A stretch of 64,000 nucleotides of DNA. Source: Bacteroidales bacterium. Lineage in GTDB: Bacteria; Bacteroidota; Bacteroidia; Bacteroidales; UBA4181. The stretch is from contig JAFWVY010000023.1 in NCBI GenBank assembly GCA_017523725.1, forward strand, positions 1-64,000, in the 5' to 3' direction. Within the stretch, counting starts at the first letter, position 1; every line of letters begins with the position of its first letter. The notes under the pieces were generated by a model. The model made no database searches. It had not been told where the DNA came from and was given only the letters and a program-made list of their open reading frames with translations. This document shows, in pieces, positions 1 through 64,000 of the stretch. Both the position numbers and the translations under genes were made by a program.

Positions 1-833
1 GGACCGGCAGCCATGTTGTCCGGATGCAGGGTACGGCCCGTGCCGCCGCCGGAAGCCACGGAGAAGTACTTCTTGCCGGCTTCCCAGCGTTCCTTCTTAT
101 AGGTGCCTGCCACCGGGTGCTGGAAACGGGTCGGGTTGGTGGAGTTGCCGGTGATGGATACATCGACGTTCTCCTTCCACATGATGGCCACGCCTTCGCG
201 GACGTCATCCGCGCCGTAGCAATTCACTTTGGCGCGTGGTCCGTTAGAGTAAGCCTTGGTGCGCACGACGCGCACTTCGCCCGTATAATAGTCGAACTGG
301 GTCTGCACATAGGTGAACCCGTTGATGCGGCTGATGATCATGGCGGCGTCCTTGCCGAGTCCGTTCAGAATGACGCGGAGCGGTTTCTTGCGGACCTTGT
401 TGGCCATTTCGGCAATCTTGATAGCGCCTTCGGCGGCGGCGAAAGACTCGTGGCCGGCCAGGAAGGCGAAGCATTCGGTTTCTTCGCGGAGCAGCCGGGC
501 TGCGAGATTGCCGTGCCCGAGACCCACCTTGCGGTCGTCGGCCACCGAACCCTTGATGCAGAAGGCCTGCAGGCCCTCGCCGATGGCTTCGGCCGCGTCA
601 GCCGCATTCTTGCAGCCTTTCTTGATGGCGATGGCGGCGCCTACCACGTAGGCCCACTTGGCGTTCTCAAAGCAGATGTTCTGTGTCTGCTCGCATTCCA
701 GATAGGGATCCAGCCCTTTTTCTTCGCAGATCTGGTTGGCCTCTTCGATGGAGGCGATGCCGTAAGCATTGAGCACTTTCTTGATGTTGTCAATACGACG
801 GTCCTGACTTTCGAATTTCACTTCACGTATCAT
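1..833 (-). CDS. GGGtGRT protein (C-terminus cut by window edge)
   Basis: Partial: 277 residues are visible and the C-terminus lies beyond the left edge. The family's name motif, GGGTGRT, is at residues 262-268. The family is usually encoded next to a NifU-like scaffold protein, as here: the scaffold gene lies directly upstream and 12 bp separate its stop from this start. The biochemical role is not established to my knowledge; an iron-sulfur or metal-related role is inferred only from the partner. Scattered Cys residues (36, 47, 54, 74, 92, 121, 205) are visible. The start at 833 is supported by a strong Shine-Dalgarno sequence at 841-847. Confidence 0.85.
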   Translation of the reverse strand, partial: MIREVKFESQDRRIDNIKKVLNAYGIASIEEANQICEEKGLDPYLECEQTQNICFENAKWAYVVGAAIAIKKGCKNAADAAEAIGEGLQAFCIKGSVADDRKVGLGHGNLAARLLREETECFAFLAGHESFAAAEGAIKIAEMANKVRKKPLRVILNGLGKDAAMIISRINGFTYVQTQFDYYTGEVRVVRTKAYSNGPRAKVNCYGADDVREGVAIMWKENVDVSITGNSTNPTRFQHPVAGTYKKERWEAGKKYFSVASGGGTGRTLHPDNMAAG

Positions 834-840
834 GGCTGGT

Positions 841-847
841 CCTCCTT
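841..847 (-). promoter_or_regulatory. Strong Shine-Dalgarno site overlapping upstream stop
   Basis: Read on the minus strand this is AAGGAGG, 7 nt before the ATG at 833. Its first bases overlap the TAA stop (846-848) of the upstream scaffold gene, which suggests translational coupling. Such complete Shine-Dalgarno sequences are uncommon in Bacteroidetes, where most genes here lack one. Confidence 0.7.
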
Positions 848-1547
848 ATTCTTGTCTTGGGTCAATAATCTTAACAGCGCCCTGTTCCTTGGTGAAGCGG
901 CCGTAGGTGGCGGTGGCTTTCCTGAGGGCTTCGTTGGCGTCGGTGCCTTTCTTGATGAGGTCCATCATCACGCCCAGGCGGACGAACTCATAGCCGCAGA
1001 CTTCGTCGTCCTCGTCGAGGGCGATGCGGTTGACGTATCCTTCGGCCATTTCGAGGTAGCGTACACCCTTGGCCTTGGTGGAGAACATCGTGCCGACCTG
1101 CGAGCGGAGACCTTTGCCCAGGTCTTCCAGTCCGGCGCCGATGACCAGGCCGCCTTCGGAGAAGGCCGACTGGGTCCGGCCGTAGACAATCTGCAGGAAC
1201 AGTTCGCGCATGGCCGTATTGATGGCGTCGCACACGAGGTCGGTGTTGAGGGCTTCCAGCAGGGTCTTGCCCGGCAGGATCTCGGCCGCCATCGCCGCGG
1301 AGTGCGTCATACCGGAGCAGCCGATGGTCTCGACCAACGCCTCTTCGATGATGCCGTCCTTGACGTTCAGCGAGAGTTTGCACGTTCCTTGTTGCGGGGC
1401 GCACCAGCCGATGCCGTGTGTCATACCCGATATGTCACTTATTTCTTTGGCTTTCACCCATTTGCCTTCTTCTGGAATGGGAGCCGGGCCATGGTGAGGG
1501 CCTTTTTTTACAACACACATGTGCTGTACTTCTTTGGAATAAATCAT
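846..1547 (-). CDS. NifU-like iron-sulfur cluster scaffold-type protein
   Basis: 233 residues. It resembles the NifU/IscU N-terminal scaffold fold: the segment around residues 76-86 (GCSGMTHSAAM) corresponds to the GC-x-x-(A/S) ligand loop of IscU-type proteins. Further Cys residues at 11, 49, 56 and 106 could serve as ligands. It forms a two-gene operon with the GGGtGRT protein downstream. The start at 1547 was chosen because a TATATTTG promoter element lies at 1585-1592, which rules out an upstream in-frame codon at 1622. A shorter start at 1520 is also possible. Role in cluster assembly is inferred from the family. Confidence 0.75.
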   Translation of the reverse strand: MIYSKEVQHMCVVKKGPHHGPAPIPEEGKWVKAKEISDISGMTHGIGWCAPQQGTCKLSLNVKDGIIEEALVETIGCSGMTHSAAMAAEILPGKTLLEALNTDLVCDAINTAMRELFLQIVYGRTQSAFSEGGLVIGAGLEDLGKGLRSQVGTMFSTKAKGVRYLEMAEGYVNRIALDEDDEVCGYEFVRLGVMMDLIKKGTDANEALRKATATYGRFTKEQGAVKIIDPRQE

Positions 1548-1584
1548 GGTTAACCTGATGTGTAATGGGTAATTTTCGAGTACG

Positions 1585-1592
1585 CAAATATA
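1585..1592 (-). promoter_or_regulatory. Bacteroidetes -7 element (TATATTTG) for the scaffold gene
   Basis: Matches the TAnnTTTG consensus, 37 bp upstream of the scaffold start at 1547. No clear -33 TTTG is seen at the expected spacing. Confidence 0.55.
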
Positions 1593-1675
1593 GGTGATAT
1601 ATCCGGAATCCGGCCTCTGCAAGGCTTTATTTTTTCAACGTGCCATGCGCGTGCGGGCTTGAAATGTAAAATGGT

Positions 1676-1683
1676 TACTTTTG
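1676..1683 (+). promoter_or_regulatory. Bacteroidetes -7 element (TACTTTTG) for the NUDIX gene
   Basis: Matches TAnnTTTG, 27 bp before the ATG at 1711. It is divergent from the element at 1585-1592. A TTG at 1681 inside this element is not a plausible start. Confidence 0.55.
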
Positions 1684-1710
1684 TACCGGTCCGTTGGAAG
1701 ACAAAGAGCC

Positions 1711-2223
1711 ATGAAAGACGATGCAGAGGAAGTGTTCCCGCTTGTGGACGAGACGGGGACGGTGACGGGAAAAGCGACGCGCGGCGAATGCCATGGCGGG
1801 TCGATGCGGCTGCATCCGGTGGTGCATCTGCATGTGTTTAACCCGCGCGGTGAGATATACCTTCAGAAACGTCCGGCGTGGAAGGATATTCAGCCGGGGA
1901 AATGGGATACGGCCGTGGGCGGGCATCTCAAGTACGGCGAAACACCCGATGCGGCTTTGCGGCGGGAGGCGTGTGAAGAGCTGGGCCTGAAGGAATTCGT
2001 TCCGCAGCCGATGGGAATGTATGTTTTCGAGAGTCTGCGGGAGCGGGAGCTGGTGTATGTCAACCGGACGGTTTACGACGGGCCCGTACGTCCGTCGGCC
2101 GGGGAACTGGACGGTGGCCGTTTCTGGACGGTCAGCGAGGTATGCGAGGCCGTGGGGAAGGGTATCCTGACGCCGAATTTCGAACAAGAATTCAGACGAT
2201 TCTTCCAAGAAATAAGAAACTGA
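1711..2223 (+). CDS. NUDIX hydrolase
   Basis: 170 residues from the ATG at 1711. A complete Nudix box is present at about residues 70-93: it begins GHLKYGE and ends with REACEELGL, fitting G-x5-E-x7-RE-x2-EE-x-G. The upstream QKRP and downstream architecture resemble the isopentenyl-diphosphate isomerase-like/YfcD branch of Nudix proteins. The substrate cannot be assigned; hydrolysis of a nucleoside-diphosphate-linked compound is the family default. The next gene, RidA, begins 30 bp downstream on the same strand, so the two may be co-transcribed. Confidence 0.85.
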   Translation: MKDDAEEVFPLVDETGTVTGKATRGECHGGSMRLHPVVHLHVFNPRGEIYLQKRPAWKDIQPGKWDTAVGGHLKYGETPDAALRREACEELGLKEFVPQPMGMYVFESLRERELVYVNRTVYDGPVRPSAGELDGGRFWTVSEVCEAVGKGILTPNFEQEFRRFFQEIRN

Positions 2224-2253
2224 ATACAAACAATATCTAAATGTTTGACAACT

Positions 2254-2631
2254 ATGAAGAAAGCCATTGTGACAGACAAGGCTCCGGCCGCGGTGGGGCC
2301 TTACAGCCAGGCGGTGGAAGCCGGCGGTTGGATATATCTGAGCGGACAACTGCCCATTCGGCCTGAAACGGGGACTTTCCCCGAGGGCATCGCTGCACAG
2401 ACGCGTCAGGCTCTGGCGAATCTGCGGGAGGTGCTCCGGCAGGCAGGGCTCGATATGGACAATGTTGTGAAAACCACGGTTATGCTGGCAGATATGGCCG
2501 ACTTTGCTGCGATGAACGAGGTCTATGCGGAGTTCTTCCGTGCACCCTGTCCGGCCCGCAGTGCATTCGCCGTGAAATCGGTGCCCAAGGGCGCGTTGGT
2601 GGAGATTGACGCTGTGGCGGTGCGCCCGTGA
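2254..2631 (+). CDS. ridA: RidA family protein (enamine/imine deaminase)
   Basis: 125 residues from the ATG at 2254, typical for the RidA/YjgF family. The N-terminal stretch with A-x-GPYSQA and the conserved PARSAFAV near residue 100 (the Arg contacts the substrate carboxylate in the family) are visible. RidA proteins hydrolyse reactive enamine/imine intermediates formed by PLP enzymes such as threonine dehydratase, as trimers in the cytoplasm. An in-frame TTG at 2245 is a weaker start. Confidence 0.85.
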   Translation: MKKAIVTDKAPAAVGPYSQAVEAGGWIYLSGQLPIRPETGTFPEGIAAQTRQALANLREVLRQAGLDMDNVVKTTVMLADMADFAAMNEVYAEFFRAPCPARSAFAVKSVPKGALVEIDAVAVRP

Positions 2632-2659
2632 CACAGGCGGATTGTTGCGACGGATGGTT

Positions 2660-2667
2660 TATCTTTG
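2660..2667 (+). promoter_or_regulatory. Bacteroidetes -7 element (TATCTTTG) for the glycosyltransferase
   Basis: Matches TAnnTTTG, 25 bp before the GTG start at 2692. Its presence argues against the upstream in-frame TTG at 2665. Confidence 0.55.
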
Positions 2668-2691
2668 CAGGCAAAGACCATAGGAATACAC

Positions 2692-4002
2692 GTGGACACG
2701 GGGAGGAAAATACTGGTGCTGACCTATTACTGGCCACCGTCCGGCGGGGCTGGCGTGCAACGTTGGCTCAAGATGACGAAGTATCTGCCGGAACATGGCA
2801 TGACTCCGGTGGTGGTGACGGTGTCGCCGGACCGGGTGGAGTATCCGGTGCTGGACGAGAGCCTGTGTGCCGAAGTGGACAGCCGTGTGCGCGTGTACCG
2901 GACCTCTTGTTTCAATCCTTACGGTTTCTACCGGCGTTTCACCGGCAGCAGGCAGTCGCCCTACGGCGGTTTCGCCAATGAAGGGGTGCCGTCGTTCCGG
3001 CAGAAAGTTGCGCGTTTCGTCCGCGGCAATTTCTTCCTTCCGGATGCCCGCCGGGGCTGGAACCGCTATGCCTGTCGCGAAGCCTTGCGGCTGATTGATG
3101 CCGAGGGCATCGACACGGTGGTCACGACGGGGCCGCCTATGTCCACCCACTTGATTGGCCTGCGTCTGAAACGTCACCGCCGTATCTGCTGGATTGCCGA
3201 TTTCAGGGATCCCTGGACGGATCTGTATTACAAGGATATGCTGTATCCAACGCGGCTGGCCCGGGCCATTGATGCCGCGATGGAGCGGCGGGTGCTGCTG
3301 GCTGCCGACCATGTGACAGCTGCCACGGCCGAAGTGAAGGATCTGCTGAAGGCCAAGTCGCCGCGGTTGACTGAGGAACATTTCTCGGTGGTAACCAATG
3401 GCTATGACCCGGCCGACATGACGGATACCGTCGTGCCGGACCCGGTGTTCACGATGGTCTATACCGGCACGTTGGCTGCGAATTATCCGCTTGGCACATT
3501 GCTGCAATGCCTTGAGGAGATGCCGGCCGACATGCCGGTGCATTTCCGGCTGGTGGGCAAGGTGGATGAGGTCTGGGCCGGAAAAATCCGCGAAATCTGC
3601 GGCCCGCGCTGTACGTTCGTGCCGTATGTGCCGCACCGGGAGTCTATCCGGGAAGTGAAAAAGGCGACTGTGGCGCTGCTGGTACTGCCTGCTGCGGCGG
3701 GGTATCAGGGGGCACTGCCGGGTAAGTTCTTCGAATACATGGGTGCCGGGGTACCGGTGCTGTGCCTGGGCAGCCCCGACGGGGCGGCGTCACGCATCCT
3801 GGCCGAAAGCGGCGCCGGGACCGGTGTCGCATACGACGATGCGGACGGCATCCGCCATTTCATTCAAAAACATTACACTTCTTTCCTTGCTGGTCAGCGT
3901 CCGGCGCGTCCGGCTGCGGTGGAGAACTTCGACCGTGACCGCATCGCGGAACGGTTCAGCCGGCTGGTAGCCGACTGCCGTGCCCGGTGTTTCGGGGCCT
4001 AA
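2692..4002 (+). CDS. GT-B fold glycosyltransferase (family 4-like)
   Basis: 436 residues. The N-terminus KILVLTYYWPPSGGAGVQRW is the typical donor-side opening of GT4-like glycosyltransferases that begin with a glycine-rich loop after the first strand. The C-terminal half has the family pattern: a strand-turn with YTGTL, a V/P-Y-V segment, and KFFEYMGAGVPVL, the nucleotide-sugar binding E-x7-E-like region. The start is GTG at 2692, preceded by AGGAA and lying downstream of the promoter element. The acceptor is unknown; a cell-surface polysaccharide or LPS role is inferred. Its stop codon overlaps that of the convergent M23 gene. Confidence 0.8.
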   Translation: MDTGRKILVLTYYWPPSGGAGVQRWLKMTKYLPEHGMTPVVVTVSPDRVEYPVLDESLCAEVDSRVRVYRTSCFNPYGFYRRFTGSRQSPYGGFANEGVPSFRQKVARFVRGNFFLPDARRGWNRYACREALRLIDAEGIDTVVTTGPPMSTHLIGLRLKRHRRICWIADFRDPWTDLYYKDMLYPTRLARAIDAAMERRVLLAADHVTAATAEVKDLLKAKSPRLTEEHFSVVTNGYDPADMTDTVVPDPVFTMVYTGTLAANYPLGTLLQCLEEMPADMPVHFRLVGKVDEVWAGKIREICGPRCTFVPYVPHRESIREVKKATVALLVLPAAAGYQGALPGKFFEYMGAGVPVLCLGSPDGAASRILAESGAGTGVAYDDADGIRHFIQKHYTSFLAGQRPARPAAVENFDRDRIAERFSRLVADCRARCFGA

Positions 4003-5297
4003 AGATCCGGCACTGTCTGCAGCATCTGCAACACCGAATCGCGGACGGCCTGGAATGCAACGAGACAACTGTCCGGGACGGGTTCCACGGGCGGTGATTC
4101 CATCGACAACGGATTGATAGGCGTGCCGTTGCGGTATACTCTGAAATCCAGATGCGGCCCGGTGGCCAGACCGGTGCTGCCGACGTATCCGATAACCTGT
4201 CCCTGCACCACGCGCGAGCCGACCGCGATACCGCTGCCGAAGCGTGAGAGATGCATGTAGGACGTGGTGTAGGTGGCGTTGTGCTTGATGGTGACATAAT
4301 TGCCTGCACCGTTGCGCTGATATGCCCGTTTGGTGACCACGCCGTCTCCGATGGACTGGACCGGCGTACCTGTCGGCGCAGCATAATCTACGCCGTGATG
4401 GGCTCTGTACACCTTGAGCACCGGATGGTATCTGCTGTTCGAGAAGGTGGAACTGATGCGGGAATACTTCAGCGGGGCTTTCAGGAAAGCCTTGCGCAGG
4501 CTCTGTCCGTTTTCGTCGAAGAATCTCCGGATGCTGTCGCCTCCGGTGAAAGGTATGGCGTAATAGTCTTTGCCGGCGTGCCGGAAACAGGCGCCGTAGA
4601 TCTGGCTGATGCCGATGGCCGTGCTGTCGAGCACAATCTCGTCGAACACGGCGCAGATGCTGTCTCCGGCCGCAATGCCGAAGAAATCTACCTGCCAGGC
4701 ATAAATCTCAGACAAAGCATCGCTCAGGGCAGGATTGAATCCCTGCCGGACAACGGTGAGCCACAGCGAACTGCCGATGGGTGCTGCAATGCGTCGGCGT
4801 TGCAGCGCGACGTCTTTTTCCTCTTCCGTGACGACCAGGCTGTCGGCCGTGAAATCATAGACGATGAAATGGGTGCGGTCGCGTTCGTACACCCAGTACT
4901 GCAGCTGGGCCGTGCTGTCCTGGGCGCGCATGGCCGTATAGGTCTGCCCCGCCCTCAGCCGGCGGACATCAAAAATGGCTGCAGACTGTTCTGCCAGGGC
5001 GTGGATTTCGGCGCTCGACAGACCATACCGGCTCAGGATGCCGGACATGCTTTCGCCAGGTTTTACCTGGTCCTGCTCCACGTCGAGCGACTGGATGCAG
5101 ATGCCGTACATGCGGGGGCATGCATAGGCATCGACCGGCGGAATGCTGTCGGTTTCGGTGTAGGCCGTGTCGGACATTTCATGCCGATGGCAGGCCGGTA
5201 TGGCCATCAGGAGCGCTGCACAGAGAATCGTACAGATGGGTTTCCCCATGAAACGAGGAAACGCCCGGCGGGCTCCTTCAGGATGGGTCTGGTTCAT
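3999..5297 (-). CDS. M23 family peptidase lipoprotein (LytM type)
   Basis: 432 residues. An N-terminal hydrophobic segment ends in AIPAC (Cys36), a lipobox, so it is likely an envelope lipoprotein. A LysM/OapA-like segment with VKPGESMSGIL follows, then an M23 domain in roughly the last 130 residues: HHGVDYAAPTGTPV carries the H-x3-D zinc ligands, and GPHLDF replaces the usual HxH, so the third ligand position is Asp. The family cuts peptide cross-links or stems in peptidoglycan. It is the last gene of the hddA-hddC operon, 10 bp after hddC. A second possible start is at 5249. Confidence 0.8.
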   Translation of the reverse strand: MNQTHPEGARRAFPRFMGKPICTILCAALLMAIPACHRHEMSDTAYTETDSIPPVDAYACPRMYGICIQSLDVEQDQVKPGESMSGILSRYGLSSAEIHALAEQSAAIFDVRRLRAGQTYTAMRAQDSTAQLQYWVYERDRTHFIVYDFTADSLVVTEEEKDVALQRRRIAAPIGSSLWLTVVRQGFNPALSDALSEIYAWQVDFFGIAAGDSICAVFDEIVLDSTAIGISQIYGACFRHAGKDYYAIPFTGGDSIRRFFDENGQSLRKAFLKAPLKYSRISSTFSNSRYHPVLKVYRAHHGVDYAAPTGTPVQSIGDGVVTKRAYQRNGAGNYVTIKHNATYTTSYMHLSRFGSGIAVGSRVVQGQVIGYVGSTGLATGPHLDFRVYRNGTPINPLSMESPPVEPVPDSCLVAFQAVRDSVLQMLQTVPDL

Positions 5298-5307
5298 GTC
5301 GGTCTGT

Positions 5308-6054
5308 TCAAGTGTTTGGAAATGTGGGCAGCAGACGGCACGCGGCGGCATAGTCCTCCGGGATGCCGATGTCTATGAAGAAACCGTCGTCCGGATATCC
5401 GGCGATGGCGCGGGGTGGCAGGACGGGCAGGACATCCTGCTCGAAGGAAAAGGATTCCGGCAAGTCCAGTGCCTCCATCAATTCGGTCAGTCGGCCTTTG
5501 TCAATCAGGTAGATGCCCCCGTTGATCAGGCATGCCCCGGTGGTTCGCGGTGATTTTTCGATGAAACGGCTCACGTAGAGGCCACGGCAGGCGACTGTGC
5601 CGTAGCGCCGGCCGTCTGCCATCGGCCGGAGAATCATGGTGACGGCGGCTCCGGTCTGTTGGTGCATTTGCTGCAGCCGGGCCAGGTCGGCGGCGTAAAA
5701 GGTGTCTCCGTTGCATACCAGGACATGCTGGCTGCGGACTTTCCGGAGGGCGTTCGCGATGCCGCCACCCGTGCCGAGCGGACGGCTCTCGACGGCATAG
5801 TCCAGTTCCATGTCGTCAAATTTGCGTCCGAAAAAGTTTTCAATGTCTGCATGCCGGTAGCCTGTGGCCAATATGCAGCGCCGGATGCCGGCTTCCGCCA
5901 GCCGGTGCAGCAGATAGCACAGGAAGGGTTTCCCGCCGATGTCGGCCATGGGTTTGGGCAGGTCGGCCACCACCGGCTGCAGCCGGGTGCCTTTGCCGCC
6001 GGCCAGCACAATGGCCTCGATGTCCCGGAGCGGCGCCTGAGCTATGCTTTCCAT
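5308..6054 (-). CDS. hddC: D-glycero-D-manno-heptose 1-phosphate guanylyltransferase
   Basis: 248 residues of sugar-nucleotidyltransferase fold. The signature GGKGTRLQPVVADLPKP (residues 19-35) holds the pyrophosphate-binding loop and catalytic Lys, and VCNGDTFY is the metal-binding Asp region. It overlaps the upstream GHMP kinase gene hddA by 13 bp. With that partner the likely reaction is GTP plus D-glycero-alpha-D-manno-heptose 1-phosphate to GDP-heptose. From sequence alone a general NDP-sugar pyrophosphorylase is possible; the kinase neighbour is the main reason for this name. Confidence 0.75.
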   Translation of the reverse strand: MESIAQAPLRDIEAIVLAGGKGTRLQPVVADLPKPMADIGGKPFLCYLLHRLAEAGIRRCILATGYRHADIENFFGRKFDDMELDYAVESRPLGTGGGIANALRKVRSQHVLVCNGDTFYAADLARLQQMHQQTGAAVTMILRPMADGRRYGTVACRGLYVSRFIEKSPRTTGACLINGGIYLIDKGRLTELMEALDLPESFSFEQDVLPVLPPRAIAGYPDDGFFIDIGIPEDYAAACRLLPTFPNT

Positions 6055-7064
6055 GTCAGAAGTCCGCTTTTGGTGAACTGGTAAGGCTGCACACTTCCAT
6101 TGAAAGGCTGCAGCGCCTCTATGACCCGGTATCTGGTTGTGCCCGGGCAGTAGAAGAAGATAAATCCGCCGCCGCCGGCACCTGAGATCTTGCCGCCCAG
6201 TGCTCCGGCTTTCAGTGCGGTGTCGTACAAGGCCTCGAACAGAGAGGTGGAAATGCCTTCGGCCATCTGGCGCTTGTATTCCCAGCCAGTGTTAAGGATT
6301 TCGCCCATCCGGTCCAGGTCGCCCTTGAGCAGCGCCTCCTTCATGAGGACGGCCTGGTCTTTCAGCCGGTGCATGGCCTCTATGGAACGCTGGTTCCGGT
6401 CGGCGACGTTGCGTTGCTGGTGTTTGATAATCTCCGAAGAGTTATGGGTAGTTTCGGTATAGAAAAGCACCAGGTTCTGCGCCAGTTCGTTGAGAATATT
6501 GTTGCGGATGCGCAGCGGATTGATGACGACGCGCTCATCGGCGAAGAATTCCATGAAGTTGAATCCGCCGAAGGTGGCGGCGTACTGGTCCTGTTTGCCG
6601 CCGGCCATCCCCATGTCTTTCCGTTCAATCAGGTAGGCCAGCCGGGCCAGGTCGTATTCGCCGAGCGGCAGCGAGAGCCATTCGGCGAAAGCGCCCAGGA
6701 CGGCCACTACGAGCGTGGAGGACGTGCCGAGACCGGAACCGGCCGGCGCATCGACGAACGAATGCAATTCGAAGGACAGGGCCTTGTGGGTGAAATCTTT
6801 CACGACGCGGTTGTAGATGGCGGCCAGCAGACCGATGCCTGTATCGGTAGGCAGTTCCGTGGTCGATTCGAACCGGTACTCCTCATGCCGGTCGTGCAGA
6901 TAAAACACAATCTGTCCGTTGTCGCGCGGCACGATGGTCGCATAGGCGTACAGGGTGATGGTGGCATTGAGGATGGCCCCCCCGTACAGGTCGCTGTAGG
7001 GAGAAACATCGGTGCCTCCTCCGGCCAGACCGATGCGTAAGGGAGCTTTGCTTCTGATAATCAT
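6042..7064 (-). CDS. hddA: D-glycero-D-manno-heptose 7-phosphate kinase (GHMP family)
   Basis: 340 residues of GHMP kinase. IRSKAPLRIGLAGGGTDVSP at the N-terminus is typical of the HddA/heptose-kinase branch, PAGSGLGTSS (107-116) is the ATP phosphate-binding motif, and GGKISGAGGGGF near the C-terminus is GHMP motif 3. The enzyme would phosphorylate heptose 7-phosphate at C1, feeding GDP-heptose synthesis with hddC. It is first in the operon hddA-hddC-M23 with a TATCTTTG element at 7103-7110. The start at 7064 fits this promoter; the frame stays open upstream without coding character. Confidence 0.8.
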   Translation of the reverse strand: MIIRSKAPLRIGLAGGGTDVSPYSDLYGGAILNATITLYAYATIVPRDNGQIVFYLHDRHEEYRFESTTELPTDTGIGLLAAIYNRVVKDFTHKALSFELHSFVDAPAGSGLGTSSTLVVAVLGAFAEWLSLPLGEYDLARLAYLIERKDMGMAGGKQDQYAATFGGFNFMEFFADERVVINPLRIRNNILNELAQNLVLFYTETTHNSSEIIKHQQRNVADRNQRSIEAMHRLKDQAVLMKEALLKGDLDRMGEILNTGWEYKRQMAEGISTSLFEALYDTALKAGALGGKISGAGGGGFIFFYCPGTTRYRVIEALQPFNGSVQPYQFTKSGLLTWKA

Positions 7065-7102
7065 ATTGATACGATTTATGGGAACAAAAGACCCGAATGC
7101 TT

Positions 7103-7110
7103 CAAAGATA
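7103..7110 (-). promoter_or_regulatory. Bacteroidetes -7 element (TATCTTTG) for hddA operon
   Basis: Matches TAnnTTTG, 38 bp upstream of the hddA start. Confidence 0.55.
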
Positions 7111-7168
7111 CGGGAGAAAATCGGTATTTCCGCAGTCTGCCGGTGAGAAAAATGCGGTTGGATGAGGT

Positions 7169-9274
7169 TTAGGAAATGCGTCCCCAATTGATGGTGGAGG
7201 CGCGGCGCAGGGCGAGTTGCTGCCGCAGCATGCGGTGCTCCTGCGTTTGCAACTCCGGGTCGGCATCCAGGATGTCCCGGGCGGTTTCGTAGGCGTATTG
7301 CAGGATGTGCTGGTCGGTCGAGAGGTCTGCAATCTGCAGGTCGGCCATCTTGCCGCTTTGGCGGGTGCCTTCGATCTCTCCCTGTCCGCGCAGCTGCAAG
7401 TCGGCTTCGGCGATGCGGAAACCATCGGTGGTCCCGACCATGGTTTTGAGCCGTTTCCGGCTGGTTTCGGACAGCTTGTACGCTGTCAGCAGAATGCAGA
7501 AAGACTGGGAGGCGCCACGTCCCACGCGCCCGCGCAGCTGGTGCATCTGCGACAGGCCGAAACGTTCCGCGCTTTCGATGACCATGACCGTGGCGTTGGG
7601 TACGTCCACCCCCACTTCGATGACCGTCGTGGCCACCAGAATCTGGATTTCGCCGTTCTTGAACAGCCGCATGACCGTGTCTTTCTCGTGCGGTTTCATA
7701 CGTCCGTGTACCATGGCCATGCTGTATTCCGTCTCTGGAAAGAAGTCGCGCAGGGTCATGAACCCGTGTTCGAGGTTTTCGTAGTCGAGTTTCTCGGATT
7801 CTTCGATGAGCGGATAGACATAATAAATCTGCCGTCCTTCGGCTATCTGCTTCTTCATGAAGTCGAAGACTTTGGTGCGGGCGGTGTCGAAGAAATGAAA
7901 CGTCTTGACCGGATGGCGTCCTGGCGGCAGTTCGTCGATGACGGACACGTCCAGGTCGCCGTACAGGGTCATGGCCAGCGTCCGCGGAATAGGGGTGGCG
8001 GTCATGACGAGGATGTGGGGCGGCCGCTCGTTCTTCTGCCACATTTCGGCCCGCTGTGCCACGCCGAAGCGGTGCTGTTCGTCGATGATGACCAGCCCGA
8101 GATTCCGGAAGCGCACGTTGTCTTCTATCAAAGCGTGGGTCCCGATGAGGATGTGGGTCGATCCGTCTGCGAGGTGTTCGAAAAGTGGTTTGCGGCGCGC
8201 CGCCGTGACACTGCCTGTGAGCAGTTCAACCTGGACCGGCAGCGGCGCAAGCATGCGTGTGAGGGTCTGGTAATGCTGCTGTGCCAGGATTTCGGTGGGA
8301 GCCATGATACAGGCCTGGAAACCGTTGCCGATGGCGATGAGCATGCAGAGCAGGGCGACCAGCGTCTTGCCGCTGCCGACATCGCCTTGCAGCAGGCGGT
8401 TCATCTGCCGTCCGCCCGCCATGTCGTTCCGGATTTCCCGGATGACGCGTTTCTGTGCATTGGTGAGCTCGAACGGCAGACAGGTGCGGTAGAAGGTGTG
8501 GAAAAGTTCTCCGACAGAGCTGAACCGGAATCCTTCGGTGTGCAGTTTCCGGGCCTGTTTGTTCTGCAGGATCTGCAGCTGCATGAAGAACAGCTCTTCG
8601 AATTTAAGCCGGTATTCTGCCTGGTGCAGCATGTCGGCGTCCTGCGGAAAGTGTATCTGCTGCAGCGCCTGATGCAGGCTGAGCAGGTGCAGCTGTCTGA
8701 CCATCTGCTGCGGCAGCACTTCGCCGATGGCATGCGGCAGACCCTGCCAGACGGTCCGGATCATTTTCCGGATGACTTTCGATCCGATGTAGTGTGCCTT
8801 GAGCCGTTCGGTGGTGCTGTACTGCGGTTCCAGTCCGGCCTGCATGACGTTCTGGCTGGTGGCCGGTTCCAGTTCCGGATGGACGAAGTTGATCCGGCTG
8901 CCGAATACGGAGGGTTTGCCGAAAAGGATGTAGTCCACGTCGGTCTTGAGGGTGCGCTCCATATACTTCACCCCTTTGAAGAAGACGACTTCCACGCTGC
9001 CGGTCTTGTCGGCAAATGTCACGGAAAGCCGCTCCTTCGGCGGCGCACCGATTTTTTTCCAGCCGGTGCATCTGCCCTTGAGCTGGATGTAGTGCTGCTC
9101 GTCCGGCACCAGTTCCTGCACGGTGTAGAATCGGGTACGGTCGATGTGCTTGTACGGGAAGAAAAACAGCAAGTCGCCGAAAGTGTGCAGGGACAGTTCC
9201 TTGCCGATCAGTTCGGCCCGTTTCGGTCCGATGCCCGGCAGAAATTTTATGTCGCGGCTGAGGTAGGCTTGCAT
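7169..9274 (-). CDS. recG: ATP-dependent DNA helicase RecG
   Basis: 701 residues, full length for RecG. The wedge/OB domain occupies about the first 250 residues. Helicase motifs follow: LLQGDVGSGKTLVAL (Walker A), IIDEQHRFGV (DEQH Walker B), MTATPIPRTLA (motif III), then QLRGRVGRG (motif VI) and the TRG region. It remodels stalled forks and Holliday junctions. It follows the ABC ATPase gene by 8 bp and appears to be the last gene of that transporter operon, an odd pairing with no evident functional link. Confidence 0.95.
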   Translation of the reverse strand: MQAYLSRDIKFLPGIGPKRAELIGKELSLHTFGDLLFFFPYKHIDRTRFYTVQELVPDEQHYIQLKGRCTGWKKIGAPPKERLSVTFADKTGSVEVVFFKGVKYMERTLKTDVDYILFGKPSVFGSRINFVHPELEPATSQNVMQAGLEPQYSTTERLKAHYIGSKVIRKMIRTVWQGLPHAIGEVLPQQMVRQLHLLSLHQALQQIHFPQDADMLHQAEYRLKFEELFFMQLQILQNKQARKLHTEGFRFSSVGELFHTFYRTCLPFELTNAQKRVIREIRNDMAGGRQMNRLLQGDVGSGKTLVALLCMLIAIGNGFQACIMAPTEILAQQHYQTLTRMLAPLPVQVELLTGSVTAARRKPLFEHLADGSTHILIGTHALIEDNVRFRNLGLVIIDEQHRFGVAQRAEMWQKNERPPHILVMTATPIPRTLAMTLYGDLDVSVIDELPPGRHPVKTFHFFDTARTKVFDFMKKQIAEGRQIYYVYPLIEESEKLDYENLEHGFMTLRDFFPETEYSMAMVHGRMKPHEKDTVMRLFKNGEIQILVATTVIEVGVDVPNATVMVIESAERFGLSQMHQLRGRVGRGASQSFCILLTAYKLSETSRKRLKTMVGTTDGFRIAEADLQLRGQGEIEGTRQSGKMADLQIADLSTDQHILQYAYETARDILDADPELQTQEHRMLRQQLALRRASTINWGRIS

Positions 9275-9282
9275 GGCACAGG

Positions 9283-10293
9283 TTATTGCGGACGGATGGT
9301 CTCGAACAGCTGGCTCAGGTCTTCCAGCGAAGCAACATCGAAGGTGCGGTCACGGAAAATCACCTGGCATCCGTCCGGGTCATGGGCGTCAGGCGTCAGG
9401 CGTAATGCCGCATTCTCCGGCTCGGATACGATACGGAATCCGTTGCGGACAGCCATGTGACAGATCCATAACCGGTTCGGGATTTCCATGGCGACAAAGG
9501 CCGTGGGCGCCTTGTCACGGATGACCGTGAATTGGCCTTGTGTGGCGTCAAAACGGATATCTCCGGTGGCGAAGAATCGGCCGAACTCGCCGGAGAGAAC
9601 CAGTTGCTCGGGGCTTCCGGTGACGAGTCCCGCCGTTTGTGAGAGCAGCCAGATGCGGTCGGCGTATTGCAGTGCCAGATCCGTATCGTGCGTGGAAAGC
9701 AGGATGGTCTTATGTTGTTGCATGGAGAGCCGGCGGAGCATCATCATCATGGCGATTCTGCTCGGCAGGTCGAGAAATGCCGTGGGCTCGTCCAAGAGAA
9801 TGATGGGGCATTCTTGGGCGATGGCCTTGGCAATCATGGCTTTCTGCCTTTCTCCGTCGCTGAGTGACGCCATCGGACGCCGGGCGAACGGCGTCAGGGA
9901 CATGGCATCCATCGCCTGTTCAACCAGCATACGGTCTTTTTCGCGCGGCGTGCCCCAGAAGTCGGTATGCGGATGCCGGCCCATCATAATCACGTCATAG
10001 ACCGTCACACCGCCGAACAGGTCGTTGTCGGTCATCACGACGGCAATCATGCGCGAGATTTCGCCATGCGACATGTTTTGCATGGGCCGTCCGCCGAGGC
10101 GGACTTCGCCGGCGAGTGGCTCCTGCAGCCGGCTGAGCGTGCGCATCAGGGTGGATTTGCCGGCTCCGTTCGGGCCGAGCAGACAGGTCAGCATGGCCGG
10201 CTGGAGTTCCAGGTTCAAGTCCCGGTGGAGGACTTTGTCTGCGTAGCCGATGCTCAGACCGTGTCCGGAGAGGGTGTTTTTTCTTTCTTCCAT
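9283..10293 (-). CDS. ABC transporter ATPase, FecCD/BtuCD importer type
   Basis: 336 residues. Walker A GPNGAGKST (40-48), signature SLSDGE (143-148), Walker B ILLDEP (165-170) and the switch His in STHD are all present, so it should be active. It forms a Fec/Btu-type importer with the permease (5 bp upstream) and the binding lipoprotein. About 80 residues after the usual end of the ATPase core form an extra C-terminal domain. The cargo (ferric siderophore, haem or cobalamin) cannot be told from sequence. Confidence 0.85.
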   Translation of the reverse strand: MEERKNTLSGHGLSIGYADKVLHRDLNLELQPAMLTCLLGPNGAGKSTLMRTLSRLQEPLAGEVRLGGRPMQNMSHGEISRMIAVVMTDNDLFGGVTVYDVIMMGRHPHTDFWGTPREKDRMLVEQAMDAMSLTPFARRPMASLSDGERQKAMIAKAIAQECPIILLDEPTAFLDLPSRIAMMMMLRRLSMQQHKTILLSTHDTDLALQYADRIWLLSQTAGLVTGSPEQLVLSGEFGRFFATGDIRFDATQGQFTVIRDKAPTAFVAMEIPNRLWICHMAVRNGFRIVSEPENAALRLTPDAHDPDGCQVIFRDRTFDVASLEDLSQLFETIRPQ

Positions 10294-10298
10294 GGCCG

Positions 10299-11336
10299 TC
10301 AGATATGCTGTCTGTGCAGGATGATATAAAGGACGACCGGTGCCCCGACGATGGGGGTGATGGTGTTGATGGGCAGGATGCTGCCGTTGGACGGGATGAG
10401 CGTGCACAGGTTGCATCCCAGCGAAATGACAGCGCCGGTGAGAATGACCAGCGGCATGAGTTGCCGGTGGTTGCTGCAGCGGGATAGCAGCCGGGCGATG
10501 TGGGGCACGGCCAGGCCGATGAAAGCAATCGGGCCGCAGAAGGCCGTGACCGTAGCGGTGAGCAGGCCGGTCACCGCCAGAATGGCGATGCGGACCCGTT
10601 TCAGACGTACGCCGAGGTTGACTGCGTAATTCTCACCCAGCAGCAGGGCGTTGAGCGGTTTGATGAGCAGCGTGGCACCGAGAAGTCCCAGCGCGATGGT
10701 GATGCAGAAAAACGGCAGCCGTTCGGCCACGACGCTGGTGTAATTGCCCATGCTCCAGAATACGAAGTGGCGGATATTGTCGCTGGAGGCATAGAAATTC
10801 AGCACGTAGATGACCGAAGAAGACAGATAGCCGATCATGATGCCGATGATGAGCAGCATGACATTGTTCCTCACGCGGGAAGAAAACCAGATGACGACGG
10901 CCATGACGGCCATAGAGCCGATGAAGGCGGCCAGAATGACAAACATGCTGCGGCTGACAGAGATGGAGAGAATCTGTCCCACCGAACCGCCGAAGCACAG
11001 CATGACGATGGCCACGCTCAGGCTGGCACCGGAGCTGATACCGAGGATGGATGGATCGGCCAGCGCATTGCGGAACAGGGTCTGCATCAGCAGGCCTGCC
11101 ACGGCCAGCGCGGCACCGGACACCGCGGCCGTGACGGCTTGTGGCACTCGGTAGGACAGTACGATATTCCGCCAGACTTCCGGGACGCCGTCCCGGCCGA
11201 GGATGATGTCGAAAACATCGGCGGCGGGGATGCGTACGGCGCCGATGAACAAGTTGCCCAGCAGCAGCGCAGGCAGCAGCAGGATGAGCAACAGTAACAT
11301 GCGGTAGAATGTCTTGTCGGGAGCCGTCTGTGTCAT
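10299..11336 (-). CDS. ABC transporter permease, FecCD family
   Basis: 345 residues, very hydrophobic, about ten membrane segments. Family motifs RVPQAVTAAVSGAALAVAG and NALADPSILGISSGA, with a C-terminal GLAVPHIARL, identify the FecCD/BtuC fold that forms the inner-membrane channel of iron-siderophore, haem or B12 importers. The ATG overlaps the TGA of the binding-protein gene by 4 bp, so the genes are translationally coupled. Confidence 0.9.
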   Translation of the reverse strand: MTQTAPDKTFYRMLLLLILLLPALLLGNLFIGAVRIPAADVFDIILGRDGVPEVWRNIVLSYRVPQAVTAAVSGAALAVAGLLMQTLFRNALADPSILGISSGASLSVAIVMLCFGGSVGQILSISVSRSMFVILAAFIGSMAVMAVVIWFSSRVRNNVMLLIIGIMIGYLSSSVIYVLNFYASSDNIRHFVFWSMGNYTSVVAERLPFFCITIALGLLGATLLIKPLNALLLGENYAVNLGVRLKRVRIAILAVTGLLTATVTAFCGPIAFIGLAVPHIARLLSRCSNHRQLMPLVILTGAVISLGCNLCTLIPSNGSILPINTITPIVGAPVVLYIILHRQHI

Positions 11337-12520
11337 TCTTCCATCATTTGAAAGTAAACCGGTTCGTAGCCGGGCAGCAACTCCGGATGGACCAGCTTGA
11401 CCAGGTCGGCCAGTACGATGTCGGGTTGCAGCAGTCCACGCTCGTAGTAAGGGCGCCGAGCCGTGTTGCACACGATGATGTGACGTTCGCGGTACGCCTT
11501 GAAGTAAGTGTAGGGCAGGTAATCCCGGGCGAGTTGACTGTAAGTGAGCTCGTCTCCGTCCATGTGGTATTTGATGACCCAGAAATCGCCTTCCCCCGCC
11601 TTGTTGTAAACCGTTTCGAACGAGAGCATCAGCGAACCGGTCGAGCGGTCTTCACGCCAGAGATAGTCCAGGCCGGCGTCCCGGAAGAAACGGCCCATGT
11701 AGCTGGAACCGCCGGGTACCGACCAGGTCTGTCCGTATTTCATTTCCGAAAAGACCGTGGGCCGCGAGGTGGCCGCGGCAGCCGCCTCGGAAATCTGTTG
11801 ATACCGTTTAGCGATGCCCCGGAAAAGGGTGTCTGCCTTGTCGGACAGGTCGTAGAAGGCCGCCAGGAACTTAATCCATTCGGCCCGTCCCAGCGGCGTG
11901 TTTTCCATATAGTTGACACATTGTACCAACGGAATGCCCGTCTGTTCTGCCGCGCCATAGTCGCTTCCTTCGAATGGGCTGACAATCAAGATGTCAGGAT
12001 GGCTCATCAGCAGCGGCTCCAGATTCATGTCGGCCGCCTGGCCCAGCGAAGCGATTTGTTTGAGCCGGATGCCTTCCTGGATGAGCGAGTCGGAGATGAA
12101 TTCGGGTTCTGCAACGGCCACGATGGTGCCGGCGACGTCAAGGGTCTGCAGCATACAGACATCGGTGCCGAACAGGCAGGCGGTCCGGGTGACGGGTATC
12201 TGGACAGGGATACCGGCGGGCAGGTGTCCGGGCAGCAGATTTTTGTCCCGGTACAGATAATAGCGGGCCAGTGTGTGCAGCGTGTCCCACGGGTCGCGGA
12301 CCGTGAGACAGGTATAACCTTCGTGCCGGACCATGGTGAATCCCGATGCATATTGTATTTCCGAACGGATTGAATCCCGGTCGTACGGCGAACCGGCGCC
12401 CGTGCCGTTCTGCGGCATCCGGCATCCTGTGCAGAGCAGGCTCAGCCACAATCCGGCCAGCAGGGTCAGGAAGCCCGGCCAGATATGTCGGTGGGAGACA
12501 GTATGCGGGGATTCATTCAT
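11333..12520 (-). CDS. ABC transporter substrate-binding lipoprotein (BtuF/FecB type)
   Basis: 395 residues. A hydrophobic N-terminus ends in SLLCTGC, a lipobox with Cys33. The rest has the class III periplasmic binding protein layout: a first lobe with SLGQAADMNLEPLL, the family's G-x(5)-N-x-E-x-L block, then HPDILIVSPFE, a long linker helix, and a second lobe. It delivers a metal-organic ligand to the FecCD permease. The start at 12520 fits a perfect promoter at 12529-12559. First gene of a four-gene unit ending in recG. Confidence 0.85.
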   Translation of the reverse strand: MNESPHTVSHRHIWPGFLTLLAGLWLSLLCTGCRMPQNGTGAGSPYDRDSIRSEIQYASGFTMVRHEGYTCLTVRDPWDTLHTLARYYLYRDKNLLPGHLPAGIPVQIPVTRTACLFGTDVCMLQTLDVAGTIVAVAEPEFISDSLIQEGIRLKQIASLGQAADMNLEPLLMSHPDILIVSPFEGSDYGAAEQTGIPLVQCVNYMENTPLGRAEWIKFLAAFYDLSDKADTLFRGIAKRYQQISEAAAAATSRPTVFSEMKYGQTWSVPGGSSYMGRFFRDAGLDYLWREDRSTGSLMLSFETVYNKAGEGDFWVIKYHMDGDELTYSQLARDYLPYTYFKAYRERHIIVCNTARRPYYERGLLQPDIVLADLVKLVHPELLPGYEPVYFQMMEE

Positions 12521-12528
12521 AGGATATG

Positions 12529-12559
12529 CAAAGATAAGTAATTCGTCAGCGTCGGCAAA
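12529..12559 (-). promoter_or_regulatory. Full Bacteroidetes promoter TTTG-N19-TATCTTTG
   Basis: On the minus strand TTTG is at 12556-12559, then 19 bp, then TATCTTTG at 12529-12536, exactly the consensus -33/-7 arrangement. The start codon begins at 12520, so the transcript leader would be only a few nucleotides. The element lies mostly inside the 3' end of the AddB-like gene. Confidence 0.75.
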
Positions 12560-15506
12560 TGACTTTGAAGGGACAGTATTCACAGCGTTTGCGATCCGTG
12601 GTCTGGTCGAACGGCTGGTCCGAGCAGAAAATCTCTTCGAGCTGCGGCTGCAGCAACGCATCGAAGGCCGTCTGCAGCGGGCGGAAATCGTCAACAGGAA
12701 TCCCGTCGCACATCAACCGGTAATCACAGTCGTCCTGAAACAATTCCCGCAGGCTGACAATGCCCGGGGTAATGGCGTAACTGTTCCGGTCCGGCTGCAC
12801 GGAAAGAATGCGGGCATAAAGCATCAACTGCCTGGCGGCTGCCAGGTCTTCGCCGCTGTCCCGGTCGAACAGATTCTCTAATGACTTGATTTGTTTTTTG
12901 ATACGTCCAGTCTTGTAGTCGAGGATACGCCATCGTCCTTCGTGCCAGTCCATGCGGTCGACGATGCCTCCGATCCGGACACCGATGCCGGGACGGGTTG
13001 CCAAGGGCGTGGCCGTCGACACCCAGCCTTCCAGCATGACAGGAGTGAACGCCCCCCAGCGTATCTCGGTCTCGAGCAACCGCCGCATGTACTTGAGCAG
13101 GACTCCGCTGACAATCTGCAGCTGTCCGCTCAACTGGCCGCCGGCGTGCGGGGTGTTCCGATAGAATTCCTCTTCGATGGTTTCCTGCAGGAGCCGTTTC
13201 AGATGGTCGCCGTCTTTGCGCAGAGCCTGCAGCCTGGCGTGGTCAATATGTCCGTAGTCCGTGCCCGACGGGACGGCGGGATCGCCCGGTCCGGCCTGTG
13301 CGCCGTAAAGTTTCTGCATGGTTTTGTGGAAGATGTTCCCGAAAAGGCGCGGATCGATTTCTTCTGCGGTTTTTTCGGGTTCCTTCATGCCCTTGAGATG
13401 TTGGAAGTAGAACTTGAGCCGGCATTGCATGTAGGTGTTGATGGCCGACGGAGAAAGCGTCGACCCTTTCGTCCGGTCGGTCAGAAAGCGAGACAGCAAC
13501 TGTTCTGTCTCATCCGACCGCTGTTGGCATATGACATGCTCCGGGGCGGCCTTGATCGTGAAAACGACCTGGTCTTCCTCCACATGGAAGGCCGGTTCGA
13601 ACTGCAGTTGGGTCAGGAAACGGCTCTTTTCGATGTTGGATGTGTCGTTGGTGAACCAGAGGCACCGGATGAATCCGGCCCGCTGCATCAACCGGTAGAA
13701 ACAGTAGGCATGCAGAGAATCTTGATGGTCTGCGTCCGAAAGTCCGAACGGCGCACGGAAACTGTAGGGAATAAGCGAGGCGATGGCACTGGCCGGCGGC
13801 ATGATGTTTTCGTTCATCGACAGGATGATGACATGGTCGAAATCCAGTGTGCGGGTTTCGAGCATGCCCATGATCTGCAGCCCCTGCAAGGGTTCGCCAC
13901 TGAACGGGATGCGCAGGCGGCGGGTGTACTGCCGGAAAAGCCGTGCAAAGGCGTCCCATGTCAGGCCCAGGTCGCCGGAGACGGTGTCGGTCAGCCGCTG
14001 CAGGGCGGTATAGGCCGTATAAAGATAGGTGACGGGGTAGAGGAACTCGGATGCGCCGGCCTCGTCATCGGCCTGTTTCATCAAGGCGGCCGTCGTCTGG
14101 GTCAAGTCTTTAAGATAGTCGGCGTACTGCTGGTCGCGGTGCACTTCGAAGAACGAAGTCAGCCATGGCTGCAGGACATCGGGCGGCAGCGGAAGTCCGG
14201 TCTTTCCGTCCAGATGCCTGACGAGCAGCTCGGTCAGTTGCTGTCTTGTCAAAAGGATGAGGTTCAGTCTGGTTATTTCGTCGATGGCGTCGTGCAACGC
14301 ATCGGCCGCGAACAGATGCAGGTAGGGATGCATCCAGAGGTCGCGGACCGCCTGATGGTGAAACAGCGGTTCCCCGTCGGCCTCCCGGCAGGTCCGTTGC
14401 AGCTGGAAAATGCTGTCGTACAGACTGCATACAGGAGTGGACGACAGCGCATATCCCATCGTGATGTTGATTTTGCCGATTTCCGGCGGGATGCACGAAA
14501 GCATCGGTTGCAGCATCTGCTCGTCGGGCAGGACGACGGCCGTCCGGCTCCAGTCCTGTCCGGCGGTCCGGGACAGTTCCTGCAGCAGCGTGCCTGCCAT
14601 GCGTGCCTGTCCGGTTTCGGACGGCACGGCAATGATGCGCCAGTCTTTGGGCTGCGTGAGATGGTCCGTGTCCAGGCGGGTCGGCATGGGGTAGCGCTGC
14701 AGGTATTTCAGCAGAAAGCGTCCCGCTTCGTGCGGCACCGTTTCGTCCCGGTTCATGTAATAATTGTCGTAATCCCAGAAAAACAGCGCTTTGCCTGCGT
14801 TTTTCAGAAAGTCGAAAAGCACCGTCTCGCTTTTCGTCAGCGCATGGAATCCGATGAAGACATAGCAGGGACGTGACAGCCGGTCGCCGCCTTCCCGCCC
14901 GATGCGTTCGGCTGCGGTCCTGTAGACCATGCCTTCGTATCCGTTTCCCTGCTGTGCCAGCCGTTCGCGGAAGGCCTGGTAAAGCGGCGCGAGCAACGGC
15001 CAGAGACCGGAGAAGTTTTTCTTGAGGTCTTTGTCCCCGGTCTGTTCGCCGAAAGAGGTCCAGAATTGCCTGACGGCCTCGATCTGGTTGGGCGTGAGAT
15101 ATGAGAAATCGTCAGCCAATGTGCCTAAGTCGGCCATGTTCCTGAAGAGGGCTCCGGCGGGCGCCAGTTGTTTGTCAATCTCGTTGAAGTCGTTCAGAAT
15201 CAGTTCTCCCAGGTGATAGAATTCATCGAAGGATTTACTGCTCCCGGTCAGGTCACGGAAGGTCCGATAGAGCGTGACGGCCGCCTGCAGCCGGTCTGTG
15301 ATACGCAGTTCCGCAAGGTCGGACATCAGACTGTCGATGGACCGGTATTCCGGAGCCCATATCGGTTGTCCCGTACATTGCGAGAGCCATTTGTTGAAGA
15401 ACAGTGAGGCGCGTTTGTTCGGGAAGACCAGGCAGAAATCCTGCAGTTCTGTCCCGTAGGTCTGCCATAAATATTGTGCAGTCTGCTGTAGAAAACCCTG
15501 TGGCAT
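12546..15506 (-). CDS. PD-(D/E)XK nuclease, AddB-like
   Basis: 985 residues. The N-terminus has a degenerate helicase-like motif (LVFPNKRASLFFNKW). A C-terminal RecB-family nuclease follows: GGIVDRMDW, then ILDYKTGR with the catalytic Asp and Lys. One Cys in MQCRLKFYF and three in CEYCPFKVIC form the AddB-type 4Fe-4S staple. AddB works with the AddA helicase-nuclease in double-strand break resection, but no AddA gene is next to it here. The start at 15506 (ATG) was chosen over an in-frame TTG at 15551, which lies next to the promoter element. Confidence 0.8.
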   Translation of the reverse strand: MPQGFLQQTAQYLWQTYGTELQDFCLVFPNKRASLFFNKWLSQCTGQPIWAPEYRSIDSLMSDLAELRITDRLQAAVTLYRTFRDLTGSSKSFDEFYHLGELILNDFNEIDKQLAPAGALFRNMADLGTLADDFSYLTPNQIEAVRQFWTSFGEQTGDKDLKKNFSGLWPLLAPLYQAFRERLAQQGNGYEGMVYRTAAERIGREGGDRLSRPCYVFIGFHALTKSETVLFDFLKNAGKALFFWDYDNYYMNRDETVPHEAGRFLLKYLQRYPMPTRLDTDHLTQPKDWRIIAVPSETGQARMAGTLLQELSRTAGQDWSRTAVVLPDEQMLQPMLSCIPPEIGKINITMGYALSSTPVCSLYDSIFQLQRTCREADGEPLFHHQAVRDLWMHPYLHLFAADALHDAIDEITRLNLILLTRQQLTELLVRHLDGKTGLPLPPDVLQPWLTSFFEVHRDQQYADYLKDLTQTTAALMKQADDEAGASEFLYPVTYLYTAYTALQRLTDTVSGDLGLTWDAFARLFRQYTRRLRIPFSGEPLQGLQIMGMLETRTLDFDHVIILSMNENIMPPASAIASLIPYSFRAPFGLSDADHQDSLHAYCFYRLMQRAGFIRCLWFTNDTSNIEKSRFLTQLQFEPAFHVEEDQVVFTIKAAPEHVICQQRSDETEQLLSRFLTDRTKGSTLSPSAINTYMQCRLKFYFQHLKGMKEPEKTAEEIDPRLFGNIFHKTMQKLYGAQAGPGDPAVPSGTDYGHIDHARLQALRKDGDHLKRLLQETIEEEFYRNTPHAGGQLSGQLQIVSGVLLKYMRRLLETEIRWGAFTPVMLEGWVSTATPLATRPGIGVRIGGIVDRMDWHEGRWRILDYKTGRIKKQIKSLENLFDRDSGEDLAAARQLMLYARILSVQPDRNSYAITPGIVSLRELFQDDCDYRLMCDGIPVDDFRPLQTAFDALLQPQLEEIFCSDQPFDQTTDRKRCEYCPFKVICRR

Positions 15507-15558
15507 GGTATGGAAATCGGATAGGTGTATTGTGGCCGGCCGCGGTGCCAATGCTTTG

Positions 15559-15566
15559 CAAAAGTA
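15559..15566 (-). promoter_or_regulatory. Bacteroidetes -7 element (TACTTTTG) for the AddB-like gene
   Basis: Matches TAnnTTTG, 52 bp upstream of the ATG at 15506. Confidence 0.5.
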
Positions 15567-15673
15567 AGATTTATGCGGGCTTTGGAAAACGCTTTTCCGA
15601 AGTTTTTACGGACCGTCCCCATTCTTTTTGACCGGCGTATCCCGGCCCGATGGTTTTCAAACGGCGAAAATGC

Positions 15674-15681
15674 TATATTTG
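15674..15681 (+). promoter_or_regulatory. Bacteroidetes -7 element (TATATTTG) for the HU-CCDC81/SPOR gene
   Basis: Matches TAnnTTTG, 24 bp before the ATG at 15706. It rules out the in-frame start codons at 15628 and 15670. Confidence 0.55.
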
Positions 15682-15705
15682 CATTCAAACAGCTTCTCAA
15701 CGGGT

Positions 15706-16998
15706 ATGGAGAATCTTGTCAGAGACATACGGGTGTCATTGGCCTCCGGCATGCGTGTCTGCTTGCCGGGTCTTGGCGTGTTCACCGTGGAACGCCGGCC
15801 GGCTTGCATGCGTTCCGGGACGGTCTATCCTCCCGAATCTTGTACGGTATTTTTGTCTGAACCTATTGAGAGCCAGTTAGATGAATCGACCTTGGCGGCC
15901 ACACCAGCCCAGTATGCTCTGGCACAGGAAATCCGTCGGCAGATGGCAGCCGGATCCTGTTTCCGGATTGCCGGCTGGGGAACGTTCGTCCGCGATGCGC
16001 AGACGGAGCGTTATGTGTTGGAGGACGCGCGGGAGGACTTGCTGTCCTTCCCGGTGGTTCAGCTTCCCGATGTGCAGGAAGAGGCGGAAGTGATGTTCGA
16101 ACCTGTTTTTGCCGGATCTTCGGAAGCGGAAATTCCTCTGTCGGAATCAGCTCGATCGGAATCAGCTCAATCGAACCCCGCACAGTCAGGACCCACTCAG
16201 TCGGAGCCAGCTCCTTCGGAGTCTGTCCCGGCGATACAGCCCCCATCGGAGTCATCCAGACCGGAGCCCCTTCGGCCCGTGGCCTCGTCGCCCGCATCGT
16301 CTCCGGTTGAAGATACGCCGACGGCCCCGGCCGGACCGGTACCGCCGCGCCGGTCTTTCGGACATGCTGATTCCATCCGGCGGCGCCGGAAACGCCGTAC
16401 GCAATGGCTGCTGCTGCCCGGTTTGTTACTGCTTCTGGCCTGCATGGCCGCCGTCGCCTATTTCGCCTATACGTATTTCAATTTGCCGGACCGGCCGGAG
16501 AGTCCAGTATCTGAAACGGCCGTTCTTCCCGCAGACAGTCCGTCACCGGTCGCTTCGGCGTCTGCGACGAAGTCCCCTGCCGCATTGCCTGATGTAACGG
16601 AATCAGAGGAGGCCTCTGTGGGACAGTCTGAGGAGCCGTCCGTGCCGTCGGACACGCCTGGTCTTGCGGCAGCGCCGGCCATATCCGCATCTCCGGTTCC
16701 GTCCGTTGCCGACAAACCACAGGAAACCGGCAGCAGCACACCCGACCTGACGGTTTATGAGCCGGAAAGCACGGCGCGGTACTATGTGGTGGTCGGCAGT
16801 CTGACTTCTGAGTCTCAGGCGGTGTCGCAGATACAGGCGATGTCGCGTGCCGGAGGCCATGCCTTGCGCATCGTCCGTTTCGATACGTCGCTCTACCGGC
16901 TGGTGGCCGGCAGCTGTGCAACCTATGCCGAGGCTTCTGCGTTGTTGGAGGAAGTCAGGGCCTATGCGCCGAAGGCGTGGATCTATCAGCGTCGGTAG
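15706..16998 (+). CDS. HU-CCDC81-like and SPOR domain membrane protein
   Basis: 430 residues. The first ~130 resemble the two HU-like CCDC81 domains of Bacteroidetes (GLGVFTVERRPA in the first, GWGTFVRD in the second). A Ser/Pro/Glu-rich linker made of six pentapeptide repeats follows, then a very basic patch (RRRRKRR) and a single membrane helix near residues 225-248. After another low-complexity linker, the last ~75 residues form a SPOR domain (YYVVVGSLTSESQA), which binds denuded septal peptidoglycan. Topology: HU domains inside, SPOR outside. A link between nucleoid and division site is plausible but inferred. Its 3' end overlaps trmB by 44 bp. Confidence 0.75.
   Translation: MENLVRDIRVSLASGMRVCLPGLGVFTVERRPACMRSGTVYPPESCTVFLSEPIESQLDESTLAATPAQYALAQEIRRQMAAGSCFRIAGWGTFVRDAQTERYVLEDAREDLLSFPVVQLPDVQEEAEVMFEPVFAGSSEAEIPLSESARSESAQSNPAQSGPTQSEPAPSESVPAIQPPSESSRPEPLRPVASSPASSPVEDTPTAPAGPVPPRRSFGHADSIRRRRKRRTQWLLLPGLLLLLACMAAVAYFAYTYFNLPDRPESPVSETAVLPADSPSPVASASATKSPAALPDVTESEEASVGQSEEPSVPSDTPGLAAAPAISASPVPSVADKPQETGSSTPDLTVYEPESTARYYVVVGSLTSESQAVSQIQAMSRAGGHALRIVRFDTSLYRLVAGSCATYAEASALLEEVRAYAPKAWIYQRR
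16141..16230 (+). repeat. Six tandem 15-bp units encoding a Ser-rich linker
   Basis: Units start at 16141, 16156, 16171, 16186, 16201 and 16216. The first two differ at one base (tcggaatcagctcga / tcggaatcagctcaa); later units diverge. They encode SESAR, SESAQ, SNPAQ, SGPTQ, SEPAP and SESVP inside the cytoplasmic linker of the HU-CCDC81/SPOR protein. Confidence 0.8.
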
Positions 16999-17707
16999 CA
17001 AAGACCGTCAGTTCGTCCGGCAGTTCGACGACTTCCTTGTTCAGTTTGAATTTCAGATATTTGATGGTAGCGCCCCGAGACGAGAACAACGTCTCGTAAT
17101 GGGTCTTGATGGATAAGAGGACCTCGTCGGTTATTCCGCTGTGGTACAGGTCATCGGTGTCGGCCAGCACTTCCAGCTGGTTGTACGAAACCAACCGGGA
17201 GGTGTAGGTGTAGAGCAAGGTGCTGTCGGTCTTCAGATGGACGATGCCGTCCGGTTTCAGGCAACGGAGATAGCGATTCAGGAAACGGGCCGATGTCAGC
17301 CGTTTGCCGATGCGTTTCTTTTGCGGCTGCGGATCGGGGAACGTAATCCAGATTTCGGAGACTTCTCCCGGAGCAAAGCAACGGTCCAGCATTTCGATGC
17401 GGGTGCGCAGGAATGCGGCGTTCGGAATCTGCCGGTTCAGCGCGTCGGTGGCGCCGACCCACATGCGTGCGCCCTTGATGTCAATGCCAATGAAATTCCG
17501 GTCGGCATACCGTTCGGCCAGCCCCACCGTGTATTCGCCTTTGCCGCAGCCCAACTCCAGCACCAGCGGACGGTCGTTATGGAAGACTTCGGAGTTCCAT
17601 CGGCCGCTCAACCGGTATGGCTGCGACAGAAGTTCGTCCAGTGTGGGTTGGAAGACATGCGGGTAAGTGGCCATTGCGGCGAAACGAGCCAGTTTGTGCT
17701 TTGCCAT
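16955..17707 (-). CDS. trmB: tRNA (guanine-N7-)-methyltransferase
   Basis: 250 residues, slightly longer than usual. LELGCGKGEYTVGLA is the SAM-binding motif, GIDIKGAR the motif II Asp, and ITFPDPQPQKK the family signature with catalytic Asp. TrmB makes m7G46 in the variable loop of tRNAs. The 3' end overlaps the convergent HU-CCDC81/SPOR gene by 44 bp. It is separated from the FKBP gene upstream by an intrinsic terminator. Confidence 0.95.
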   Translation of the reverse strand: MAKHKLARFAAMATYPHVFQPTLDELLSQPYRLSGRWNSEVFHNDRPLVLELGCGKGEYTVGLAERYADRNFIGIDIKGARMWVGATDALNRQIPNAAFLRTRIEMLDRCFAPGEVSEIWITFPDPQPQKKRIGKRLTSARFLNRYLRCLKPDGIVHLKTDSTLLYTYTSRLVSYNQLEVLADTDDLYHSGITDEVLLSIKTHYETLFSSRGATIKYLKFKLNKEVVELPDELTVFATDADRSTPSAHRP

Positions 17708-17746
17708 GAGCGGGATTGCAATCGGATGGGAAGGGAACCGGATGGT

Positions 17747-17781
17747 AAAAAAAAGGCTGACCAGACTTTCGGTCAGCCTTT
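17747..17781 (-). terminator. Intrinsic terminator after the FKBP lipoprotein gene
   Basis: Stem GGCTGACC/GGTCAGCC (17755-17762 with 17771-17778), 8-nt loop, followed on the minus strand by eight T residues (17747-17754). It lies 19 bp after the stop of the FKBP gene and just before trmB. Confidence 0.85.
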
Positions 17782-17799
17782 CGGGCCTTTGACAGGCGT

Positions 17800-18504
17800 T
17801 TATTTATCGTTGATGATGTCGAGCAGTTCGATCTCGAAAATCAGTGCATCGTTAGGTTGAATGCCGCTGCCGTTCGGCGCATTGACACCGTAGGCAAGAT
17901 TCGTCGGCAGGAAGACCTGCCATTTGGAACCGACCGGCATCAGCCGGATGGCTTCGTTGAAACCAGCAATCAGGCCGGGACCCAGCGTAAATTCGACGGG
18001 TTCGCCGCGTTCGACCGAGCTGTCAAACACATCGCCGTCGATGGTGGTGCCATGGTAATGGACCCGGACGGTCGCCAGGCTGTCGGGACGTGCACCGTTG
18101 CCTTCTTTCAGGATCTTGTACTGCAGGCCGCTTTCGGTCGTGACAACACCTTCCTTGGTCTTGTTTGCTTCGAGGAATGCAGTGCTTTTCTGCAGGTTGG
18201 CTTCAAACTTCTCGTTCTGGGCCTTGTACATATAGTCGTTCAGGAAAGAGAACAGCACCTCTTCCTGTACCGGCATTTCGGATTTGTTGTACGCCTCGCT
18301 GATGCCACGGGCGTAGGCGTCGATATTCATTTCGTTGAATCCCGGCGCGCCCTGCTTCATTTCCGTACCCTGAATGATGCCCAGGTAGTAGGCGGCCGTG
18401 TCGGCCTGCGTTTTGAGTGCCACATTGTAGTTGGGGGTGCTTCCGCATGAGTTCAGAGCCGTTACTCCGAGTAAGGCGATAAAAAGAGAACTTCTGATTT
18501 TCAT
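17800..18504 (-). CDS. FKBP-type peptidyl-prolyl isomerase lipoprotein
   Basis: 234 residues. The signal peptide ends in ALNSC, a lipobox, so it is likely membrane-anchored in the envelope. An FkpA-like N-terminal dimerisation domain follows (about 30-130), then an FKBP domain with VRVHYHGTTIDGDVFDSS and LAYGVNAP. It catalyses Xaa-Pro isomerisation and assists folding of exported proteins. It has its own -7 element at 18542 and a terminator downstream. A second FKBP gene lies directly upstream. Confidence 0.9.
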   Translation of the reverse strand: MKIRSSLFIALLGVTALNSCGSTPNYNVALKTQADTAAYYLGIIQGTEMKQGAPGFNEMNIDAYARGISEAYNKSEMPVQEEVLFSFLNDYMYKAQNEKFEANLQKSTAFLEANKTKEGVVTTESGLQYKILKEGNGARPDSLATVRVHYHGTTIDGDVFDSSVERGEPVEFTLGPGLIAGFNEAIRLMPVGSKWQVFLPTNLAYGVNAPNGSGIQPNDALIFEIELLDIINDK

Positions 18505-18541
18505 AGAAAAAATTTTATGATTAACTTTTAAAATTAGGCCG

Positions 18542-18549
18542 CAAATGTA
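18542..18549 (-). promoter_or_regulatory. Bacteroidetes -7 element (TACATTTG) for FKBP lipoprotein
   Basis: Matches TAnnTTTG, 37 bp upstream of the start at 18504, in the gap between the two FKBP genes. Confidence 0.55.
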
Positions 18550-18594
18550 ACAATAAATGGCGGATGATATGGTTAAAAACACATAAAAACGTGT

Positions 18595-19311
18595 TTAATC
18601 TTCTTCAAAATCAATGGACAGCAATTCCACCTGGCAAATGAGGGTGGAATTCGGTGCGATGAGATCCGTCGGAGGGTTGTCTCCGTAGGCCAGGTCGGAC
18701 GGGATGTAAACCATCCACGATGAGCCGACTTTCATCAGCTGCAGTGCCTCCGCCAGACCGGGGATGACATCCTCTATGTAGAGCTGTACAGGCGTTCCTT
18801 CCGCCGAAGCGCGTTCGAAGACGGTGCCGTCGATGAGGGTGCCGTAGAACTGGATGGTGACCAGGTCGGTAGCGGACGGATGCGGACCGGTGCCGTCGGT
18901 CAGGATCTGATACTGCAGCCCGCTGGGACGGACGATGACGCCGACCCTGCTCATGTTCTGCTCAAGGAAAGTCCGCCCGGCCTCCAGCGTCTCGGAGTCT
19001 TTCTTCTGCTGGCGTGACTGTGCGACGCGCTGCATGTAGTTTTTCGTGTCTTCTACGGAGAAGGTCGCCAGCGGCTGGTTCTGCATGCCCAGCCATATGG
19101 CATATGCAGCTACATCCAGATTGAGGTTTTCCAGTTCAGCGGTGCGGAGCGACTGCCCGAATGCGAGCCCCAGGCAGTAGCTGATGCTGTCAATCTCGTT
19201 GGCCATTGCAGGCATGTCTTCTGACGGGGTGACAACCGGCGTCACTTCTGCGCGGGCGACTGACAGCCCCGTGCAAAGCATGATGCACAGCAGTATTTGA
19301 GACAGGCGCAT
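18595..19311 (-). CDS. FKBP-type peptidyl-prolyl isomerase, exported
   Basis: 238 residues with a cleavable signal peptide ending near ARAEV and no lipobox. The layout matches its neighbour: an N-terminal helical domain, then an FKBP domain (VTIQFYGTLIDGTVFE and DLAYGDNP). Several conserved aromatic residues of the FKBP pocket are replaced, so catalytic strength is uncertain and a chaperone role is possible. The two genes are probably an old tandem duplication, each with its own promoter. Confidence 0.85.
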   Translation of the reverse strand: MRLSQILLCIMLCTGLSVARAEVTPVVTPSEDMPAMANEIDSISYCLGLAFGQSLRTAELENLNLDVAAYAIWLGMQNQPLATFSVEDTKNYMQRVAQSRQQKKDSETLEAGRTFLEQNMSRVGVIVRPSGLQYQILTDGTGPHPSATDLVTIQFYGTLIDGTVFERASAEGTPVQLYIEDVIPGLAEALQLMKVGSSWMVYIPSDLAYGDNPPTDLIAPNSTLICQVELLSIDFEED

Positions 19312-19337
19312 AAATCTGCAATTAAACGATTGAACGG

Positions 19338-19345
19338 CAAAGATA
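19338..19345 (-). promoter_or_regulatory. Bacteroidetes -7 element (TATCTTTG) for the exported FKBP
   Basis: Matches TAnnTTTG, 26 bp upstream of the start at 19311. Confidence 0.55.
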
Positions 19346-19402
19346 GCGATAATTGTTAAAAAATCTAAAAACGGGCATTTTTTTCTAAAAAGATAATTGT
19401 AT

Positions 19403-19410
19403 TATATTTG
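19403..19410 (+). promoter_or_regulatory. Bacteroidetes -7 element (TATATTTG) for the barrel protein
   Basis: Matches TAnnTTTG, 38 bp before the ATG at 19449. Divergent from the element at 19338-19345. Confidence 0.55.
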
Positions 19411-19448
19411 ACAATTCTAACTGATGACATCGGAACAGTTCTTCGTCC

Positions 19449-21308
19449 ATGGTTTTCGGATTGTTTTTTTTGCGTGACGTCTGTCGCCGGCTGTGCCCGG
19501 TGCGTCCGGCTGCATGCGGTATCCTGATGATGCTGACGGTCGTCTGTCTGCCGCTTCTGACAGCATCGTTGCGGGCCGCGCCATCCGATACCGGTAACAG
19601 CTGGTTCCGGCAGACTCTGCGGGAACTGATTTTCGTTGATGATACACCGTCGTCCCGGACGGACAGTATGAAAATGTTTTTCCAATCTGGCAATTCCGCC
19701 ATGTTGCGCATCTACGAGGGCCGCACCATTGCGTCCGTTTCTGTCGTCGATGCGGACGATGCTCTGTCTGCGACCGATTCTGCATCGCGGGAACCGTTTT
19801 ACAAGCGTTGGTCCCGCACCTCCGTCAATGCGCAGCATGTGATGAATTACCTGCTGTTCCGTGTCGGAGATGCGCTGAGTGTTTTTGCCGTGACCGACAG
19901 CGAGCGTCTGCTGCGTGCCCGTGAATACATCGAGGATGTCCGGATCGTGGTCCGTCCGTCTGAGTCGTTGCCCGGGCAGGTGGACGTGACGGTCATCGTC
20001 CGGGCGACGATTCCGTTCGCCGTGGAGCTCCGGGTACACAAGCTCAAGTCCGTTGGACTGGTATTCAGCAACAAGAATGTGTCGGGCCAGGGTCTGGATA
20101 TTTCCGCAGGCGTCTATCTGCAGCGGTCGTACAAGCAGCCCGTCGGCTATACGGCGCAGATCGGTTACGACAATTTCCGGCGGACGTTCATTGCGCCCAA
20201 GATTTTTTATTCTGACCGCAAGAATCTGGTCACATACGGTCTTTCGGTGACCCGCGATTTCGAGACACCCGAGATGAAATATGCCGGTCATCTGCTGATT
20301 AACTGGAATCTGCATACGATAACGGATTATTACGAGAATTTGCTGCTCGTGGAGGACGACGACGAACCGTTTGTGCTACATTACCAGAACCAGGATTTCT
20401 GGATTGCCCGTTCCATAGCGCTCAATCCGTCATTGCGTGCGCCGGATGCCCGCCGGAACGTCACCGTCGGTATCCGCAGCAGCGCATTGAACTATCTTCG
20501 CCGCGTGGAGGAATGGGGAGACCGTTTCTATTCCCTGCAGGACCAGCGCAGTGTTTTGTTTTCGTTGCATTACAGCCGTCAGGCGTATGTCACAGCCTCC
20601 CGTGTCTACAACTACGGCCGTACGGAGGATATCCCGAAAGGCTGGTCGTTTGAGCTGACGGGTGGCCGCAGTTTCGACGAACGTATGACCCGCAATTATT
20701 TCGGCGGCACCCTGTCTGCCGGCGGGGTGCTCCGGAAGGGTGGCTACGTGTATCTCAACACCGGCTTCGGCGGATTCGTGAGCGATGACAAGATGACGCA
20801 GGCCACGGCCGCGGCCTCGGTGCGGCATTTCTCCAGGTTGTATCCTCTGTGGGCCGGCGAAGGCCGGACGTTCCTTTCCGCCCATTATCGCCGGGCGCTC
20901 AAGACGGTCACGGATGACTACCTGACACTCAACCGGGCCGGAATAGAGGGCGTCCGCTCGGATTCCATCCGGGGCAAGCAGCGGCTGGTGCTGCAATGGG
21001 AGTCGGATTTCTTCACCCCGTGGCGCATTTGGGGCGCTCAGAGCGTACTGTTCGCCTTTGCCGATGTCGGATGGATTACGCAGCAGAACCAATCGCTTGT
21101 GGCGGGCCATACCTATGCCTCGGTGGGCCTCGGCCTGAGGATGCGGAACGAACGTCTGGTGTTCAGTACCGTGCAGTTCCGCTTTGCCTACCTCATCCGT
21201 CGGCCGGAGTATATTTCGTTCGAAATGTTCGACGTGTCGGACGACCGACGGCTCCGCATCCAGGGATTCGAGGCCAAGGCGCCCGAAATGATCTTGCTTA
21301 ATAATTAG
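19449..21308 (+). CDS. BamA/TamA-like outer membrane protein
   Basis: 619 residues. A signal-like hydrophobic stretch lies at about 23-43. Residues ~85-180 look like one or two POTRA-type modules (SERLLRAREYIEDVRIVV is a typical POTRA helix-strand pattern), and the remainder alternates as a beta-barrel with aromatic strand ends. This is the Omp85/surface-antigen layout, but shorter than BamA (about 800 residues with five POTRA modules). It may be a Bacteroidetes-specific outer-membrane insertion or secretion protein. No partner gene adjoins it. Its stop overlaps that of holA. Confidence 0.6.
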   Translation: MVFGLFFLRDVCRRLCPVRPAACGILMMLTVVCLPLLTASLRAAPSDTGNSWFRQTLRELIFVDDTPSSRTDSMKMFFQSGNSAMLRIYEGRTIASVSVVDADDALSATDSASREPFYKRWSRTSVNAQHVMNYLLFRVGDALSVFAVTDSERLLRAREYIEDVRIVVRPSESLPGQVDVTVIVRATIPFAVELRVHKLKSVGLVFSNKNVSGQGLDISAGVYLQRSYKQPVGYTAQIGYDNFRRTFIAPKIFYSDRKNLVTYGLSVTRDFETPEMKYAGHLLINWNLHTITDYYENLLLVEDDDEPFVLHYQNQDFWIARSIALNPSLRAPDARRNVTVGIRSSALNYLRRVEEWGDRFYSLQDQRSVLFSLHYSRQAYVTASRVYNYGRTEDIPKGWSFELTGGRSFDERMTRNYFGGTLSAGGVLRKGGYVYLNTGFGGFVSDDKMTQATAAASVRHFSRLYPLWAGEGRTFLSAHYRRALKTVTDDYLTLNRAGIEGVRSDSIRGKQRLVLQWESDFFTPWRIWGAQSVLFAFADVGWITQQNQSLVAGHTYASVGLGLRMRNERLVFSTVQFRFAYLIRRPEYISFEMFDVSDDRRLRIQGFEAKAPEMILLNN

Positions 21309-22312
21309 TGTAAAATCTTGTAGACTAATTCCTTGAGCATAGCATGGGACGATGCGGACAAGGTGCCCTCCGCACCTTTGGCCCGTGCATCGTATATATG
21401 CAGCAGGTGGATGATGTCGACCAGCCGGCGCGGGGAATAACGCCGGGCTGCTGTCTCGTATTCCCTCAGGAAATAGGGACTGACGCCCAGCAACGATGCC
21501 TGTTCGGCGGGAGGCCGTTGCCTGACGAAATGGAACCGGAGCAACTTGGCGAAATACGGGTACAGAATGGAGATGACCTTGACCATCGGATAGGCGTTCG
21601 GATTCGTCCCGAAATAGTCCACGATGCGGTTGGATTTGAGTACATCCTTCTCTGCCAACGCCTTCTGCAGCTCAAAGATGTTGTATTCTTTCGAGACGCC
21701 GATGTTTTTTTCCACTATTTCGGCCGTGATGTGTTTCGTGCCTTTCGGCAGGACGACTTCCAGTTTCTGGATTTCCCCTGCCAGTTTCTCCAGATCGGTT
21801 CCCACGCATTCGATCAGCATCATCAGCGCATCCGGTGTGATGCTGTATCCCTTGGCTGCGGCGTATTTCCGCGCCCATTCCGGGACCCGGTCGTCGTACA
21901 GCCGGGTCGAATCGAGAAAGACACCGCTCTTCGCCGCTGTCTTGTAGAGTTTCGTGCGTTTGTCGAATTTCTTCTTGTAGGCGATGACCAGGATGGTGCT
22001 TTCGAGCGGCGACTCCATGTAGTCGGCCAGCAAGTCCCATCCGGTGCGGACCTGCTGCGCTTCCTTGAGGATGATGACTTGCGGCGAAGTGAAAATCATG
22101 GGGAACTGCCGGGCGGCATGGACGACCTGTTCCATCTGCGTGTCGTTGCCGTAAAAGACCAGTTGGTTAAAGTCCCGGTCCTCTTTGGCGAGGACCTGCT
22201 GCTCAATGCAGCGGGTGACTTCGTCGATGAAGAAGGGCTCCTCGCCGGCCAGAAGATAGCACGGGGCGTACTTCCGCTGCGACAGGTCGTTCATGATGGC
22301 TTCGAAGGTCAT
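21305..22312 (-). CDS. holA: DNA polymerase III subunit delta
   Basis: 335 residues. N-terminal CYLLAGEEPFFIDEV is the HolA opening, a degenerate AAA+ P-loop region, and the KSGVFLDSTRLYDDRVPEW segment fits domain II. HolA opens the beta clamp within the clamp loader. The start at 22312 lies 19 bp after a TATCTTTG element; the in-frame TTG at 22333 is inside that element. The stop overlaps that of the convergent barrel gene. Confidence 0.85.
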   Translation of the reverse strand: MTFEAIMNDLSQRKYAPCYLLAGEEPFFIDEVTRCIEQQVLAKEDRDFNQLVFYGNDTQMEQVVHAARQFPMIFTSPQVIILKEAQQVRTGWDLLADYMESPLESTILVIAYKKKFDKRTKLYKTAAKSGVFLDSTRLYDDRVPEWARKYAAAKGYSITPDALMMLIECVGTDLEKLAGEIQKLEVVLPKGTKHITAEIVEKNIGVSKEYNIFELQKALAEKDVLKSNRIVDYFGTNPNAYPMVKVISILYPYFAKLLRFHFVRQRPPAEQASLLGVSPYFLREYETAARRYSPRRLVDIIHLLHIYDARAKGAEGTLSASSHAMLKELVYKILH

Positions 22313-22330
22313 ACGGTCGGGTCTTTCGGA

Positions 22331-22338
22331 CAAAGATA
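22331..22338 (-). promoter_or_regulatory. Bacteroidetes -7 element (TATCTTTG) for holA
   Basis: Matches TAnnTTTG, between the end of mfd (22351) and the holA start (22312). Confidence 0.55.
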
Positions 22339-22350
22339 GGCAAAAAGCGC

Positions 22351-25300
22351 CTACGCGGCACCTTGGATTCTGTCCAGTGTGCCGATGATCTCACGGATGC
22401 TGTTGACCGGGCTGATGGTCAGGACGAGACGTCCGTTGGTCTCTTTCATCCGGAAAAGGCGCGGATTCTGCTGTACGTAGGCAAGGATGCGGCCGAAGAC
22501 GGGACTCTGGTAATATGGGGACTGGCTGTCGCCGACAAAGTATGCGAGCAGTTTCCCGTTGCGCAGCGTAAGTTTCTCGAAACCGAGCCGTTTGGCCTTC
22601 CGGCGCAGCCGGACCACGTCAATCAGAGCTTCGGCCTGGGGCGGAACCGGCCCGAAGCGGTCGATGAGACCGCGCGTGAAAGTCTCCAGTGCTTTTTCGT
22701 CCTCGAGATTGTCCAGCTGCCGGTAGAGCCGGATGCGTTCCGATACGTTTTCGACGTAGCTTTCGGGCAGCATCATCTCGAGATCCGTGTCAATCTGGCA
22801 GTCTGTGACATAAAGTTTTTCTTCGTGCAATTCTCCGGCGAGGGTCTCCCGTTTCCGGTCCTGGTCGGTGAAGAACGTCGTGAAGTCCGGATCGTCACGG
22901 AGTTCGAGCAGGGCCTCGTCCAGAATCTGATGGTAGGTTTCGAACCCGACATCGGCGATGAACCCGCTTTGTTCGGCTCCCATCATGTTGCCAGCTCCGC
23001 GGATGTCCAGGTCCTGCATGGCGATGTTGAACCCGCTGCCCAGGTCGGAGAATTCCTCGATGGCGCGCAACCTGCGCCGCGCGTCCGGATTCAGGTCGTT
23101 GAGGGGCGGTGTGATGAGGTAGCAGAACGCCCGTTTGTTGGTCCGTCCCACGCGTCCGCGCATCTGGTGCAGGTCGCTGAGGCCGAAGTGCTGTGCTTCG
23201 TTGATGAAGATGGTGTTGACATTTGGGATGTCGAGCCCCGATTCGATGATGGACGTGGCCACCAGCACGTCGTAGTCGCCCGAGACGAAGTCCAGCATGA
23301 TTTTTTCCAGCGCCTTTCCGTCCATCTGCCCGTGGGCGCAGATGGTCTTGACATGCGGGCATATCCGCTCGATCATCTGCCCGATTTCGGCGAGGTTCTG
23401 GATCCGGTTGTTGATGAAGAAGACCTGGCCGCCGCGTGCCACTTCGTATTCCACGGCCTCGCGGATGATGTCCTGGTTGAAGGGAATCAACTCGGTCTGG
23501 ATAGGGTATCGGTTCGAGGGCGGCGTCATCAGAATCGAAAGGTCCCGGATGCCCAGCAGGGAGAACTGCAGGGTGCGCGGGATGGGGGTCGCCGACAGAG
23601 TCAGGGTGTCGACGTTGGTCCGCAATGTCTTCAATTTTTCTTTGGCCGCCACGCCGAATTTCTGTTCTTCATCGATGATGAGGAGGCCTAAATCCTTGAA
23701 CTTGAGATTCTTGTTAAGAATCTTATGCGTACCGACCAGGATGTCTATTTTGCCGTCGGCCACATCCTGCATGATTTCGCGGGTCTGCTGAGCCGTCTTG
23801 AGGCGGCTGAGCGATTCGACGCGTGCCGGGAAGTGGGCCAGCCGTTCCTTGAAGGTGGAAGCGTGCTGCATCGCCAGGATGGTCGTGGGCACCAGCACAG
23901 CCACTTGCTTACTGTCGCAGACGGCCTTGAAGGCCGCCCGAATGGCAATCTCGGTCTTGCCGAATCCCACATCGCCGCATACCAGGTGGTCCATGGGCAT
24001 GTCGGATTCCATGCCGTGCTTGACGGCCTGGGTCGCTTTCATCTGGTCGGGCGTATCCTCGTAGATGAACGACGCCTCCAGTTCTTCCTGCAGGAAATTG
24101 TCGGGCGAGAAAGCGAAACCTTTCTGCATTTTCCGCTTGGCATACAGGGCGATGAGTTCCTTGGCGATGTCCTTGACTTTGCGCTTGGTGCTTTGTTTGA
24201 GTGTCTGCCAGGCTGCCGACCCCAGCTTGTTGATTTTGGGACTCTCGCCTTCCTTGCCGCGGTATTTCGAAATTTTGTGCAGGTTGCTGATGTTGACGTA
24301 GAGCAGGTCGTTATCGCGGTAGACCAGCCGGATGCATTCCTGCTCCCGGCCGTTGACGTCGATTTTTTCCAGTCCCCCGAAAATGCCCACGCCATGGTCG
24401 ATGTGTACCACATAATCGCCCGGATGCAGTCCCTGCAGTTCCTGGATGGTCAGGCATTCGTCCTTGTGGTGCGTCTTGATCTGCTTGTATTTGTGATACC
24501 GGTCGAAAATCTGGTGGTCGGTGTACAGGCAGATGCGCAGGTCGTGGTCGGTGAACCCTTCGTGTACGATGGACGGGATGCGCTCGTAGGTCACCTGCAT
24601 GCCCGTGCCTTCGAAGATGTTGTCCAACCGGTCGAATTGTTTCGGGTTCTCACTGAGGATGCCGGTCCGGTAACCACGTTCGCTGTCGGCGGCGATGCGT
24701 TCGGCCATCAGGGCGAAGTTCTTCTGGAATACGGGCTGCGGCGCGGTGTTGAATGCGAAGACTTCGGCGTCTGCCGTGTACGGCGCCATGCCGAATTCTA
24801 CCTGCCGGAACGCCAGGCATTGTTTACGGAGCGTATCTTCCGGCACATAGCGGTCGCTTTTGTCCCATCGGATTTCCTCACCGTCCCCGTCCGTTATCTG
24901 TTCCGTCGCGTCCATGCTGCGTTTCCATATGTCGAACGTGCGTGTCAGGTCGTAGGTCCAGAAAGTCGCACCGGGCGAGACGGCGTCGAAGACACTGCTT
25001 CCGGACTGCTCCTGCAGGATCTTCTGCATATCGGGTACGATGCTGATTTCATCCAGCGGCTCGTCCGACAGCTGGGTGCTGATGTCGAAGGTCCGGATGG
25101 ATTCGACCTCGTCACCGAAGAAATCGATGCGGAAGGGACGGTAATGGGCGTAAGAGAATATGTCTACGATGCTGCCGCGGATGGCATACTGCCCCGGTTC
25201 GTACACGAAGTCGGTCAGTGTGAATTCGTAGGTGCCGAGCACTTCCCGGATGAAATCTATGGACAGGCGCTCGCCTTTTTTCAGGGTCAGGGAGTTCCGG

Positions 25301-25713
25301 CGCAGCCGTTCGCCTGTCAGGACCCGCTCCATCAGAGCTTCGGGACAGGTGATGACGGTCATCGCATCACCTTGCAGCAGGCGGGAAAGCACACGGGTCC
25401 GCAGGATGATGTTGCCTTCGTCGGGCCGGATCTGTGTGGCGGTGCGGCGGAAGGAGGACGGAAACAGGAAAAGGTTTTCCGAGGGACAGACATTGTTCAG
25501 GTCGTCGTGGAAATAAACGGCCTGTTCGTATTCCGGGAAGATGAACCAGTGGGTGCCTCCCACCTGTCGGATGAGGCTGCACGCCAGCAAAGCGGCAGCA
25601 CTGCCGCTCAGTCCCTTGAGACATACCGGCCGTCGGTCCGGGGCCTGTAACCGGGCTGCAAGCGGCTGGAACAGCGGATGTGCCGAATAAATCCCGGCAA
25701 GAGGTTCAATCAT
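22351..25713 (-). CDS. mfd: Transcription-repair coupling factor
   Basis: 1120 residues, full length. The order matches Mfd: an N-terminal UvrB-like region, an RNA polymerase-interacting domain with GDYVVHIDHGVGIF, an SF2 motor with GDVGFGKTEIAIRAAF (Walker A) and IIDEEQKFGV (Walker B), QMRGRVGR (motif VI), and a C-terminal TRCF domain. Mfd removes stalled RNA polymerase and recruits UvrA. It starts 2 bp after the glgB stop and is probably the last gene of a GNAT-glgB-mfd unit. Confidence 0.95.
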   Translation of the reverse strand: MIEPLAGIYSAHPLFQPLAARLQAPDRRPVCLKGLSGSAAALLACSLIRQVGGTHWFIFPEYEQAVYFHDDLNNVCPSENLFLFPSSFRRTATQIRPDEGNIILRTRVLSRLLQGDAMTVITCPEALMERVLTGERLRRNSLTLKKGERLSIDFIREVLGTYEFTLTDFVYEPGQYAIRGSIVDIFSYAHYRPFRIDFFGDEVESIRTFDISTQLSDEPLDEISIVPDMQKILQEQSGSSVFDAVSPGATFWTYDLTRTFDIWKRSMDATEQITDGDGEEIRWDKSDRYVPEDTLRKQCLAFRQVEFGMAPYTADAEVFAFNTAPQPVFQKNFALMAERIAADSERGYRTGILSENPKQFDRLDNIFEGTGMQVTYERIPSIVHEGFTDHDLRICLYTDHQIFDRYHKYKQIKTHHKDECLTIQELQGLHPGDYVVHIDHGVGIFGGLEKIDVNGREQECIRLVYRDNDLLYVNISNLHKISKYRGKEGESPKINKLGSAAWQTLKQSTKRKVKDIAKELIALYAKRKMQKGFAFSPDNFLQEELEASFIYEDTPDQMKATQAVKHGMESDMPMDHLVCGDVGFGKTEIAIRAAFKAVCDSKQVAVLVPTTILAMQHASTFKERLAHFPARVESLSRLKTAQQTREIMQDVADGKIDILVGTHKILNKNLKFKDLGLLIIDEEQKFGVAAKEKLKTLRTNVDTLTLSATPIPRTLQFSLLGIRDLSILMTPPSNRYPIQTELIPFNQDIIREAVEYEVARGGQVFFINNRIQNLAEIGQMIERICPHVKTICAHGQMDGKALEKIMLDFVSGDYDVLVATSIIESGLDIPNVNTIFINEAQHFGLSDLHQMRGRVGRTNKRAFCYLITPPLNDLNPDARRRLRAIEEFSDLGSGFNIAMQDLDIRGAGNMMGAEQSGFIADVGFETYHQILDEALLELRDDPDFTTFFTDQDRKRETLAGELHEEKLYVTDCQIDTDLEMMLPESYVENVSERIRLYRQLDNLEDEKALETFTRGLIDRFGPVPPQAEALIDVVRLRRKAKRLGFEKLTLRNGKLLAYFVGDSQSPYYQSPVFGRILAYVQQNPRLFRMKETNGRLVLTISPVNSIREIIGTLDRIQGAA

Positions 25714-25715
25714 GG

Positions 25716-27749
25716 TCAGTCTTCTGAGTCGAAAAGCGACGGCGTAGGTATTTTCTCAAGTACCAGCGCGCAGCGGGCCGGCAGATACAGGTGCAGCGTA
25801 TGCTGCTGCATGTGCTGTCCGGGCTGGTCGTCCGTCGTATAGTACATCCGGCCGTCTTCGATGCGGTCGAATCCGCCGAAATCCGGGCTGTCTGTATGCA
25901 GAATCACTTTGTATTTGCCTGATTCCACCTGGAATCTGTAGTCGGAGAACGACTGGGTCGGATTGAAATTGAAACAGTACAGCAGGCTGCCCCGCCGATA
26001 GACCAGGACCTGTGCCGCTTCGTTCTCGTGGACGCAGATCGGACGCGATGCGAAGGTGTCGGGACGGGCGCCCACTTTCTTCAGCATGGCGCGGTCGAAA
26101 GCGGCCAGGAAACGGTATTTGAGTTTCGGGTTCTGCACCAGGCTCCACTGGCGTCGGGCGTAGAGATAGGACCAGCCGTTACCTTCGCGCGGGAAGTCGA
26201 TCCATTCGGGATGCCCGAACTCGTTGCCCATGAAGGCCAGGTAGCCGTTGCCGGCAGTTGACAGCGTGATGAGCCGGATCATCTTGTGCAGCGCGATGCC
26301 GCGGTCGACAATGAGACTGTCGTCACCGATCTGCATGTGCGTGTACATCTCCTTGTCGATAAGCCTGAATATGATGGTCTTGTCGCCGACGAGCGCTTGG
26401 TCGTGCGACTCGACGTAACCGATGGTCTGCTCGTCTTCGCGTTTGCGGCACAACTCGTAGAAGATGTTGCCCACGTCCCAGTTTTCGTCGGGCGTCTCCT
26501 TGATGATGCGGATCCAGTAATCGGGTGTGCCCATCGCCAGCCGGTAGTCGAAACCGATGCCGCCTTTGTCGATGGGGGTCGCCATGCCGGGCATACCGCT
26601 CACTTCTTCGGCGATGGTGATGGCGCGCGGGGACGTCTGATGTATCAGCCGGTTGGCCAGCATCAGGTAGGTGATGGCGTCGTTGTCTTCCTGCCCGTCG
26701 AAGTACTTGGCGTATTCGTTGAAATCGACAGAAAGGCCGTGGTGCAGATACAGCATGCTGGTCACTCCGTCGAACCTGAATCCGTCGAAATGGAATTCTT
26801 CCAGCCAGTACCTGCAGTTGGACAGCAGGAAATGAAGCACCTGGTTCTTGCCGTAATCGAAACAGAGCGAGTCCCATGCCGGATGGTTGCGGCGTCCTTC
26901 GTCTGCGTGGAAGTACTGATACGGCGTGCCGTCGAACAGGTTGAGCCCCTCCAGCACATTCTTGACCGAATGCGAATGCACCAGGTCCATGATGACAGCC
27001 AGCCCGTTTTCATGGGCGGTGTCAATCAGCGATTTGAGGTCGTCCGGCGTGCCGAAGCGCGAAGAGACGGCGAAGAAATTGGAGACATGGTATCCAAAGG
27101 ATCCGTAATACGGATGCTCCTGGATGGCCATGAGCTGGATGGTGTTGTAGCCGGCTTGCCTGACGTAGGGAACGACCGTGTCGCGGAATTCGGCGAAGGT
27201 CCCGACACGCAGGGCTTCGGTAGCCATGCCCACATGGGCCTCGTAGATGAGCGGCGCTTCGTCCTTGCGCGTGAAATTCCGGATGTGCCACCGATAGGGT
27301 TCTTCGGGCGCCCAGACCTGGGCGGCGAACTGCTTGGTCCGGTCGTCCTGCACGGTACGGTTGGCGTAGGCCGGCAGCCGTTCTCCCTCGCCGCCTTTCC
27401 ACCGGATCAGCAGTTTGTACAGGTCGCCGTGCATCATCCGTGATTCCGGCAGGTTAATTTCCCAGCAGCCGTTGCCGATGGGTTGCATGGCATACGACGG
27501 CAGTTCCTTCCAACCGGAGAAATCTCCGATCAGATGGATGGAGGTGGCGTTGGGGGCCCATTCACGGAATACCCATCCGTCCGGCGTGCGATGCAGTCCG
27601 AAATACAGATGTCCCGCTGCGAAGTCGTGGAGCGACTGTCCGCCGGTCAGGTTGTGCTCTTTCCGGTCGGCCTGGATCTTCCGGTCGGCAATCTGGGCCT
27701 CGAACGGCTTCAGCCACGGATCCTGCTTGACGATATAGGGCGTTTCCAT
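25716..27749 (-). CDS. glgB: 1,4-alpha-glucan branching enzyme (GH13, eukaryote-like)
   Basis: 677 residues: CBM48 at about 45-145, then the GH13 barrel. Catalytic residues are Asp327 in FDGFRFDGVT, Glu381 in AEEVSG and the Asp of ESHDQ. The text around these sites (VSNFFAVSSRFGTPDDL, DGVTSMLYLHHG, ESHDQALVGDK, MGNEFGHPEWIDFPREGN) follows the eukaryotic branching-enzyme pattern more than the E. coli one; this branch is known in Bacteroidetes. It makes alpha-1,6 branches in glycogen. It follows the GNAT gene by 18 bp. Confidence 0.9.
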   Translation of the reverse strand: METPYIVKQDPWLKPFEAQIADRKIQADRKEHNLTGGQSLHDFAAGHLYFGLHRTPDGWVFREWAPNATSIHLIGDFSGWKELPSYAMQPIGNGCWEINLPESRMMHGDLYKLLIRWKGGEGERLPAYANRTVQDDRTKQFAAQVWAPEEPYRWHIRNFTRKDEAPLIYEAHVGMATEALRVGTFAEFRDTVVPYVRQAGYNTIQLMAIQEHPYYGSFGYHVSNFFAVSSRFGTPDDLKSLIDTAHENGLAVIMDLVHSHSVKNVLEGLNLFDGTPYQYFHADEGRRNHPAWDSLCFDYGKNQVLHFLLSNCRYWLEEFHFDGFRFDGVTSMLYLHHGLSVDFNEYAKYFDGQEDNDAITYLMLANRLIHQTSPRAITIAEEVSGMPGMATPIDKGGIGFDYRLAMGTPDYWIRIIKETPDENWDVGNIFYELCRKREDEQTIGYVESHDQALVGDKTIIFRLIDKEMYTHMQIGDDSLIVDRGIALHKMIRLITLSTAGNGYLAFMGNEFGHPEWIDFPREGNGWSYLYARRQWSLVQNPKLKYRFLAAFDRAMLKKVGARPDTFASRPICVHENEAAQVLVYRRGSLLYCFNFNPTQSFSDYRFQVESGKYKVILHTDSPDFGGFDRIEDGRMYYTTDDQPGQHMQQHTLHLYLPARCALVLEKIPTPSLFDSED

Positions 27750-27767
27750 GTGTCGTGCCGTATAAAA

Positions 27768-29111
27768 TTACTGCGCGGTCTCCCCGGTTGTTTCCGCCGT
27801 CTTCGCCGTCTCCGTCGTTTCCGGCGGAGGTGCCGGGAGCGTCGGTCCTGCCGTATCCGCCGGACTTGCCGGGATGTCCGGACCTTTATCCGCGGCGATG
27901 CCGGGCTGACCGGCCTGGCGGTCAGGGAGTGTCATGTTGACTTTGGCCGGCCGGATGAGCGGTTTGCTCCGGTCGAACAGGAACCGGTAGGTGACATGGG
28001 TCTTGTAGGTGCGTCCGCCGATGCGTTCCACCATCTTCATCATGACCGGATTAAAGTCTCCAATCCAGTTCAGTTCCATTTCCGTGTAAGGGCAGTCCTT
28101 GCGGTAAGCCGCTTCCCGTGCGAATTTCAGCACCATGCCGCCTTCCAGTCCTTTGCCGTGATATTCCGGAATGACACCGAAGATGACCCCGATGATTTTC
28201 TTGACGGATTTCCGTACCTTGAGGTGATACATCAGTTTGAGCTGTGCCCATTTGCCGAATTTCCCGTTCAGGTGCTTGACGGCCTGGTTGAGGTCAGGGA
28301 TGTTGACGAAGAGCCCCACCGGCCGGCCATTGTGGTAGGCGAACCAGATCAAACGTTCGTCCATGATGGGTTTCATCGTCTCGAACATGCCGCGGACAAT
28401 CTCCGTGGTCATGGTCTTGTTGCCGGTGAAGCCGGTCCAGGTTTGGTTATAGACCGCCTTGAAATCTTCGATGTACTTGTCGATGTGTTTCTTCCGGATG
28501 TGCTCGAAAGTGTACGACGGATCCTGGAAGATGCGTTCTGCCTTGCGGTAGATGACCGGAGCCAGGCCACCGGTGTCGATGTACCGGTGGTAGGTGTACT
28601 GGTTGATGTAGTTCTGGAAACCGTAGGCCTCGAACAGTTGTCTGTAATAGGGGAAGTGGTAGTACATTTCGAAGGTCGGCTCGATGTCGTAGCCTTCGAC
28701 CAGCAGGCCCCACCAGCTGTTGCGTTCTCCGAAGTTTATCGGTCCGTCCATGGCTTGCATACCCTTGCTCATCAGCCAGTTCTTGCAGGCGTCGAACAGC
28801 ATGTTGGCCGCCAGCTGGTCGTTCTCACATTCAAAGAATCCCAGCCCGCCCGTCGGCTGTTCGTTGTGGTTCGCCGATCCGTAATCGATGAAGGCGGCCA
28901 CGCGTCCTATGACTTGCTTGCGCTCGTTCTTGAGAATCCAGCGGATGCATACGCCGTCGCGGAAGGCGGCGTTCTTCTGCGGGTCGAATACGTTTTCGAT
29001 GCTCTGGTCGAGCGGACGGATCCACTCTTTGACGTCTTTGTACAGACGCACAGGCAACATCAGAAATGCCTTCCTGTCTTTTCTCGAGACAACTTCGGTA
29101 AGCGTATACAT
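27768..29111 (-). CDS. GNAT-type acyltransferase (tandem GNAT fold), function unknown
   Basis: 447 residues. The layout is that of large Bacteroidetes GNAT-like proteins: an N-terminal segment with KAFLMLPVRLYK, a mid region GPINFGERNSWWGLLVEGYD, and a C-terminal GNAT core with IPEYHGKGLEGGMVL. Substrate unknown. The last ~45 residues are Pro/Thr/Glu-rich and low complexity (TETAKTAETTGE). First gene of the GNAT-glgB-mfd unit, with a -7 element at 29136. The start at 29111 was chosen because the longer frame runs into tssF and through the promoter. Confidence 0.7.
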   Translation of the reverse strand: MYTLTEVVSRKDRKAFLMLPVRLYKDVKEWIRPLDQSIENVFDPQKNAAFRDGVCIRWILKNERKQVIGRVAAFIDYGSANHNEQPTGGLGFFECENDQLAANMLFDACKNWLMSKGMQAMDGPINFGERNSWWGLLVEGYDIEPTFEMYYHFPYYRQLFEAYGFQNYINQYTYHRYIDTGGLAPVIYRKAERIFQDPSYTFEHIRKKHIDKYIEDFKAVYNQTWTGFTGNKTMTTEIVRGMFETMKPIMDERLIWFAYHNGRPVGLFVNIPDLNQAVKHLNGKFGKWAQLKLMYHLKVRKSVKKIIGVIFGVIPEYHGKGLEGGMVLKFAREAAYRKDCPYTEMELNWIGDFNPVMMKMVERIGGRTYKTHVTYRFLFDRSKPLIRPAKVNMTLPDRQAGQPGIAADKGPDIPASPADTAGPTLPAPPPETTETAKTAETTGETAQ

Positions 29112-29135
29112 GGTACGGAAGAATGATGATTCAGG

Positions 29136-29143
29136 CAAAGATA
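29136..29143 (-). promoter_or_regulatory. Bacteroidetes -7 element (TATCTTTG) for GNAT-glgB-mfd
   Basis: Matches TAnnTTTG, 25 bp upstream of the start at 29111. It lies in the 49-bp gap after tssF; no terminator is seen there, so T6SS transcription could read through. Confidence 0.55.
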
Positions 29144-29160
29144 CTTTTTTTGCACGTATC

Positions 29161-30909
29161 TCAGCAGCTGATGAATTCGAACTCAAAAGTGGCCACCGAG
29201 GCGGACCGGATATTTGCCATTTTTTGTAACTGACTGATCAGTACGGGCATATCTTCGCGACCATCCACGACATTCTTGTCCAGCGAGAGGGTGACACGTT
29301 CCGTCAGATGCTTCCGCTCAAGTTCGGTCCGGACCGTCATGTCCTTGAGGGTATCGCGCCGGAATCCGGCCTGGGTGAAGAACCGGATGCAGAACTGCTT
29401 GAGATCGGCTTTCGTGACGATGCGGTCGTTGGTCTGCATATAGTAGCGGGCCAGCATCTTTTTTTCTTCCGGATCTGTCACCTCGTCCTTCCCGCCGGTC
29501 GGCTTCATCAGCAACCGTGTGGTCTTCTTGTCCAGGTCGCGCGGCGGATTGACGGCCGAAAGCAGGTCTATGTCATTGGCGTAAGCGCCGTCCGTGAAGA
29601 GTGCGGAAAGCCGGATCGGGTCGGCGGATGTCGTGGCGGCGTTTTGTTTCAGAATGGCGTAGATGCCCGATTGCGGTACATTCTCGTCTTTAATGATCGT
29701 CAGAATGTCCTTCAGCACGACATCAAGCCGGCGGATCTTGTCGGCGTTCTGCATCTGGTGAATCTTCTGGAACGCATAGAAGTCGGATTCGTAGCGTTTG
29801 GCCAGTTCGCTGGCCAGCCGGATCAGCTCGTCAGGGTTGAACCTTTCGCAACCGAAGCGGCGGACGTAGAATTTGTCTGCATCCTCGGGAGAAAGTTCTT
29901 CATCGGACACCAGGTTCATGAAGAAATCGTGGTGGTTGTTTTCGGGGGTCTTGCCTGTCAGCAGCCGCAGCCCGCTGTTTTCCTCGGCTTCGAAATTGAC
30001 TTCGTTGGCCAGTTTGACAATGGGCTCCCTGGGAGAGAGCGTAAAATCTTTCCGGATCACGTTGACGGCCGGGAAACAATTGATTATCAAACTTCTTGCA
30101 TCAAAATTGAAGGGCTGGACCATGTCGGAGAACTCGAAGACGAGGTTGATGGCGTCCGACGTGATGGGCCGGTCGAAACTGCCGTCCACCATGAAATAAT
30201 TGATGTTGCGCGAGGTCCACAGGTCAAACCATTGCGTCCGATATCCGAAGAGCAGGCTGTTGTTCAGGAAGGCGTTGGCGTTCGAGAACCAGGAACAGAG
30301 CGGGAACCTTTCGAATTCCCACGGCTTGATGAGGTTCACCTTCTCGTTGCTCCAGTACACGTTCAGGTCGCTGAACCGTACGCCGTCAATGAAGAAACCG
30401 AGGTTGCCGAGGTCGGCTTTCGGATCGGTGAACCGCAGGTTGACGTTCCATTTGTCGGATGCAATCTTGGTGACACTGTTGACGGTCGCCCCGATGATTT
30501 TGGTGTCGAACATCGGTTGGAACGGGAACAGTTCCTTGAGACGCAGGGACTCCCGCTTGACGAGGAAGGTCGATTCTTCGTTGACGTAGCACGGGGACGG
30601 GTCGCCGGCCTGCTTGCCGGTGGCGATGATGGTGAAGGACGGCACCGCCTGGGTCAGGTGATACGGCATGACCAGCTGCTCCAACGTGTCCATCATGCCG
30701 TTCTCGAGCTGCGCCATATCGCGTTTCACGCCGTTTATCTGGTAAACGAACGCCGAAATCAGGATGCCGAGCAGCGGATCCTTCTCGATACCATAGAACG
30801 GCGCGTTCGGGTTGTTGCTGTCCCATTTGCCCTCGCTTTTCCAGAGTTGCAGCACTTTTTCCATCAGGGAATTCACCTGCCGCTGAATATCGTATTCTTC
30901 GTTTGTCAT
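29161..30909 (-). CDS. tssF: T6SS baseplate protein TssF
   Basis: 582 residues, the size of TssF. The N-terminus (residues 30-90: DPLLGILISAFVYQINGV, then LEQLVMPYHLTQAVPSF) follows the TssF pattern in which a helical start precedes a P-x(5)-P-S segment. With TssG and TssK it forms the baseplate wedge on which the tail tube and sheath assemble, on the cytoplasmic face of the inner membrane. It is the last gene of the T6SS run, 12 bp after tssE. Sequence is diverged from proteobacterial TssF. Confidence 0.8.
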   Translation of the reverse strand: MTNEEYDIQRQVNSLMEKVLQLWKSEGKWDSNNPNAPFYGIEKDPLLGILISAFVYQINGVKRDMAQLENGMMDTLEQLVMPYHLTQAVPSFTIIATGKQAGDPSPCYVNEESTFLVKRESLRLKELFPFQPMFDTKIIGATVNSVTKIASDKWNVNLRFTDPKADLGNLGFFIDGVRFSDLNVYWSNEKVNLIKPWEFERFPLCSWFSNANAFLNNSLLFGYRTQWFDLWTSRNINYFMVDGSFDRPITSDAINLVFEFSDMVQPFNFDARSLIINCFPAVNVIRKDFTLSPREPIVKLANEVNFEAEENSGLRLLTGKTPENNHHDFFMNLVSDEELSPEDADKFYVRRFGCERFNPDELIRLASELAKRYESDFYAFQKIHQMQNADKIRRLDVVLKDILTIIKDENVPQSGIYAILKQNAATTSADPIRLSALFTDGAYANDIDLLSAVNPPRDLDKKTTRLLMKPTGGKDEVTDPEEKKMLARYYMQTNDRIVTKADLKQFCIRFFTQAGFRRDTLKDMTVRTELERKHLTERVTLSLDKNVVDGREDMPVLISQLQKMANIRSASVATFEFEFISC

Positions 30910-30921
30910 AATCGTTTGTTT

Positions 30922-31401
30922 TTACCAGACCACGGTGTTGAATTCGTAATAATAGAACGCATGGGTCTCATCGTTGATCTTGCCTGAAACCGTAATGTGG
31001 ATGATTTTTCCGCGCGACTGGAAATCCATGGAGACCGATACGTCCTTCAGCCGTTTCTCATAACGCTCGATGGTGTGCTTGAGTTCGGTGGCGAAAGTGT
31101 CGCTGGTCCGGCTGTCCCCGATGATCTTCTTGTCGTACAGCGGATTCTTGATGTCGAAAAGCTGCGTGTTTTCTTTGGGATTCAGTTTGTTCTGCACAGT
31201 TTCGAAGAATTTGGCCCGTTCGACGCTGAAGCTTTCGAAGCGGAAGTCCTCCAAGGCGAACCCGAAGTCGGGATCGGCAATGCAGCAGAACTTGTTGGAC
31301 GCGATGAGCATGTCGAGAAAGGCATCGATAGACTGTTTGGTCTTGTCGTTGCCGGATTCGACCATCGGGTAGGATATCCTGAACGGATGCTTGATGAACA
31401 T
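30922..31401 (-). CDS. tssE: T6SS baseplate protein TssE (gp25-like)
   Basis: 159 residues, the usual TssE size. The C-terminal half has the gp25 pattern IERYEKRLKDVSVSMDFQSR, where a helix with R-x-E-x-R-L leads into strands. TssE joins the baseplate to the first sheath ring. It sits between tssK (18 bp upstream) and tssF. No signal peptide. Confidence 0.8.
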   Translation of the reverse strand: MFIKHPFRISYPMVESGNDKTKQSIDAFLDMLIASNKFCCIADPDFGFALEDFRFESFSVERAKFFETVQNKLNPKENTQLFDIKNPLYDKKIIGDSRTSDTFATELKHTIERYEKRLKDVSVSMDFQSRGKIIHITVSGKINDETHAFYYYEFNTVVW

Positions 31402-31419
31402 GGCGTACGGGTCTGAGGG

Positions 31420-32286
31420 TTAGATGGTCGGACAGAATATCTCTTCGACCGGTTCCGGTTCGGGCACTTCGGCCGGCTTGGGTTTCAGGTCGTCCATGGC
31501 TGTAAGCGTTTCGCCGATGAATCCGATGAATTGACGCAGGAAAGGCTCGATGTCAAGCAGGTTGTATTCCGGCAGGTCGGCACTCCGTTCGAAAACAGGA
31601 TAGCTGAGCACGGTGGCGAGTTTGCTGCAGCGGGAGGCCAGCATGCGCGGTGAATCGTCCGCCCGGAAGTCCAGCAACTGTCCGGCGATGAGTCGCACCA
31701 GCAGCTTGTCCTCCAGTTTCTGGAAACTTTCGTGCTCCAGGATCTTCTGGATCTGCTGCTTGATCTGGTCCACTTTTTCCATCAGGATGAGGGAACTCCG
31801 CGCCGACACGACCGGCAGGATGAAGTCTTCGTCAACGGCACGTCCGTTCGCGTTTTTCAACTTCAGCAGCGGTACGGCGTCGTGAATTTCGTCCAGCGTC
31901 CGGCAGTCGAACACATATTCGTATGCGATGTGCGGGATGCCGCCGCGGTCGTACGATCTGGTCTTGTCACCGATGGAAACCGTGAGATACAGCACGTCAT
32001 CCTTCCGGTCCGGGATGGGCACGGACAGATTCTCCTCGGACTGCGCAATGACAACCTGGCCGGAGGGCAGCATCAGGGTGCATTCGATTTCCCTGATCTG
32101 GATATCCTTGTTCGAAAGGTCATAATTCAGGACGAACTTGCTTTGCGGAACGACCCCGAACACCTGGGTCGCCAGAATCTTGCGAAGTATCATGCGGTGT
32201 TCGCCCAGGTCGTTCTCCATGTCAATGAACGTCTGCGGCGTGATTTCCATGCCGGCATGCCAGTCGATTCTTATGTCTGTATTCAT
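31420..32286 (-). CDS. tssK: T6SS baseplate protein TssK, short form
   Basis: 288 residues. The start IRIDWHAGMEITPQTFIDME matches the TssK opening W-x-E/A-GM-x(2)-P/TPQ-H/T-F. TssK adapts the baseplate to the membrane complex. Proteobacterial TssK is about 440 residues with a phage receptor-binding-like C-terminal domain. Here the last residues (PKPAEVPEPEPVEE) are a low-complexity tail and that C-terminal domain seems missing, so contact with the envelope complex must differ. It lies 4 bp after tssG. Confidence 0.75.
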   Translation of the reverse strand: MNTDIRIDWHAGMEITPQTFIDMENDLGEHRMILRKILATQVFGVVPQSKFVLNYDLSNKDIQIREIECTLMLPSGQVVIAQSEENLSVPIPDRKDDVLYLTVSIGDKTRSYDRGGIPHIAYEYVFDCRTLDEIHDAVPLLKLKNANGRAVDEDFILPVVSARSSLILMEKVDQIKQQIQKILEHESFQKLEDKLLVRLIAGQLLDFRADDSPRMLASRCSKLATVLSYPVFERSADLPEYNLLDIEPFLRQFIGFIGETLTAMDDLKPKPAEVPEPEPVEEIFCPTI

Positions 32287-32290
32287 TTTC

Positions 32291-33064
32291 TTACAGTTGT
32301 GTATTATAATCTAGTACAAGGGGTGCGGTATCGGAGAGGATGAAGGCCTGCTGGAAGTCCTTGATGGCAAAGGTCATCGAGATGGGAACCGGCAGGAACC
32401 ATTCTTGCAGGAACTCAAAGAAGGGCCCGAGCAGGGCCATGAATTCCTGGTGCGTTTTCTGGAGGAGGCCCCGTTTGTTGATGACGAAACGGATGTCAAC
32501 GGGCGAAGTATGCTCCCATGTCACCGGACAGCGGAACACGTGCGAGAGCAGGTCGGAAATAAGCCGGATGTCGCCCCGGATCTTGGTCACATGCAGCAGC
32601 ATGGGCGCGAACCGCCGGATATACACATTGGGTTCGTTCTCCAGGTCGAAGTCGAAGAATTTCTTCAGCATGTTGCAGACGCTCTGCCGGACGGCTTCCG
32701 AGGCCGTCTTCTCAATCTGCAGGGACAGGTTGAAGATGGCCGTGTCGAAGGGCATGAAATAGCTCTTGATGGTCTGCTCCTCTTCCATGATTTCATTGAC
32801 GCGCGCCGTGAACTCGCGGCCGCTCTTCTGCCGCAGCTCCTGTTCATCGAAGAACAGTTTTTCGGGCAGCACCCGGTAGATGCCGTTGCGCGAGGTGAGA
32901 ATCTGCCTGGCGCCCGGATCGCAGCGTTGCAGGTCGTTCACGTAGTTTCTGCGGAAGAAACTGTCGTGATGGACCGTCCATTCGTCCACGTCCGGATAGT
33001 ACTGCGCAAGCAGGGTTTCCGCCCGCAGGTCTTCCATGTCCACATATTTGTCAACAACAATCAT
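32291..33064 (-). CDS. tssG: T6SS baseplate protein TssG
   Basis: 257 residues. Overall layout and position (between the other baseplate genes) fit TssG: an all-alpha/beta protein with HVTKIRGDIRLISDLLSHVF in the middle and LVLDYNTQL at the C-terminus. Two TssG copies clamp one TssF in the wedge. It begins 2 bp after the E1-like gene. Sequence similarity is weak by eye, so gene order carries much of the call. Confidence 0.65.
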   Translation of the reverse strand: MIVVDKYVDMEDLRAETLLAQYYPDVDEWTVHHDSFFRRNYVNDLQRCDPGARQILTSRNGIYRVLPEKLFFDEQELRQKSGREFTARVNEIMEEEQTIKSYFMPFDTAIFNLSLQIEKTASEAVRQSVCNMLKKFFDFDLENEPNVYIRRFAPMLLHVTKIRGDIRLISDLLSHVFRCPVTWEHTSPVDIRFVINKRGLLQKTHQEFMALLGPFFEFLQEWFLPVPISMTFAIKDFQQAFILSDTAPLVLDYNTQL

Positions 33065-33066
33065 TT

Positions 33067-34284
33067 TCAGACCTTTTCTTGGTTAATAAAAGGATAGCGT
33101 CCGGCATCACCCGTCAACTCGATATGGTACAGACCATGTTCGGTCGTCACCTCGATCACATCGTAGTAAGGAATTCCTATTTCTCTTAAAGTCAGACGTT
33201 TGTATGGGAAATTCCGGTCGATGTTCTCATAGGTGTTCTGGTTGAGTTCGGTGCGCGGCCTGGTGTAAAGATCGTAATTTTGGTCGATATAATCCGGAAT
33301 TTTCGATTCCGGCAGCATCGGCGTGAACTTCTGGTTGTCGTTCTTGGAGACAATGATGTCCACAAACTTGTCGTTCCGGAGGTTGATTTCCACTTCGTTG
33401 ACATTCAGGCAACGCCGAATCTGCGAGAAGGCGTCGGAGATGCGTGTGTCGGCACTGAGGCTGGACATCTGGAAAACATCGTTCCAGCATTCGTGCGAGG
33501 GACAATCTTCGTCGAAAGAGCGGCTGTCGTATACGGCGATGCGGTTGTGCATGCCCTCGTAATGCAGCCATTTACCGGTCAGCGGCGTGAAAAGGCCGGA
33601 GTCCACTTCTTTCTTGTGAAGCAGTTTCATGGCTTCCTGCACCTCTATGGCGCCGATGATCGAGGCGATGACCGGTGTGGTCGGCGTGCGGCCGGCCTGT
33701 TCGTTGCGCTGGGCCACGCCCGCACAGGACAATTGCTGCGAGATATGTTGTTTGGCGTGTTCAGTCAGGCTGCATTCATAGCAGTTTTCGTTCTGCCTGA
33801 AGATGCGTACGTTGCCCGTCAGATTCTCGATGCCGCCGTCGATCCACGGCACGTTGGCCCGCATGCACAGCCGGTTCAGCTGCAGCCGTGCCAGCCGGCT
33901 GTCCAGACAACCGATGACGACATCCATTTTGCGGTAGAGCCCCAGTCCGACTTCGGAGGCCAGATGGCCGCAAACGCACTGTACGTTGATTTGCGGGTTG
34001 ATCTCCCGGATTCTTTCTGCAGCGACTTCGGCTTTGTACAGACCTTTGTCTGCATCTTCCGGGCGGAACAGGATGGAACGCGTGAGATTGGAGAACTCAA
34101 TGGTATCGAAATCGACGATATAGATGTTGCCAACCCCGAACAAGGCCAGATTCTTCAGTGCTTCGTTGCCAAGTGCACCGGCACCGACCACCATGACACG
34201 GGCCTGCCGTACCGTCTCGTTCTTGTACCACGAGAGCAGGTCGAAGACTTCTTTGCCCCAGGTTTGCAGTGTCCCGTTTTCCAT
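33067..34284 (-). CDS. E1-like ubiquitin-activating enzyme (ThiF fold, UBA3-like)
   Basis: 405 residues. The ThiF adenylation domain has GAGALG (34-39), IVDFDTIEFSNLTRS (Asp58, Asp60, Arg69) and Lys84. C168-x2-C171 and C261-x4-C266 are candidate zinc ligands. Cys187 in QQLSCAGVA falls 16 residues after Cys171, where human UBA3 has its catalytic Cys 14 residues after the same pair. TTPVIASIIGAIEVQEAMKL (202-221) is the UBA2/UBA3-type helix. About 100 C-terminal residues look like a beta-grasp ubiquitin-fold domain (KRLTLREIGIPYYDVIEVT), which in eukaryotic E1s binds the E2. Expected role: adenylate and thioester-link the ubiquitin-like protein at 42027-42341. Cytoplasmic; set between tssG and the outer-membrane protein gene. 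Confidence 0.85.
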   Translation of the reverse strand: MENGTLQTWGKEVFDLLSWYKNETVRQARVMVVGAGALGNEALKNLALFGVGNIYIVDFDTIEFSNLTRSILFRPEDADKGLYKAEVAAERIREINPQINVQCVCGHLASEVGLGLYRKMDVVIGCLDSRLARLQLNRLCMRANVPWIDGGIENLTGNVRIFRQNENCYECSLTEHAKQHISQQLSCAGVAQRNEQAGRTPTTPVIASIIGAIEVQEAMKLLHKKEVDSGLFTPLTGKWLHYEGMHNRIAVYDSRSFDEDCPSHECWNDVFQMSSLSADTRISDAFSQIRRCLNVNEVEINLRNDKFVDIIVSKNDNQKFTPMLPESKIPDYIDQNYDLYTRPRTELNQNTYENIDRNFPYKRLTLREIGIPYYDVIEVTTEHGLYHIELTGDAGRYPFINQEKV

Positions 34285-34289
34285 GGCTG

Positions 34290-35456
34290 TTATTTAAGTG
34301 TATAGACCAGGCCGATTTCAATGGTCGGCAGGAAAGTCCTGAGACCGTCCCAGGCACTGTCCGCCGTGTAACCTGTCGCATCTTCGACCGGTTTATGGTC
34401 GATCATCGGTGTTACGGCATATTCACACCGGATGCCGGCTTTGAACAGCAGACTCGATGCGTAGCGCACCGGCCGCAGGCAGCCGGCGGGGATGTAGGTG
34501 CCGAATGCGGCGTGTGCCCACAGGGCGAAAGAACGTGCTTCGGGTTCCGCTGCAACGGTCTCCATATTGACTGGCAGGACGACCCTTCCGGGGGTCTCCT
34601 CGCCATGGGGTGAGACAATCCGATAGTCGGAACTGAGGCAGATCGACGGTGTGACGCCGAATTTGCCGTAAACCGTGATTCGGCTGGACGAAGGCTGGCC
34701 GAAGCAGCATTGTACGGGGAAGTCCAGATATTTGACGGTCATTTTTTCCTTGACACGGTTCAGTGTCTGGTTGTTGTCAAACCAGAAGAACGTGTTTTCG
34801 TCCGGTGGCGCCAGTACGGATATGGCCCGCCAGCCGACGCCGGCTTCCATGGAGAAGGGGAAGTTCAGGCCCCACCGGCCGGTGCCGAAATACAGCGCAG
34901 CCTGTGTGAACCATCTGAAATCCTTGACGGTCATGTCTTCGTTGTCCCGGTCGTAGAGTACCGGTCCGGCGGCCGCGGTGACACCGATGACCGGCGTCCT
35001 GGCGGGCAGGCCGATGAAGAAAGACATGTCCCCGTTCCTGCCGCCCGTCACAGCCTCCTGCGGCCTGTCCTGCCGGGCGGCGCGGTCTAACTGCAGGTTG
35101 TGAAGCGTCATGTTCAGGGCTGTGATGGTATTGTTCAGCGAATCAATCTGGATTTCCTTCTGCATGTACTTTTCGCTCAGCGCTTCGGCTTCGGCCGAGG
35201 CCTGCGTCAGCGTGTCGATCAGCCGGTCCCGCCTGGCGACAGCTGCTTCGAGCGTTTTAATCTGCGCCTGGAGTTCGTCGACGACCTGGTATTTGACATT
35301 TTCCATGTAGTCTTCGACCGTCCCCTTGTAATAGTCCACTTTCAGTTCCTTCCCGTCTTTCGTCCTGCCGTGGATGCTTTGCATCTGCGACTGGGCGCAG
35401 ACCTCGACGGCCATGCAGCACAGGCTCAGCGTAATCAGAAAACAGACGTGTTTCAT
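34290..35456 (-). CDS. Outer-membrane beta-barrel-like protein with coiled coil (T6SS-linked)
   Basis: 388 residues. A signal peptide ends near EVCAQS. Residues ~30-130 are a coiled coil (VDELQAQIKTLEAAVARRD and following heptads), then an alternating barrel-like region to the C-terminus, which ends in IEIGLVYTLK, a typical barrel last strand. It may span the outer membrane, with the coiled coil reaching into the periplasm, and so stand in for TssJ-type envelope anchoring. This role is inferred from the operon position only; no named family is recognised. Gene follows the RING/FHA gene by 20 bp. Confidence 0.6.
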   Translation of the reverse strand: MKHVCFLITLSLCCMAVEVCAQSQMQSIHGRTKDGKELKVDYYKGTVEDYMENVKYQVVDELQAQIKTLEAAVARRDRLIDTLTQASAEAEALSEKYMQKEIQIDSLNNTITALNMTLHNLQLDRAARQDRPQEAVTGGRNGDMSFFIGLPARTPVIGVTAAAGPVLYDRDNEDMTVKDFRWFTQAALYFGTGRWGLNFPFSMEAGVGWRAISVLAPPDENTFFWFDNNQTLNRVKEKMTVKYLDFPVQCCFGQPSSSRITVYGKFGVTPSICLSSDYRIVSPHGEETPGRVVLPVNMETVAAEPEARSFALWAHAAFGTYIPAGCLRPVRYASSLLFKAGIRCEYAVTPMIDHKPVEDATGYTADSAWDGLRTFLPTIEIGLVYTLK

Positions 35457-35476
35457 AACGGAGTCCAAGGTATGCG

Positions 35477-37792
35477 CTATTTGTCTTTTTCGATATAGGT
35501 GAAGGTGGTTGCGCCAATGGTGAAGGCGTCGCCGTGCGACAGCCGGACGACCGAACCTTCTTCCAGCGTCTGGCCGTTGTCGTTCATCACGGTGCCGCCT
35601 GCCAGCGCCTTCGCGAAGGGCAGGTCGTTCTCGATATAGAGTTCCAGTTGCTTTGCCGCGATGTTCTCGCTTTTGTCCCATGTCATGGCGATGACGCAGT
35701 CTGGCGAACTGCCGATCGTGACATGGTGTGCGCCACCGATGGCGTTCATCCATTTGTAGATGGCGATGTCACGTTCTTTGGTGGAACCTTCGACATGGAG
35801 GAAATAATTTTCGGATGCATACTGGACGATGGCGATGATGGCACCGAGCAATGCGGCGTACAGCATAAAACCGTAGACGCCTATGATGTCTTTTTTGATC
35901 AGATAGATAACTGCAAAGGTCAATGCCGCGGCAATCAGGCTTCCAAGCACAGCCTTGCCGGTGGATATCTCCGACTTGACGGCAAGCAGCCAGGTGACGG
36001 CGATGCCGAAGAGCAGCCACGGCACCCAGTCGAGCCACAGGCAGTTGCCCACCTTACCAACGGCGATGATGGCGATGGAACCGATCAGGAAGGCCAGGAA
36101 ACCCATCACGGCGTTGCCGACGGACCGTCCCAGGATTTGCAGAATGCGTCCAACGGTTTTTTTGCGGAACTCTGACAGGAAGCTGAATACCAGTGTGGTG
36201 AAGAAACCCAGCAGCGCGCCTCCCCACAGGAGAGGTGTGATCTTTCCGGCATAGGCAGCTACCTGATCCCGTTGGAACAGGGTCGTGATTTTGCCGATCA
36301 GTCCGTCAAACAGATGGCAGGGCAGAATCAGTTGCAGAACCATCCATGCCAACAGACCGGCGACGAGGCCGCACAGCATCCATTTGGTGAAGTTCGGCGC
36401 GTTCTTGCGGTCGGCCAGATTTTTTTTGTTATAATAATAAATGCCTTCCTTACAGTTGTTTATGCCATATTCCGGGCATCGGTTCTGGTTCTCCTCCCAG
36501 CATTCGATGTGCACGGTATGCTGGCACTTGGTGACGATGACGTCGCCGTCCTCGAAGTCTCCCTTGCAGTAATAGCACTGCTGCAGCACATGGTCTTTCT
36601 GGGCGCGCGACTTGTTGTAGGTCTTGACATGGCGGAGCCGGAACAGCCGGTAGAGGAGGAACGGCAGCAGGAACTGCAGGATGAGGTAAAGGACGGCCAG
36701 GCAGACGAGACCGGCAATCAGACCCTGCAGCAGGTCCGGACGGCCGGCAGCTGCTGCATCTCCGGGAAGGACGACCAGCGGCGCCAGCACAGATCCCAGC
36801 GCATAGGGCATGTCTCCGGTCGCGTTGTACTTGTCGGCTTTCAGCCGCAGGTCCGATGTCTGTCCGTTATAGGTGGTCTTTTCCCGGATGGAATACACCA
36901 GCCGGTAGTCCATGGCGACCGAATCGACGCTGCCGGCAAAAACGGCGGTGAGGGAATCGGCCGAAAAACTCGGGTAGATTTTTCCTTCGTCGGCGCGGTG
37001 GCAGATGAACAGCATCTCATTCTGCATCTCCTGGTCGAGCCGTTCGCCGAAATAGACGCAGTAAATGGCTTTCAGCTGTTCGGGGATGGTGGTGTAATCG
37101 TTGTTCGCGAATTTGAGTTTCGCATCGTAAAAAGAAGCATCGGTGTACTGGTCGATGTCACCGGTAAAGATGAAGAAATATTTGTCGGACAGGCTGTCGG
37201 TGGCCAGTTCGGCGTTGAATCCGACATCGGGCAGATACCGATTTTTTGGCGGCACATTGTTGATTTCCTGAATTTTGGAGATAAGAGCCGAATAAATGGA
37301 CAACTGCTCGTAGGCCTGCGTGGTCATGGCGTCGCTCTTGACGTAATTCTCGATGCTTTCGCCGGGATAGACCCGTTCGGTCGGAGAGATTTCGTCACCG
37401 ATGGCCGCGATGTAGATTTTGGCGGTTTTCGGCAGAGCACTGGCGAATGCCACAATCGATTCTCTGAGCGCCAGATAGTTGGCGAGCGATATGTTGGCAC
37501 TTTTGTCGGCCAGTATGAGGATGTCTATGTTGCGTGAGAAGTCACTGCGCCGACTGATGTCAAGCAGACTGTCGATGCTGAGCGGCGTCTCGGTGCCGGC
37601 GGTCAGTTCTGTGCAGACCAGGTCTCCGATTTCGAGGTCTGGGATGAACTGCTTCTGTCCATTCCGCATGAACTTGAAATCCACGCTGCGGCGGGCGCCG
37701 TTCCCCCGGGCATTGCCGAATTCGATGCTTGTCTGGGCCTGCGTGGCGAGCACCATGCAGCAGAATAGAAACAATAAGCTAATTCTTTTCAT
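35477..37792 (-). CDS. VWA-like / RING-H2-like / polytopic membrane / FHA protein, E3 candidate
   Basis: 771 residues. Signal peptide (1-20). A periplasmic VWA-like domain (~88-300) has ILADKSAN (degenerate MIDAS, Asp96-x-Ser98-x-Asn100) and FFIFTGDID. TM1 lies at ~354-381, followed by a basic stretch that places the next part inside. A RING-H2-like finger follows: Cys406, Cys409, Cys423, His425, His428, Cys431, Cys439, Cys447 (C3H2C3), with CQHTVHIEC and a Pro after Cys439. The last pair spacing is x7 rather than x2. Six more helices follow (~471-658), then a cytoplasmic FHA-like domain (685-768: VTIGSSPDC, HGDAFTIGATTF). With E1, E2, JAMM and Ubl genes alongside, an E3 ligase role is the best guess. 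A TssN/TssR-like structural role is also possible. Confidence 0.75.
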   Translation of the reverse strand: MKRISLLFLFCCMVLATQAQTSIEFGNARGNGARRSVDFKFMRNGQKQFIPDLEIGDLVCTELTAGTETPLSIDSLLDISRRSDFSRNIDILILADKSANISLANYLALRESIVAFASALPKTAKIYIAAIGDEISPTERVYPGESIENYVKSDAMTTQAYEQLSIYSALISKIQEINNVPPKNRYLPDVGFNAELATDSLSDKYFFIFTGDIDQYTDASFYDAKLKFANNDYTTIPEQLKAIYCVYFGERLDQEMQNEMLFICHRADEGKIYPSFSADSLTAVFAGSVDSVAMDYRLVYSIREKTTYNGQTSDLRLKADKYNATGDMPYALGSVLAPLVVLPGDAAAAGRPDLLQGLIAGLVCLAVLYLILQFLLPFLLYRLFRLRHVKTYNKSRAQKDHVLQQCYYCKGDFEDGDVIVTKCQHTVHIECWEENQNRCPEYGINNCKEGIYYYNKKNLADRKNAPNFTKWMLCGLVAGLLAWMVLQLILPCHLFDGLIGKITTLFQRDQVAAYAGKITPLLWGGALLGFFTTLVFSFLSEFRKKTVGRILQILGRSVGNAVMGFLAFLIGSIAIIAVGKVGNCLWLDWVPWLLFGIAVTWLLAVKSEISTGKAVLGSLIAAALTFAVIYLIKKDIIGVYGFMLYAALLGAIIAIVQYASENYFLHVEGSTKERDIAIYKWMNAIGGAHHVTIGSSPDCVIAMTWDKSENIAAKQLELYIENDLPFAKALAGGTVMNDNGQTLEEGSVVRLSHGDAFTIGATTFTYIEKDK

Positions 37793-37793
37793 A

Positions 37794-39428
37794 TCAATTT
37801 CTTTTTCTCCTTAACCATTCTTTCATTTGATTCATTGTCACGACCGCCTTCACGCCGTCTTCGGGAGGAATGCAGATATCCAACTCTTCATCCGTCCGGT
37901 ACACGACGTAGAACAATTTGCCGCTGAGCTGCGAAGCATAGGCAGTCGCAATGGCGTCGGTTCCAGCCGTGGTATGGACGACCAGGCATCCGACGGTGTC
38001 ACCGTTGCTGTATGGCAGGCAGTTCTCTACGAAAAGCGTCCGGGAAATCTTGTGTCCGCTGAAATAGCCGATGACGCCTTCAGATGAGTTGTATATGAGG
38101 TCGTTGATTTGATTGATTGCTTTTCCGGAAAGACTGATGCCGCACAAGTTCCCGCTTTCGACGGGAATCTTCATGTAGTGCGGATTTTCGGCGCTCTGTT
38201 CATCGTCTGCGGTGACAGGCTGCCGGTTTCGTTCGCGTTCGGCCTGCCGCGCCTGTTTGTACATTTCCTCGAAGGAGAACCACTTCCTGACATCGTCCTT
38301 GTTGTTCATCCGTCCGTCCGTCTGCGGCGTGAAACAACCCAGCTGGAGCTCCATGCTGTTGGTGTCGATGACCAGGGCGATCAGCCGGTTGGCAAATTCG
38401 GTATAGACCAGTTGGCGCTGGACGATCAGATCCTGGTTCGACAGGAAGAGGCCCAGTCCGGGATGGGAGTGGATCCAGCCGGTAAGCACATAGTCCCTGC
38501 CGGTTTTCGAGGCCAGGCTGTTGATGAGCGAACCCATGCTGACGCCGATTTTCTTTCCGAAGTTGAGGCTGTATTCGCCGAAATCGGCGTCGTCGCCGGG
38601 CTCTACCATGTATTCCACGCTGATGTCAAAGCGGTCCTGGCTTCCTTCGGCGTAATCCCAGCAACCGACCAGGTAACATCCCGTTTCGTTGGTCCGTTCG
38701 CCGTTCTCCAGCGAACGGTTGAAAAACGAATAGACTTTCTTGACAAGGTCGATGCTGAAATACATCCGGTTGATGCCCGTGTTTTCAAAGACTTCGTTCA
38801 AATCGAACGTCAGGTATTCTTCCGGATGGGACAATACATGCTGCAGACCTTTGGCGTAATGTTCCGACGTGTCTTCGATGACGGTGAAAACATCGTCATC
38901 CGTCTGTTTTTTCCGGAACCAGAATCTCTGTCCGGTTTTCTTTTTCCGTACCATGAGCACCAATATGGCAATGGCGCAAAGCAACAATGCAATGATGATG
39001 TTCTGCATAGTGACGAAACCCTTTCCTTCCTTGCCGGGCGTTCCGGCAGCGGCCGGGTCTTCTTCGGGTGATGTGCTATTGTCCGTCCCGGCCGGCTTGA
39101 GCCGGACGGCGATGCAAAGCTGGTGCTCCGCGTCGTTGAACGTGCAGTCGAGGAAGATTTCGCCGTTGCGGTCGGACAGCCGTTCGATGGGGAAGGTATA
39201 GGTGCCCGGCATGAAGAGGCACGTGCTGTCCTGGTTCCATGCAAAAGCTTCGCAGACCGGGGCGCATCCGCTGATGGCGGCTCTTGAGAATCCCAGCCTT
39301 CCGGACGGTACGCTGATGGTCAACGTCCGGCCGTCATAGGTCGCAGTCGGCCCCTCGGCGCGGCATATGGCCGGCAGCAGCAGAGAGACTGCCAGAACAA
39401 CCGATATGATGCATGAGCGGTGTTTCAT
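37794..39428 (-). CDS. Membrane-anchored JAB/JAMM isopeptidase
   Basis: 544 residues. A signal peptide (1-24), a periplasmic domain of about 115 residues and a single helix (142-160) followed by RKKK place the rest in the cytoplasm. The JAMM metalloprotease motif is complete: Glu248 in NETG, His320, His322, Ser330 and Asp333 in HSHPGLGLFLSNQD (H-x-H-x7-S-x2-D). A second, motif-less MPN-like region follows (~410-530, with GVIGYFSGHKI). JAMM enzymes cleave isopeptide bonds or mature ubiquitin-like proteins; here it would remove or process the Ubl. It ends 1 bp before the RING/FHA gene. Confidence 0.88.
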   Translation of the reverse strand: MKHRSCIISVVLAVSLLLPAICRAEGPTATYDGRTLTISVPSGRLGFSRAAISGCAPVCEAFAWNQDSTCLFMPGTYTFPIERLSDRNGEIFLDCTFNDAEHQLCIAVRLKPAGTDNSTSPEEDPAAAGTPGKEGKGFVTMQNIIIALLLCAIAILVLMVRKKKTGQRFWFRKKQTDDDVFTVIEDTSEHYAKGLQHVLSHPEEYLTFDLNEVFENTGINRMYFSIDLVKKVYSFFNRSLENGERTNETGCYLVGCWDYAEGSQDRFDISVEYMVEPGDDADFGEYSLNFGKKIGVSMGSLINSLASKTGRDYVLTGWIHSHPGLGLFLSNQDLIVQRQLVYTEFANRLIALVIDTNSMELQLGCFTPQTDGRMNNKDDVRKWFSFEEMYKQARQAERERNRQPVTADDEQSAENPHYMKIPVESGNLCGISLSGKAINQINDLIYNSSEGVIGYFSGHKISRTLFVENCLPYSNGDTVGCLVVHTTAGTDAIATAYASQLSGKLFYVVYRTDEELDICIPPEDGVKAVVTMNQMKEWLRRKRN

Positions 39429-39440
39429 GTCCGGCGCCGG

Positions 39441-40196
39441 TTAGATGGAAGGCAGTTCCTCCTGGGGTTGCTGGGTTGTCTGGGCCTTTTTGAGCTGTTT
39501 CTTGATTTTCAGTTTCTGCATGACCATGTTGAACGCGATGAACACCATGGCGGCTGCCGTGATAATCTTGAAAATCATGTCGCTGAGCGATTTGCTGATG
39601 ATGTCGGTGGTCGAGATGCGTGTGTAGGTCTCCTTGACGGCATTCCATGTGGCGGTCAGGGCCTCGTTGTCATCGAAGATCTGCCGGTTGCTGTTGTATT
39701 CCACAGTTGCTTCGCTGTTGAAATATTCTTCGGCTTCTTTCTTGACGAGCTTCAGCGAATCGATGCGCTTGTTGGCGACATAGCGCTCGGCCTGTTGCTG
39801 CATGACCTGCAGCCGCGCCAGATAGGTGTCGAACTTTCCGGAGAGCTTGTCGATAACCTCCTGCTGTGCCCTGGCGGCCTTCAGCTCCTCAATGTGTTTC
39901 CCGATCTGCTGGTACAGGTCGGTGTAGTTCACATAGATTTGATGGAGGTTCTTCTGGTAGCGGATGATCTCGCTGTAGTCGCTGTAACACGATTCCACCA
40001 GCTTGATGTGCGCCTTGTAGGTATTTTCGTACCGGTCTGCGTCTTCGGCTGTGACAATCTTGTTGTTCAGTTCGACAAGCTCTTTGTAATATCCTTCCAG
40101 TTCGGCTTTGACGTACTCATCCTGGGCCCGGCTGACGGCAGGCAGGGCTGTAAGCAGTACGGCAAGAAGACAGGCGGTACCCAGTATTTTTTTCAT
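39441..40196 (-). CDS. Periplasmic coiled-coil protein with C-terminal membrane helix (T6SS-linked)
   Basis: 251 residues. A signal peptide ends near VSRAQ. Long helical, coiled-coil-prone periplasmic part (~25-200), then one membrane helix (~208-226, MIFKIITAAAMVFIAFNMV) and a short basic cytoplasmic tail with KKQLKKAQ. Type I topology suits a strut between inner membrane and periplasm. The layout recalls Bacteroidetes TssO/TssP membrane-complex proteins, but I cannot confirm homology. Its neighbours are the 397-residue exported protein and the JAMM gene, 12 bp away on each side. Confidence 0.6.
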   Translation of the reverse strand: MKKILGTACLLAVLLTALPAVSRAQDEYVKAELEGYYKELVELNNKIVTAEDADRYENTYKAHIKLVESCYSDYSEIIRYQKNLHQIYVNYTDLYQQIGKHIEELKAARAQQEVIDKLSGKFDTYLARLQVMQQQAERYVANKRIDSLKLVKKEAEEYFNSEATVEYNSNRQIFDDNEALTATWNAVKETYTRISTTDIISKSLSDMIFKIITAAAMVFIAFNMVMQKLKIKKQLKKAQTTQQPQEELPSI

Positions 40197-40208
40197 GCGT
40201 CGGAACGT

Positions 40209-41402
40209 TTATTTGATGAGTTTCTTGGCGGTTTCGTAATTGTTGAGAATCTTGGAATCCAACCGGCTGGCGCACGATTGCGACAATCCTCTGATGGTGG
40301 CGTCGGTGGCGCTGACGAGGCTGTCGAAGGCCGCTTTCTGCGAGGCCTTGGTGGCTTCGTCCCGGGCGGAGATCCAGTCGTTGGCCAGGCCGTTGAGCCG
40401 GCTCGTGGCTGCTCTGATCTCGGAGTTCAACGCGGCGGGATCGCACGGTGCCGGAGCTTCGGCGGCGGCGCCACCGCCGGCCGAGGTGTCGTAGGCCTTG
40501 ATCCGGTCCATGCAGCTCATCAGGTCGTCATAGGCATACTGCAGTTCTTCGCAGCCGCTGTTGTCGAAACGGCGGGCGTCGATCTTGGAGAATTGCTCAA
40601 CCAGCAGTTCCTTGCATTTTGCCAGCAGTGCGCGGCCCGATTTCTGGAGTTCTTCCATCTTGGCTTCACCGGCGGCGAAAACCGACAGATATTCCTTGGC
40701 AATGACCAGCAGCTGCTCGTTCTCCTTGCAGGTGTCGATGGTCAGATTGATCTCAATCTCAATGTCGGAGCCGATGTAATTCAATACTTTGCCTTTAATC
40801 ATCGGCATGGGGTTCTTGAGGATGACATACACCTTCTTGGCCCCTTCCTCCAGCTTGAAAGATATTTCCATCTCCGATTTCCCGTCCAGCGGAAGAATCT
40901 GACGGTCGATGGGTTTGGACAGTTTCATCGGCGAGGTCAGTTCGCATCCGTCGTAATTGCAGCCGCGGGCGTCTGCAAACGTCTCGACGGAGGAGTCGTA
41001 CAGGTTGAGGAAACTGATCTGTTCGTTGAACGTCGCGGTGGATTTGAAGGCACCGCCCCGTTTCTTGAAATAATCCTTGAAATCTTCAATTTTGATTTTG
41101 TTCTGCGGCAGCCACACGAATTCGTTGGCCCCGGCCGCGGCTTTCGCCGGCTGTGCTTTCTTGCCTTTCCCGGCCGGTTCTTCCGGTTTCGGGGCGCTCA
41201 GTTTGAACGTCATGACGCGGTCGGTCTTGCTGAACTGTGCCGTGAGTTCCAGGTCGACCGAAGGGATGCGGTCGTTGTAGCCCTTGACGGTGATGGTCTG
41301 CGTAACAGGCTGGTCCGGTTCGAGGTTGAAGGTGTAAGCGGATTCCGCGAATGCCATGAAGGGCATCGCGGCCAATACTGCGGTTGCTAATTTCTTGATC
41401 AT
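40209..41402 (-). CDS. Exported protein of unknown function (T6SS-linked)
   Basis: 397 residues with a signal peptide ending at MAFAES and no other membrane segment, so probably periplasmic. The N-terminal half is beta-rich; a low-complexity patch (GKGKKAQPAKAAAGA) sits near residue 80. The C-terminal ~170 residues are helical with several Cys and a Gly/Ala/Pro-rich insert. No family recognised. Lying 8 bp after the E2-like gene and 12 bp before the coiled-coil membrane protein, it probably belongs to the envelope part of the secretion machine. Confidence 0.6.
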   Translation of the reverse strand: MIKKLATAVLAAMPFMAFAESAYTFNLEPDQPVTQTITVKGYNDRIPSVDLELTAQFSKTDRVMTFKLSAPKPEEPAGKGKKAQPAKAAAGANEFVWLPQNKIKIEDFKDYFKKRGGAFKSTATFNEQISFLNLYDSSVETFADARGCNYDGCELTSPMKLSKPIDRQILPLDGKSEMEISFKLEEGAKKVYVILKNPMPMIKGKVLNYIGSDIEIEINLTIDTCKENEQLLVIAKEYLSVFAAGEAKMEELQKSGRALLAKCKELLVEQFSKIDARRFDNSGCEELQYAYDDLMSCMDRIKAYDTSAGGGAAAEAPAPCDPAALNSEIRAATSRLNGLANDWISARDEATKASQKAAFDSLVSATDATIRGLSQSCASRLDSKILNNYETAKKLIK

Positions 41403-41410
41403 GATATTGT

Positions 41411-42007
41411 TTAGTTTAGATTGTTTCTGAGTTCTTTAATCCATCCGTTGGGCTCGGCCTGCTCCAGCACCCATTCGGCCACTTTCAGGTCTTCCGGGAA
41501 TGGCGGTGTATTCTGTGCGTGGTATTTCTCGTATTTCAGATACAGCATCACGCGGTCGACATACCAGGCCAGGTCGGTGAACGTGCCGCAGGCCGGCGTG
41601 TTCAGACACACATGGCCGGCAAAGTCGCCGTAATACCGGATGTTCGGATGCCACGGATGCGGAATCTCCCGTCCGTCCCCGTCGGTCGTCAGAAACCGGA
41701 ATTCCAGTTTGCTGTCGATGGCGGGATAGTTGTTCGGAATTTGGATGACCATGCGGAATTCGTCTCCGAAAACCGGCCGGTTCCATCCGTCTCCGTCTGC
41801 AGGAAGGACGCCGCAGAACGAGTGCACCTTGAAAACGACCTCGTACATGGTGGGGAGATGGTCGGCATTGCGGCGCCTGACGGTATAGGCAATGTCCGGT
41901 TCGTCCCTGAACCTTGCGTCCATGGCGGTCCACTCATACATCAGCCTGCGGTTCTTGCCCGTGAAGCGGATGTTTCTATACCGGTCTATTTCCTGGTGCG
42001 GATCCAT
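41411..42007 (-). CDS. E2-like ubiquitin-conjugating enzyme
   Basis: 198 residues, UBC fold. The N-terminal helix (RRLMYEWTAMDARF) is followed by strands, including FRMVIQIPNNYPAIDSKLEF, which parallels the F-x-I-x-F-P-x2-YP-x(3)-P core of E2s. Then comes His120-Pro121-Asn122, the HPN motif that builds the oxyanion hole, and Cys134 in GHVCLNT, corresponding to the catalytic Cys of ICLD in canonical E2s. The HPN-to-Cys distance is four residues longer than usual. It would carry the Ubl, encoded 19 bp upstream, as a thioester. Cytoplasmic; start at 42007. Confidence 0.88.
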   Translation of the reverse strand: MDPHQEIDRYRNIRFTGKNRRLMYEWTAMDARFRDEPDIAYTVRRRNADHLPTMYEVVFKVHSFCGVLPADGDGWNRPVFGDEFRMVIQIPNNYPAIDSKLEFRFLTTDGDGREIPHPWHPNIRYYGDFAGHVCLNTPACGTFTDLAWYVDRVMLYLKYEKYHAQNTPPFPEDLKVAEWVLEQAEPNGWIKELRNNLN

Positions 42008-42026
42008 GACGGTGGAATCTTTTTTT

Positions 42027-42341
42027 TTATCCGGCAATCGGATCCGAAATGATTTCGAGTGTCTCTCCCGGCTTGACATTGTAGTCGAGCAGCGATTTCC
42101 TGGATCTGCCGACCCTGGGCTGCAGGATGATGTCACGTCCGGTGGCTTCGTCCTTTTTGCCGAAGAAATACTCCGTCGGCACATAGTCCACCATCTCGGG
42201 CATGTCGAAAATCCGGGTGCCGGTGTTGTCAGCGGCTTTCCGCAGATTGCTCATCAGCGTCTCAAGTTCGGTGTTCGGATCGGTCACCTTGAATTTGATG
42301 GTTTTGTTCTTGTACCTTAAAAATACGAAAAAATCGTCCAT
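42027..42341 (-). CDS. Ubiquitin-like protein with C-terminal Gly
   Basis: 104 residues. A beta-grasp layout: FFVFLRYKNKTIKFKV is the first hairpin, then a helix, then the end LLDYNVKPGETLEIISDPIAG (positions 84-104). The last 21 residues align without gaps to ubiquitin 56-76: LxDYN, then TL, two hydrophobic strand residues, and a final Gly at the Gly76 position. Gly75 is Ala here. No residues follow the Gly, so no processing is needed before E1 adenylation. About 25 extra residues lie between helix and last strands. The E2 gene follows by 19 bp. YukD-like relatives are possible. Confidence 0.82.
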   Translation of the reverse strand: MDDFFVFLRYKNKTIKFKVTDPNTELETLMSNLRKAADNTGTRIFDMPEMVDYVPTEYFFGKKDEATGRDIILQPRVGRSRKSLLDYNVKPGETLEIISDPIAG

Positions 42342-42361
42342 TTCTGTTTGTTTTATGTTTG

Positions 42362-42943
42362 CTATTTCAAATCTTTCAATATTTCGAATTCCTCGCCCGA
42401 CAACTCGCCGAGATCGTGGCAGCACATGGCAATCAAAGCGGTCTTGACGGCTTCCGAGGTCCGGTCCTGCCGTGCATCCGCCCGACGGCCCCACGCGTCT
42501 GGCCTTCCGTTTCCATTCTCGGTGCCGGCTTTCTGTTCGTTCAGCGCGTCCGCGACGGACATGTCGTTCTGGAACCCGAGCGAGGCCATGATTTTCAGTT
42601 TCATCCGGCTGTCGAAGATGCTGGGACTTGCCTGCCGTCCGGCGATGAGGTTGTCCAGCCAATGCCAGGACTCCGTCTGCCGTAACCGGGTCATCACCTG
42701 CCGCTGCAGTTCCCGGTAAAAACTTTCGTCGAATTGTTCCGGACGGTCGTCGTGAGCGTTGATACGCGACATGTAACGGGTCTGCAATACAGCATCGTAG
42801 GCCCTTGAGATAACTTTCTGTATGTTGATACGGAAGTTGACCTGGGACCATGTGGGAATGCCGAAATCCTCCTTCAGCCGCATCGGTGAGACGTGCGGAA
42901 GATACTCGAAAAAGCGGTCTTTTGTATTGATGACTCTTCTCAT
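42362..42943 (-). CDS. Unknown T6SS-linked cytoplasmic protein
   Basis: 193 residues, no signal peptide or membrane segment. The N-terminal two thirds look all-helical, with FGIPTWSQVNFRINIQKVIS and a Trp pair (SWHWLDNL); a polar low-complexity stretch (TENGNGRPDAWGRRADARQD) precedes a C-terminal helix pair with two adjacent Cys. No family recognised. It lies 20 bp before the Ubl gene and 7 bp after the 169-residue gene. It could be a target or cofactor of the conjugation system, a TssA-like adaptor or an immunity protein; nothing in the sequence decides. Confidence 0.55.
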   Translation of the reverse strand: MRRVINTKDRFFEYLPHVSPMRLKEDFGIPTWSQVNFRINIQKVISRAYDAVLQTRYMSRINAHDDRPEQFDESFYRELQRQVMTRLRQTESWHWLDNLIAGRQASPSIFDSRMKLKIMASLGFQNDMSVADALNEQKAGTENGNGRPDAWGRRADARQDRTSEAVKTALIAMCCHDLGELSGEEFEILKDLK

Positions 42944-42950
42944 GCCGGTC

Positions 42951-43460
42951 TTATTTCTCCATCATTATTACTTCTTTTTCACGTTTCAGCAGGACGCCTG
43001 TCGTCGCATCAAAATGCACGGTTTCGAGGATCTTCGGAGCGGGGCAAAGCGTGAAACGCCATTCGGCGATGCCTTCGCGCGTTTTGCCGCGGCCGATGGA
43101 TGTCACTTCCTGCAGGGAAATCTTTTCTTCTCTCAATCGCTGTGCCATCTGGTCCCATGACACCGGAAAATCTGCATCTGTGTCATGTTCTGCGACAATT
43201 CCGCCGAATTCGTCATATTCTTTCCATACACCGATGCGGGTGCCTCCTTTTTTCAGGAAATGTCCCTCTTCCTTCAAGGTCAGCGTGCTGGGATAATACG
43301 AACGTCCCCGGCAGACCATGTCCGGGAAGGCTGGAATGTTGTAGGTCACGTATTCTTCATCGTATTCCAGCATCTTAACGGTTTCCCCGTCCTCCCTGCG
43401 CAGCACGGCGGCACCGTTGTCGTAATGTTCCTCGAAGAAATATAAGTCGAACTTTTCCAT
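42951..43460 (-). CDS. Unknown protein after the metallopeptidase effector
   Basis: 169 residues, no signal peptide. Mixed alpha/beta, acidic, with beta-rich text such as VLLKREKEVIMMEK at the end and GIVAEHDTDADFPVSWDQM in the middle. No family recognised. It begins 12 bp after the metallopeptidase stop. That position suits an immunity protein or effector chaperone, but an effector acting in the periplasm would normally need an exported immunity protein, which this is not. Confidence 0.55.
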   Translation of the reverse strand: MEKFDLYFFEEHYDNGAAVLRREDGETVKMLEYDEEYVTYNIPAFPDMVCRGRSYYPSTLTLKEEGHFLKKGGTRIGVWKEYDEFGGIVAEHDTDADFPVSWDQMAQRLREEKISLQEVTSIGRGKTREGIAEWRFTLCPAPKILETVHFDATTGVLLKREKEVIMMEK

Positions 43461-43472
43461 GGTACTGCCGGG

Positions 43473-45860
43473 TTAATACATTTTATTCCAGATGGCCTGC
43501 GCCTTGGTACGCATGATATTCCACTGGGCCGGTCCCAGCGAATAGATACGGCTGGAGTAGTCCATCGCGTTGGTGGTGGTTTTATATTTGAATGTGAATG
43601 GACTTTCGTTATGGAAACTGTGACGCAGATTCAACTGGTGCAACAGTTCATGGCCGAGAACCTCCCTCGTACTCCAGTCCTTGCTGCTGGTTTCGATGGA
43701 TTTTTTGAACAATATAATGGTAGGCGGATCGGCTAAACTCGCACCGGAAGCCAGCTTGCATAATTCGTCCACGATGAATACGCGGATGAACGATTTGTTG
43801 ATATTCAGAGGTTCGAGATGTTTTTCCAGCACTTCGTTCAGTGTCGTTTCGTTTTCGTCATCTAAATATAGTCTGCCGATGTTGTTATTCTCATCGAGAA
43901 ACGGCTGGATGAGCGACCTCGGGATGTTCATGGATATTTTCTGTTCCTTTGCGATGATACCGGCCTGTGACAGCAACTGGTAATGCCGGTCTCTTTCCGG
44001 CGACCAACCCTCCTGCATGGAGGTGTTATATGCATCTTCGCTGTCATCCACGCCGTTGCCGAGGCCGCTGGTGACACTGACCAGCAGGATGTGAACCGGG
44101 ATGGGGGGCCACACACGGAGTTCAAGCAGTCCGACCCAGGTGCCCTTTTCGTTTTTGGCGACAATGTATTCCGTTGTGTTGCACTGGCCTGTGACCCGGA
44201 TGTTTAGACGGTTCTTCTTGGGCGAGGTGACTTTTTCCGGATCAACCTTTATGTTCTCCGAGGTGGGGGTGAAGGTGATCTTGTCGAAATCACCGTGGTA
44301 GAGCATCTGGACATCCGCCTCGTCGTAGATGGTCGTGAAGAAGCGTTTTCGCTCGTTCTTGCTGCCGAATTGCGCCATGCCCAGTACCGGGATGGGATAG
44401 CCCATGAACTTGCCTCTGCCGCTGTCGTACACCCGGATGCGTCGGTTGACGAGATAGTCCTCACAGTACAGATGCAGCACTCCGTCATCGCACGGTTTGT
44501 CGACTTTCATCACCTTGTCCTCATAGATGCCGTAAGTGGGCAGTTCTTTTTCGCCGGCTTCCGTAACGGTCAGCGGTTCTTCTACAATCTTTCCGGCCGG
44601 CGTCATTTCTATGAAGAATCCGGCGGCCCGTTTGTTCAGGATGGGACTGTTCAAGAGTTCGTAGGCGTTGATGTCCTTGTTCTCGAGGAAATCATCGTAG
44701 ATGCCCCATTTGTGTTTCTTGTTCTGGTCCTTGATGACAGAGTATCCGTAATATTCGGATGCATACCTTTCGGCCTGCAACTTTTCGTTCTTGATTTCGC
44801 TGTTGAACGTGCTGTCTCCCCACTGACGGGCTTTGGCCGATTCCCATTTGCCGGTCTTCTGGTTGACACCGAGCAGGAAGTACGGGCGGAATTTTTTACT
44901 CAGGATGCTGAGATATTCGTTCTTGTCTTTCTCCTTCGTGGCGCGGTCGTATTTGTCGAGTGTCATGTCGAACTGCAGCTTCTCGATTTCCTTGCGGAAT
45001 TCATAAACTTTCAGTTTCTCGAGTTTCCCGTTGTAGTAGCTGAAAGTAAATCGTTGACCATACAGGTCGGCTGAGACGATCTTCTTCGTGGCGTATTCTA
45101 CGGAGCCCTTAGTATAGGTGTTGTCCAGACCATGGATGGTGGCTGGCGAGGCCAGTTTCTTCTCGTCCATGAGACCGATTTTGTCCCAGAAAGCATTCAC
45201 CATACCTCTTGTCAAAACGTACTTCTTCCGGACATCTTCGTTGATTTCGGCTTTCTGGGTGAAAGACTCTCCGGCCGACCATTCCCATTGTCTCCTGGGC
45301 GCTTCGACCTCACTCAGTACATAGACTTCTTCTTCTTTTGACAGGGTTATTTCGCGCAGGGTCGTATTCTCATACTTGATGACGACTTTCATTGAGATGC
45401 CCCGGACGTCCCTTTTGAAAGTCACCGTCTTGGTCTTCAGAGATACATCCACATCGTAATGCAGCGCCTTGTATGCCCCACCATCCTTGACCACGGGGAC
45501 CTTCACGCCATTCCGCAGGATGTAGTATCGGCAGAAATAACAGGGATCCTGCTCGATGTCCTTGACGAAATTTTTATCGAAATCATCGGCTTCAATGCCG
45601 TTTTCCTTGCCGTCCCAGTTGCAGTACATTTTGACCGATGGACTGGCGCACATGTATTTGCCGATGTTGGTGTCGAAGTTGTCGGCGTTCTCGTTGTCTT
45701 CGCGCTTGTCGTCGTAGTCGCCCATCATGCGGAACCAGTCGAAGCCGTACTCCCCTTTCCAGTCCGGTATGGGACGGAACTGGACGAGGCAGAACTTGCC
45801 GTTCTCCTGCTGCTCGTTCTGTTGCTGCTGCTTGCGTTGGTCGGATCCTATTCCTGCCAT
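43473..45860 (-). CDS. Metzincin-type metallopeptidase, probable T6SS effector
   Basis: 795 residues. The C-terminal zinc motif HELLHQLNLRH (737-747) fits the metzincin HExxHxxxxxH pattern with Asn in place of the usual Gly, and NAMDYS (764-769) gives the Met-turn. No signal peptide. The N-terminus, after a Gln-rich start, has FRPIPDWKGEYGFDWFRMMGD (28-48), which may be a delivery domain for loading on the spike. The gene follows vgrG and the PAAR-like gene with small gaps, the usual place for cargo. Expected action: proteolysis in the target cell; substrate unknown. Confidence 0.7.
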   Translation of the reverse strand: MAGIGSDQRKQQQQNEQQENGKFCLVQFRPIPDWKGEYGFDWFRMMGDYDDKREDNENADNFDTNIGKYMCASPSVKMYCNWDGKENGIEADDFDKNFVKDIEQDPCYFCRYYILRNGVKVPVVKDGGAYKALHYDVDVSLKTKTVTFKRDVRGISMKVVIKYENTTLREITLSKEEEVYVLSEVEAPRRQWEWSAGESFTQKAEINEDVRKKYVLTRGMVNAFWDKIGLMDEKKLASPATIHGLDNTYTKGSVEYATKKIVSADLYGQRFTFSYYNGKLEKLKVYEFRKEIEKLQFDMTLDKYDRATKEKDKNEYLSILSKKFRPYFLLGVNQKTGKWESAKARQWGDSTFNSEIKNEKLQAERYASEYYGYSVIKDQNKKHKWGIYDDFLENKDINAYELLNSPILNKRAAGFFIEMTPAGKIVEEPLTVTEAGEKELPTYGIYEDKVMKVDKPCDDGVLHLYCEDYLVNRRIRVYDSGRGKFMGYPIPVLGMAQFGSKNERKRFFTTIYDEADVQMLYHGDFDKITFTPTSENIKVDPEKVTSPKKNRLNIRVTGQCNTTEYIVAKNEKGTWVGLLELRVWPPIPVHILLVSVTSGLGNGVDDSEDAYNTSMQEGWSPERDRHYQLLSQAGIIAKEQKISMNIPRSLIQPFLDENNNIGRLYLDDENETTLNEVLEKHLEPLNINKSFIRVFIVDELCKLASGASLADPPTIILFKKSIETSSKDWSTREVLGHELLHQLNLRHSFHNESPFTFKYKTTTNAMDYSSRIYSLGPAQWNIMRTKAQAIWNKMY

Positions 45861-45863
45861 GAC

Positions 45864-46985
45864 TTAACAGTTAAAACTGCAAATTTCTGTCTCTTCGCAA
45901 CCGATGGCCTCACAGTCGTTGGTCAAGGCCTCGTAAACTGCCTGCGACAGCTTGTCGGCATCGTACCGGAGACAGTCTCCGGGATTGGTGATATAGAGGT
46001 ATTCGATGACAATGGCCCGGTCGCCGAGCGCATTGTCATTGCTCACAAACGGATGCGATATCGAACGTCTTACGCCGTTGCACTTGAGTCCGGTCGCGGC
46101 GGCAATCCGGCGGCTGATGCGGCAGGCGGCGCGCAGTGTTTCTTTCTGCTCCGGATCCAGCCGGAAGGGATAGCTGCTGCCGCGGTTGAAAATCTTACGG
46201 TCGTCCTTGCCGTCCACGCTGCGGACGATGGTGTGCACGCCCGTGCTGTAGCCGTCCGCCGCACGGTAGGATGTGCAGGTTTCACCGGTGGCCTCCATGG
46301 TGCACATCTCTCCCTGATGGGGGCAGTCCGGGGCGGTGCAACTCTTGATGTCGAGGAAACGGCACGGTGCCGCGCTGATTTCGTGTGCGATGAAATAGAG
46401 TGCGTCCTGATTTTCCGGCGCGCCGTATTTCAGCCGGAGGTCGCGGCACGGCTTGCCGGGCTGTCGGCACATGACATAAGCCCTTTCGTGGTGCGGACAG
46501 TCGCCACGTTCGCCGTTCCCGGCCTCGCAGGTGAGCGGTGCCTTGTTCAGCTGGGTGAATTTTCCGCAGATATGGTTTTCGTCCCGGAAGGAGCATGCAT
46601 ATTTTTTATCTCGCAATGCGGGTGTGCCGTGTCCGGCGGACAGGTCACGGTTGAGGGCACAGGTCTCGTCGCACCGTCCGATGTCCCCGACCGCAGCTTG
46701 TCTCGCAAGCTGGCCGGAAACCTTCTGACATGCAGGCATCTTGAGCGGAAAAACCTGTATGCGGGCATTCTCATCGTTGCATTGTGCGATGAACCGGGCT
46801 CCGATTTTCTTGGCGAGGTCTTCCTGTCTCAACCGGATGTCCGGGTTTGCACCGGTGACGGTGACGCTCCTCTCCGGACAAAAGAGAATATCGCACGCCA
46901 TGCACCCGGCGAGGGAAGTCTCCGGATAGCTCTCGGCGCTGACGACCGTGATGGCAGGCTGATATTTCTTGTGTTCCCAGTCCAT
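45864..46985 (-). CDS. Cysteine-rich protein with amidase_3-like motifs, probable T6SS effector
   Basis: 373 residues with about 25 Cys. Motifs in the order of N-acetylmuramoyl-L-alanine amidases (amidase_3) can be made out: His119 in SAGHG, Glu135 sixteen residues later, His201 in ALYFIAHEISAAP (compare DLFISIHANA), TGVHTIV (compare GVETYY), and Glu328 in AIVIEYLYITNP (compare VLVELGFITNP). Two CPH-x(5-8)-C-x(6-8)-C repeats (163-180, 221-237) lie around the third motif. No signal peptide. Placed between the PAAR-like tip and the metallopeptidase, it is a good candidate for a peptidoglycan-cleaving effector. Homology is by eye only. Confidence 0.5.
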   Translation of the reverse strand: MDWEHKKYQPAITVVSAESYPETSLAGCMACDILFCPERSVTVTGANPDIRLRQEDLAKKIGARFIAQCNDENARIQVFPLKMPACQKVSGQLARQAAVGDIGRCDETCALNRDLSAGHGTPALRDKKYACSFRDENHICGKFTQLNKAPLTCEAGNGERGDCPHHERAYVMCRQPGKPCRDLRLKYGAPENQDALYFIAHEISAAPCRFLDIKSCTAPDCPHQGEMCTMEATGETCTSYRAADGYSTGVHTIVRSVDGKDDRKIFNRGSSYPFRLDPEQKETLRAACRISRRIAAATGLKCNGVRRSISHPFVSNDNALGDRAIVIEYLYITNPGDCLRYDADKLSQAVYEALTNDCEAIGCEETEICSFNC

Positions 46986-46986
46986 G

Positions 46987-47418
46987 TTACGAAACGATTT
47001 CTATGATGCCGCCAAAGGCGCAGTTCAGTTTGCAGGTATTGAGCAGCGCCGGCTGGTTCTCGATAAGCAGGTCGGTTTTGGGCGGAGCCCATGGTGCGGG
47101 GATGACCGGGGTGCAAGGCATCGGTGTCAGGGTGCCCAGATTGGCCGCCGTGGCCGCTGCCACCTGCGGGTTGGCCATCGACTGGCACATGCCGAACGGC
47201 GGGATGTTAACCATGGGTTCCTTGTCCATGATATTGCCCATCGGCACGCCGCCTATCTGGACGGTACGCGAGGGCAGCACCACCAGCGAGGAGGGCGCCA
47301 TGCCGAAACTGCACTTCATGTTTACGCCGCTGCCTACGAATTTCTGGACAACGGGTGTGCGCGGTATGTCGGGGCCTTGCTCCAGCGCCTGCTTGATTTC
47401 GAGAAAGAAACTAGACAT
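46987..47418 (-). CDS. DUF4280 PAAR-like spike tip protein
   Basis: 143 residues. The family text is clear: VNIPPFGMCQSMANPQVAAA, then TPMPCTPVI, and ENQPALLNTCKLNCAFGGII at the end. DUF4280 proteins are PAAR-like and are thought to cap the VgrG spike and hold cargo. Four Cys could bind metal at the tip. It begins 5 bp after vgrG and is followed 1 bp later by the Cys-rich gene, which supports joint loading of cargo. Confidence 0.85.
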   Translation of the reverse strand: MSSFFLEIKQALEQGPDIPRTPVVQKFVGSGVNMKCSFGMAPSSLVVLPSRTVQIGGVPMGNIMDKEPMVNIPPFGMCQSMANPQVAAATAANLGTLTPMPCTPVIPAPWAPPKTDLLIENQPALLNTCKLNCAFGGIIEIVS

Positions 47419-47423
47419 GTGCG

Positions 47424-49769
47424 TCAGTTGATTTTGGTGAGCTTAGAGTTGATGTCCAGTCCCATGCCGCCTTCGATGGAACCTTTGCCGGTACTTTCCG
47501 TTTCCAGGGTGTAGGTTTTCTTGCCTTTCAGGATAAGGTCGCCATCGGTTGCCATGCCGCATTTTTCCTTGGCACTGATCGCCGCATATTTGTTGCTGAC
47601 GAGGTAGACTCCCTTCTCGTTGCTGGGAAGTTGGCCCAGAAGGAGTGCACCTGTCGGTTCGCTGTTTCCGTCATAGCCTGACGGCGAAACCTGTAATACC
47701 GCCTTGTCGCGGACAAGATGCAGATGGCTGCCGTCCCCGGTGAAAGATCCGTTTTCGTCCATGGGGCCGGCACCGACGAAGAAGTCGTCTTGTACACGGA
47801 TATCGGCTTTCTGGTGGATGCGGGAGTTGACGTTGGCGAAGTCCTGGTAGAATTCCATCGTATCTTCTGAAATCGACTGCTTCGCTTTGAACTGGATGGC
47901 GTTGCCTGCGTCCAGCACGATGTCTTGTTCCGCCTTCAGTTCGATGTTGCCTTTGGACTCGAGGCGGATGACCTGGTCGTCGGTGGACAGCGTGATACTG
48001 TAGTTCTTCGTGTTGTTGTCGTATATCTTTATGTATCCGCCCTTTTCGGTGTCGTGGATCTCGACCGTATGACCGTTGCGGGTCCGAAAGGCCTTGCATT
48101 CGTTGTTCTTGTTGGTGCCGCCTTCGTATTCGTCCCAGCCTTCTGCGTTCTCGTTGTAGGTCCCTTTGTCTTCCACCCAGGTTTCCGGCGGGTTCTGGGC
48201 CGCCGAATTACGGACGGAACCCATGACAAACGGAGCTTCCGCGTTGCCGTGGTAGAAACCGACCATCACCAGGTCGCCGATTTCCGGGATAAAGTAGCAT
48301 CCGGTGGAATCCATACCTACATAAGGCTGCAGCACGTGGATGAACGGCGTATTCCATTCGGTGTTGGCAACGGGGCCGAACTGTTTGTCGCCCACTTCCT
48401 GCCACAGCAGTCGCACGCGGACACGTCCCAGTTTCTCCGGATCGACGTTGTCGGTGACCACGCCGATCTGCGGCTGACTCCTGGGATAGGTGTCCATGTC
48501 GCCGTACATCGGGACGCCGTTCGCATCGCGGGCCGGATAGGGCGGGTAGGTGGATTTGGCCGCCATGGCTTTGAACCGGCAGCGGACGACGTCCGCGTTA
48601 CGCCGTATCCTTTCGTCCCTGGCGCCCCATTCGTAATCCAGGTCGATAATCCTGAGCGGTTCATGGTCGACGTTCTCGCCGGTGGTCGTCTCGTCCACGA
48701 TGACGATGGTGCTGCCGAGGCGCAGTTTGCCGCACTTGGTTTCGCCCGAGCAGAGCATCATGCCGGCTTTCAGGCAGTTGTGATTGACGGCGGTGGCCAC
48801 GTTGGGCGTCCGGTCATCTTCCTGGTTCTCGGGCAGGTTCACGTCGGCCGATTCGGTGTCGCTGATGACGACACTGCCCTTGCCGAAGAAGTCGGCGGAG
48901 ACTTCGTAGGTGGAGTCCGCCATGGCGTGGATGGATTCTGTCTTGGCCTGCGCGCACTGCGCTTCATCGGTTTCTCCGACAATCTCCATGCTGGTCCATC
49001 CGGTAGCGAAACTCATGTCACTCAGGAGAACACCTTTGTGCTGGGCCAGTTGCAGGTCGTAGCAGTAGCTTTCGATGCCCGCCTGGTTGTACAGCCGGAT
49101 GGGATCGCCTTCGTCCGGCATCTGGCCGAATATGACCTTGCCGCCCTCCGAATAGAAGAACTCTCCGTAGCGTTTGGCCATGCGGACGATGAAATCGTAG
49201 GTGCTCTCGTTGTACCGGACGTTGTAGCCCGAGGCGTGCGATGCGGTCTCCCGTGTCTTGACCTCGGCGTCGAGCAGCGGGTTGCCGTCGGCATCCTTGA
49301 ATTTCGCCAGCCGGTCCTTGATGAGTTCGTCCAGCGGATAGAACTCATAGACTTCGCAGCCGGGGTGGTCTTTCATCACGCAGTCGGGACTGAAGGCGGT
49401 GCAGATGATGCGCCAGGCCGTGTTGCCGATGTGCTGGAACTGCACTTTCGTGATGAATCCGACGAAGAAATCCGGATTTTCATCGGTGATTTCTTCGCCG
49501 TTCTCATCGGTGTAGGCGGTTGAGATGGCGCAGTGAACCTTTTTCCCCAGCAATTCCTGACGGAGGGAGAATGAAATGTCGTCGTTGGATTTCGTCAGCA
49601 TGTAATCCCCCAGGTTGTTCTGCAGGAAGAACACGAAACTGTTGGGTTGCAGCAATTTTTTCCTCAGATGGAAGTAGGTGCAGTCGAGTCCGCTTCCTAT
49701 GTCTTCGATGGATTTGTCATTGATTTTCAATGACAAATCGACCAATCGGAATCCTGTGGCTGGTCTCAT
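47424..49769 (-). CDS. tssI: T6SS spike protein VgrG
   Basis: 781 residues. The gp27-like part fills about the first 420. The gp5 OB-fold follows, with IGVVTDNVDPEKLGRVRVRL (437-456) and then TPFIHVLQPYVGMDSTGCYF and PEIGDLVMVGFYHGN, the classic VgrG block. A beta-helix needle with ITLSTDDQVIRLESKGNIEL and its neighbouring repeats ends the protein. No extra enzymatic C-terminal domain is seen. It forms the trimeric spike that carries effectors, and lies 12 bp after the second Hcp gene. Confidence 0.92.
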   Translation of the reverse strand: MRPATGFRLVDLSLKINDKSIEDIGSGLDCTYFHLRKKLLQPNSFVFFLQNNLGDYMLTKSNDDISFSLRQELLGKKVHCAISTAYTDENGEEITDENPDFFVGFITKVQFQHIGNTAWRIICTAFSPDCVMKDHPGCEVYEFYPLDELIKDRLAKFKDADGNPLLDAEVKTRETASHASGYNVRYNESTYDFIVRMAKRYGEFFYSEGGKVIFGQMPDEGDPIRLYNQAGIESYCYDLQLAQHKGVLLSDMSFATGWTSMEIVGETDEAQCAQAKTESIHAMADSTYEVSADFFGKGSVVISDTESADVNLPENQEDDRTPNVATAVNHNCLKAGMMLCSGETKCGKLRLGSTIVIVDETTTGENVDHEPLRIIDLDYEWGARDERIRRNADVVRCRFKAMAAKSTYPPYPARDANGVPMYGDMDTYPRSQPQIGVVTDNVDPEKLGRVRVRLLWQEVGDKQFGPVANTEWNTPFIHVLQPYVGMDSTGCYFIPEIGDLVMVGFYHGNAEAPFVMGSVRNSAAQNPPETWVEDKGTYNENAEGWDEYEGGTNKNNECKAFRTRNGHTVEIHDTEKGGYIKIYDNNTKNYSITLSTDDQVIRLESKGNIELKAEQDIVLDAGNAIQFKAKQSISEDTMEFYQDFANVNSRIHQKADIRVQDDFFVGAGPMDENGSFTGDGSHLHLVRDKAVLQVSPSGYDGNSEPTGALLLGQLPSNEKGVYLVSNKYAAISAKEKCGMATDGDLILKGKKTYTLETESTGKGSIEGGMGLDINSKLTKIN

Positions 49770-49781
49770 GGCTAGATTAGG

Positions 49782-50288
49782 TTAGAATTCTGTGTTTGCA
49801 CGTCTCCGGAGGGTTTCCAGATATGAATCCAGAGCAGCGGCGTCTTTCCGGAAGTCGGCACTGCTCGGCAGCAGTTGCAAGGCCAGCTTTGAGGCACCGT
49901 CGGCACAAGGCATGAACATGCCGGGCTGAATGGTGATGCGGGCACACATCTGGGAGGTGGTGGTGCTGTTGAAGTATTCCCTGATGTCGATGCAGTAGGC
50001 GTGCGAGAAGGAATAGACCTTCGATTCGGGGAACGGACTGCATCTCCACCGACTGCTTTCCGAGTCGAATACCGCAAAACCGTCGTGTGGCAGACACGAG
50101 GAGAGCCATTCATACATGGCCGGGATGCCACCGGGGGGCGTGACAATGTCGAAAATGAGCTGCGCTCCTTTCAACCGCGAGTTCGGACGTCCCAGCTCGT
50201 CTGTATCCACATACATTTCGTACTCGAATTCCAGAATCCGGTAGGTGTTGATTCCGTGAATGCTCAATTCTCCTGAAACTGCTGCCAT
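49782..50288 (-). CDS. tssD: Second Hcp-like tube protein
   Basis: 168 residues. It keeps the Hcp layout seen in the neighbouring Hcp: an N-terminal strand pair, CLPHDGFAVFDSESSRW where the other has a loop, and FSHAYCIDIREYFNSTTTSQ aligning with FTDAYCVDFVELWEDKMGHY. A C-terminal helical extension of about 40 residues is absent from the other Hcp. It may be a tube-end adaptor between Hcp and VgrG, a specialised cargo-carrying Hcp, or a sheath-tube initiator. The start at 50288 is the first ATG after the hairpin at 50302-50336. Confidence 0.7.
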   Translation of the reverse strand: MAAVSGELSIHGINTYRILEFEYEMYVDTDELGRPNSRLKGAQLIFDIVTPPGGIPAMYEWLSSCLPHDGFAVFDSESSRWRCSPFPESKVYSFSHAYCIDIREYFNSTTTSQMCARITIQPGMFMPCADGASKLALQLLPSSADFRKDAAALDSYLETLRRRANTEF

Positions 50289-50301
50289 GGTTTTTCGATT
50301 G

Positions 50302-50336
50302 AAAAAGAGCAAAGGCAAAATGAATTGCCTTCGCTC
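50302..50336 (-). terminator. Hairpin with T-run after hcp (partial terminator or processing site)
   Basis: On the minus strand GAGCGAAGGCA pairs with TGCCTTTGCTC across an 8-nt loop (50307-50317 with 50326-50336, one mismatch), followed by five T residues (50302-50306). It lies between the main hcp and the next T6SS gene. It probably lowers downstream expression or protects the 3' end of hcp mRNA, giving the large excess of tube subunit. Confidence 0.7.
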
Positions 50337-50351
50337 TTCAGGATTGACAAA

Positions 50352-50744
50352 TTATGCCCACTCGTTCGTGTAGGTGACGGAGCCGTTGGTGATTTCCCTG
50401 CAAGAGAGGACAATCTCCTCGTAGTGGCCCATCTTGTCTTCCCACAGTTCGACGAAGTCGACGCAGTAAGCATCCGTGAAGGAGATTTTCTTCATCAGAT
50501 TGCCGCTCTTGGTTTCGTTGAAGACGATAGCGCCGTTCTTTGCCAGATTCGGGGCGATCATCCAGTTCAGCAGATCCGGATTGCCGTCGTTCAAGGCTTT
50601 CACGCGGATCGTAATCTTGCCGCCGCGCGGGATGCCGGACATCTGGCCTTCGACGTCGGTCGCCTGGTTGAAGGAATAGGTAACCATCATGACCTCGCGT
50701 TCGGCGAGACCGTCAACTTGTAATGAAACAGGTGTTGTTGCCAT
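50352..50744 (-). CDS. tssD: T6SS tube protein Hcp
   Basis: 130 residues, typical of Bacteroidetes Hcp. No signal peptide. Family-like features are the N-terminal strand VSLQVDGLAEREVMMVTYSF, the conserved RGGKITIRVKAL and the FTDAYCVDFVELWEDK strand region. Hexameric rings stack to form the tube expelled by sheath contraction. It follows tssC by 40 bp and is followed by the hairpin at 50302-50336, consistent with high expression. Confidence 0.88.
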   Translation of the reverse strand: MATTPVSLQVDGLAEREVMMVTYSFNQATDVEGQMSGIPRGGKITIRVKALNDGNPDLLNWMIAPNLAKNGAIVFNETKSGNLMKKISFTDAYCVDFVELWEDKMGHYEEIVLSCREITNGSVTYTNEWA

Positions 50745-50784
50745 AATTGTAAATGTTTAAAGGTTTTTGAAAAAAAATTTGAAA

Positions 50785-52161
50785 TTATTCGAGTGCAGTG
50801 TCGGCAGCCATGTTGTCCTTGTCGGCCTCGAGCTTGATGACGAAGTTCTTGGCGGCGAAGAACGGGGTGATGGAAATGTCGACGGTGATGTTCTTGGTCT
50901 TCGGATCCTGCTTGGGTTCGCCCAGTTTGTAACGCTGGAAGAAGTTCTGGTATCCCTGGTACTGGTTGAGGAATCCCTGAATCTTGTCTTTCAGTTTCTG
51001 GGGCGATTTGTACGGATCCCAGTTCTCGAGGGCCACTTCGTGGACATAGTTCATCAGGACTTTCTTGATCCAGTCGAACACGCGGACGATGGGATATTCC
51101 ATCATGGCATCCAGGTCGCCGTTGTACAGGGTGTTGTTGTTGAAAGCCATGACGCGTCCTTCAGAGAATACCATCGGAACCACATGGTCGTCCATCAGCG
51201 AGGCGATTTCCGATTTCATCAGATCGAGTTTCACACCCTTCACGTCGGACAGCGTACCAAACTTCTTGCCGGCACGGCCCTGGGATATCGGGGTGTTCTC
51301 GTCGTACATCATACCGGCGAGCGCACCGGCGGGCGAAATGAAGAAAGCGTCTTCGTCCTGTTCGTCATAGCTGAGTTTCTCCGATTCGCGGCCCACAATC
51401 CAGTTGCAGGCCATGACCACGTTCTGCAGGGCGGCGTCGCTGTCCACGAACCCCTTGGTGACTTCCTTCAGGTCGTCCAGCGAGTTCTCGTCCTCGAGCG
51501 CCGTGTCGGTCACGAGCATGACTTTGTATTTGTGCGCCATCTTGGCCCAGCGGAGCAGGTCCACCCTGTCTTTGAAGACACCGCCCGGGATGACCACGAA
51601 ACTGTAGCTGTCTTTCAGGCTCAGACGGTCGAACGCGTGCTTCAGCAGGTCGTCGACCTGTCCCTGGAAGCTCGAATCGCTGTCGGTGATAGCTTCTTTG
51701 TCCACATTGACAATCTTGAGTTTCTCCACCTTTTCCGAACCGGAGTTCTTGAAGAAGGCGTCCAGCGCGCGGTAGGAGCGCTCCAGATTCTTGGAGGCGT
51801 CGAGGGCGTCGGTGATGCCTTGCGTCAGAATCTTCAGGTATTTGGCTTCTTTCTGCTTGCAACTGTCAACCAGCTCGGTAGAGGCGGTCTTGTCTTCCGA
51901 CAGAATGTCCAGCCATGCGCGCAGTTCGGTGGCCAGGGCTTTGCGTTTGGCTTCCTTGCGGCTGTCGTTCAGGAACGACTCCTTCAGTGCCTTCTTGGCC
52001 GGATTCATGTCTTCTGCCGTCGGGATGATGCCCTTGATGACGGAGAAACCGCCGAACCGGGATAGCAGGTCGCTGACGTCTTTCTTCTGCTGTACTTGCT
52101 GCTCTTGCTGTTGCTGCTGTTCCGCAGCCTTTTGCATCTGTGTGGCTCTGATATCTTCCAT
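50785..52161 (-). CDS. tssC: T6SS sheath large subunit TssC
   Basis: 458 residues, the usual TssC size. After a Gln-rich N-terminal stretch the protein shows the TssC layout, with YSFVVIPGGVFKDRVDLLRW in the first half, VMACNWIVGRE, and KKVLMNYVHEVALENWDPYK near the C-terminus. It pairs with TssB to build the contractile sheath. The tssB gene lies 9 bp upstream. Start at 52161. Confidence 0.85.
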   Translation of the reverse strand: MEDIRATQMQKAAEQQQQQEQQVQQKKDVSDLLSRFGGFSVIKGIIPTAEDMNPAKKALKESFLNDSRKEAKRKALATELRAWLDILSEDKTASTELVDSCKQKEAKYLKILTQGITDALDASKNLERSYRALDAFFKNSGSEKVEKLKIVNVDKEAITDSDSSFQGQVDDLLKHAFDRLSLKDSYSFVVIPGGVFKDRVDLLRWAKMAHKYKVMLVTDTALEDENSLDDLKEVTKGFVDSDAALQNVVMACNWIVGRESEKLSYDEQDEDAFFISPAGALAGMMYDENTPISQGRAGKKFGTLSDVKGVKLDLMKSEIASLMDDHVVPMVFSEGRVMAFNNNTLYNGDLDAMMEYPIVRVFDWIKKVLMNYVHEVALENWDPYKSPQKLKDKIQGFLNQYQGYQNFFQRYKLGEPKQDPKTKNITVDISITPFFAAKNFVIKLEADKDNMAADTALE

Positions 52162-52170
52162 AGTGTATGA

Positions 52171-52623
52171 TTAACTGAGTTCGTTTAACAAATATTCCAG
52201 ATAGTCTTTGAGTTCTTCCTTGCTGCCGGCGTCTTTCAGGATCTCGCGCAGCTTCTTGTTCTGCTCGATCTGCTTTCTCACCTTGGCGTAGCTGTCCATG
52301 CTGGCTTTCTTGTCCGAAAGGAATTCGCTGTTGGCCACCAGGTTGCCTTTGCCGCCATTCGCTTCGAAGTCCTTGATGCTGTTGAAGTACAGCGTCTCGG
52401 AAATAGATCCGCCGTCTTCGTCGGTGAAGTCGACTTCTACGTTGGGTTTGAAGTGCTGGAAGACATCGTCAAGCGTCTTGGCGTCTTCGAATAGTTCGGG
52501 GTCTTCGCCCTGCGCGTCCGATGTGTACTGGTCGATCATCAGCGTCTTGTTGGTGTCCAGTGCACTTACATTGCTGCCGGATTCCTCGTCTATCGCTTTG
52601 GAAATAAAGTTTTTTTCTTCCAT
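52171..52623 (-). CDS. tssB: T6SS sheath small subunit TssB
   Basis: 150 residues, slightly short. The segment FQHFKPNVEVDFTDEDGGSI, then LYFNSIKDFE, is the TssB hallmark (F-x-P in the strand that interlocks with TssC), and the C-terminal helix begins QIEQNKKLREILKD. The N-terminal ~55 residues are acidic and lack clear structure. It sits 41 bp after clpV and 9 bp before tssC. Confidence 0.82.
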   Translation of the reverse strand: MEEKNFISKAIDEESGSNVSALDTNKTLMIDQYTSDAQGEDPELFEDAKTLDDVFQHFKPNVEVDFTDEDGGSISETLYFNSIKDFEANGGKGNLVANSEFLSDKKASMDSYAKVRKQIEQNKKLREILKDAGSKEELKDYLEYLLNELS

Positions 52624-52664
52624 ATCTGTGATATTTAAATGTTTATAAATTATTGGTTATCTGC

Positions 52665-55160
52665 TTAATTGAGGAAATTCTCGATGCGGTTTCCGTTCAC
52701 CTCGAACGACACGGTGCCGTCCGTGCATTTCACTTCGACCGTGTCGCCGGCTTTCATTTTGCCGGAGATGATGAGTTTCGACATCGGCCGGCGGAGTTCC
52801 TTGCGGATGATGCCGATGATGGGACGCGCGCCGAACTGCGGACTGAAGCCCATCATGGCGATCGCCTTCTTGGTCTCGTCGTCGATCTTGAGCGTGATGT
52901 TCTGCTCGTCGAGCAGTTTGACCAGGCCCTTGAGGTGGATGCCGAAGATCATGGTGACGATCTGCTCCGTGATCGGCGAGAACGGCACGATTTCGGTGAG
53001 GCGGCCCAGGAATTCGGGACGGAAGAAGTCCTGCATGATGTTCTGCAGGTCGCTGTTCTTCGGGATGACCCCCTTGCCGAACGAATCGACGATGAACTTG
53101 CTGCCGATGTTGGAGGTGAACAGGATCAAGGCATTGGAGAAATCGCCGACGCGTCCCAGACGGTCGTGCAGCTTGCCTTCGTCCAGAATCTGCAGGAAGA
53201 GGTCGAACACCGACTTGTGGGCCTTTTCGATTTCGTCGAACAATACCACCGAATACGGTTTCTGACGGATCTTGTTGACCAGCAGGCCGCCCTCCTCGTA
53301 GCCGACGTATCCTGGAGGCGCGCCGTACAGTAGAGCCACGGAGTGCTCTTCCTTGAACTCCGACATGTCGAAGCGGATCAGTGCCGATTCGTCCTGGAAC
53401 AGGAATTCTGCCAGGGCCTTGGAAAGCTCGGTCTTGCCGGTTCCCGTCGGGCCGAGGAAGAAGAACGACCCCATCGGCTGGCCTTTCTTGTTCAGGCCGG
53501 AACGCGATTCGTAAATGGTGTCGAGAATGATCTTGACCGCATGGTCCTGGCCGACGACGCGGCGTTTGAGAATCTGCTCGGCATTGACCAGACGCTCCCG
53601 TTCCTTCGACTGGACCTTGCCCATCGGGATGCCGGTCTGCTTGGCGACGACCGCGAACAGGTCGGCTTCGCGGAGCGCGGTGCGCTTGCCGGCCGCCAGC
53701 CCTTTCAGCTTGCTGATGATGCCGCCGAGATAGTCGAGCCGTTTTTCGACGCTGTCTATCTTGGCGAAGTCGGTGTCGTCGTCCAGCTGTGCGATGAGCA
53801 GTACGTTGATCTTGTTGAATATTTCATAATGCAGCCAGTTGAGTTCCATCATCATCCGCTGGTTGTCGAAGCCTTCGGGATTGGCCTTCAGCTGGTTGAG
53901 TTTCTGCTCCACCGCGGCGACGTCATTGGCCGACACATCGTTCATCGTACGGACCAGCGCCATGGTGCGGTCGATGAGGTCGAACACCGAATCCGGCATG
54001 GCTTTTTCGGTGAGGTAGCGCTTGGCCAGCCGGATGGCTTCCGAGATGACGTTGTCGTCCACCGTGATGCCGTGGTGCTGTTCGAAGGTCGAAACCGCCC
54101 CCTGGACGATGCGGAAACAGGTGTCTGCATCGGGTTCGTCAATCTGTATTTTCTCGAACTTCCGGACCAGTTCCTTGTCGGTCTCGATGTTCTTGGTGAA
54201 TCCGTCGACCGTTGCGGTGGCCATGAGCAGAAGCTCGCCCTTGTTGAGTTCCTGCTTGAGGATGTCGCCGGTGCCGTAGAGCGCCCCCTGCTTGTCCATC
54301 ATCTTGTCCAGGCCCTCGATGACCAGTACCGTGTTGCCCATCGCGTTCAGTTCGCTGAGGACGCTTTTGAGCCGGTCTTCGGTCTCCATCTTGTTGACAG
54401 CGCCGCCGGACAGCGCGGCCAGGTCGAGTTCGTACACCACGGCCTGCTGCAGGAACGAAGGTACCGCACCGTAAAGCAGCCGGTTGACGAATCCGTTGAT
54501 CAGGGAGGTCTTGCCCACGCCGGATTCGCCGACGATCAGCAGGTTGGATTTGGTCTTGCGGCCGAGAATCTCGAAGAACGAAGCGATTTCGCGTTCGAAT
54601 CCGATGACGGGCGTGGTCTTGCCGGAGGCAACCAGTTCGTTCTTGTCGATGCAGTATTTCGACAGCGTTTTCTTGGCGTTGGCCGTCATCTTGACAGGTT
54701 TGGGCGCGCCCGGTGCGGACGGTGCGGCTTCGGCCGCCACGACGTCGATGACTTCGGACGGGGAGAGCGGCAGGGTCTTCAGCTGGTTGACGCTGAATCC
54801 GGCACCCGGCGTGACCAATGCGGCCAGCAGTATCTTGTTGTCGATTTCGTCGGCACCCATTTTCTGCCGCAACGAATCGGCTTCGTCAAAAACGAGCCAT
54901 GAGGCCTCGTTCGGAGCTACGTCGCTCATCGGGCGGGAGGCTTTGGGCGTCATGGCGATTTCGCAGTCGGCCCATTCCAGCAGATAGTAATAGTCCTTGT
55001 CCAGGTCGGTTTCGATGAACGGGACAAGACCCATGTCCTTTTGCAGCAACGCCTTGAAAAGATGGCACGGATAAATCGCGTCGTTGGCGTTTTCGATGGC
55101 GAAACGCGCGGCTATCCGGAATAGCTCGTCAAACTGTTCCAAAAGTTGTTTTCTGTTCAT
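52665..55160 (-). CDS. clpV: T6SS sheath-recycling ATPase ClpV (TssH)
   Basis: 831 residues, AAA+ ClpB family. An N-terminal domain (1-145) is followed by NBD1 with Walker A GESGVGKT (211-218), a coiled middle domain, and NBD2 with GPTGTGKTEL and SALIRFDMSEFKEEHSVA. It unfolds contracted TssB/C sheath for reuse. First gene of the T6SS run. The start at 55160 (ATG) was chosen over an in-frame TTG at 55202, which gives a non-family extension. Confidence 0.92.
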   Translation of the reverse strand: MNRKQLLEQFDELFRIAARFAIENANDAIYPCHLFKALLQKDMGLVPFIETDLDKDYYYLLEWADCEIAMTPKASRPMSDVAPNEASWLVFDEADSLRQKMGADEIDNKILLAALVTPGAGFSVNQLKTLPLSPSEVIDVVAAEAAPSAPGAPKPVKMTANAKKTLSKYCIDKNELVASGKTTPVIGFEREIASFFEILGRKTKSNLLIVGESGVGKTSLINGFVNRLLYGAVPSFLQQAVVYELDLAALSGGAVNKMETEDRLKSVLSELNAMGNTVLVIEGLDKMMDKQGALYGTGDILKQELNKGELLLMATATVDGFTKNIETDKELVRKFEKIQIDEPDADTCFRIVQGAVSTFEQHHGITVDDNVISEAIRLAKRYLTEKAMPDSVFDLIDRTMALVRTMNDVSANDVAAVEQKLNQLKANPEGFDNQRMMMELNWLHYEIFNKINVLLIAQLDDDTDFAKIDSVEKRLDYLGGIISKLKGLAAGKRTALREADLFAVVAKQTGIPMGKVQSKERERLVNAEQILKRRVVGQDHAVKIILDTIYESRSGLNKKGQPMGSFFFLGPTGTGKTELSKALAEFLFQDESALIRFDMSEFKEEHSVALLYGAPPGYVGYEEGGLLVNKIRQKPYSVVLFDEIEKAHKSVFDLFLQILDEGKLHDRLGRVGDFSNALILFTSNIGSKFIVDSFGKGVIPKNSDLQNIMQDFFRPEFLGRLTEIVPFSPITEQIVTMIFGIHLKGLVKLLDEQNITLKIDDETKKAIAMMGFSPQFGARPIIGIIRKELRRPMSKLIISGKMKAGDTVEVKCTDGTVSFEVNGNRIENFLN

Positions 55161-55409
55161 AACGTGGTTATTTTCTCGGTAAATGTCAGTTTCATGCCTC
55201 AAACAAACGCTTCTTCCCGTTTTCCCGTGCCGCCCGTCAGTCTTTCCAAGATGGAATAACCTTCAGGAAATCATGAAAATACGGGATGATACTACATAAT
55301 TCTCTTAAATTACAAAAGAAGCGAAAAAAAATGAGTATAGCAAATTTTTATGTAATGGAAGCAATTTTTTGCCTATTTTCGCAGTCCAAACCCATAAAAC
55401 TTGAAAAAG
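55161..55409. other. Intergenic region between clpV and the exported coiled-coil gene
   Basis: About 250 bp, AT-rich in its right half, separating divergent genes. It must hold the promoter of the T6SS run, yet no TAnnTTTG is found on the minus strand here. On the plus strand TATTTTCG at about 55374-55381 is a one-base variant of the -7 element for the gene at 55410. No RNA gene or repeat is seen. Confidence 0.5.
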
Positions 55410-56033
55410 ATGAAAATGAGAATTCTGACAGCGGTGCTTGTCTGTTCGATATTCGGCGCCGTTTCGGCCAGCGCTCAGCAGGCCCGTGAATCAAGTGAAA
55501 CGCTCAACAAGGTGCTCCGCCCTGCGGTATCGATAGTAGTGAACGGCGACAGGGCCGTGACTCAGACCTCGGTATATAACTATCTGCGGAAGGAAGGCGT
55601 TCCGGTCAGCAAAGGCAAGATCATGAAGGCTGAAGCGACCATGTTCAACAGGCTGTCGCCGCAGTATCTGAACGTTTACGCCCTGGTGCAGACGGTAGAC
55701 AAGAAACTGCAGACGCAGAAGGTGAGCATTCTGCTTTCCACCGGTGCCGGCGACGATGCGCCGTTTATTTCGCCGAACACGGACAAAGAGACGGTGGACA
55801 AGCTCAAGGATCTGCTTGAGAATTCGTTCGTGCCGTTCCATAACGATTTTGTCAAGGAAACCAACATCGGCAACCAGGAGAAGGTGATTGCCGCTTCGAA
55901 CAAGAAACTGAAATCGCTGGAGAAGGAACTGGATCGCCTGAATTCATCTGTCGAAAAGACGAAATCGCTGATTGAGAAACAACGTCAGACGATTGCACAG
56001 CAGGAGGAAGCTCTCAAGGATTTGAAGAAATAA
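55410..56033 (+). CDS. Exported coiled-coil protein of unknown function
   Basis: 207 residues with a signal peptide ending at SASAQQ. The middle is mixed alpha/beta with SILLSTGAGDDAPFISP; the last ~55 residues form a strong coiled coil (KSLEKELDRLNSSVEKTKS and following heptads). The family is not recognised; similar small exported coiled-coil proteins are common in Bacteroidetes. It is transcribed away from the T6SS run and ends at a strong terminator, so a link to T6SS is not supported. Confidence 0.75.
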   Translation: MKMRILTAVLVCSIFGAVSASAQQARESSETLNKVLRPAVSIVVNGDRAVTQTSVYNYLRKEGVPVSKGKIMKAEATMFNRLSPQYLNVYALVQTVDKKLQTQKVSILLSTGAGDDAPFISPNTDKETVDKLKDLLENSFVPFHNDFVKETNIGNQEKVIAASNKKLKSLEKELDRLNSSVEKTKSLIEKQRQTIAQQEEALKDLKK

Positions 56034-56054
56034 GTCGTTCACCGACAGTGTTGA

Positions 56055-56084
56055 AAGCAGCCGCAATCCGGCTGCTTTTTTTTT
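56055..56084 (+). terminator. Intrinsic terminator
   Basis: AGCAGCCG pairs with CGGCTGCT around a short CAATC loop, followed by nine T residues, 22 bp after the stop at 56033. Confidence 0.88.
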
Positions 56085-56104
56085 GCATCTGCGTTGCGGG
56101 ACCG

Positions 56105-57094
56105 TCAGGAGAGCAGGGCTTTCACGATGTCTTCTACATCCAGTGTCTCCATGCAGGCGAAGTGTTTGCGCGGACATTGCTCATACCCGATCTTGGAGCA
56201 TGGCCTGCAGGGCAGGTCGCGGCCGATGCACACGCTGCCTTCGGCCGGCCGGTACGGATACATGCCGAAGGCGGGCACGGTGTTGCCCCAGACCGAGACG
56301 ATGCGTTTCCGGAATGCGGCGGCGATGTGCATGAGCCCGGTGTCGTGGGCCAGGACGGCACGTGCCTGCCGGACAAGCGAGGCCGACTGGCTCAGGTTGT
56401 ATTTTCCGGCTGCGTTGATGACGGGGCAGCCGCGCGGATTCAGTCCGTCCCGGGTCACGGCGGAGCGTGCGATGTACTCGCCGGTTTCGGCGTCTTCCTT
56501 TCCGCCCAGCAGGATTACGGGGTAGGGCAGTTGCTCGCAGATTTCGACGAGTTTGGCTTTCGGCAGCCGTTTGGTGGCATGCTGGGCGCCCAGCACGACC
56601 GCGATATAGCCGAGCGGCAGGTCGGGCGGAGTCACCTCATCCTCCGGCGCGATGAAATAGTCCAGTCCCCCGCCGTCGTCGGTGACGCCGAAACGCTTGA
56701 CAGTGGCCATGTAACGGTCGACGATGTGCACGTCCGGCAACAGGTTGAGTCCGAATTTTACGTACAGCCATTTGCGCAGGTCGAGTTTGTTGAAACTGAC
56801 GGACCGGACCGGCCAGAGCCGGCATTTGAGCCGCAGGGAGCGCAGGCTGTGGTGCAGGTCGATGATGTAGTCGAAACGTTCGGCCTTCAAGGCTTCGACC
56901 GTTGTGCCGAAGTCGTCGGAAAGCAGGTGCAGACGGTCGATATATGGATTGTTTTCCAGTATTTTACGGTAGGAAGGCTTGGTCAGGTAATGCACTTCGG
57001 CTCCGCGCACCTGCTGCTTCAGGCAGCGGACCACCGGCGTGGTGAGGACGATGTCGCCGATGGAACTGAACCGGATGATCAGGAATTTGCTCAC
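56105..57094 (-). CDS. Heptosyltransferase-like glycosyltransferase, family 9
   Basis: 329 residues. The N-terminus KFLIIRFSSIGDIVLTTPVV is the GT9 signature, DYIIDLHHSLRS follows, and the C-terminal half has VLAHDTGLMHIAAA and SVWGNTVP, the ADP/GDP-heptose site. It probably adds heptose to the LPS core, which fits the hddA/hddC genes at 5308-7064. The last 50 residues have four Cys (CIGRDLPCRPCSKIGYEQC). It follows atpC by 17 bp. Confidence 0.85.
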   Translation of the reverse strand: MSKFLIIRFSSIGDIVLTTPVVRCLKQQVRGAEVHYLTKPSYRKILENNPYIDRLHLLSDDFGTTVEALKAERFDYIIDLHHSLRSLRLKCRLWPVRSVSFNKLDLRKWLYVKFGLNLLPDVHIVDRYMATVKRFGVTDDGGGLDYFIAPEDEVTPPDLPLGYIAVVLGAQHATKRLPKAKLVEICEQLPYPVILLGGKEDAETGEYIARSAVTRDGLNPRGCPVINAAGKYNLSQSASLVRQARAVLAHDTGLMHIAAAFRKRIVSVWGNTVPAFGMYPYRPAEGSVCIGRDLPCRPCSKIGYEQCPRKHFACMETLDVEDIVKALLS

Positions 57095-57111
57095 GTCTGG
57101 TGAAGGTTGGG

Positions 57112-57363
57112 TCAGGCGGGTTCCGCCGTTTCGGTGAGCAGGGCCAACCGGTTGTGCGAAACTTCGATGACGCCGCCGGAGATCTTGAAAACCAGCGTTT
57201 CGCCGCTTTCCTGCCGGACTTGTATGACACCGGGCGTCAGTGTGGAAATGATGGGCGCATGATTGTGCAGCACCTCGAACGAGCCTTTGGTTCCCGGGAC
57301 CCGGACGCCGGACGTTTCGCCCGACCAGCAGTTGCCTTCCGGTGTGATGATGTCGAGATGCAT
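57112..57363 (-). CDS. atpC: ATP synthase F1 epsilon subunit (short form)
   Basis: 83 residues with only the beta-barrel domain: LDIITPEGNCWSGE, PGTKGSFEVLHNHAPIISTL and GVIEVSHNRLALL follow the family pattern. The C-terminal helical hairpin of longer epsilon subunits is missing, as is common in Bacteroidetes, so inhibition by that hairpin is not possible. It is 4 bp after atpD. Confidence 0.92.
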   Translation of the reverse strand: MHLDIITPEGNCWSGETSGVRVPGTKGSFEVLHNHAPIISTLTPGVIQVRQESGETLVFKISGGVIEVSHNRLALLTETAEPA

Positions 57364-57367
57364 GGTG

Positions 57368-58909
<1,542 letters not shown>

Positions 58910-58939
58910 CAAAAAAAGTCGGAAGTCTCTTTTTTTTCT

Positions 58940-58947
58940 TTACTTTG
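58940..58947 (+). promoter_or_regulatory. Variant -7 element (TTACTTTG) for the SPOR gene
   Basis: TTACTTTGCG, one base shorter than TAnnTTTG between TA and TTTG, 25 bp before the ATG at 58973. The same 10-mer occurs before topA at 62774. Confidence 0.4.
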
Positions 58948-58972
58948 CGGTATCGTTTCTGAAAAAACTGTC

Positions 58973-59497
58973 ATGATGAAAAGGATTGCGGCAGGATTTG
59001 CCTGCTGGTTATGCTGTCTGGCGGTACTGACCGCGCAGGAATCCGCACCGGTATACTATTATTCGCCGGTGCCGGTGGCGGCTGACTCGTTGTCCACGCC
59101 GGAGCTTTTCCGGACGTTCGCCGAACACGCTTCCGGCGGCGGCGCTGTCACCGTCGTGCAGGACAGCAAGGTCGAACGGCTGCTGGACGCCTATCGTCAG
59201 CGCTATGACGAAGCAACCATTCCCGGTTACAGAATCCGCATTTTTTCCGCGGCCGGCAATACGGCCCGGCGCCAGGCGCTCGATGCCATGAAGACTTTTT
59301 CCGAATCCTATCCCGACATCGTGCCGTATCTCAGTTACGACGAGCCGTATTTCAAAATCTATGTGGGCGATTTCCGGATCAAGAGCGATGCCCTGCGCTT
59401 TCAGAAACAGATTGCACCGGACTATCCCCATGCCTTTATCTCGGCTGACAATATCCGTGTCAGGGCGGACCGGGAGAACTTGATTCTCCAGCCATGA
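58973..59497 (+). CDS. Exported SPOR domain protein
   Basis: 174 residues. A signal peptide ends near VLTAQE. The last ~85 residues form a SPOR domain (YRIRIFSAAGNTARRQALDA, then PYFKIYVGDFRIKSDALRF), which binds septal glycan strands in the periplasm. The gene overlaps ung by 4 bp (ATGA), so the two are translationally coupled, without evident functional link. Confidence 0.85.
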   Translation: MMKRIAAGFACWLCCLAVLTAQESAPVYYYSPVPVAADSLSTPELFRTFAEHASGGGAVTVVQDSKVERLLDAYRQRYDEATIPGYRIRIFSAAGNTARRQALDAMKTFSESYPDIVPYLSYDEPYFKIYVGDFRIKSDALRFQKQIAPDYPHAFISADNIRVRADRENLILQP

Positions 59498-60207
59498 CCG
59501 CCGGTGTATCGCCGGTACGGCCCCAGATAGATGCTTCGTGGCTCCGGCTGCTCGCATCCGAATTTTCCGCACCTTATTTTGCGGATCTCAAGGCTTTTCT
59601 GATTGAGGAGAAACGCCACTACCGGGTATATCCTCCGGGCAAGTGGATATTCAACGCGTTCAATGCCACGCCGGTGGACAAGGTCCGTGCCGTAATCCTC
59701 GGGCAGGATCCCTATCATGGCGAGGGACAGGCGCACGGACTCTGCTTCTCGGTACAGGACGGCGTCAGACAGCCGCCGTCGCTCGTCAATATCTTCAAGG
59801 AGCTGCATGACGACCTGGGCTGTCCGATTCCTTCGAACGGCAACCTGCAGTGCTGGGCCGACCAGGGCGTGCTGCTGCTGAATGCGACCCTGACGGTCCG
59901 GGCCGATCAGGCCGCCTCACATCAGGGGAAAGGATGGGAGACATTTACGGACTGCGCCATCCGGCGGCTTTCCGAAGAACGTGATCATATTGTTTTTCTG
60001 CTGTGGGGAAACTACGCCCGGGCCAAGAAGAAACTCATCGATCCGACCCGCCACCTCATCCTGGAAGCTGCCCATCCATCGCCGCTGTCAGCCTACAACG
60101 GATTTTTCGGATGCCGTCATTTTTCCCGCGCCAACGCCTGGCTGCGCGAGCACGGCATTCCGGAGATTGACTGGACTGTCCGCGATTCTCAGAAATCCTC
60201 CTCGTAG
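59494..60207 (+). CDS. ung: Uracil-DNA glycosylase
   Basis: 237 residues. GQDPYHG (70-76, catalytic Asp72) and HPSPLSAY (leucine-loop motif) identify family 1 UDG. It excises uracil from DNA to start base excision repair. Its 3' end overlaps the convergent penicillin-binding protein gene by 19 bp. Confidence 0.97.
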   Translation: MTAGVSPVRPQIDASWLRLLASEFSAPYFADLKAFLIEEKRHYRVYPPGKWIFNAFNATPVDKVRAVILGQDPYHGEGQAHGLCFSVQDGVRQPPSLVNIFKELHDDLGCPIPSNGNLQCWADQGVLLLNATLTVRADQAASHQGKGWETFTDCAIRRLSEERDHIVFLLWGNYARAKKKLIDPTRHLILEAAHPSPLSAYNGFFGCRHFSRANAWLREHGIPEIDWTVRDSQKSSS

Positions 60208-62537
60208 CGGCTGCCGCCTGTCTGGACAGCGGGCTGCGGGGCGTCCACCTCGCAGTCGATGCCGGTCATGTCGGCCGGCCGGTCGAACGGTCCCTGGCTG
60301 ATGCCGAGCCGCTTGTCGGCATACACTTTCTTCATGTACAACGCCCAGATGGGTAATGCCTCTTCCGCGGCCTGGCCGCGTGACATGGCGTCAAAGTGGA
60401 TGGAGCGCTCTTCGCCGCCGACCCATACGCCGCTCACGAGCGTGGGGGTGATGCCCATGAACCAGCCGTCCGAATGCTCGTTGGTCGTGCCGGTCTTTCC
60501 GCCGATTTCATTGGTGAAATTGTAGCGCAGCCTGAGCCGCACCGCCGTGCCGCCGTCCACGACGCCCTGCAGCAGGTTGACCATCATGTAGGCGGTCCTT
60601 TCGCTGATGACTTCTTCCGTGCGGGGCAGATAGGAGGGCATCAGGGCATTGCCGTTTTTGTCTTCGATGCGCGTTACGAAAACAGGTTCGGTATAGACCC
60701 CCTTGTTGGCGAATACGCAGTAGGCGGTCACCATCTCCGCCACGGAGATGTCGGACGTGCCGTAGACAATCGAAGGTACGGGGTCGATGTAACTGGTGAT
60801 GCCCATCTTGTGCGCCATGTCGGCCACCGCTTTGGGGGTCACCTGCTTGATGATCCACGCCGAGATGTTGTTTTCGGATTTCGCCAGACCCCATTTGAGT
60901 GTCACGCGTTTGCCGATGTCTTCGGAGTTGCCGGAGCTGCGCGGTGTCCAGGGCTTGCCGTTGTCGATGAAAGTCTGAGGGATGTTGAGCACTTCGTAGC
61001 ACGGCGTCAGTTCTTTCTTGTCCTGCAGCGCCAGTGTATAAAGGAACGGTTTGAACGTCGAGCCGACCTGCCGTTTCTGCACGGTGACGGCGTCCCACTT
61101 GAAATGCTTGAAATCGATGCCGCCGACGTAGGCCTTGACATGGCCGGTCCGGGGATCCATGGACATCATGCCCGACCTCAGATAGTGCTTGTAGTACAAG
61201 ATAGAGTCGTAGGGCGTCATAATGGTGTCGAACTCGCCGTCCCACGAGAACATGCCTTCCATTTCGACCGGTTCTTTGAAAGCCTGCATGATCTTGGCGT
61301 CGGACATGCCGTTGCGGCGCATGTTGGTATAGCGGATGCTCTGCCGGATGGATTCGCGCATGATGGTGTCGATGCGACCCATGGTCAGGTCGTTGGAGAA
61401 GGGCGCCTTGCGGGAATTCTTCTTTTCCTTGAAGAAGTTGGCCTGCAGGTACTTCATGTGTTCCGCCACCGCTTCCTCGGCATATTGCTGCATCCGCGAA
61501 TCCAGCGTGGTGTAGATTTTCAGCCCGTCACGGTACAGATTGTACGGCGTTCCGTCCGGTTTGAAATTTTTGTTGCACCAGCCGTACAGCGGGTTGGTGA
61601 ACCATTTGACGGAGTCTTCCCGGTAACTGTCGGGATTGGCGTAACGGCTGCGGACCGGCTTGGTACGGCTCATGGTCAGCCGCAGGAATTCCCGGAAGTA
61701 CGTACCCGTGCCTGTCAGGTGGTCCTGCACCTGGACCTGCAGGGTGATGGGGAGTGCCGAGATGGAATCCAGTTCGGCGCGGGTGAGATATCCGTGCTCT
61801 TTCATCTTTTCCAGCACACCGTTGCGCCGGACGAGCGAGCGCTCAGGATTGCGTACCGGGCTGTAGCGGGTCGGTCCTTTGAGCAGACCGATGAGCAGGG
61901 CGGCTTCTTCCACCCTGAGCGAGTCTGGCGTCTTGTTGAAGAAAGTCCTGGCGGCCGTCTTGATGCCGTAGGCCTCGTGGCCGAAGGGCACGGTGTTGAG
62001 GTACCACGTCAGGATTTCGTCCTTGGTATAGTTGCGTTCCAGTTTGACGGCGGTGACCCATTCGCGCAGCTTGTCGATGGTCAGCTGCCGGTACCGCTGG
62101 AAGGACGAGGTGTAGCGCGTCGTGTCGCGCGGAAAGAGGTTCTTGGCCAGCTGCTGGGTGATGGTACTGCCTCCGCCTTCGCCGCTCTGCCGCATCAGCA
62201 GGGTCTTGACGGCGACACGCACCAGCCCGATGCCGTCGATGCCGGCATGTTCATAGAATCGGTGGTCCTCCCGGGCGATGAGTGCCTGTATGGCGTAGGG
62301 CGAGATTTCTTCGAAAGAAACGGGGTTCCGGTTTTCGATGTAGAAGGTGGCCAGCAGTTGCCCGTCTGCCGAGAATACTTCGGAAGCCTGGTTGCGCTTG
62401 GGGTTTTCCAGCTCCTCAAAGGTCGGCATGAAACCCAGTCTGCCATGGGCTATGGCACTGAAGAGCAGATAGCTGCCGCCCAGTGCGAGCAACAGCAGCC
62501 CCCAGCAGCACAGCACGAAAATCTTTGTCTTTGTCAT
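60189..62537 (-). CDS. mrcA: Class A penicillin-binding protein (PBP1a type)
   Basis: 782 residues. One N-terminal membrane helix (5-28), then the GT51 glycosyltransferase with catalytic Glu90 in REDHRFYEHAGIDG and GGGSTITQQLAKNLF. The transpeptidase follows, with GSTFKPF (Ser near residue 493), SENN and KTGTTNEH. It polymerises and cross-links peptidoglycan. The start at 62537 was chosen over a weaker upstream codon that lies next to the -7 element at 62581. Confidence 0.93.
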   Translation of the reverse strand: MTKTKIFVLCCWGLLLLALGGSYLLFSAIAHGRLGFMPTFEELENPKRNQASEVFSADGQLLATFYIENRNPVSFEEISPYAIQALIAREDHRFYEHAGIDGIGLVRVAVKTLLMRQSGEGGGSTITQQLAKNLFPRDTTRYTSSFQRYRQLTIDKLREWVTAVKLERNYTKDEILTWYLNTVPFGHEAYGIKTAARTFFNKTPDSLRVEEAALLIGLLKGPTRYSPVRNPERSLVRRNGVLEKMKEHGYLTRAELDSISALPITLQVQVQDHLTGTGTYFREFLRLTMSRTKPVRSRYANPDSYREDSVKWFTNPLYGWCNKNFKPDGTPYNLYRDGLKIYTTLDSRMQQYAEEAVAEHMKYLQANFFKEKKNSRKAPFSNDLTMGRIDTIMRESIRQSIRYTNMRRNGMSDAKIMQAFKEPVEMEGMFSWDGEFDTIMTPYDSILYYKHYLRSGMMSMDPRTGHVKAYVGGIDFKHFKWDAVTVQKRQVGSTFKPFLYTLALQDKKELTPCYEVLNIPQTFIDNGKPWTPRSSGNSEDIGKRVTLKWGLAKSENNISAWIIKQVTPKAVADMAHKMGITSYIDPVPSIVYGTSDISVAEMVTAYCVFANKGVYTEPVFVTRIEDKNGNALMPSYLPRTEEVISERTAYMMVNLLQGVVDGGTAVRLRLRYNFTNEIGGKTGTTNEHSDGWFMGITPTLVSGVWVGGEERSIHFDAMSRGQAAEEALPIWALYMKKVYADKRLGISQGPFDRPADMTGIDCEVDAPQPAVQTGGSRYEEDF

Positions 62538-62580
62538 ATGACTGAATGGCGTCCGGTGTGTCACGCGGACGTGTGAACTG

Positions 62581-62588
62581 CAAAAATA
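62581..62588 (-). promoter_or_regulatory. Bacteroidetes -7 element (TATTTTTG) for mrcA
   Basis: Matches TAnnTTTG, 43 bp upstream of the mrcA start. Confidence 0.5.
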
Positions 62589-62773
62589 CAAATTTCTTGC
62601 ATAGCAATGCAGTCCGGCGGGAACGGGTCGGAATTGATGCAGAAGGGCATTGAGAATAGAAGACGTGTGTGCCGTCTTGTCAGCATGTTATAAATCAGTA
62701 TTTTACATATCAGATTCGGGCCGTTTTGCGAAGTTTTTTCAGGCGTCGCTCCGCTTTTCTGAATAAAAATGTA

Positions 62774-62781
62774 TTACTTTG
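62774..62781 (+). promoter_or_regulatory. Variant -7 element (TTACTTTG) for topA
   Basis: TTACTTTGCG, identical to the element before the SPOR gene at 58940. It lies about 107 bp before the topA start. Confidence 0.4.
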
Positions 62782-62888
62782 CGCCCTCCATTGGAAAGGG
62801 GACGGGTGGTGTATACCAATCCCGGACCAAACGGACGGGGGAAACCGCTTCCTTTTGTCCAAATAATTCAAAGTCAGATATACAGGGG

Positions 62889-64000
62889 ATGAAATCGAAT
62901 TTAGTCATCGTAGAGTCGCCGGCCAAGGCCAAAACCATAGAGAAATTTCTGGGGGACGGATATGAGGTAACGTCCAGTTTCGGGCACATACGCGATCTGG
63001 ACAAGAAAACCATCAGCGTGGACATCGACGACCATTTCCGTCCCCTCTACATCGTGCCGGACGACAAGAAAAGTCTGGTTTCCGAACTGAAAAAGAAAGT
63101 GACGCAGGCTGAGACGGTCTGGCTGGCTTCCGATGAGGACCGCGAGGGAGAGGCCATCGCATGGCATCTGTCGGAAGTCCTCAAATTGAAAAAGGACCAT
63201 ACGCGGCGCATTGTTTTCAACGAAATTACGAAGGATGCCATCCTGCGCGCCATTGCCGAGCCGCGCGACATCGACATCAATCTGGTCAACGCCCAGCAGG
63301 CCCGCCGTGTGCTGGACCGGCTGGTCGGTTTCGAACTGTCGCCGGTGCTCTGGAAGAAAGTGAAACCGGCGCTGTCTGCGGGCCGTGTGCAGAGCGTGGC
63401 TGTGCGTCTGCTGGTGGAGCGCGAACGCGAAATCCGGAATTTTGTCCCCACTTCATCCTACCGGGTGCTGGGACGTTTTGACGTGCCCGGGCAGAAGAAT
63501 GCCCTGACGGCCGAACTGCAGGCCCGGCTGGACACGCCCGACAAAGTCCGGGATTTCTTCATGCGCTGCCGTCCTGCGGTCTATACCGTCGGCGATATCG
63601 TGACCAAACCGTCCAGGAAATCGCCTGCGCCGCCGTTCACCACATCGACGCTGCAGCAGGAAGCTTCACGCAAGCTCGGCCTGTCGGTGTCACAGACCAT
63701 GTCAGTGGCCCAGCGGCTGTACGAGGCGGGAAAAATCACCTACATGCGTACCGATTCGGTCAATCTGTCCGACCTGGCGCTGAACATGGCCCGAAAGGTT
63801 GTGGCGTCCGAATTCGGTGAGGCGTATGTCTGCCCGCGCCGCTACAAGACCAAGACCAAGGGGGCGCAGGAAGCGCACGAAGCCATCCGGCCCACCTATC
63901 TGGACAAGCGCGAGATCAGCGGAACGGCCGTCGAAAAGAAACTTTACGACCTGATATGGAAGCGGACCGTCGCTTCGCAGATGAGCGACGCCCAGATAGA
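62889..64000 (+). CDS. topA: DNA topoisomerase I (C-terminus cut by window edge)
   Basis: About 370 residues are visible. NLVIVESPAKAKTIEKFLG opens the Toprim domain, SDEDREGEAIAWHL (81-94) holds the acidic metal-binding triad, and ITYMRTDS carries the catalytic Tyr285. Relaxes negative supercoils by a type IA mechanism. The start has AGGGG upstream at 62883-62887. The gene runs off the right edge. Confidence 0.96.
   Translation, partial: MKSNLVIVESPAKAKTIEKFLGDGYEVTSSFGHIRDLDKKTISVDIDDHFRPLYIVPDDKKSLVSELKKKVTQAETVWLASDEDREGEAIAWHLSEVLKLKKDHTRRIVFNEITKDAILRAIAEPRDIDINLVNAQQARRVLDRLVGFELSPVLWKKVKPALSAGRVQSVAVRLLVEREREIRNFVPTSSYRVLGRFDVPGQKNALTAELQARLDTPDKVRDFFMRCRPAVYTVGDIVTKPSRKSPAPPFTTSTLQQEASRKLGLSVSQTMSVAQRLYEAGKITYMRTDSVNLSDLALNMARKVVASEFGEAYVCPRRYKTKTKGAQEAHEAIRPTYLDKREISGTAVEKKLYDLIWKRTVASQMSDAQI

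What the first reader, a model, noticed from the sequence alone, without database searches (positions are those of the whole stretch)
33067..42341. A complete ubiquitin-type pathway inside a T6SS operon
Five genes for a ubiquitin-like protein, E2, E1, JAMM isopeptidase and RING-H2-like membrane protein lie between effector and baseplate genes of one T6SS run, with gaps of 1-20 bp to their neighbours and all on the same strand. Seen directly: the motifs (HPN plus Cys134, GAGALG plus Cys187, H-x-H-x7-S-x2-D, C3H2C3, terminal Gly) and the order. Known: bacterial E1/E2/JAB/Ubl sets (BilABCD, Cap2/Cap3 of CBASS, predicted RING-containing operons) exist outside T6SS. Inference: the system modifies a T6SS part, an effector or an envelope protein to control assembly or firing.
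Basis: partly seen in the sequence, partly recalled or inferred. Interest (0 to 1): 0.97.

Follow-up and report, generated by a model that had tools for sequence, protein, structure and literature searches.

The report
Ubiquitin-like pathway built into T6SS
In a large group of gut and rumen bacteria, the genes for a toxin-injecting nanomachine (a type VI secretion system) carry, as a fixed and co-inherited part, a full ubiquitin-like protein-tagging pathway, which suggests these bacteria control or build the weapon with a form of ubiquitin tagging.

Summary
Window 33067-42341 (- strand) encodes E1, vWA/TM/RING-H2/TM/FHA protein, JAMM, E2 and a Ubl ending in Gly, plus three envelope-type genes, inside a complete T6SS run (TssB, C, D, E, F, G, H, I, K, PAAR). 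AlphaFold2 gives a UBC-like E2 (pLDDT 94) and a beta-grasp Ubl (pLDDT 90). It is not chance: of 80 GTDB loci with this E2, 77 carry T6SS genes within 10 kb (the other three are short contig pieces); 50 of 52 long loci hold Ubl+E1+RING+baseplate genes; E2 HPN/Cys, E1 Cys187 and all eight RING ligands are invariant; module and baseplate trees agree (r 0.84-0.99). In a 393-genome order sample no genome has both this E2 and TssN, the published Bacteroidota membrane-complex hub. One T6SS nested in the Ub clade has Ser/Thr kinases instead. A T6SS-free form of the operon exists in other Bacteroidota. Best reading: a dedicated Ubl-conjugation pathway whose inner-membrane RING ligase tags a T6SS baseplate or envelope part, reversibly where JAMM is present (a 21-locus subgroup lacks it). 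Conjugation and substrate are inferred. Novelty: new variant of a known kind; I found no report of the combination in the open-access text searched.

The parts
33067..34284 (-). E1-like activating enzyme, 405 aa, ThiF/MoeB domain plus ~140-aa C-terminal extension; Cys187
   Evidence: Pfam ThiF 4e-54; profile vs PDB: UBA1, UBA7, SUMO E1, MoeB at 1e-26 to 7e-30; Cys187 invariant in 70 homologues
34290..35456 (-). Signal-peptide protein of 388 aa, outer-membrane barrel type with N-terminal coil; present in part of the family
   Evidence: Signal peptide; the gene in the same position in G057 is Pfam OMP_b-brl_2 3e-8; in 12 hits among the 80 loci
35477..37792 (-). Membrane RING protein, 771 aa: periplasmic vWA-like part, TM, RING-H2 (406-447), about six TM, degenerate FHA (691-766); candidate E3
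   Evidence: RING 1e-3, FHA 7e-3; TM map; all 8 Zn ligands invariant in 73 homologues; best PDB matches Arkadia-type RING-H2 E3s, weak 0.003
37794..39428 (-). JAMM/JAB isopeptidase, 544 aa: signal peptide, periplasmic stretch, TM 142-160, cytosolic JAMM
   Evidence: PF01398 7.7e-5; E248, H320, H322, S330, D333 invariant in all complete homologues; absent from 21 of 21 architecture-II loci
39441..40196 (-). Periplasmic coiled coil with C-terminal TM, 251 aa
   Evidence: TM at 207-225; same position in 27 homologous loci
40209..41402 (-). Secreted or periplasmic protein, 397 aa, no known family
   Evidence: Signal peptide by eye; no Pfam match in the window protein
41411..42007 (-). E2, ubiquitin-conjugating-like, 198 aa, HPN 120-122, Cys134
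   Evidence: AlphaFold2 pLDDT 93.7; Foldseek UBC 1.4e-6; profile vs PDB UBE2K 4e-8; HPN and Cys invariant in 82
42027..42341 (-). Ubiquitin-like modifier, 104 aa, ends IAG
   Evidence: AlphaFold2 pLDDT 90, beta-grasp matches; 76 of 81 homologues end in AG or PG at the stop
29161..33064 (-). T6SS baseplate genes TssF (29161-30909), TssE (30922-31401), TssK (31420-32286), TssG (32291-33064)
   Evidence: GPW_gp25 9e-9, TIGR03353 9e-9; TssF profile finds the TssF of a TssN-type locus at 1e-31, itself weak PF05947; TssG by homology and order
42362..46985 (-). Variable genes between PAAR and Ubl (193, 169, 795, 373 aa), probable effector/immunity cargo
   Evidence: No Pfam matches; this interval differs between loci while its flanks are constant
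46987..55202 (-). T6SS spike, tube, sheath and ATPase: PAAR/DUF4280, VgrG, two Hcp/TssD, TssC, TssB, ClpV/TssH
   Evidence: Pfam and NCBIfam

Best explanation
A complete ubiquitin-like conjugation pathway that is a dedicated, co-inherited part of one lineage of Bacteroidales T6SSiii. Proposed mechanism: E1 adenylates the C-terminal Gly of the Ubl; the Ubl passes to Cys134 of the E2; the E2 is recruited to the cytosolic RING of an inner-membrane protein that also carries a periplasmic vWA-like part and a cytosolic FHA fold; the Ubl is joined to a T6SS part at the membrane (baseplate protein or one of the operon's envelope proteins), gating docking, assembly or firing; the membrane-tethered JAMM removes it, or trims Ubl precursors, where present. 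These envelope proteins are the only envelope candidates found in the locus, and TssN is absent. Shown: genes, catalytic residues, E2 and Ubl folds, synteny, co-inheritance, exclusion with TssN in the sample. Inferred: conjugation itself, substrate, E3 role, membrane-complex role.
For: Folds and active sites. T6SS genes at 77 of 80 E2 loci; 50 of 52 long loci hold Ubl+E1+RING+baseplate; the same strand wherever all are present. E1 lies directly before TssG in both architectures; in architecture II the other Ub genes follow TssF. Ub-module and TssG/TssK distances correlate 0.84-0.97 over all loci and 0.96-0.99 in architecture I, none of 999 permutations as high. TssC tree: Ub T6SSs lie apart from TssN T6SSs across a 100/100 branch, except that a kinase-type T6SS (G267) nests among them. 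No sampled genome has both E2 and TssN. G267 has kinase and kinase-FHA genes in the T6SS locus; G256 and G339 have kinase/PP2C/FHA genes beside theirs; published work: T6SS is positively regulated by a threonine phosphorylation pathway (PMC5995506). Ubl tails beyond the Gly that keep a recognisable A/P-G occur only in JAMM-bearing loci.
Against: No experiment. Co-inheritance partly reflects shared ancestry. JAMM is missing in architecture II, so reversal is not essential there. The RING match is weak by profile (1e-3) and E3 activity is not shown. The FHA has mostly lost the usual Arg and Ser. The operon also exists without T6SS (G463, G557, G027), so its chemistry does not need a T6SS.
Confidence: 0.62

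Rival explanations
1. Structural rather than regulatory: the Ubl is joined once and for all to an envelope protein and works as a docking domain for the baseplate, a covalent stand-in for the ubiquitin-like domain that TssN uses to dock TssK in canonical T6SSiii.
For: TssN absent in Ub T6SS genomes; PMC10781749 reports a ubiquitin-like fold in TssN and docking of TssK on it; JAMM dispensable in architecture II; E1, Ubl and RING never missing in loci over 20 kb.
Against: No profile similarity between TssN and the Ubl or the RING protein; JAMM conserved in 53 of 59 other loci argues for reversibility; kinase-type T6SSs lack recognisable TssN too, without a Ubl.
Confidence: 0.15
2. The pathway tags T6SS cargo: effectors or spike proteins receive the Ubl for loading or to keep them inactive until delivery.
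For: In architecture I the Ubl and E2 genes directly follow the variable effector cassette.
Against: In architecture II the Ubl follows TssF and E1 precedes TssG, away from the effectors; the machinery is conserved while effectors vary, so no common substrate is evident.
Confidence: 0.12
3. An anti-phage Ubl operon (Bil- or CBASS-like) that merely sits in the T6SS locus.
For: E1/E2/JAB/Ubl sets are known in defence; the T6SS-free relative lies beside nSTAND and ion-channel genes; E1 matches PADLOC E1-E2 models, weakly.
Against: No PADLOC match for E2, Ubl or RING; interleaved in the T6SS operon in nearly every locus; tree concordance with baseplate; no viral-contig or plasmid match for the E2.
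Confidence: 0.06
4. Sulfur-carrier or cofactor chemistry (ThiS/MoaD-like) rather than protein conjugation.
For: E1 is of MoeB/ThiF type; single C-terminal Gly.
Against: A true E2 with HPN and Cys, a RING and a membrane JAMM have no place in cofactor synthesis; two other ThiF-type genes in the genome can serve that need.
Confidence: 0.03

Closest known systems
Bacteroidota T6SSiii (GA1-3; TssNQOPR membrane complex)
   Same: TssC PF17541, TssD PF17642, TssB/E/F/G/H/I/K and PAAR present
   Different: TssN not found genome-wide; no TssO-R match in the run; carries the Ub module and other envelope genes; TssC lies across a 100/100 branch from TssN-type TssC
Prokaryotic RING/E1/E2/JAB/Ubl operons, predicted by Burroughs, Iyer and Aravind (2011, from memory; text not available here)
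   Same: Same parts list; a T6SS-free vWA-TM-RING version is found in G463, G557 and G027
   Different: Here rearranged and interleaved in a T6SS operon and co-inherited with the baseplate
BilABCD
   Same: E1, E2, JAMM, Ubl (PMC11354881)
   Different: Bil has a double Ubl, a CEHH-type E2 and no RING; here a single Ubl, an HPN-type E2, and a RING
CBASS Cap2/Cap3 and Iyer 2006 type 6 operons (PMC1779556)
   Same: E1/E2/JAB chemistry
   Different: Those often fuse E2 and E1; here all parts are separate, with a free Ubl and a RING
T6SS threonine phosphorylation pathway (PpkA/PppA/Fha)
   Same: A writer/eraser pair with FHA encoded with a T6SS; kinase-type relatives exist
   Different: A Ubl cascade in place of kinase and phosphatase

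Membership tests
T6SS | Sheath, tube, spike, baseplate and ClpV genes | tested here: met
   TssB, C, D, E, F, G, H, I, K and PAAR
T6SSiii with TssNQOPR | TssN between TssK and TssG | tested here: not met
   PF17555 absent genome-wide; TssK and TssG adjacent
T6SSiii with TssNQOPR | TssO-R present | tested here: inconclusive
   No such Pfam match among the operon's envelope proteins and 16 homologues; not searched genome-wide one by one
Ubiquitin-like conjugation system | E1, E2 and Ubl with catalytic residues and folds | tested here: met
Ubiquitin-like conjugation system | Covalent Ubl-target adducts | not testable with these tools
   Needs biochemistry
RING E3 ligase | C3H2C3 zinc ligands | tested here: met
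   8 of 8 ligands in 73 of 73
RING E3 ligase | E2 binding and ligase activity | not testable with these tools
   Needs assay
BilABCD | Double-Ubl BilA and CEHH-type E2 | tested here: not met
   Single 104-aa Ubl; E2 with HPN and Cys
CBASS | CD-NTase and effector with Cap2/Cap3 | tested here: not met
   The neighbours are T6SS genes
Predicted RING-containing Ubl operons | E1, E2, JAB, Ubl and RING in one operon | tested here: met
   Window, 40 of 52 long loci with JAB, and T6SS-free G463/G557/G027; the original definition could not be read here

The most novel reading that the evidence does not exclude
A second, non-TssNQOPR kind of Bacteroidota T6SS envelope complex in which the membrane parts themselves carry a RING ligase and a JAMM, and covalent attachment of the Ubl drives baseplate docking: a ubiquitin-like modification as a working step of a contractile injection machine.
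Probability: 0.35. Interest if true: 0.97.

Novelty: new variant of a known kind. Interest (0 to 1): 0.92.

Why it matters
Published work holds that TssNQOPR is the only membrane complex type in Bacteroidota T6SS (PMC10781749). Here is a lineage, in rumen Prevotella, Alistipes, Bacteroides, Mediterranea, Barnesiella and Parabacteroides, with a ubiquitin-like pathway in the operon and, where tested, no TssN. It gives bacterial Ubl systems a concrete, assayable job outside phage defence (T6SS secretion and killing) in culturable commensals, and makes the role of bacterial RING ligases testable.

Tried and rejected
Mere neighbours or assembly artefact: rejected by 80 independent loci. TssN hidden in the RING or Ubl protein: hhalign probability about 1% or less. 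Homology of the 397-aa, 251-aa and 388-aa proteins to TssO-R: no Pfam match. Phospho-binding by the FHA: the key Arg and Ser are mostly lost. Phage or plasmid carriage: no relative in viral contigs or plasmids. Single-ubiquitin sequence hits for the Ubl are weak (0.01-0.1) and the low polyubiquitin E-values are repeat-inflated, so the fold model was used instead. Paper searches found no T6SS-Ubl report.
Full report
What is there. The window lies in a 2.35-Mb Bacteroidales genome (G000, contig C65). On the - strand runs one T6SS operon: ClpV, TssB, TssC, two Hcp, VgrG, PAAR, four variable genes, Ubl, E2, a 397-aa periplasmic protein, a 251-aa coil-TM protein, JAMM, RING protein, outer-membrane-type protein, E1, TssG, TssK, TssE, TssF. 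Gaps from TssG to the gene before the Ubl are 1-20 bp. The E2 starts at 42007, not at the longest ATG, since the longer frame overlaps the Ubl.

Are they what they seem? E1: ThiF 4e-54; as a four-sequence profile it finds UBA1, UBA7, SUMO E1 and MoeB in the PDB. E2: weak as a single sequence (UQ_con 0.007), but the 40-sequence profile finds UBE2K at 4e-8, and the AlphaFold2 model (pLDDT 93.7) matches ubiquitin-conjugating enzymes. Ubl: no Pfam family; model pLDDT 90 matches the talin head, ubiquitin, SUMO and a bacterial Ubl. RING: weak by profile (1e-3), but all eight zinc ligands are invariant in 73 of 73. JAMM: E, HxH, S, D invariant in all complete homologues. Crude hydropathy gives the RING protein one TM, a cytosolic RING, about six TM and a C-terminal FHA; the JAMM protein a signal peptide and one TM.

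Distribution. One scan of GTDB contigs with the E2 alignment gave 123 relatives, 80 kept. T6SS genes lie within 10 kb in 77; the other three are pieces of 6.7-11.5 kb. Of 52 loci longer than 20 kb, all have Ubl, E1 and RING, 51 PAAR, 50 TssG, and 40 JAMM. Architecture I (window, most Prevotella) is VgrG-PAAR-cargo-Ubl-E2-x-x-JAMM-RING-(OMP)-E1-TssG-TssK-TssE-TssF. Architecture II (Alistipes, Bacteroides, Mediterranea and others, 21 loci) is PAAR...E1-TssG-TssK-TssE-TssF-Ubl-E2-397-251-RING without JAMM. In both, E1 is next to TssG. The Ubl ends in AG or PG at the stop in 76 of 81; recognisable tails past the Gly occur only in loci with JAMM. Distances on module trees and on TssG/TssK trees correlate 0.84-0.97 over all loci and 0.96-0.99 within architecture I; shared ancestry contributes.

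Relation to other T6SSs. In 393 sampled genomes of the order, 17 have TssC (PF17541), 8 have TssN over its cut-off, and the T6SS genomes with the E2 are G000, G057, G251 and G395; no genome has both E2 and TssN. In the TssC tree the Ub T6SSs lie on one side of a fully supported branch from all TssN T6SSs; G267, with neither, sits among them; G057 is the Ub T6SS nearest the TssN side (long branches, midpoint root). G267 has kinase and kinase-FHA genes in its T6SS locus; G256 and G339, with neither TssN nor E2, have kinase-FHA, PP2C and FHA genes beside theirs. So this position of T6SS biology is filled by phosphorylation parts in some relatives and by ubiquitin-like parts in others. T6SS control by threonine phosphorylation is published (PMC5995506).

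Origin. The same operon without T6SS (E1-Ubl-E2-JAMM-RING) occurs in G463 and G557 (another order of the class; no TssC) and in G027 (no TssC; beside SrfB and a putative virulence-factor (Virul_Fac) gene). In the E1 tree these three form one clade and G057 is their nearest T6SS-linked neighbour; outgroups are too distant to root it. Simplest history: a free Bacteroidota RING operon was taken up once by a T6SSiii lineage, then inherited, with one loss in G267. Other rootings are possible.

Mechanism. Shown: parts, active sites, two folds, synteny, co-inheritance, exclusion with TssN in the sample. From family knowledge: E1 to E2 to target transfer, RING as E3, JAMM as isopeptidase. Inferred: the target. 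The membrane-bound RING, E1 beside TssG, the absence of TssN, and the kinase genes of G267 point to the machine itself, baseplate or envelope, rather than to cargo or defence.

Limits.

Noticed in passing
L129/L130 (G267), L131 (G256), L133 (G339): Bacteroidales T6SS loci with neither TssN nor Ub genes carry Ser/Thr kinase and FHA genes (plus PP2C in G256 and G339), a TPP-like set; their membrane complex is unknown.
   Followed up: partly
L016/L017 (G027): T6SS-free E1-Ubl-E2-JAB-RING operon next to SrfB and a Virul_Fac (SrfC-type) gene, with a second JAB gene downstream.
   Followed up: partly
L143-L146 (G463, G557): T6SS-free version of the operon; in G463 it lies beside an nSTAND NTPase and an ion channel.
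   Followed up: partly
L010/L020 (G005): E2 at a contig end in a genome without TssC (85% complete), 43% identical to the window E2; context unresolved.
   Followed up: partly
L047; L082, L089: Tandem duplicate E2 (L047) and duplicate Ubl-like genes (L082, L089), one Ubl-like copy in each of the latter without the C-terminal Gly.
   Followed up: no
window 42362-46985: Four genes of unknown family between PAAR and Ubl, probable effector/immunity cassette, replaced by other genes in other loci.
   Followed up: no

Follow-up and report, generated by a model that had tools for sequence, protein, structure and literature searches.

An E1-like activating enzyme of a Bacteroidales bacterium is encoded within the operon of a type VI secretion system (T6SS), together with a ubiquitin-like protein (Ubl), an E2, a RING protein and a JAB peptidase. 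This setting is of greater importance than the cysteine and the C-terminal ubiquitin-fold domain (UFD) of the enzyme, which had first drawn attention to its gene. The Ubl-conjugation pathway itself is well supported as a predicted system, and we consider it probable that it constitutes a complete, self-contained and reversible pathway, which modifies a component of the baseplate or of the membrane complex of the T6SS. As the whole pathway is built into the operon of the machine, it suggests that protein tagging, a process normally thought of as eukaryotic, helps to build or control the contractile toxin-injection machine of a gut-type bacterium. Sequence, structure prediction and gene order show the parts of the pathway with their catalytic residues, the operon and how it recurs, and its mutual exclusion with TssN. 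Bacterial sets of Ubl, E1, E2, RING and JAB, as well as the T6SS of Bacteroidota, are already known; the new aspect is their union in one conserved operon. No system joining the two was found in the literature that we searched, and an earlier notice is possible (e.g. Burroughs 2011, Gong 2025).

Organization of the operon

The E1 gene lies on the minus strand of the window, that is, the entire stretch of 64,000 nucleotides that was analysed, and forms a single open reading frame of 405 codons, translating to 405 residues. A plus-strand reading of the same interval was ruled out, being interrupted by a stop. The gene is part of a one-strand operon of about 26 kb, in which 23 minus-strand genes, spaced by 1–63 nt and free of internal stops, occupy 55160 to 29161. 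It is separated by 5 nt from the preceding gene and by 2 nt from the TssG gene. The upstream part of the operon encodes ClpV, TssB, TssC, two Hcp proteins, VgrG and a PAAR-like protein, and proteins of the TssG, TssK, TssE and TssF types follow directly downstream of the E1. A promoter scan returned no excess over shuffled sequences. The assigned features, in the order of transcription, are:

52665..55160, minus: ClpV/TssH ATPase, first gene of the operon (open reading frame, homology across T6SS loci)
52171..52623, minus: TssB sheath protein (homology across T6SS loci)
50785..52161, minus: TssC sheath protein (PF17541, 3.5e-105)
50352..50744, minus: Hcp/TssD tube protein (homology across loci)
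49782..50288, minus: second Hcp/TssD (PF17642, 1e-11)
47424..49769, minus: VgrG spike (PF04717, 5.8e-15)
46987..47418, minus: PAAR-like tip protein, DUF4280 (PF14107, 4.7e-31)
42027..42341, minus: Ubl of 104 residues, β-grasp fold, C-terminus -DPIAG (model and Foldseek)
41411..42007, minus: free E2 with the UBC fold, WHPN at 119-122, catalytic Cys134 (UQ_con match and conservation)
40209..41402, minus: exported protein, function not assigned (position conserved, sequence weakly conserved)
39441..40196, minus: exported helical protein with a C-terminal TM segment (conserved position, hydropathy)
37794..39428, minus: JAB/JAMM peptidase with a signal peptide and one TM segment at 142-160 (PF01398, 7.7e-5)
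35477..37792, minus: candidate membrane E3 with an N-terminal vWA-like region, a TM segment, a RING (406-447), further TM segments and an FHA region (weak Pfam matches)
34290..35456, minus: exported protein with a signal peptide, a coiled coil and a barrel-like C-terminus (fixed position between the RING and E1 genes)
33067..34284, minus: E1-like Ubl-activating enzyme (ThiF/E1 core, Cys187, UFD-like C-terminal domain at about 267-400)
32291..33064, minus: TssG-like baseplate protein (so called from its place in the operon and its homology with the TssG-position gene of TssN-type loci)
31420..32286, minus: TssK baseplate protein (TIGR03353, 9.2e-9)
30922..31401, minus: TssE/gp25 baseplate wedge (PF04965, 8.9e-9)
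29161..30909, minus: TssF-like baseplate protein (weak PF05947 match, homologues in TssN-type loci)

A block of variable effector-type genes occupies 42362-46985, and the Ubl gene comes directly after it, ahead of the E2. The block opens, just after the PAAR gene, with a Cys-rich protein of 373 residues (45864-46985, minus) bearing a weak match to Amidase_3 (E 0.019). It is followed by a 795-residue protein (43473-45860, minus) that gave no significant Pfam match and carries, close to the C-terminus, the zincin motif HELLHQLNLRH. The latter protein looks like a T6SS effector, with the 169-residue product of the following gene (42951-43460, minus) as a possible immunity partner.

Sequence features of the E1-like protein

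The protein matches the ThiF/E1 family of Pfam (PF00899, E 4e-54) and possesses the residue set of the adenylation domain (GxGxxG, D, N-x-x-R, K, D). The positions G34, G36, G39, D58, N66, R69, K84 and D128 are invariant, also when MoeB is included, the reference for which was the E. coli sequence (identical to 1jw9). The cysteine pattern that had been described from the sequence is indeed there: C168-x2-C171 is followed by Cys187 exactly 16 residues past C171. The zinc site is made up of Cys168/171 and Cys261/His264, with C261-x2-H264 as the second pair in place of CxxC. Nine full-length members of the family, 42-67% identical to the query, were aligned, and C168, C171, C187, C261 and H264 are invariant among them; the first three are also retained in two more distant sequences aligned with MoeB.

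The conservation of Cys187 had been put forward as part of a test of an E1 against a MoeB/ThiF-type sulfur-transfer protein. The residue is conserved, but it aligns with Cys187 of E. coli MoeB, and on its own it is therefore not diagnostic of an E1 as against a sulfur-transfer enzyme. The two proteins differ in a loop of the form G-R-x-[PA]-T-T-P that is inserted after Cys187 relative to MoeB. The predicted model and the MoeB alignment place roughly 15–20 residues between Cys187 and the next core helix (204-223), and neither revealed a separate helical catalytic-cysteine domain at Cys187. Since only this short loop separates the cysteine from the helix, the layout is nearer to that of UBA5, Uba4 or MoeB with an added UFD than to that of UBA3. 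The original prediction of a UBA3-like E1 thus holds for the E1-like enzyme, and UBA3 is its best structural match, whereas the catalytic-cysteine domain of UBA3 is absent. In substance it was right: judged from its sequence, the product is E1-like and activates the Ubl of a conjugation pathway, with predicted thioester activity.

The operon has no second E1-type gene. The homodimer suggested at first is a putative arrangement and was put too firmly; the N-terminal Arg of MoeB, moreover, is missing in the T6SS clade. A phage or plasmid origin of the gene was considered and rejected, as a search of IMG/VR returned no relative and a search of PLSDB gave no full-length relative, with partial matches over the E1 core only.

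The C-terminal domain

The AlphaFold model of the E1 has a mean pLDDT of 71.5, with values of 77–93 in blocks covering most of 261-300 and 351-400, and a region of low confidence (pLDDT 48–61) at residues 301-350. With the whole chain as query, the best Foldseek match was UBA3 (2nvu_B, E 2.5e-17). In the structure alignments (VIA-align), the rows for 9dqb_B (17..393), 2nvu_B, 9jtc_A and 4ii2_A, which are the SUMO E1 (UBA2), the NEDD8 E1 (UBA3), UBA7 and Uba1, respectively, run through the UFDs, with the UFD taken at its usual place in each chain. Pfam and PDB profile searches with the C-terminal region gave chance-level matches only. A direct hhalign comparison with the UBA3 UFD, the sequence of which had been confirmed beforehand, was not significant (probability 6.7), yet the two are in register, with RPNLSKTLKELGL paired against FPYKRLTLREIGI. 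The C-terminal domain, spanning about 267-400 or some 135 residues with its insert, is likely to be UFD-like on the strength of this model of moderate confidence. The β-grasp assignment made earlier is accordingly supported in part, by structure alignment and not by sequence matching, and the domain is longer than the 100 residues originally given.

The Ubl, E2, JAMM and RING partners

All the features expected of such a cassette are present: a Ubl with a C-terminal glycine, an E2 with HPN and Cys, a peptidase with the JAMM residues (E/HxH/S/D) and a RING-type zinc finger. The Ubl was modelled with a pLDDT of 89.9, and its Foldseek neighbours are ubiquitin, SUMO and the Ubl domain of the ESX protein EccD. 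Its I-A-G tail is identical in nine T6SS-linked copies, and its T6SS-free relatives match YukD (PF08817). The gene is easily overlooked in simple calling of open reading frames because its frame stays open far upstream of the likely start. The E2 has a weak match to UQ_con (E 0.01), with relatives reaching 2.7e-8. Its HPN and Cys134, the latter 12 residues past the Asn, are invariant in 12/12 sequences.

In the JAB protein E248, H320, H322, S330 and D333 are likewise invariant in 12/12 sequences. Hydropathy places a signal peptide and a TM segment ahead of its JAB domain, and a TM segment between the vWA-like and RING regions of the candidate E3. From this predicted placement, the RING and FHA regions, as well as the JAB catalytic domain, are predicted to be cytoplasmic. 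The Pfam matches to RING, FHA and vWA are weak, those to RING falling below cut-off. The zinc ligands of the RING are conserved in T6SS-linked homologues and lost in two genomes (G557 and G463), where the region is U-box-like.

Recurrence of the cassette

Full-length relatives of the E1 are rare, being found in 5 of 393 Bacteroidales genomes, counting that of the window, in another 3 of 395 genomes from the phylum, and in 6 rumen-type MAGs. L008-L013, G251 (two contigs), G395 and G057 share the gene order Ubl-E2-x-x-JAB-RING-x-E1-TssG-K-E-F, complete or partial, judged as far as each contig extends. The run from the Ubl through the E1 into TssG-K-E-F is seen, again complete or partial, in ten loci of four Bacteroidales families plus rumen MAGs.

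Three genomes (G027, G557 and G463) carry an E1-Ubl-E2-JAB-RING cassette with no T6SS structural genes adjacent to it, and hence the cassette is not tied to the T6SS by nature. In G557 (L025 5174-19901, L026) its neighbours are a PAAR protein, giant eCIS_core proteins and an nSTAND1 NTPase; a stretch of G463 (L027/L028) matches this cassette, the neighbouring genes having been checked in G557 only. In G027 (L020/L031) more than one JAB-type gene surrounds a single cassette, and an SrfB-like gene lies downstream. A minimal operon was observed in G579 (L029/L030, about 19813-22138 of the joined stretch), consisting of a YukD-like Ubl, an E1 and a zinc-ribbon protein, with no E2. The E1 of G579 keeps the N-terminal Arg of MoeB (RYNRQ, R14), which is missing in the E1s of the T6SS clade, and this operon may represent an earlier stage.

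Relationship to TssN and the T6SS of Bacteroidota

The known membrane complex of the Bacteroidota T6SS is TssNQOPR, in which TssN has a Ubl-like domain of the EccD type that is proposed to dock the baseplate (PMC10781749). TssC was detected in 16 of the 393 Bacteroidales genomes. TssN accompanies it in 7 of these and the E1 in 4, both together in 0, and neither in 5 (in G009 and G248 the TssC contig is perhaps too short to show the E1 or TssN). In the TssC tree, a branch with support of 100/100 parts the E1 loci from the TssN loci. The core protein TssN (PF17555) was found neither in the window's genome, which is 99.5% complete, nor, above cut-off, in G251, G395 and G057. The locus also lacks a match to TssR (PF17643), a family that is hard to detect (PMC10781749), with one sub-cut-off match elsewhere in the window's genome.

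These data suggest that the cassette replaces TssN, and do no more than suggest it because five TssC-positive genomes have neither TssN nor the E1. One genome, G267, falls within the TssC lineage of the E1 loci, yet has neither gene, and the cassette is hence not obligatory in this lineage. The T6SS loci of G267 (L063/L064), G256 (L065) and G339 (L067/L068), devoid of both TssN and the Ubl cassette, are adjoined by genes for a Ser/Thr kinase and FHA proteins, and in G256 and G339 also by PP2C-like genes; such loci are possibly a third regulatory type.

Comparison with known systems

Prokaryotic Ubl-E1-E2-RING-JAB cassettes were reportedly described by Burroughs, Iyer and Aravind in 2011 (Mol Biosyst 7:2261), who are also said to have predicted C-terminal UFDs in such E1s. 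The present system shares with them the five activities, a separate E1, a RING-type E3, a JAB peptidase and, in its T6SS-free relatives, a YukD-like Ubl. It differs in encoding the Ubl and E2 separately, in its transmembrane RING and JAB proteins, and in the T6SS structural genes that are interleaved with it. Comparable sets have been summarised for the FtsH-ternary conflict systems (PMC7159879). The Bil and Bub systems similarly combine a Ubl, E1, E2 and JAB, and BubCD structures are among the structural matches of the E1, a Bub-type E1 (9eav) aligning over the core only (12..270). In contrast to them, the present system has a RING E3, membrane anchoring and a linkage to the T6SS rather than to a defence island.

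With UBA3 the E1 shares the adenylation core, a zinc pair followed by the Cys, and probably a UFD-like C-terminus; unlike UBA3 it is bacterial, has CxxH as the second zinc pair, and is not co-encoded with an NAE1-type partner. It has in common with UBA5, Uba4, MoeB and ThiF a compact core with the Cys on a short crossover loop, and is set apart from them by the additional UFD-like domain, a longer loop with the TTP motif and a cognate HPN-type E2. The secretion machinery itself resembles T6SS subtype iii in its ClpV, TssB, TssC, Hcp, VgrG, TssE, TssF, TssG and TssK. It departs from that subtype, characterized by TssNQOPR (PMC10781749), in that neither TssN nor TssR was found above cut-off in the window's genome, in its separate TssC lineage and in the Ubl cassette. 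Furthermore, the Ubl-like domain of subtype iii is fused within TssN, whereas the Ubl here is free and predicted to be conjugatable.

Proposed function and alternatives

We infer the order of the reactions, and a T6SS baseplate or membrane-complex protein as their target. The E1 would adenylate the C-terminal glycine of the 104-residue Ubl (-IAG) and probably take the latter onto Cys187, after which the UFD-like domain would hand it to Cys134 of the free E2. The membrane-anchored RING protein, with its RING predicted to face the cytoplasm, would then guide the Ubl to its target at the inner membrane, and the JAMM peptidase, likewise membrane-anchored, would take it off. Through such reversible tagging the injection machine could be controlled in its docking or assembly at a membrane complex in which the RING, JAB and exported proteins stand in place of TssN.

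A more specific form of this proposal, which by analogy is conceivable though we hold it only tentatively, is that TssNQOPR has been replaced in this T6SS lineage by a membrane-bound Ubl-conjugation apparatus. The Ubl, once conjugated to a membrane protein, could dock the baseplate in the manner proposed for the TssN domain, and the JAMM peptidase would reset it. As no sequence relationship was detected between the Ubl and the Ubl-like domain of TssN, the docking idea is an analogy.

Alternatively, the targets might be the cargo, with Hcp, VgrG, PAAR or effectors bearing the Ubl as a mark for loading or for the masking of toxicity, which the JAB peptidase removes. The position of the Ubl gene, directly behind the variable effector-type genes and before the E2, is in keeping with this, as is the presence of VgrG, PAAR and Hcp in the same operon. 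We nevertheless regard it as unlikely: the effector genes vary among the loci while the cassette is constant, and components of the machine are favoured over effectors as targets because the E1 gene is fixed beside TssG-K-E-F and the RING and JAB proteins are predicted to be membrane-anchored.

It is less probable still that the cassette serves antiphage defence or a stress response, as a Ubl system akin to Bil, Bub or CBASS-Cap2 that travels as a passenger in the T6SS operon and has its site of action elsewhere in the cell. Conflict systems are known to contain E1-E2-RING-JAB-Ubl sets (PMC7159879), the T6SS-free cassettes exist, and E1-E2 fusion models of PADLOC match the adenylation domain of the E1. 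These models match only that part of the protein, with no match for the E2 or Ubl; the E2 is encoded on its own and has HPN, and the cassette is adjoined neither by a regulator nor by a defence effector. Against a passenger role also stand the order with T6SS genes, kept across distant Bacteroidales, and the mutual exclusion of the E1 and TssN.

Lastly, a MoeB/ThiF-type sulfur-transfer adenylyltransferase with the Ubl as sulfur carrier, the alternative that the original prediction had named, is highly improbable and was discarded: ThiF and MoeB give the top NCBIfam scores and Cys187 aligns with that of MoeB, but the scores reach no more than about half of the equivalog cut-offs (ThiF 134.9 against 275.25; MoeB 122.9 against 266 and 112.9 against 376.55), the enzyme has the extra C-terminal domain and the GRxPTTP insert, an E2, a RING protein and a JAMM peptidase are co-encoded, and cofactor-pathway genes are absent next door.

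Implications

Until now, the ubiquitin-like pathways of bacteria have mostly been interpreted in terms of antiphage defence or stress. If modification of the T6SS is confirmed, a complete E1-E2-E3-peptidase pathway fixed within a contractile injection machine would add a third use to these two, and would show how reversible protein tagging might assemble or reset a nanomachine of this kind. The cassette might also explain how one lineage of the Bacteroidota T6SS manages without TssN. It would, moreover, offer a genetically simple setting in which to study the origin of E1-E2-RING relays before the eukaryotes.

Follow-up and report, generated by a model that had tools for sequence, protein, structure and literature searches.

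A ubiquitin-like conjugation cassette with a predicted transmembrane RING-type E3 embedded in a Bacteroidales T6SS-iii operon in which TssN is missing

Results

Gene content of the T6SS operon

The window (the whole stretch of 64,000 nucleotides analysed here) contains an operon of 23 genes, all on one strand, running from 55163 down to 29161 with gaps of at most 41 bp. The genes follow one another in the order TssH, TssB, TssC, two TssD, VgrG, DUF4280, four cargo-like genes, Ubl, E2, u40, u39, JAB, RING, u34, E1, TssG, TssK, TssE and TssF. The T6SS-iii parts found in the window are TssB, C, D, E, F, G, H, I and K, encoded along with the cargo-like genes as follows:

52665-55163, minus strand: TssH/ClpV-type AAA+ ATPase (Pfam AAA_2, ClpB_D2-small)
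52171-52623, minus strand: TssB sheath protein (T6SS_VipA E 0.0015, under the cut-off; adjoins TssC)
50785-52161, minus strand: TssC sheath protein, Bacteroidota family PF17541 (3.5e-105)
49782-50744, minus strand: two TssD/Hcp genes, 50352-50744 and 49782-50318 (Pfam TssD 9.8e-28 and 1.2e-11)
47424-49769, minus strand: VgrG/TssI (Pfam Phage_base_V 5.8e-15)
42362-47418, minus strand: PAAR-like DUF4280 (4.7e-31) and four variable cargo/immunity-like genes not assigned to a family
32291-33064, minus strand: TssG-like baseplate protein (family HMM matches canonical T6SS-iii TssG, e.g. 5.5e-35)
31420-32286, minus strand: TssK baseplate protein, short, 288 aa (NCBIfam TIGR03353 9.2e-9)
30922-31401, minus strand: TssE (gp25) (Pfam GPW_gp25 8.9e-9)
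29161-30909, minus strand: TssF (Pfam TssF weak; matches canonical TssF, e.g. 1.4e-58)

Since TssC is present as a sole copy in the genome, this T6SS is the only one that the genome encodes. Canonical loci and those of the Alistipes/Parabacteroides type encode a TssK of about 380 aa; the shorter window protein may lack its C-terminal part or have another in its place. Two of the genes near DUF4280 are candidate T6SS cargo: the one at 43473-45860 encodes a protein of 795 aa that bears, close to its C-terminus, the zincin-like metallopeptidase motif GHELLHQLNLRH, and the one at 45864-46985, located between it and DUF4280, encodes a Cys-rich protein of 373 aa with a weak Amidase_3 match (E 0.019). 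A promoter and terminator scan remained at chance level.

The conjugation cassette

A cassette encoding a Ubl, its putative conjugation enzymes and accessory proteins is located between the cargo-like genes and TssG:

42027-42341, minus strand: Ubl, 104 aa, ending ...DYNVKPGETLEIISDPIAG (C-terminal Gly invariant; profile matches ubiquitin in the PDB, E 6e-4)
41411-42007, minus strand: E2 conjugating enzyme, HPWHPNIR..GHVC (HPN and catalytic Cys invariant)
40209-41402, minus strand: u40, signal peptide, periplasmic (kept together with the cassette)
39441-40196, minus strand: u39, signal peptide, helical periplasmic region, C-terminal TM (kept together with the cassette)
37794-39428, minus strand: membrane-tethered JAB/JAMM protease (Pfam JAB above the cut-off; invariant JAMM)
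35477-37792, minus strand: RING protein, predicted transmembrane RING-type E3 with VWA-TM1-RING-6TM-FHA fold (ligands 406-447, AlphaFold2, PDB profile and fold searches)
34290-35456, minus strand: u34, signal peptide, coiled coil, C-terminal region resembling an outer-membrane barrel (variable member)
33067-34284, minus strand: E1 of ThiF/MoeB type (Pfam ThiF 4e-54)

The catalytic residues of the Ubl, E1, E2 and JAMM protease are all intact. The match of the Ubl profile to ubiquitin runs through a common DYN...L segment. The E2 reaches E 0.01 against Pfam UQ_con, which is under the cut-off, and its profile found no match in the PDB at E 0.1. The E1 harbors an invariant C187 (candidate catalytic Cys) and a CxxC zinc site; it gave partial matches to E1-E2 fusion models of PADLOC, and the PADLOC models for E2 and Ubl gave no match. 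The JAMM protease consists of a signal peptide, a periplasmic domain, a TM segment and a cytosolic JAMM domain, in which the motif E...HxHx(7)SxxD is present (E248, H320, H322, S330 and D333).

In three loci, the Ubl carries residues past its C-terminal Gly (AK in L027, YLVV in L085 and GK in L078), and all three have a JAMM gene; the aligned Ubls from loci devoid of JAMM end on Gly. Although the numbers are small, this confinement of tailed Ubls to JAMM loci is what a role of JAMM in maturation or deconjugation predicts. JAB is absent from nine loci, and a search of nine genomes, which had no positive control alongside, did not find it either, so that reversal by JAB would not be obligatory.

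The RING domain

The RING gene encodes a protein of 771 aa. As the initial annotation had claimed, eight potential zinc ligands (406, 409, 423, 425, 428, 431, 439 and 447) are present in the C3H2C3 order of RING-H2, following the string C406-x2-C409-x13-C423-x-H425-x2-H428-x2-C431-W432-x6-C439-x7-C447. Any RING-like C/H pattern, even a loose one, was found in 0 of 200,000 shuffles of the protein; therefore, the pattern is not due to chance. Homologues with about 26-52% identity were gathered from rumen MAGs, Alistipes, Parabacteroides and Mediterranea. In the resulting alignment of 29 proteins (the window protein and 28 homologues, down to ~26% identity), C406, C409, C423, H425, H428, C431, C447 and W432 are found in all 29, and C439 in 28, the exception (L005) having its own Cys a few residues away. 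The effective number of homologues is below 29 because some loci are near-identical. The same annotation had considered it unusual that the last two ligands are spaced x7. Among bacteria this is not odd: many homologues have x6 and L005 has x3, and prokaryotic RINGs are reported to typically carry a longer insertion between these two ligands (PMC11354881).

A profile search against RING families, which had been proposed along with these claims, retrieved RING-H2 E3s from the PDB but did not reach the Pfam cut-offs. All Pfam RING models stay under their curated cut-offs with the window protein (best E 0.0011), with 18.5 versus 27.3 bits for zf-RING_2, 19.3 versus 27.9 for zf-RING_5 and 14.6 versus 29.1 for Prok-RING_1 (PF14446). 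The latter matches 22 of 23 members of the family at E <= 0.1, and a Prok-RING_1 search of 99 Bacteroidota genomes gave no useful relatives. Weak matches to Bestrophin-like and Rho_Binding families, also under the cut-off, were discarded. Hence, the RING assignment rests on other evidence. When compared without bias with all PDB chains, the family profile matches RING-H2 E3s over residues 404-456, including the eukaryotic RNF165 (E 0.006), RCHY1 (0.01) and RNF126 (0.011). Furthermore, the RING region folded alone (pLDDT 70) matches mainly RING/U-box E3s, among them Arkadia, APC11, RNF126, RNF8, RNF4 and RNF12, with the weak E-values (0.16 and above) of a short domain. The RING-type domain is the safest part of our overall reading. 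Searches for relatives of the protein in phages and plasmids found none. Its cultured carriers include Mediterranea massiliensis Marseille-P2645T and Caecibacteroides pullorum AN421.

Layout of the RING protein

The protein comprises, in this order, a signal peptide, a periplasmic VWA domain, TM1, a cytoplasmic RING, six TM helices and a cytoplasmic FHA fold. The AlphaFold2 model, built from a 23-row alignment (mean pLDDT 78), places the VWA domain at ~85-300, TM1 at 352-388, the six TM helices at 469-659 and a beta domain at 663-768. The RING is placed in the cytoplasm by the basic stretch RLFRLRHVKTYNKSRAQK right after TM1, and the six TM segments are predicted to bring the FHA fold back into the same compartment, in agreement with the initial annotation. 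In the PDB, the family profile matches integrin I domains at the N-terminus and the DgcB FHA domain at the C-terminus. In addition, the VWA domain superimposes on an integrin I domain (VIA-align Z 17.5, rmsd 2.9, 177 residues aligned) and the C-terminal domain on FHA domains (Foldseek TM about 0.75-0.78, with 0.78 for DgcB FHA 6hc1). The protein also has a weak match to the TagH model TIGR03354 (E 0.0012).

The overall layout proposed for a transmembrane E3 therefore stands as regards the RING-type domain, the VWA domain, the FHA fold and the presence of dedicated E1, E2, Ubl and JAMM genes, but the claim that the C-terminal module reads phospho-Thr is not supported. The Arg, His and Asn of the pThr site are replaced in the window copy (GSS, KQ and no N-G), even though the FHA fold is real. 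The metal site of the VWA domain (MIDAS) is also degenerate (ADKSANI), and no kinase was found among the genes of the window operon. In the window clade, the FHA fold is most likely a docking module and not a phospho-reader. What the initial annotation mainly left out is the membership of the RING gene in a T6SS operon and the co-occurring lack of TssN.

Linkage of the cassette to baseplate genes

Family HMMs found RING, E1, E2 and Ubl together with TssG, K, E and F in the window and in 23 other Bacteroidales loci; two further loci with the cassette break off at contig ends. No locus of sufficient length to assess this lacks any of RING, E1, E2 and Ubl. Two gene orders are observed, Ubl-E2-u40-u39-(JAB)-RING-(u34)-E1-TssG-K-E-F and E1-TssG-K-E-F-Ubl-E2-u40-u39-RING. 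The linkage between cassette and baseplate genes thus survives rearrangement, which argues for a joint function. Eight canonical T6SS-iii loci were devoid of cassette members. Within the clade, the Ubl is conserved at 79-86%, while the neighbouring cargo genes vary.

Several of these loci carry additional genes. In L080, for instance, genes for a peptidoglycan-binding protein and a Ser/Thr protein kinase (3300-4625, Pfam 2e-43) are located close to TssF. L009 (18856-20007), L012 (18898-20061) and L029 (19735-20874, also near an Hcp-like gene) each have a second u40 paralogue in the vicinity of VgrG, suggesting that u40 may recur as a component of T6SS. L007 (4412-5488) and L013 (1-5014) encode, immediately upstream of Ubl, secreted proteins whose ends, KLVVQ or KLIINR, resemble T9SS C-terminal sorting signals.

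Absence of TssN

The membrane complex of Bacteroidota T6SS is TssNQOPR, described as obligate and as the sole kind in the phylum; TssR contains a VWA domain, and TssN, nearly ubiquitous in these T6SS, has a ubiquitin-like cytosolic domain that binds TssK (PMC10781749). TssN was detected in none of 31 RING-bearing genomes (that of the window and 30 others), whereas all three control genomes were positive. Some of the 31 are incomplete MAGs, but so many misses are hard to explain by assembly gaps. In the window genome, the genome-wide search covered TssN and TssR, and TssR was not found there either. Moreover, related loci contained no TssN-, O-, Q- or R-like ORFs.

Various candidates for homologues of the missing proteins were examined and rejected. 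The TM/FHA half of the RING protein aligned with TssN over 48 columns with an hhalign probability of 8%, and u39, u40, u34 and the N-terminus of the RING protein had no profile match to TssO, P, Q or R. The comparison of the Ubl with the cytosolic domain of TssN (probability 4.8%, P 0.0084, 75 columns, in a matrix of 40 tests) is suggestive only. TssP-profile matches in L076-L079 belong to loci without baseplate genes and resemble PKD-repeat proteins. Since RING, u39 and u40 show no sequence homology to TssN/O/P/Q/R, a role in the membrane complex rests on exclusion and topology. As the same holds for u34, the replacement would be non-homologous but built from comparable components, namely a VWA in the periplasm, helical partners with a single TM and a polytopic protein whose docking domain is cytosolic.

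Distant relatives and other settings

In two genomes outside the order (L076 and L078), the zinc ligands of the RING are lost and CxxC is replaced by DPIT, in the style of a U-box; the region (~410-455) still has the GD.VVKC core and the Trp. Both proteins have a canonical metal site in the VWA domain (DWSGS) and a canonical pThr site in the FHA domain (GR...RHA...NG), and the VWA and FHA domains of L076 pass the Pfam cut-offs. This zinc-free, U-box-like version, found in an nSTAND1/ion-channel context, would represent a RING-to-U-box change within one bacterial family. The E1-Ubl-E2-JAB-RING module of L076 and L078 lies beside nSTAND1 and ion channel genes and adjoins an eCIS_core protein, with no baseplate genes nearby. 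The neighbours of the Ubl cassette in L076 (3-7564 and 14731-15636) are eCIS_core, PAAR, an nSTAND1 NTPase and an Ion_trans-family channel, which together resemble a conflict system whose effector is a channel. In L085, which also has no baseplate genes nearby, SrfB (1e-213) and SrfC-like (Virul_Fac 2e-139) genes are found at 11382-18543, just downstream of Ubl-E1-E2-JAB-RING; SrfABC may be tied to Ubl conjugation. These relatives located away from T6SS genes indicate that the module is portable and not T6SS-specific by origin. Within Bacteroidales, it is mostly tied to T6SS.

Discussion

Taken together, the cassette loci tie a full Ubl E1-E2-E3-protease cascade, in which the E3 is predicted, to a bacterial nanomachine. 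We consider it probable that they represent a variant of T6SS-iii in which a transmembrane RING E3 belongs to the membrane complex and directs Ubl conjugation at the interface between baseplate and membrane. The E1 would adenylate the C-terminal Gly of the Ubl and hand it to the E2. The RING, flanked by TM1 and the six-helix bundle and held against the cytoplasmic side of the inner membrane, would bind E2~Ubl and place it beside the baseplate. The Ubl would then be attached to a T6SS component, either the baseplate proteins TssK/G/F or a membrane-complex subunit, and this attachment may license the machine to dock, assemble or fire; in loci that encode the membrane-tethered JAMM protease, the latter would remove the Ubl. 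The periplasmic VWA domain, u39, u40 and u34 may link conjugation to the envelope. RING, u39 and u40 would stand in for TssNQOPR: the VWA would correspond to that of TssR, and the polytopic anchor, with its docking domain in the cytosol, to TssN. This replacement is the least safe part of our reading and, like the E3 activity, its substrate and the T6SS dependence, it is inferred.

Some of this evidence is also compatible with other explanations. An independent Ubl-conjugation module of conflict or defence type (Bil/Bub-like), targeting phage or the cell and not the secretion machine, could have lodged in T6SS operons. The occurrence of the same module beside nSTAND1 and ion channel genes or SrfB/SrfC in other genomes is the main support for this, and bacterial Ubl systems known so far are mostly defence systems (PMC12687455). 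However, the cassette lies inside one continuous operon, its tight interleaving with baseplate genes persists across a change of gene order, and TssN is missing in every RING-bearing genome tested, so that we regard such a lodger as rather unlikely. It is less probable still that the RING is a structural zinc domain without E2 binding, in a protein that would be a membrane-complex scaffold, with E1, E2 and Ubl working without an E3. Such an explanation takes advantage of the indirect basis of the E3 role and of the loss of zinc ligands in two distant homologues, but in these a U-box-like DPIT loop takes the position of CxxC, which would be expected under selection for E2 binding but not for zinc, and the constant company of RING, E1, E2 and Ubl also speaks against it.

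The position of the cascade directly downstream of VgrG/PAAR-like and cargo genes would fit a T6SS cargo, the cascade or the Ubl itself acting in prey or host cells. We find this very improbable, given the signal peptides and TM segments of RING and JAB, the high conservation of the Ubl within the clade next to cargo genes that vary, and a second gene order that ties the cassette to baseplate genes and not to VgrG. The transmembrane E3 sensor suggested by the initial annotation, in which the VWA domain would sense an outside ligand and the FHA domain would read phospho-Thr on substrates, has in its favour the confirmed layout, the canonical FHA and MIDAS of a distant homologue and the Ser/Thr kinase near one T6SS locus (L080). 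It is highly unlikely for the window protein, whose pThr-binding residues and MIDAS are degenerate and whose operon contains no kinase.

From the T6SS-iii variant outlined above, it seems that ubiquitin-style conjugation may assemble or control a bacterial weapon. More tentatively, one can imagine contractile secretion systems forming a class of their own, where a RING/U-box E3 serves as the inner-membrane anchor, covalent attachment of a dedicated Ubl assembles, docks or fires the machine, and a free, conjugated beta-grasp protein does the job of the beta-grasp domain fused in TssN; we see this as possible but doubtful. The cassette loci contradict the view of the published survey that TssNQOPR is obligate and the only kind in Bacteroidota T6SS. 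If our reading is true, ubiquitin-type conjugation would serve a secretion system, the RING family would provide a model for the origin of membrane RING E3s, and a natural RING-to-U-box transition would have taken place inside one bacterial family. Cultured carriers (Mediterranea massiliensis and Caecibacteroides pullorum) make this reading testable.

Comparison with known systems

In the literature searched, we found no report of a Ubl cascade linked to T6SS; the architecture or its context may have been noted earlier. Bil/Bub operons also group Ubl, E1, E2 and protease in one operon, according to PMC12687455 and PMC13373217. Unlike them, the window system has a dedicated membrane RING-type E3, a membrane-tethered JAMM and an embedding in a secretion operon.

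Tri-ligase Ubl systems with a prokaryotic RING-type E3, including Prok-RING_1 (PF14446), were reportedly described by Burroughs et al. in 2011, as cited in PMC7159879. TM helices are noted in Pfam for bacterial members of Prok-RING_1. Such tri-ligase systems resemble the cassette in having E1, E2, RING, JAB and Ubl in one neighbourhood and are described in conflict systems (PMC7159879). They differ in that the window RING is under the PF14446 cut-off and in that a T6SS link is unmentioned for them in the searched literature. The Ub operon of Caldiarchaeum subterraneum likewise combines Ub, E1, E2, DUB and a C3H2C3 RING-H2 E3; it is archaeal, PMC11354881 reports no secretion system for it, and the window E3, in contrast, is a VWA-TM-RING-6TM-FHA membrane protein.

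TagH of T6SS-i (TIGR03354) shares with the RING protein an FHA domain tied to T6SS. TagH is part of a kinase/phosphatase switch, whereas the window FHA fold has lost the pThr-binding residues and its operon is without a kinase. Lastly, the canonical T6SS-iii (PMC10781749) has the same PF17541 sheath, baseplate, Hcp, VgrG and ClpV, and it likewise relies on a VWA in the periplasm, that of TssR, and on a polytopic protein, TssN, with a domain in the cytosol. Unlike it, the window type is without TssN and carries Ubl-E1-E2-RING(-JAMM) together with u39 and u40 in the operon.

Follow-up and report, generated by a model that had tools for sequence, protein, structure and literature searches.

The JAMM gene at 37794-39428 is part of a one-strand Bacteroidota T6SS operon, in which it is accompanied by genes for an E1, an E2, a ubiquitin-like modifier (Ubl) and a membrane RING protein. 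The original prediction, which described the JAMM protein as a membrane-tethered isopeptidase, missed this setting, and the embedding in a T6SS operon changes the likely function of the JAMM/Ubl set. We consider it somewhat probable that the protein is an isopeptidase that reverses an envelope-anchored Ubl-conjugation switch for the T6SS, working like the PpkA-PppA-Fha pathway. The window analyzed is a stretch of 64,000 nucleotides from a Bacteroidales bacterium (JAFWVY010000023.1), and its relevant features are collected in Table 1.

Table 1. Features of the T6SS operon and the Ubl cassette within the window, ordered by position.
Feature	Coordinates	Strand	Description or basis
TssF-like	29161..30909	(-)	Similarity to the TssF-like protein of G046, and synteny
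TssE	30922..31401	(-)	gp25, E 8.9e-9
Baseplate protein, TssK-like	31420..32286	(-)	N-terminal pattern and synteny; no Pfam match
Baseplate protein, TssG-like	32291..33064	(-)	Synteny; no Pfam match
E1-like enzyme	33067..34284	(-)	One ThiF domain (4e-54), 405 aa
Outer-membrane-barrel-like protein (by eye)	34290..35456	(-)	Signal peptide, periplasmic coiled coil; homologues in L006, L008, L050
E3 candidate, 771 aa	35477..37792	(-)	Signal peptide, periplasmic VWA, TM, cytoplasmic RING, ~6 TM, C-terminal FHA-like domain (topology predicted)
JAMM protein	37794..39428	(-)	Signal peptide ~1-25, short periplasmic head, TM 142-160, JAMM ~195-400, degenerate MPN ~415-540 (topology predicted)
Envelope protein	39441..40196	(-)	Signal peptide, helical periplasmic region, C-terminal TM, short basic tail; layout common to L048, L049
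Envelope protein	40209..41402	(-)	Signal peptide, no TM, no family match
E2-like enzyme	41411..42007	(-)	HPN motif, Cys133; family profile matches E2 structures at 5e-11
Ubiquitin-like modifier, 104 aa	42027..42341	(-)	C-terminus ...SDPIAG, nothing after the invariant Gly
Variable cargo region	42362..46985	(-)	Cys-rich 45864-46985, zincin-like 43473-45860, small ORFs 42951-43460 and 42362-42943
DUF4280 PAAR-like tip protein	46987..47418	(-)	
VgrG/TssI spike	47424..49769	(-)	
Two Hcp/TssD genes	49782..50744	(-)	
TssC sheath protein	50785..52161	(-)	E 3.5e-105
TssB sheath protein	52171..52623	(-)	Weak Pfam match, under cut-off
TssH/ClpV ATPase	52665..55202	(-)	

The JAMM protein is encoded by an intact ORF of 544 amino acids that fills 37794-39428(-) exactly. 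Its JAMM motif (EXnH-S-H-X7-S-XX-D; E248, H320, H322, S330 and D333) is complete, as had been predicted, and all five catalytic residues are invariant in 34/34 homologues, which were aligned from whole-genome sets and a scan of GTDB contigs. The Pfam JAB family matched above its cut-off (22.9 bits, E 7.7e-5), and the family profile matched Rpn11 with an E value of 4.9e-11. In the AlphaFold model, pLDDT is mostly 90-98 over residues 190-400 and the C-terminal region is fairly confident. An archaeal Rpn11 homologue is the nearest structure (residues 216-376; 141 residues superposed with Z 15.7 and an rmsd of 2.1), so that the window domain, as modelled, has the MPN fold of JAMM/MPN+ metalloproteases. 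Identification as a RadC-like nuclease or a toxin JAB was considered and is not favored, because E1, E2, Ubl and RING genes accompany the JAMM gene and the profile is Rpn11-like. We regard the protein as a putative membrane-anchored isopeptidase, with motif and fold as the grounds for the predicted activity.

The signal peptide has its hydrophobic stretch at residues 6-24, and the single transmembrane helix is followed by RKKK, with a difference of +6 in K+R between the 15 residues after the helix and the 15 before it. A membrane helix lies directly N-terminal of the JAMM domain in all 34 aligned homologues, and two of them show one more weakly hydrophobic stretch, at around residues 50-70. 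Because the helix always precedes the JAMM domain and its flank is positive-inside (more K/R after the helix than before) in 32/34 homologues, the catalytic domain is predicted to be cytoplasmic and anchored in the inner membrane. The periplasmic head of the window protein is short (~residues 25-140) and was modelled with low confidence. The arrangement proposed originally, a signal peptide, a periplasmic domain and one membrane helix tethering the JAMM domain at the inner membrane, agrees with this topology; a periplasmic JAMM domain, named beforehand as the outcome that would contradict it, does not.

A second MPN-like region without the motif had also been proposed to follow the JAMM domain. 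An hhalign comparison of residues 400-544 (eight members) with the JAMM domain of this same family gave a match probability of 91.8% (E 7.4e-7); 20 column-shuffled JAMM alignments and four unrelated profiles (Ubl, E2, RING and E1) did not exceed 0.5%. A motif-less, MPN-related copy at residues ~415-540 is thus well supported; it rests on this profile comparison, the structure match list for the JAMM model spanning residues 204-405. The suggested parallel with active/inactive MPN pairs held for the window protein and not for the family as a whole. As in Rpn11/Rpn8 and CSN5/CSN6, an active JAMM sits beside a motif-less MPN, and Rpn11 homologues are the nearest in fold, but here both are in one membrane-tethered chain, and most family members have no second MPN. 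It is present only in Bacteroidales-type members; those from Saprospiria/Chitinophagales terminate shortly after the JAMM domain.

The sites expected of a conjugation pathway are present in the neighboring genes: ATP-site residues and Cys187 of the E1 are invariant in 20 homologues, the HPN motif and catalytic Cys133 of the E2 in 27, and the terminal glycine of the Ubl in 25. Some Ubl homologues carry 1-5 extra residues, which would need removal. The RING gene lies 1 bp downstream of the JAMM gene, as was first reported and as the coordinates confirm. The VWA and FHA domains of this E3 candidate were both matched by profiles, and the VWA also by fold (Z 18.5). RING zinc ligands (C-x2-C...C-x-H-x2-H-x2-C) are present in the window copy and its Bacteroidales-type relatives; the E3 proteins of Saprospiria/Chitinophagales have a DPxT U-box-like form instead of the zinc RING, and the RING pattern is gone. 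The usual Arg/His of the phosphothreonine site was not seen in the FHA-like domain of the window copy. The predicted out-to-in topology of the RING protein matches that of the JAMM protein, and the two genes adjoin; this fits the earlier idea that the tether would set the JAMM domain beside the membrane RING protein, in a putative JAMM-RING complex.

The operon runs on one strand from TssH through TssB, TssC, two Hcp genes, VgrG, the DUF4280 PAAR gene and the cargo region to the cassette, whose order is Ubl, E2, two envelope proteins, JAMM, RING protein, outer-membrane-barrel-like protein and E1; the TssG-, TssK-, TssE- and TssF-like genes follow. Intergenic gaps from TssF to TssH are 1-41 bp, and 2 bp separate the E1 from the TssG-like gene. 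The T6SSiii components TssB, TssC, TssD, TssE, TssH and TssI were all found in the window, TssB weakly, whereas TssG, TssK and TssF have no Pfam match and were identified by comparing gene order and sequence among loci. Kinase and phosphatase families gave no match among the scanned genes of the operon. The gene beyond TssF (27768-29186) looks by eye like a GNAT-type acyltransferase and not like a T6SS part, and has no Pfam match at 0.01.

The ubiquitin-like pathways so far described in bacteria are soluble and act mostly in phage defense, and the Bil and type II CBASS operons are not known to hold a RING or envelope proteins. An anti-phage Ubl system of Bil- or CBASS-like type could merely be sitting in a T6SS island, a reading that we judge very improbable. 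Bacterial E1-E2-Ubl-JAB operons of known function are defense systems, and PADLOC E1-E2 models match the window E1 (1.3e-16, partial), but the cassette is packed into the operon with the short gaps given above, gene order is conserved in several families, the periplasmic heads are constant, and no cyclase or CBASS effector is nearby. Bil systems have a two-domain Ubl, a two-domain E1 and an E2 with a CEHH motif (PMC11354881), whereas the cassette has a single Ubl of 104 amino acids, a 405-amino-acid E1 with one ThiF domain, an HPN-type E2 and no two-domain BilA. Bil and type II CBASS operons (PMC11354881, PMC10097602) resemble the window in combining a Ubl or Ubl-like target with E1, E2 and JAMM; they differ from it in the RING/U-box-like E3, the membrane-anchored JAMM and the T6SS context found here.

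Between the PAAR gene and the cassette, the zincin-like protein (GHELLHQLNLRH) and the Cys-rich protein without family matches are both probable T6SS cargo, and the two small ORFs may be immunity genes or adaptors. In two Portibacter species, a PAAR gene and very large toxin-like proteins (L040:173-8836 and L038:2156-7456; HELTHVVQQREG repeats, DUF4157-like by eye) immediately precede the cassette. The Ubl pathway might act on cargo instead of regulating the machine, by tagging, loading, silencing or disposing of effectors or by protecting the producer. The position of the Ubl and E2 genes straight after the variable effector region fits this, as does the Portibacter arrangement, but effector regions vary among loci while the cassette stays constant, and the E1 end of the cassette is joined to baseplate genes; we consider action on cargo improbable.

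The scan of GTDB contigs gave 148 confirmed matches, and the best 80 of 148 were kept. Among these best 80 are about 40 Bacteroidota cassette loci, the rest being distant JAMMs, for example in Asgard archaea. E1-E2-JAMM-RING cassettes, some complete and some partial, occur across Bacteroidota. A T6SS adjoins the cassette in about 12 loci, an eCIS-type sheath gene lies 10-48 kb away in six, and SrfB/SrfC-like genes (by eye) are beside it in two (G016 and L066). In a sample of 295 genomes from the order, JAMM was found in 4, TssC in 13 and both in 3 (hypergeometric p 2.6e-4). Cassettes with an adjoining T6SS come from the window genome, G046, G242 (Ubl and E2 beside TssC, JAMM on a separate short contig), L048, L049, L050, Neolewinella, Lewinella and other Saprospiria/Chitinophagales-type loci, and in the E1 tree the T6SS association falls into two clades with supported branches between them. 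The operon layout of the window is shared by G046, L048, L049 and L050 and also by Neolewinella xylanilytica DSM 29526, where TssH through TssK, a TssN homologue, an M23 peptidase, E1, Ubl, E2, an envelope protein, JAMM and E3 run in one direction.

An obligate tie of the cassette to the T6SS was rejected, since TssC is missing from 15/33 relatives' genomes. In around half of the genomes with a cassette, no T6SS was seen; some cassettes are near eCIS, though outside the eCIS operon, or beside SrfB/SrfC-like genes. Nine of the 14 TssC-less cassette genomes from the GTDB scan gave a phage-type sheath match, several under the Pfam cut-off, and 6/14 carry the eCIS-type sheath on the cassette contig at the distance given above. 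The sheath regions of G692, G707 and G717, when read, were eCIS cluster-like. Relatives sought on viral contigs by peptide patterns were not found. Clusters resembling eCIS were seen in Portibacter and other Saprospiria (L177, L181 and L183); in L177 and L183, two adjoining genes encode proteins with a signal peptide or several TM helices, which are possibly an envelope anchor.

TssN is nearly ubiquitous in T6SSiii; it comprises a five-helix bundle and an EccD-like ubiquitin-fold domain, with a proposed role in baseplate docking, and TssR has a VWA domain (PMC10781749). The window system is like T6SSiii with TssNQOPR (PMC10781749) in its TssC, Hcp families and baseplate genes and in having multi-TM proteins, VWA and ubiquitin-fold domains; unlike them, it has a separate, putatively conjugation-competent Ubl with E1, E2, RING and JAMM, and TssN and TssO are not detectable in the window genome. 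HMMs for TssN and TssO gave no match in seven Bacteroidales-type genomes (G000, G046, G242, G685, G687, G688 and G689), the TssO HMM having matched in 4/4 control genomes. TssR was likewise not found in the seven, in a search that matched just 1/4 controls, and TssN in the window genome may be too divergent for the HMM.

The cassette envelope proteins (the VWA/6TM protein, the JAMM protein, those starting at 39441 and 40209, and the outer-membrane-barrel-like protein) could instead constitute an alternative T6SS membrane complex that replaces TssNQOPR, with the Ubl chemistry serving assembly or being secondary. This would account for five signal-peptide proteins adjoining the TssG/TssK/TssE/TssF genes in genomes where TssN, TssO and TssR were not found, and the ubiquitin-fold, helical-bundle and VWA domains of TssN and TssR fit it as well. 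We nevertheless think it unlikely: the cassette and a TssN homologue (match weak yet over the cut-off) lie side by side in Lewinella-type loci, the cassette is likewise present close to free eCIS and in T6SS-less genomes, the TssR search performed poorly in controls, and the enzymes have kept active sites that a scaffold would not need. Strict exclusion between cassette and TssN, true of Bacteroidales-type loci, was rejected as a general rule, since Lewinella-type loci have retained a TssN homologue next to the cassette; replacement of the membrane complex by the cassette is thus not universal.

Control of the T6SS by reversible Ubl tagging is favored because the parts match PpkA-PppA-Fha function by function. 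PpkA joins a periplasmic VWA sensor to a cytoplasmic kinase (PMC3224232). Like that pathway (PMC3224232, PMC12607579), the cassette has an inner-membrane protein with a periplasmic VWA and a cytoplasmic catalytic part, an opposing enzyme and an FHA domain, all encoded in the T6SS cluster; the modification here would be a ubiquitin-like protein, with RING/E2/E1 and JAMM replacing the kinase and phosphatase, and the analogy is one of function and not of homology. As judged from family knowledge of the catalytic steps, the E1 would adenylate the terminal glycine of the Ubl and hand the Ubl on to the E2. Its transfer onto a cytoplasmic T6SS part would then be steered by the RING protein in the inner membrane. 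Candidate substrates are the baseplate proteins TssK, TssG and TssE, the sheath proteins, or the tail of a further envelope subunit. From its anchor next to the RING protein, the JAMM protein would strip the tag, and the periplasmic VWA and JAMM heads may couple envelope state or contact to assembly or firing of the apparatus.

Kinases within the order bear on the same comparison. The T6SSs of G247 and G258 (L034-L037) have neither TssN nor the cassette and carry Ser/Thr kinase and FHA genes, together with PP2C in G247. Neither G046 nor G688 gave a protein-kinase match at E 1e-8, and the window genome has two weak protein-kinase matches, elsewhere than in the T6SS operon. This kinase comparison is based on two genomes (G247 and G258), whose kinase/FHA/PP2C set resembles a TPP-like module.

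We counted these kinase patterns in favor of the Ubl switch, along with the one-strand operon, the T6SS association in two E1 clades, the intact E1, E2, Ubl glycine and JAMM sites, the co-occurrence of JAMM with TssC, the proximity of eCIS-type sheaths in 6/14 genomes and the missing TssN/TssO of Bacteroidales-type genomes. The T6SS-less cassette genomes, the TssN of Lewinella, the loss of FHA residues and the two weak kinase matches were counted against it. More tentatively, and with rather less confidence than for the window itself, Ubl conjugation and deconjugation through an inner-membrane E3/JAMM pair with periplasmic sensor heads might be a general control of contractile injection systems, both T6SS and cell-anchored eCIS. 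Such a cycle would take the role of threonine phosphorylation, and in some Bacteroidales it would also substitute for a portion of the T6SS membrane complex.

Literature searches combining T6SS or contractile injection with Ubl conjugation returned nothing relevant; a 2011 survey of RING neighborhoods was outside their coverage. That survey, by Burroughs, Iyer and Aravind, reportedly described prokaryotic RING-E1-E2-Ubl-JAB neighborhoods, some bacterial versions having TM helices. These share with the cassette a RING alongside E1, E2, Ubl and JAB; the survey is not known to draw a link to T6SS or eCIS, and it limits our claim to novelty. If the model is correct, an E1-E2-E3-Ubl-JAMM set fixed in the envelope within a T6SS operon would be a ubiquitin-type switch for a bacterial secretion machine, with a bacterial RING/U-box-like E3 that has a transmembrane sensor, and could explain what anchors or controls those Bacteroidota T6SSs that lack TssNQOPR. 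These data suggest that some bacteria may govern the T6SS by reversible protein tagging, and the model is testable in cultured isolates that have the full locus, such as N. xylanilytica DSM 29526.

A different Ubl arrangement was seen in G016, the TssC-less genome with a cassette beside SrfB/SrfC-like genes. Its L010 cluster encodes a second JAMM with an N-terminal Ubl-like region (4939-5793), a Ubl-like-TM protein (3181-3927) and a tandem-Ubl-like protein (5811-6884), and also holds SrfB/SrfC-like and subtilase genes.
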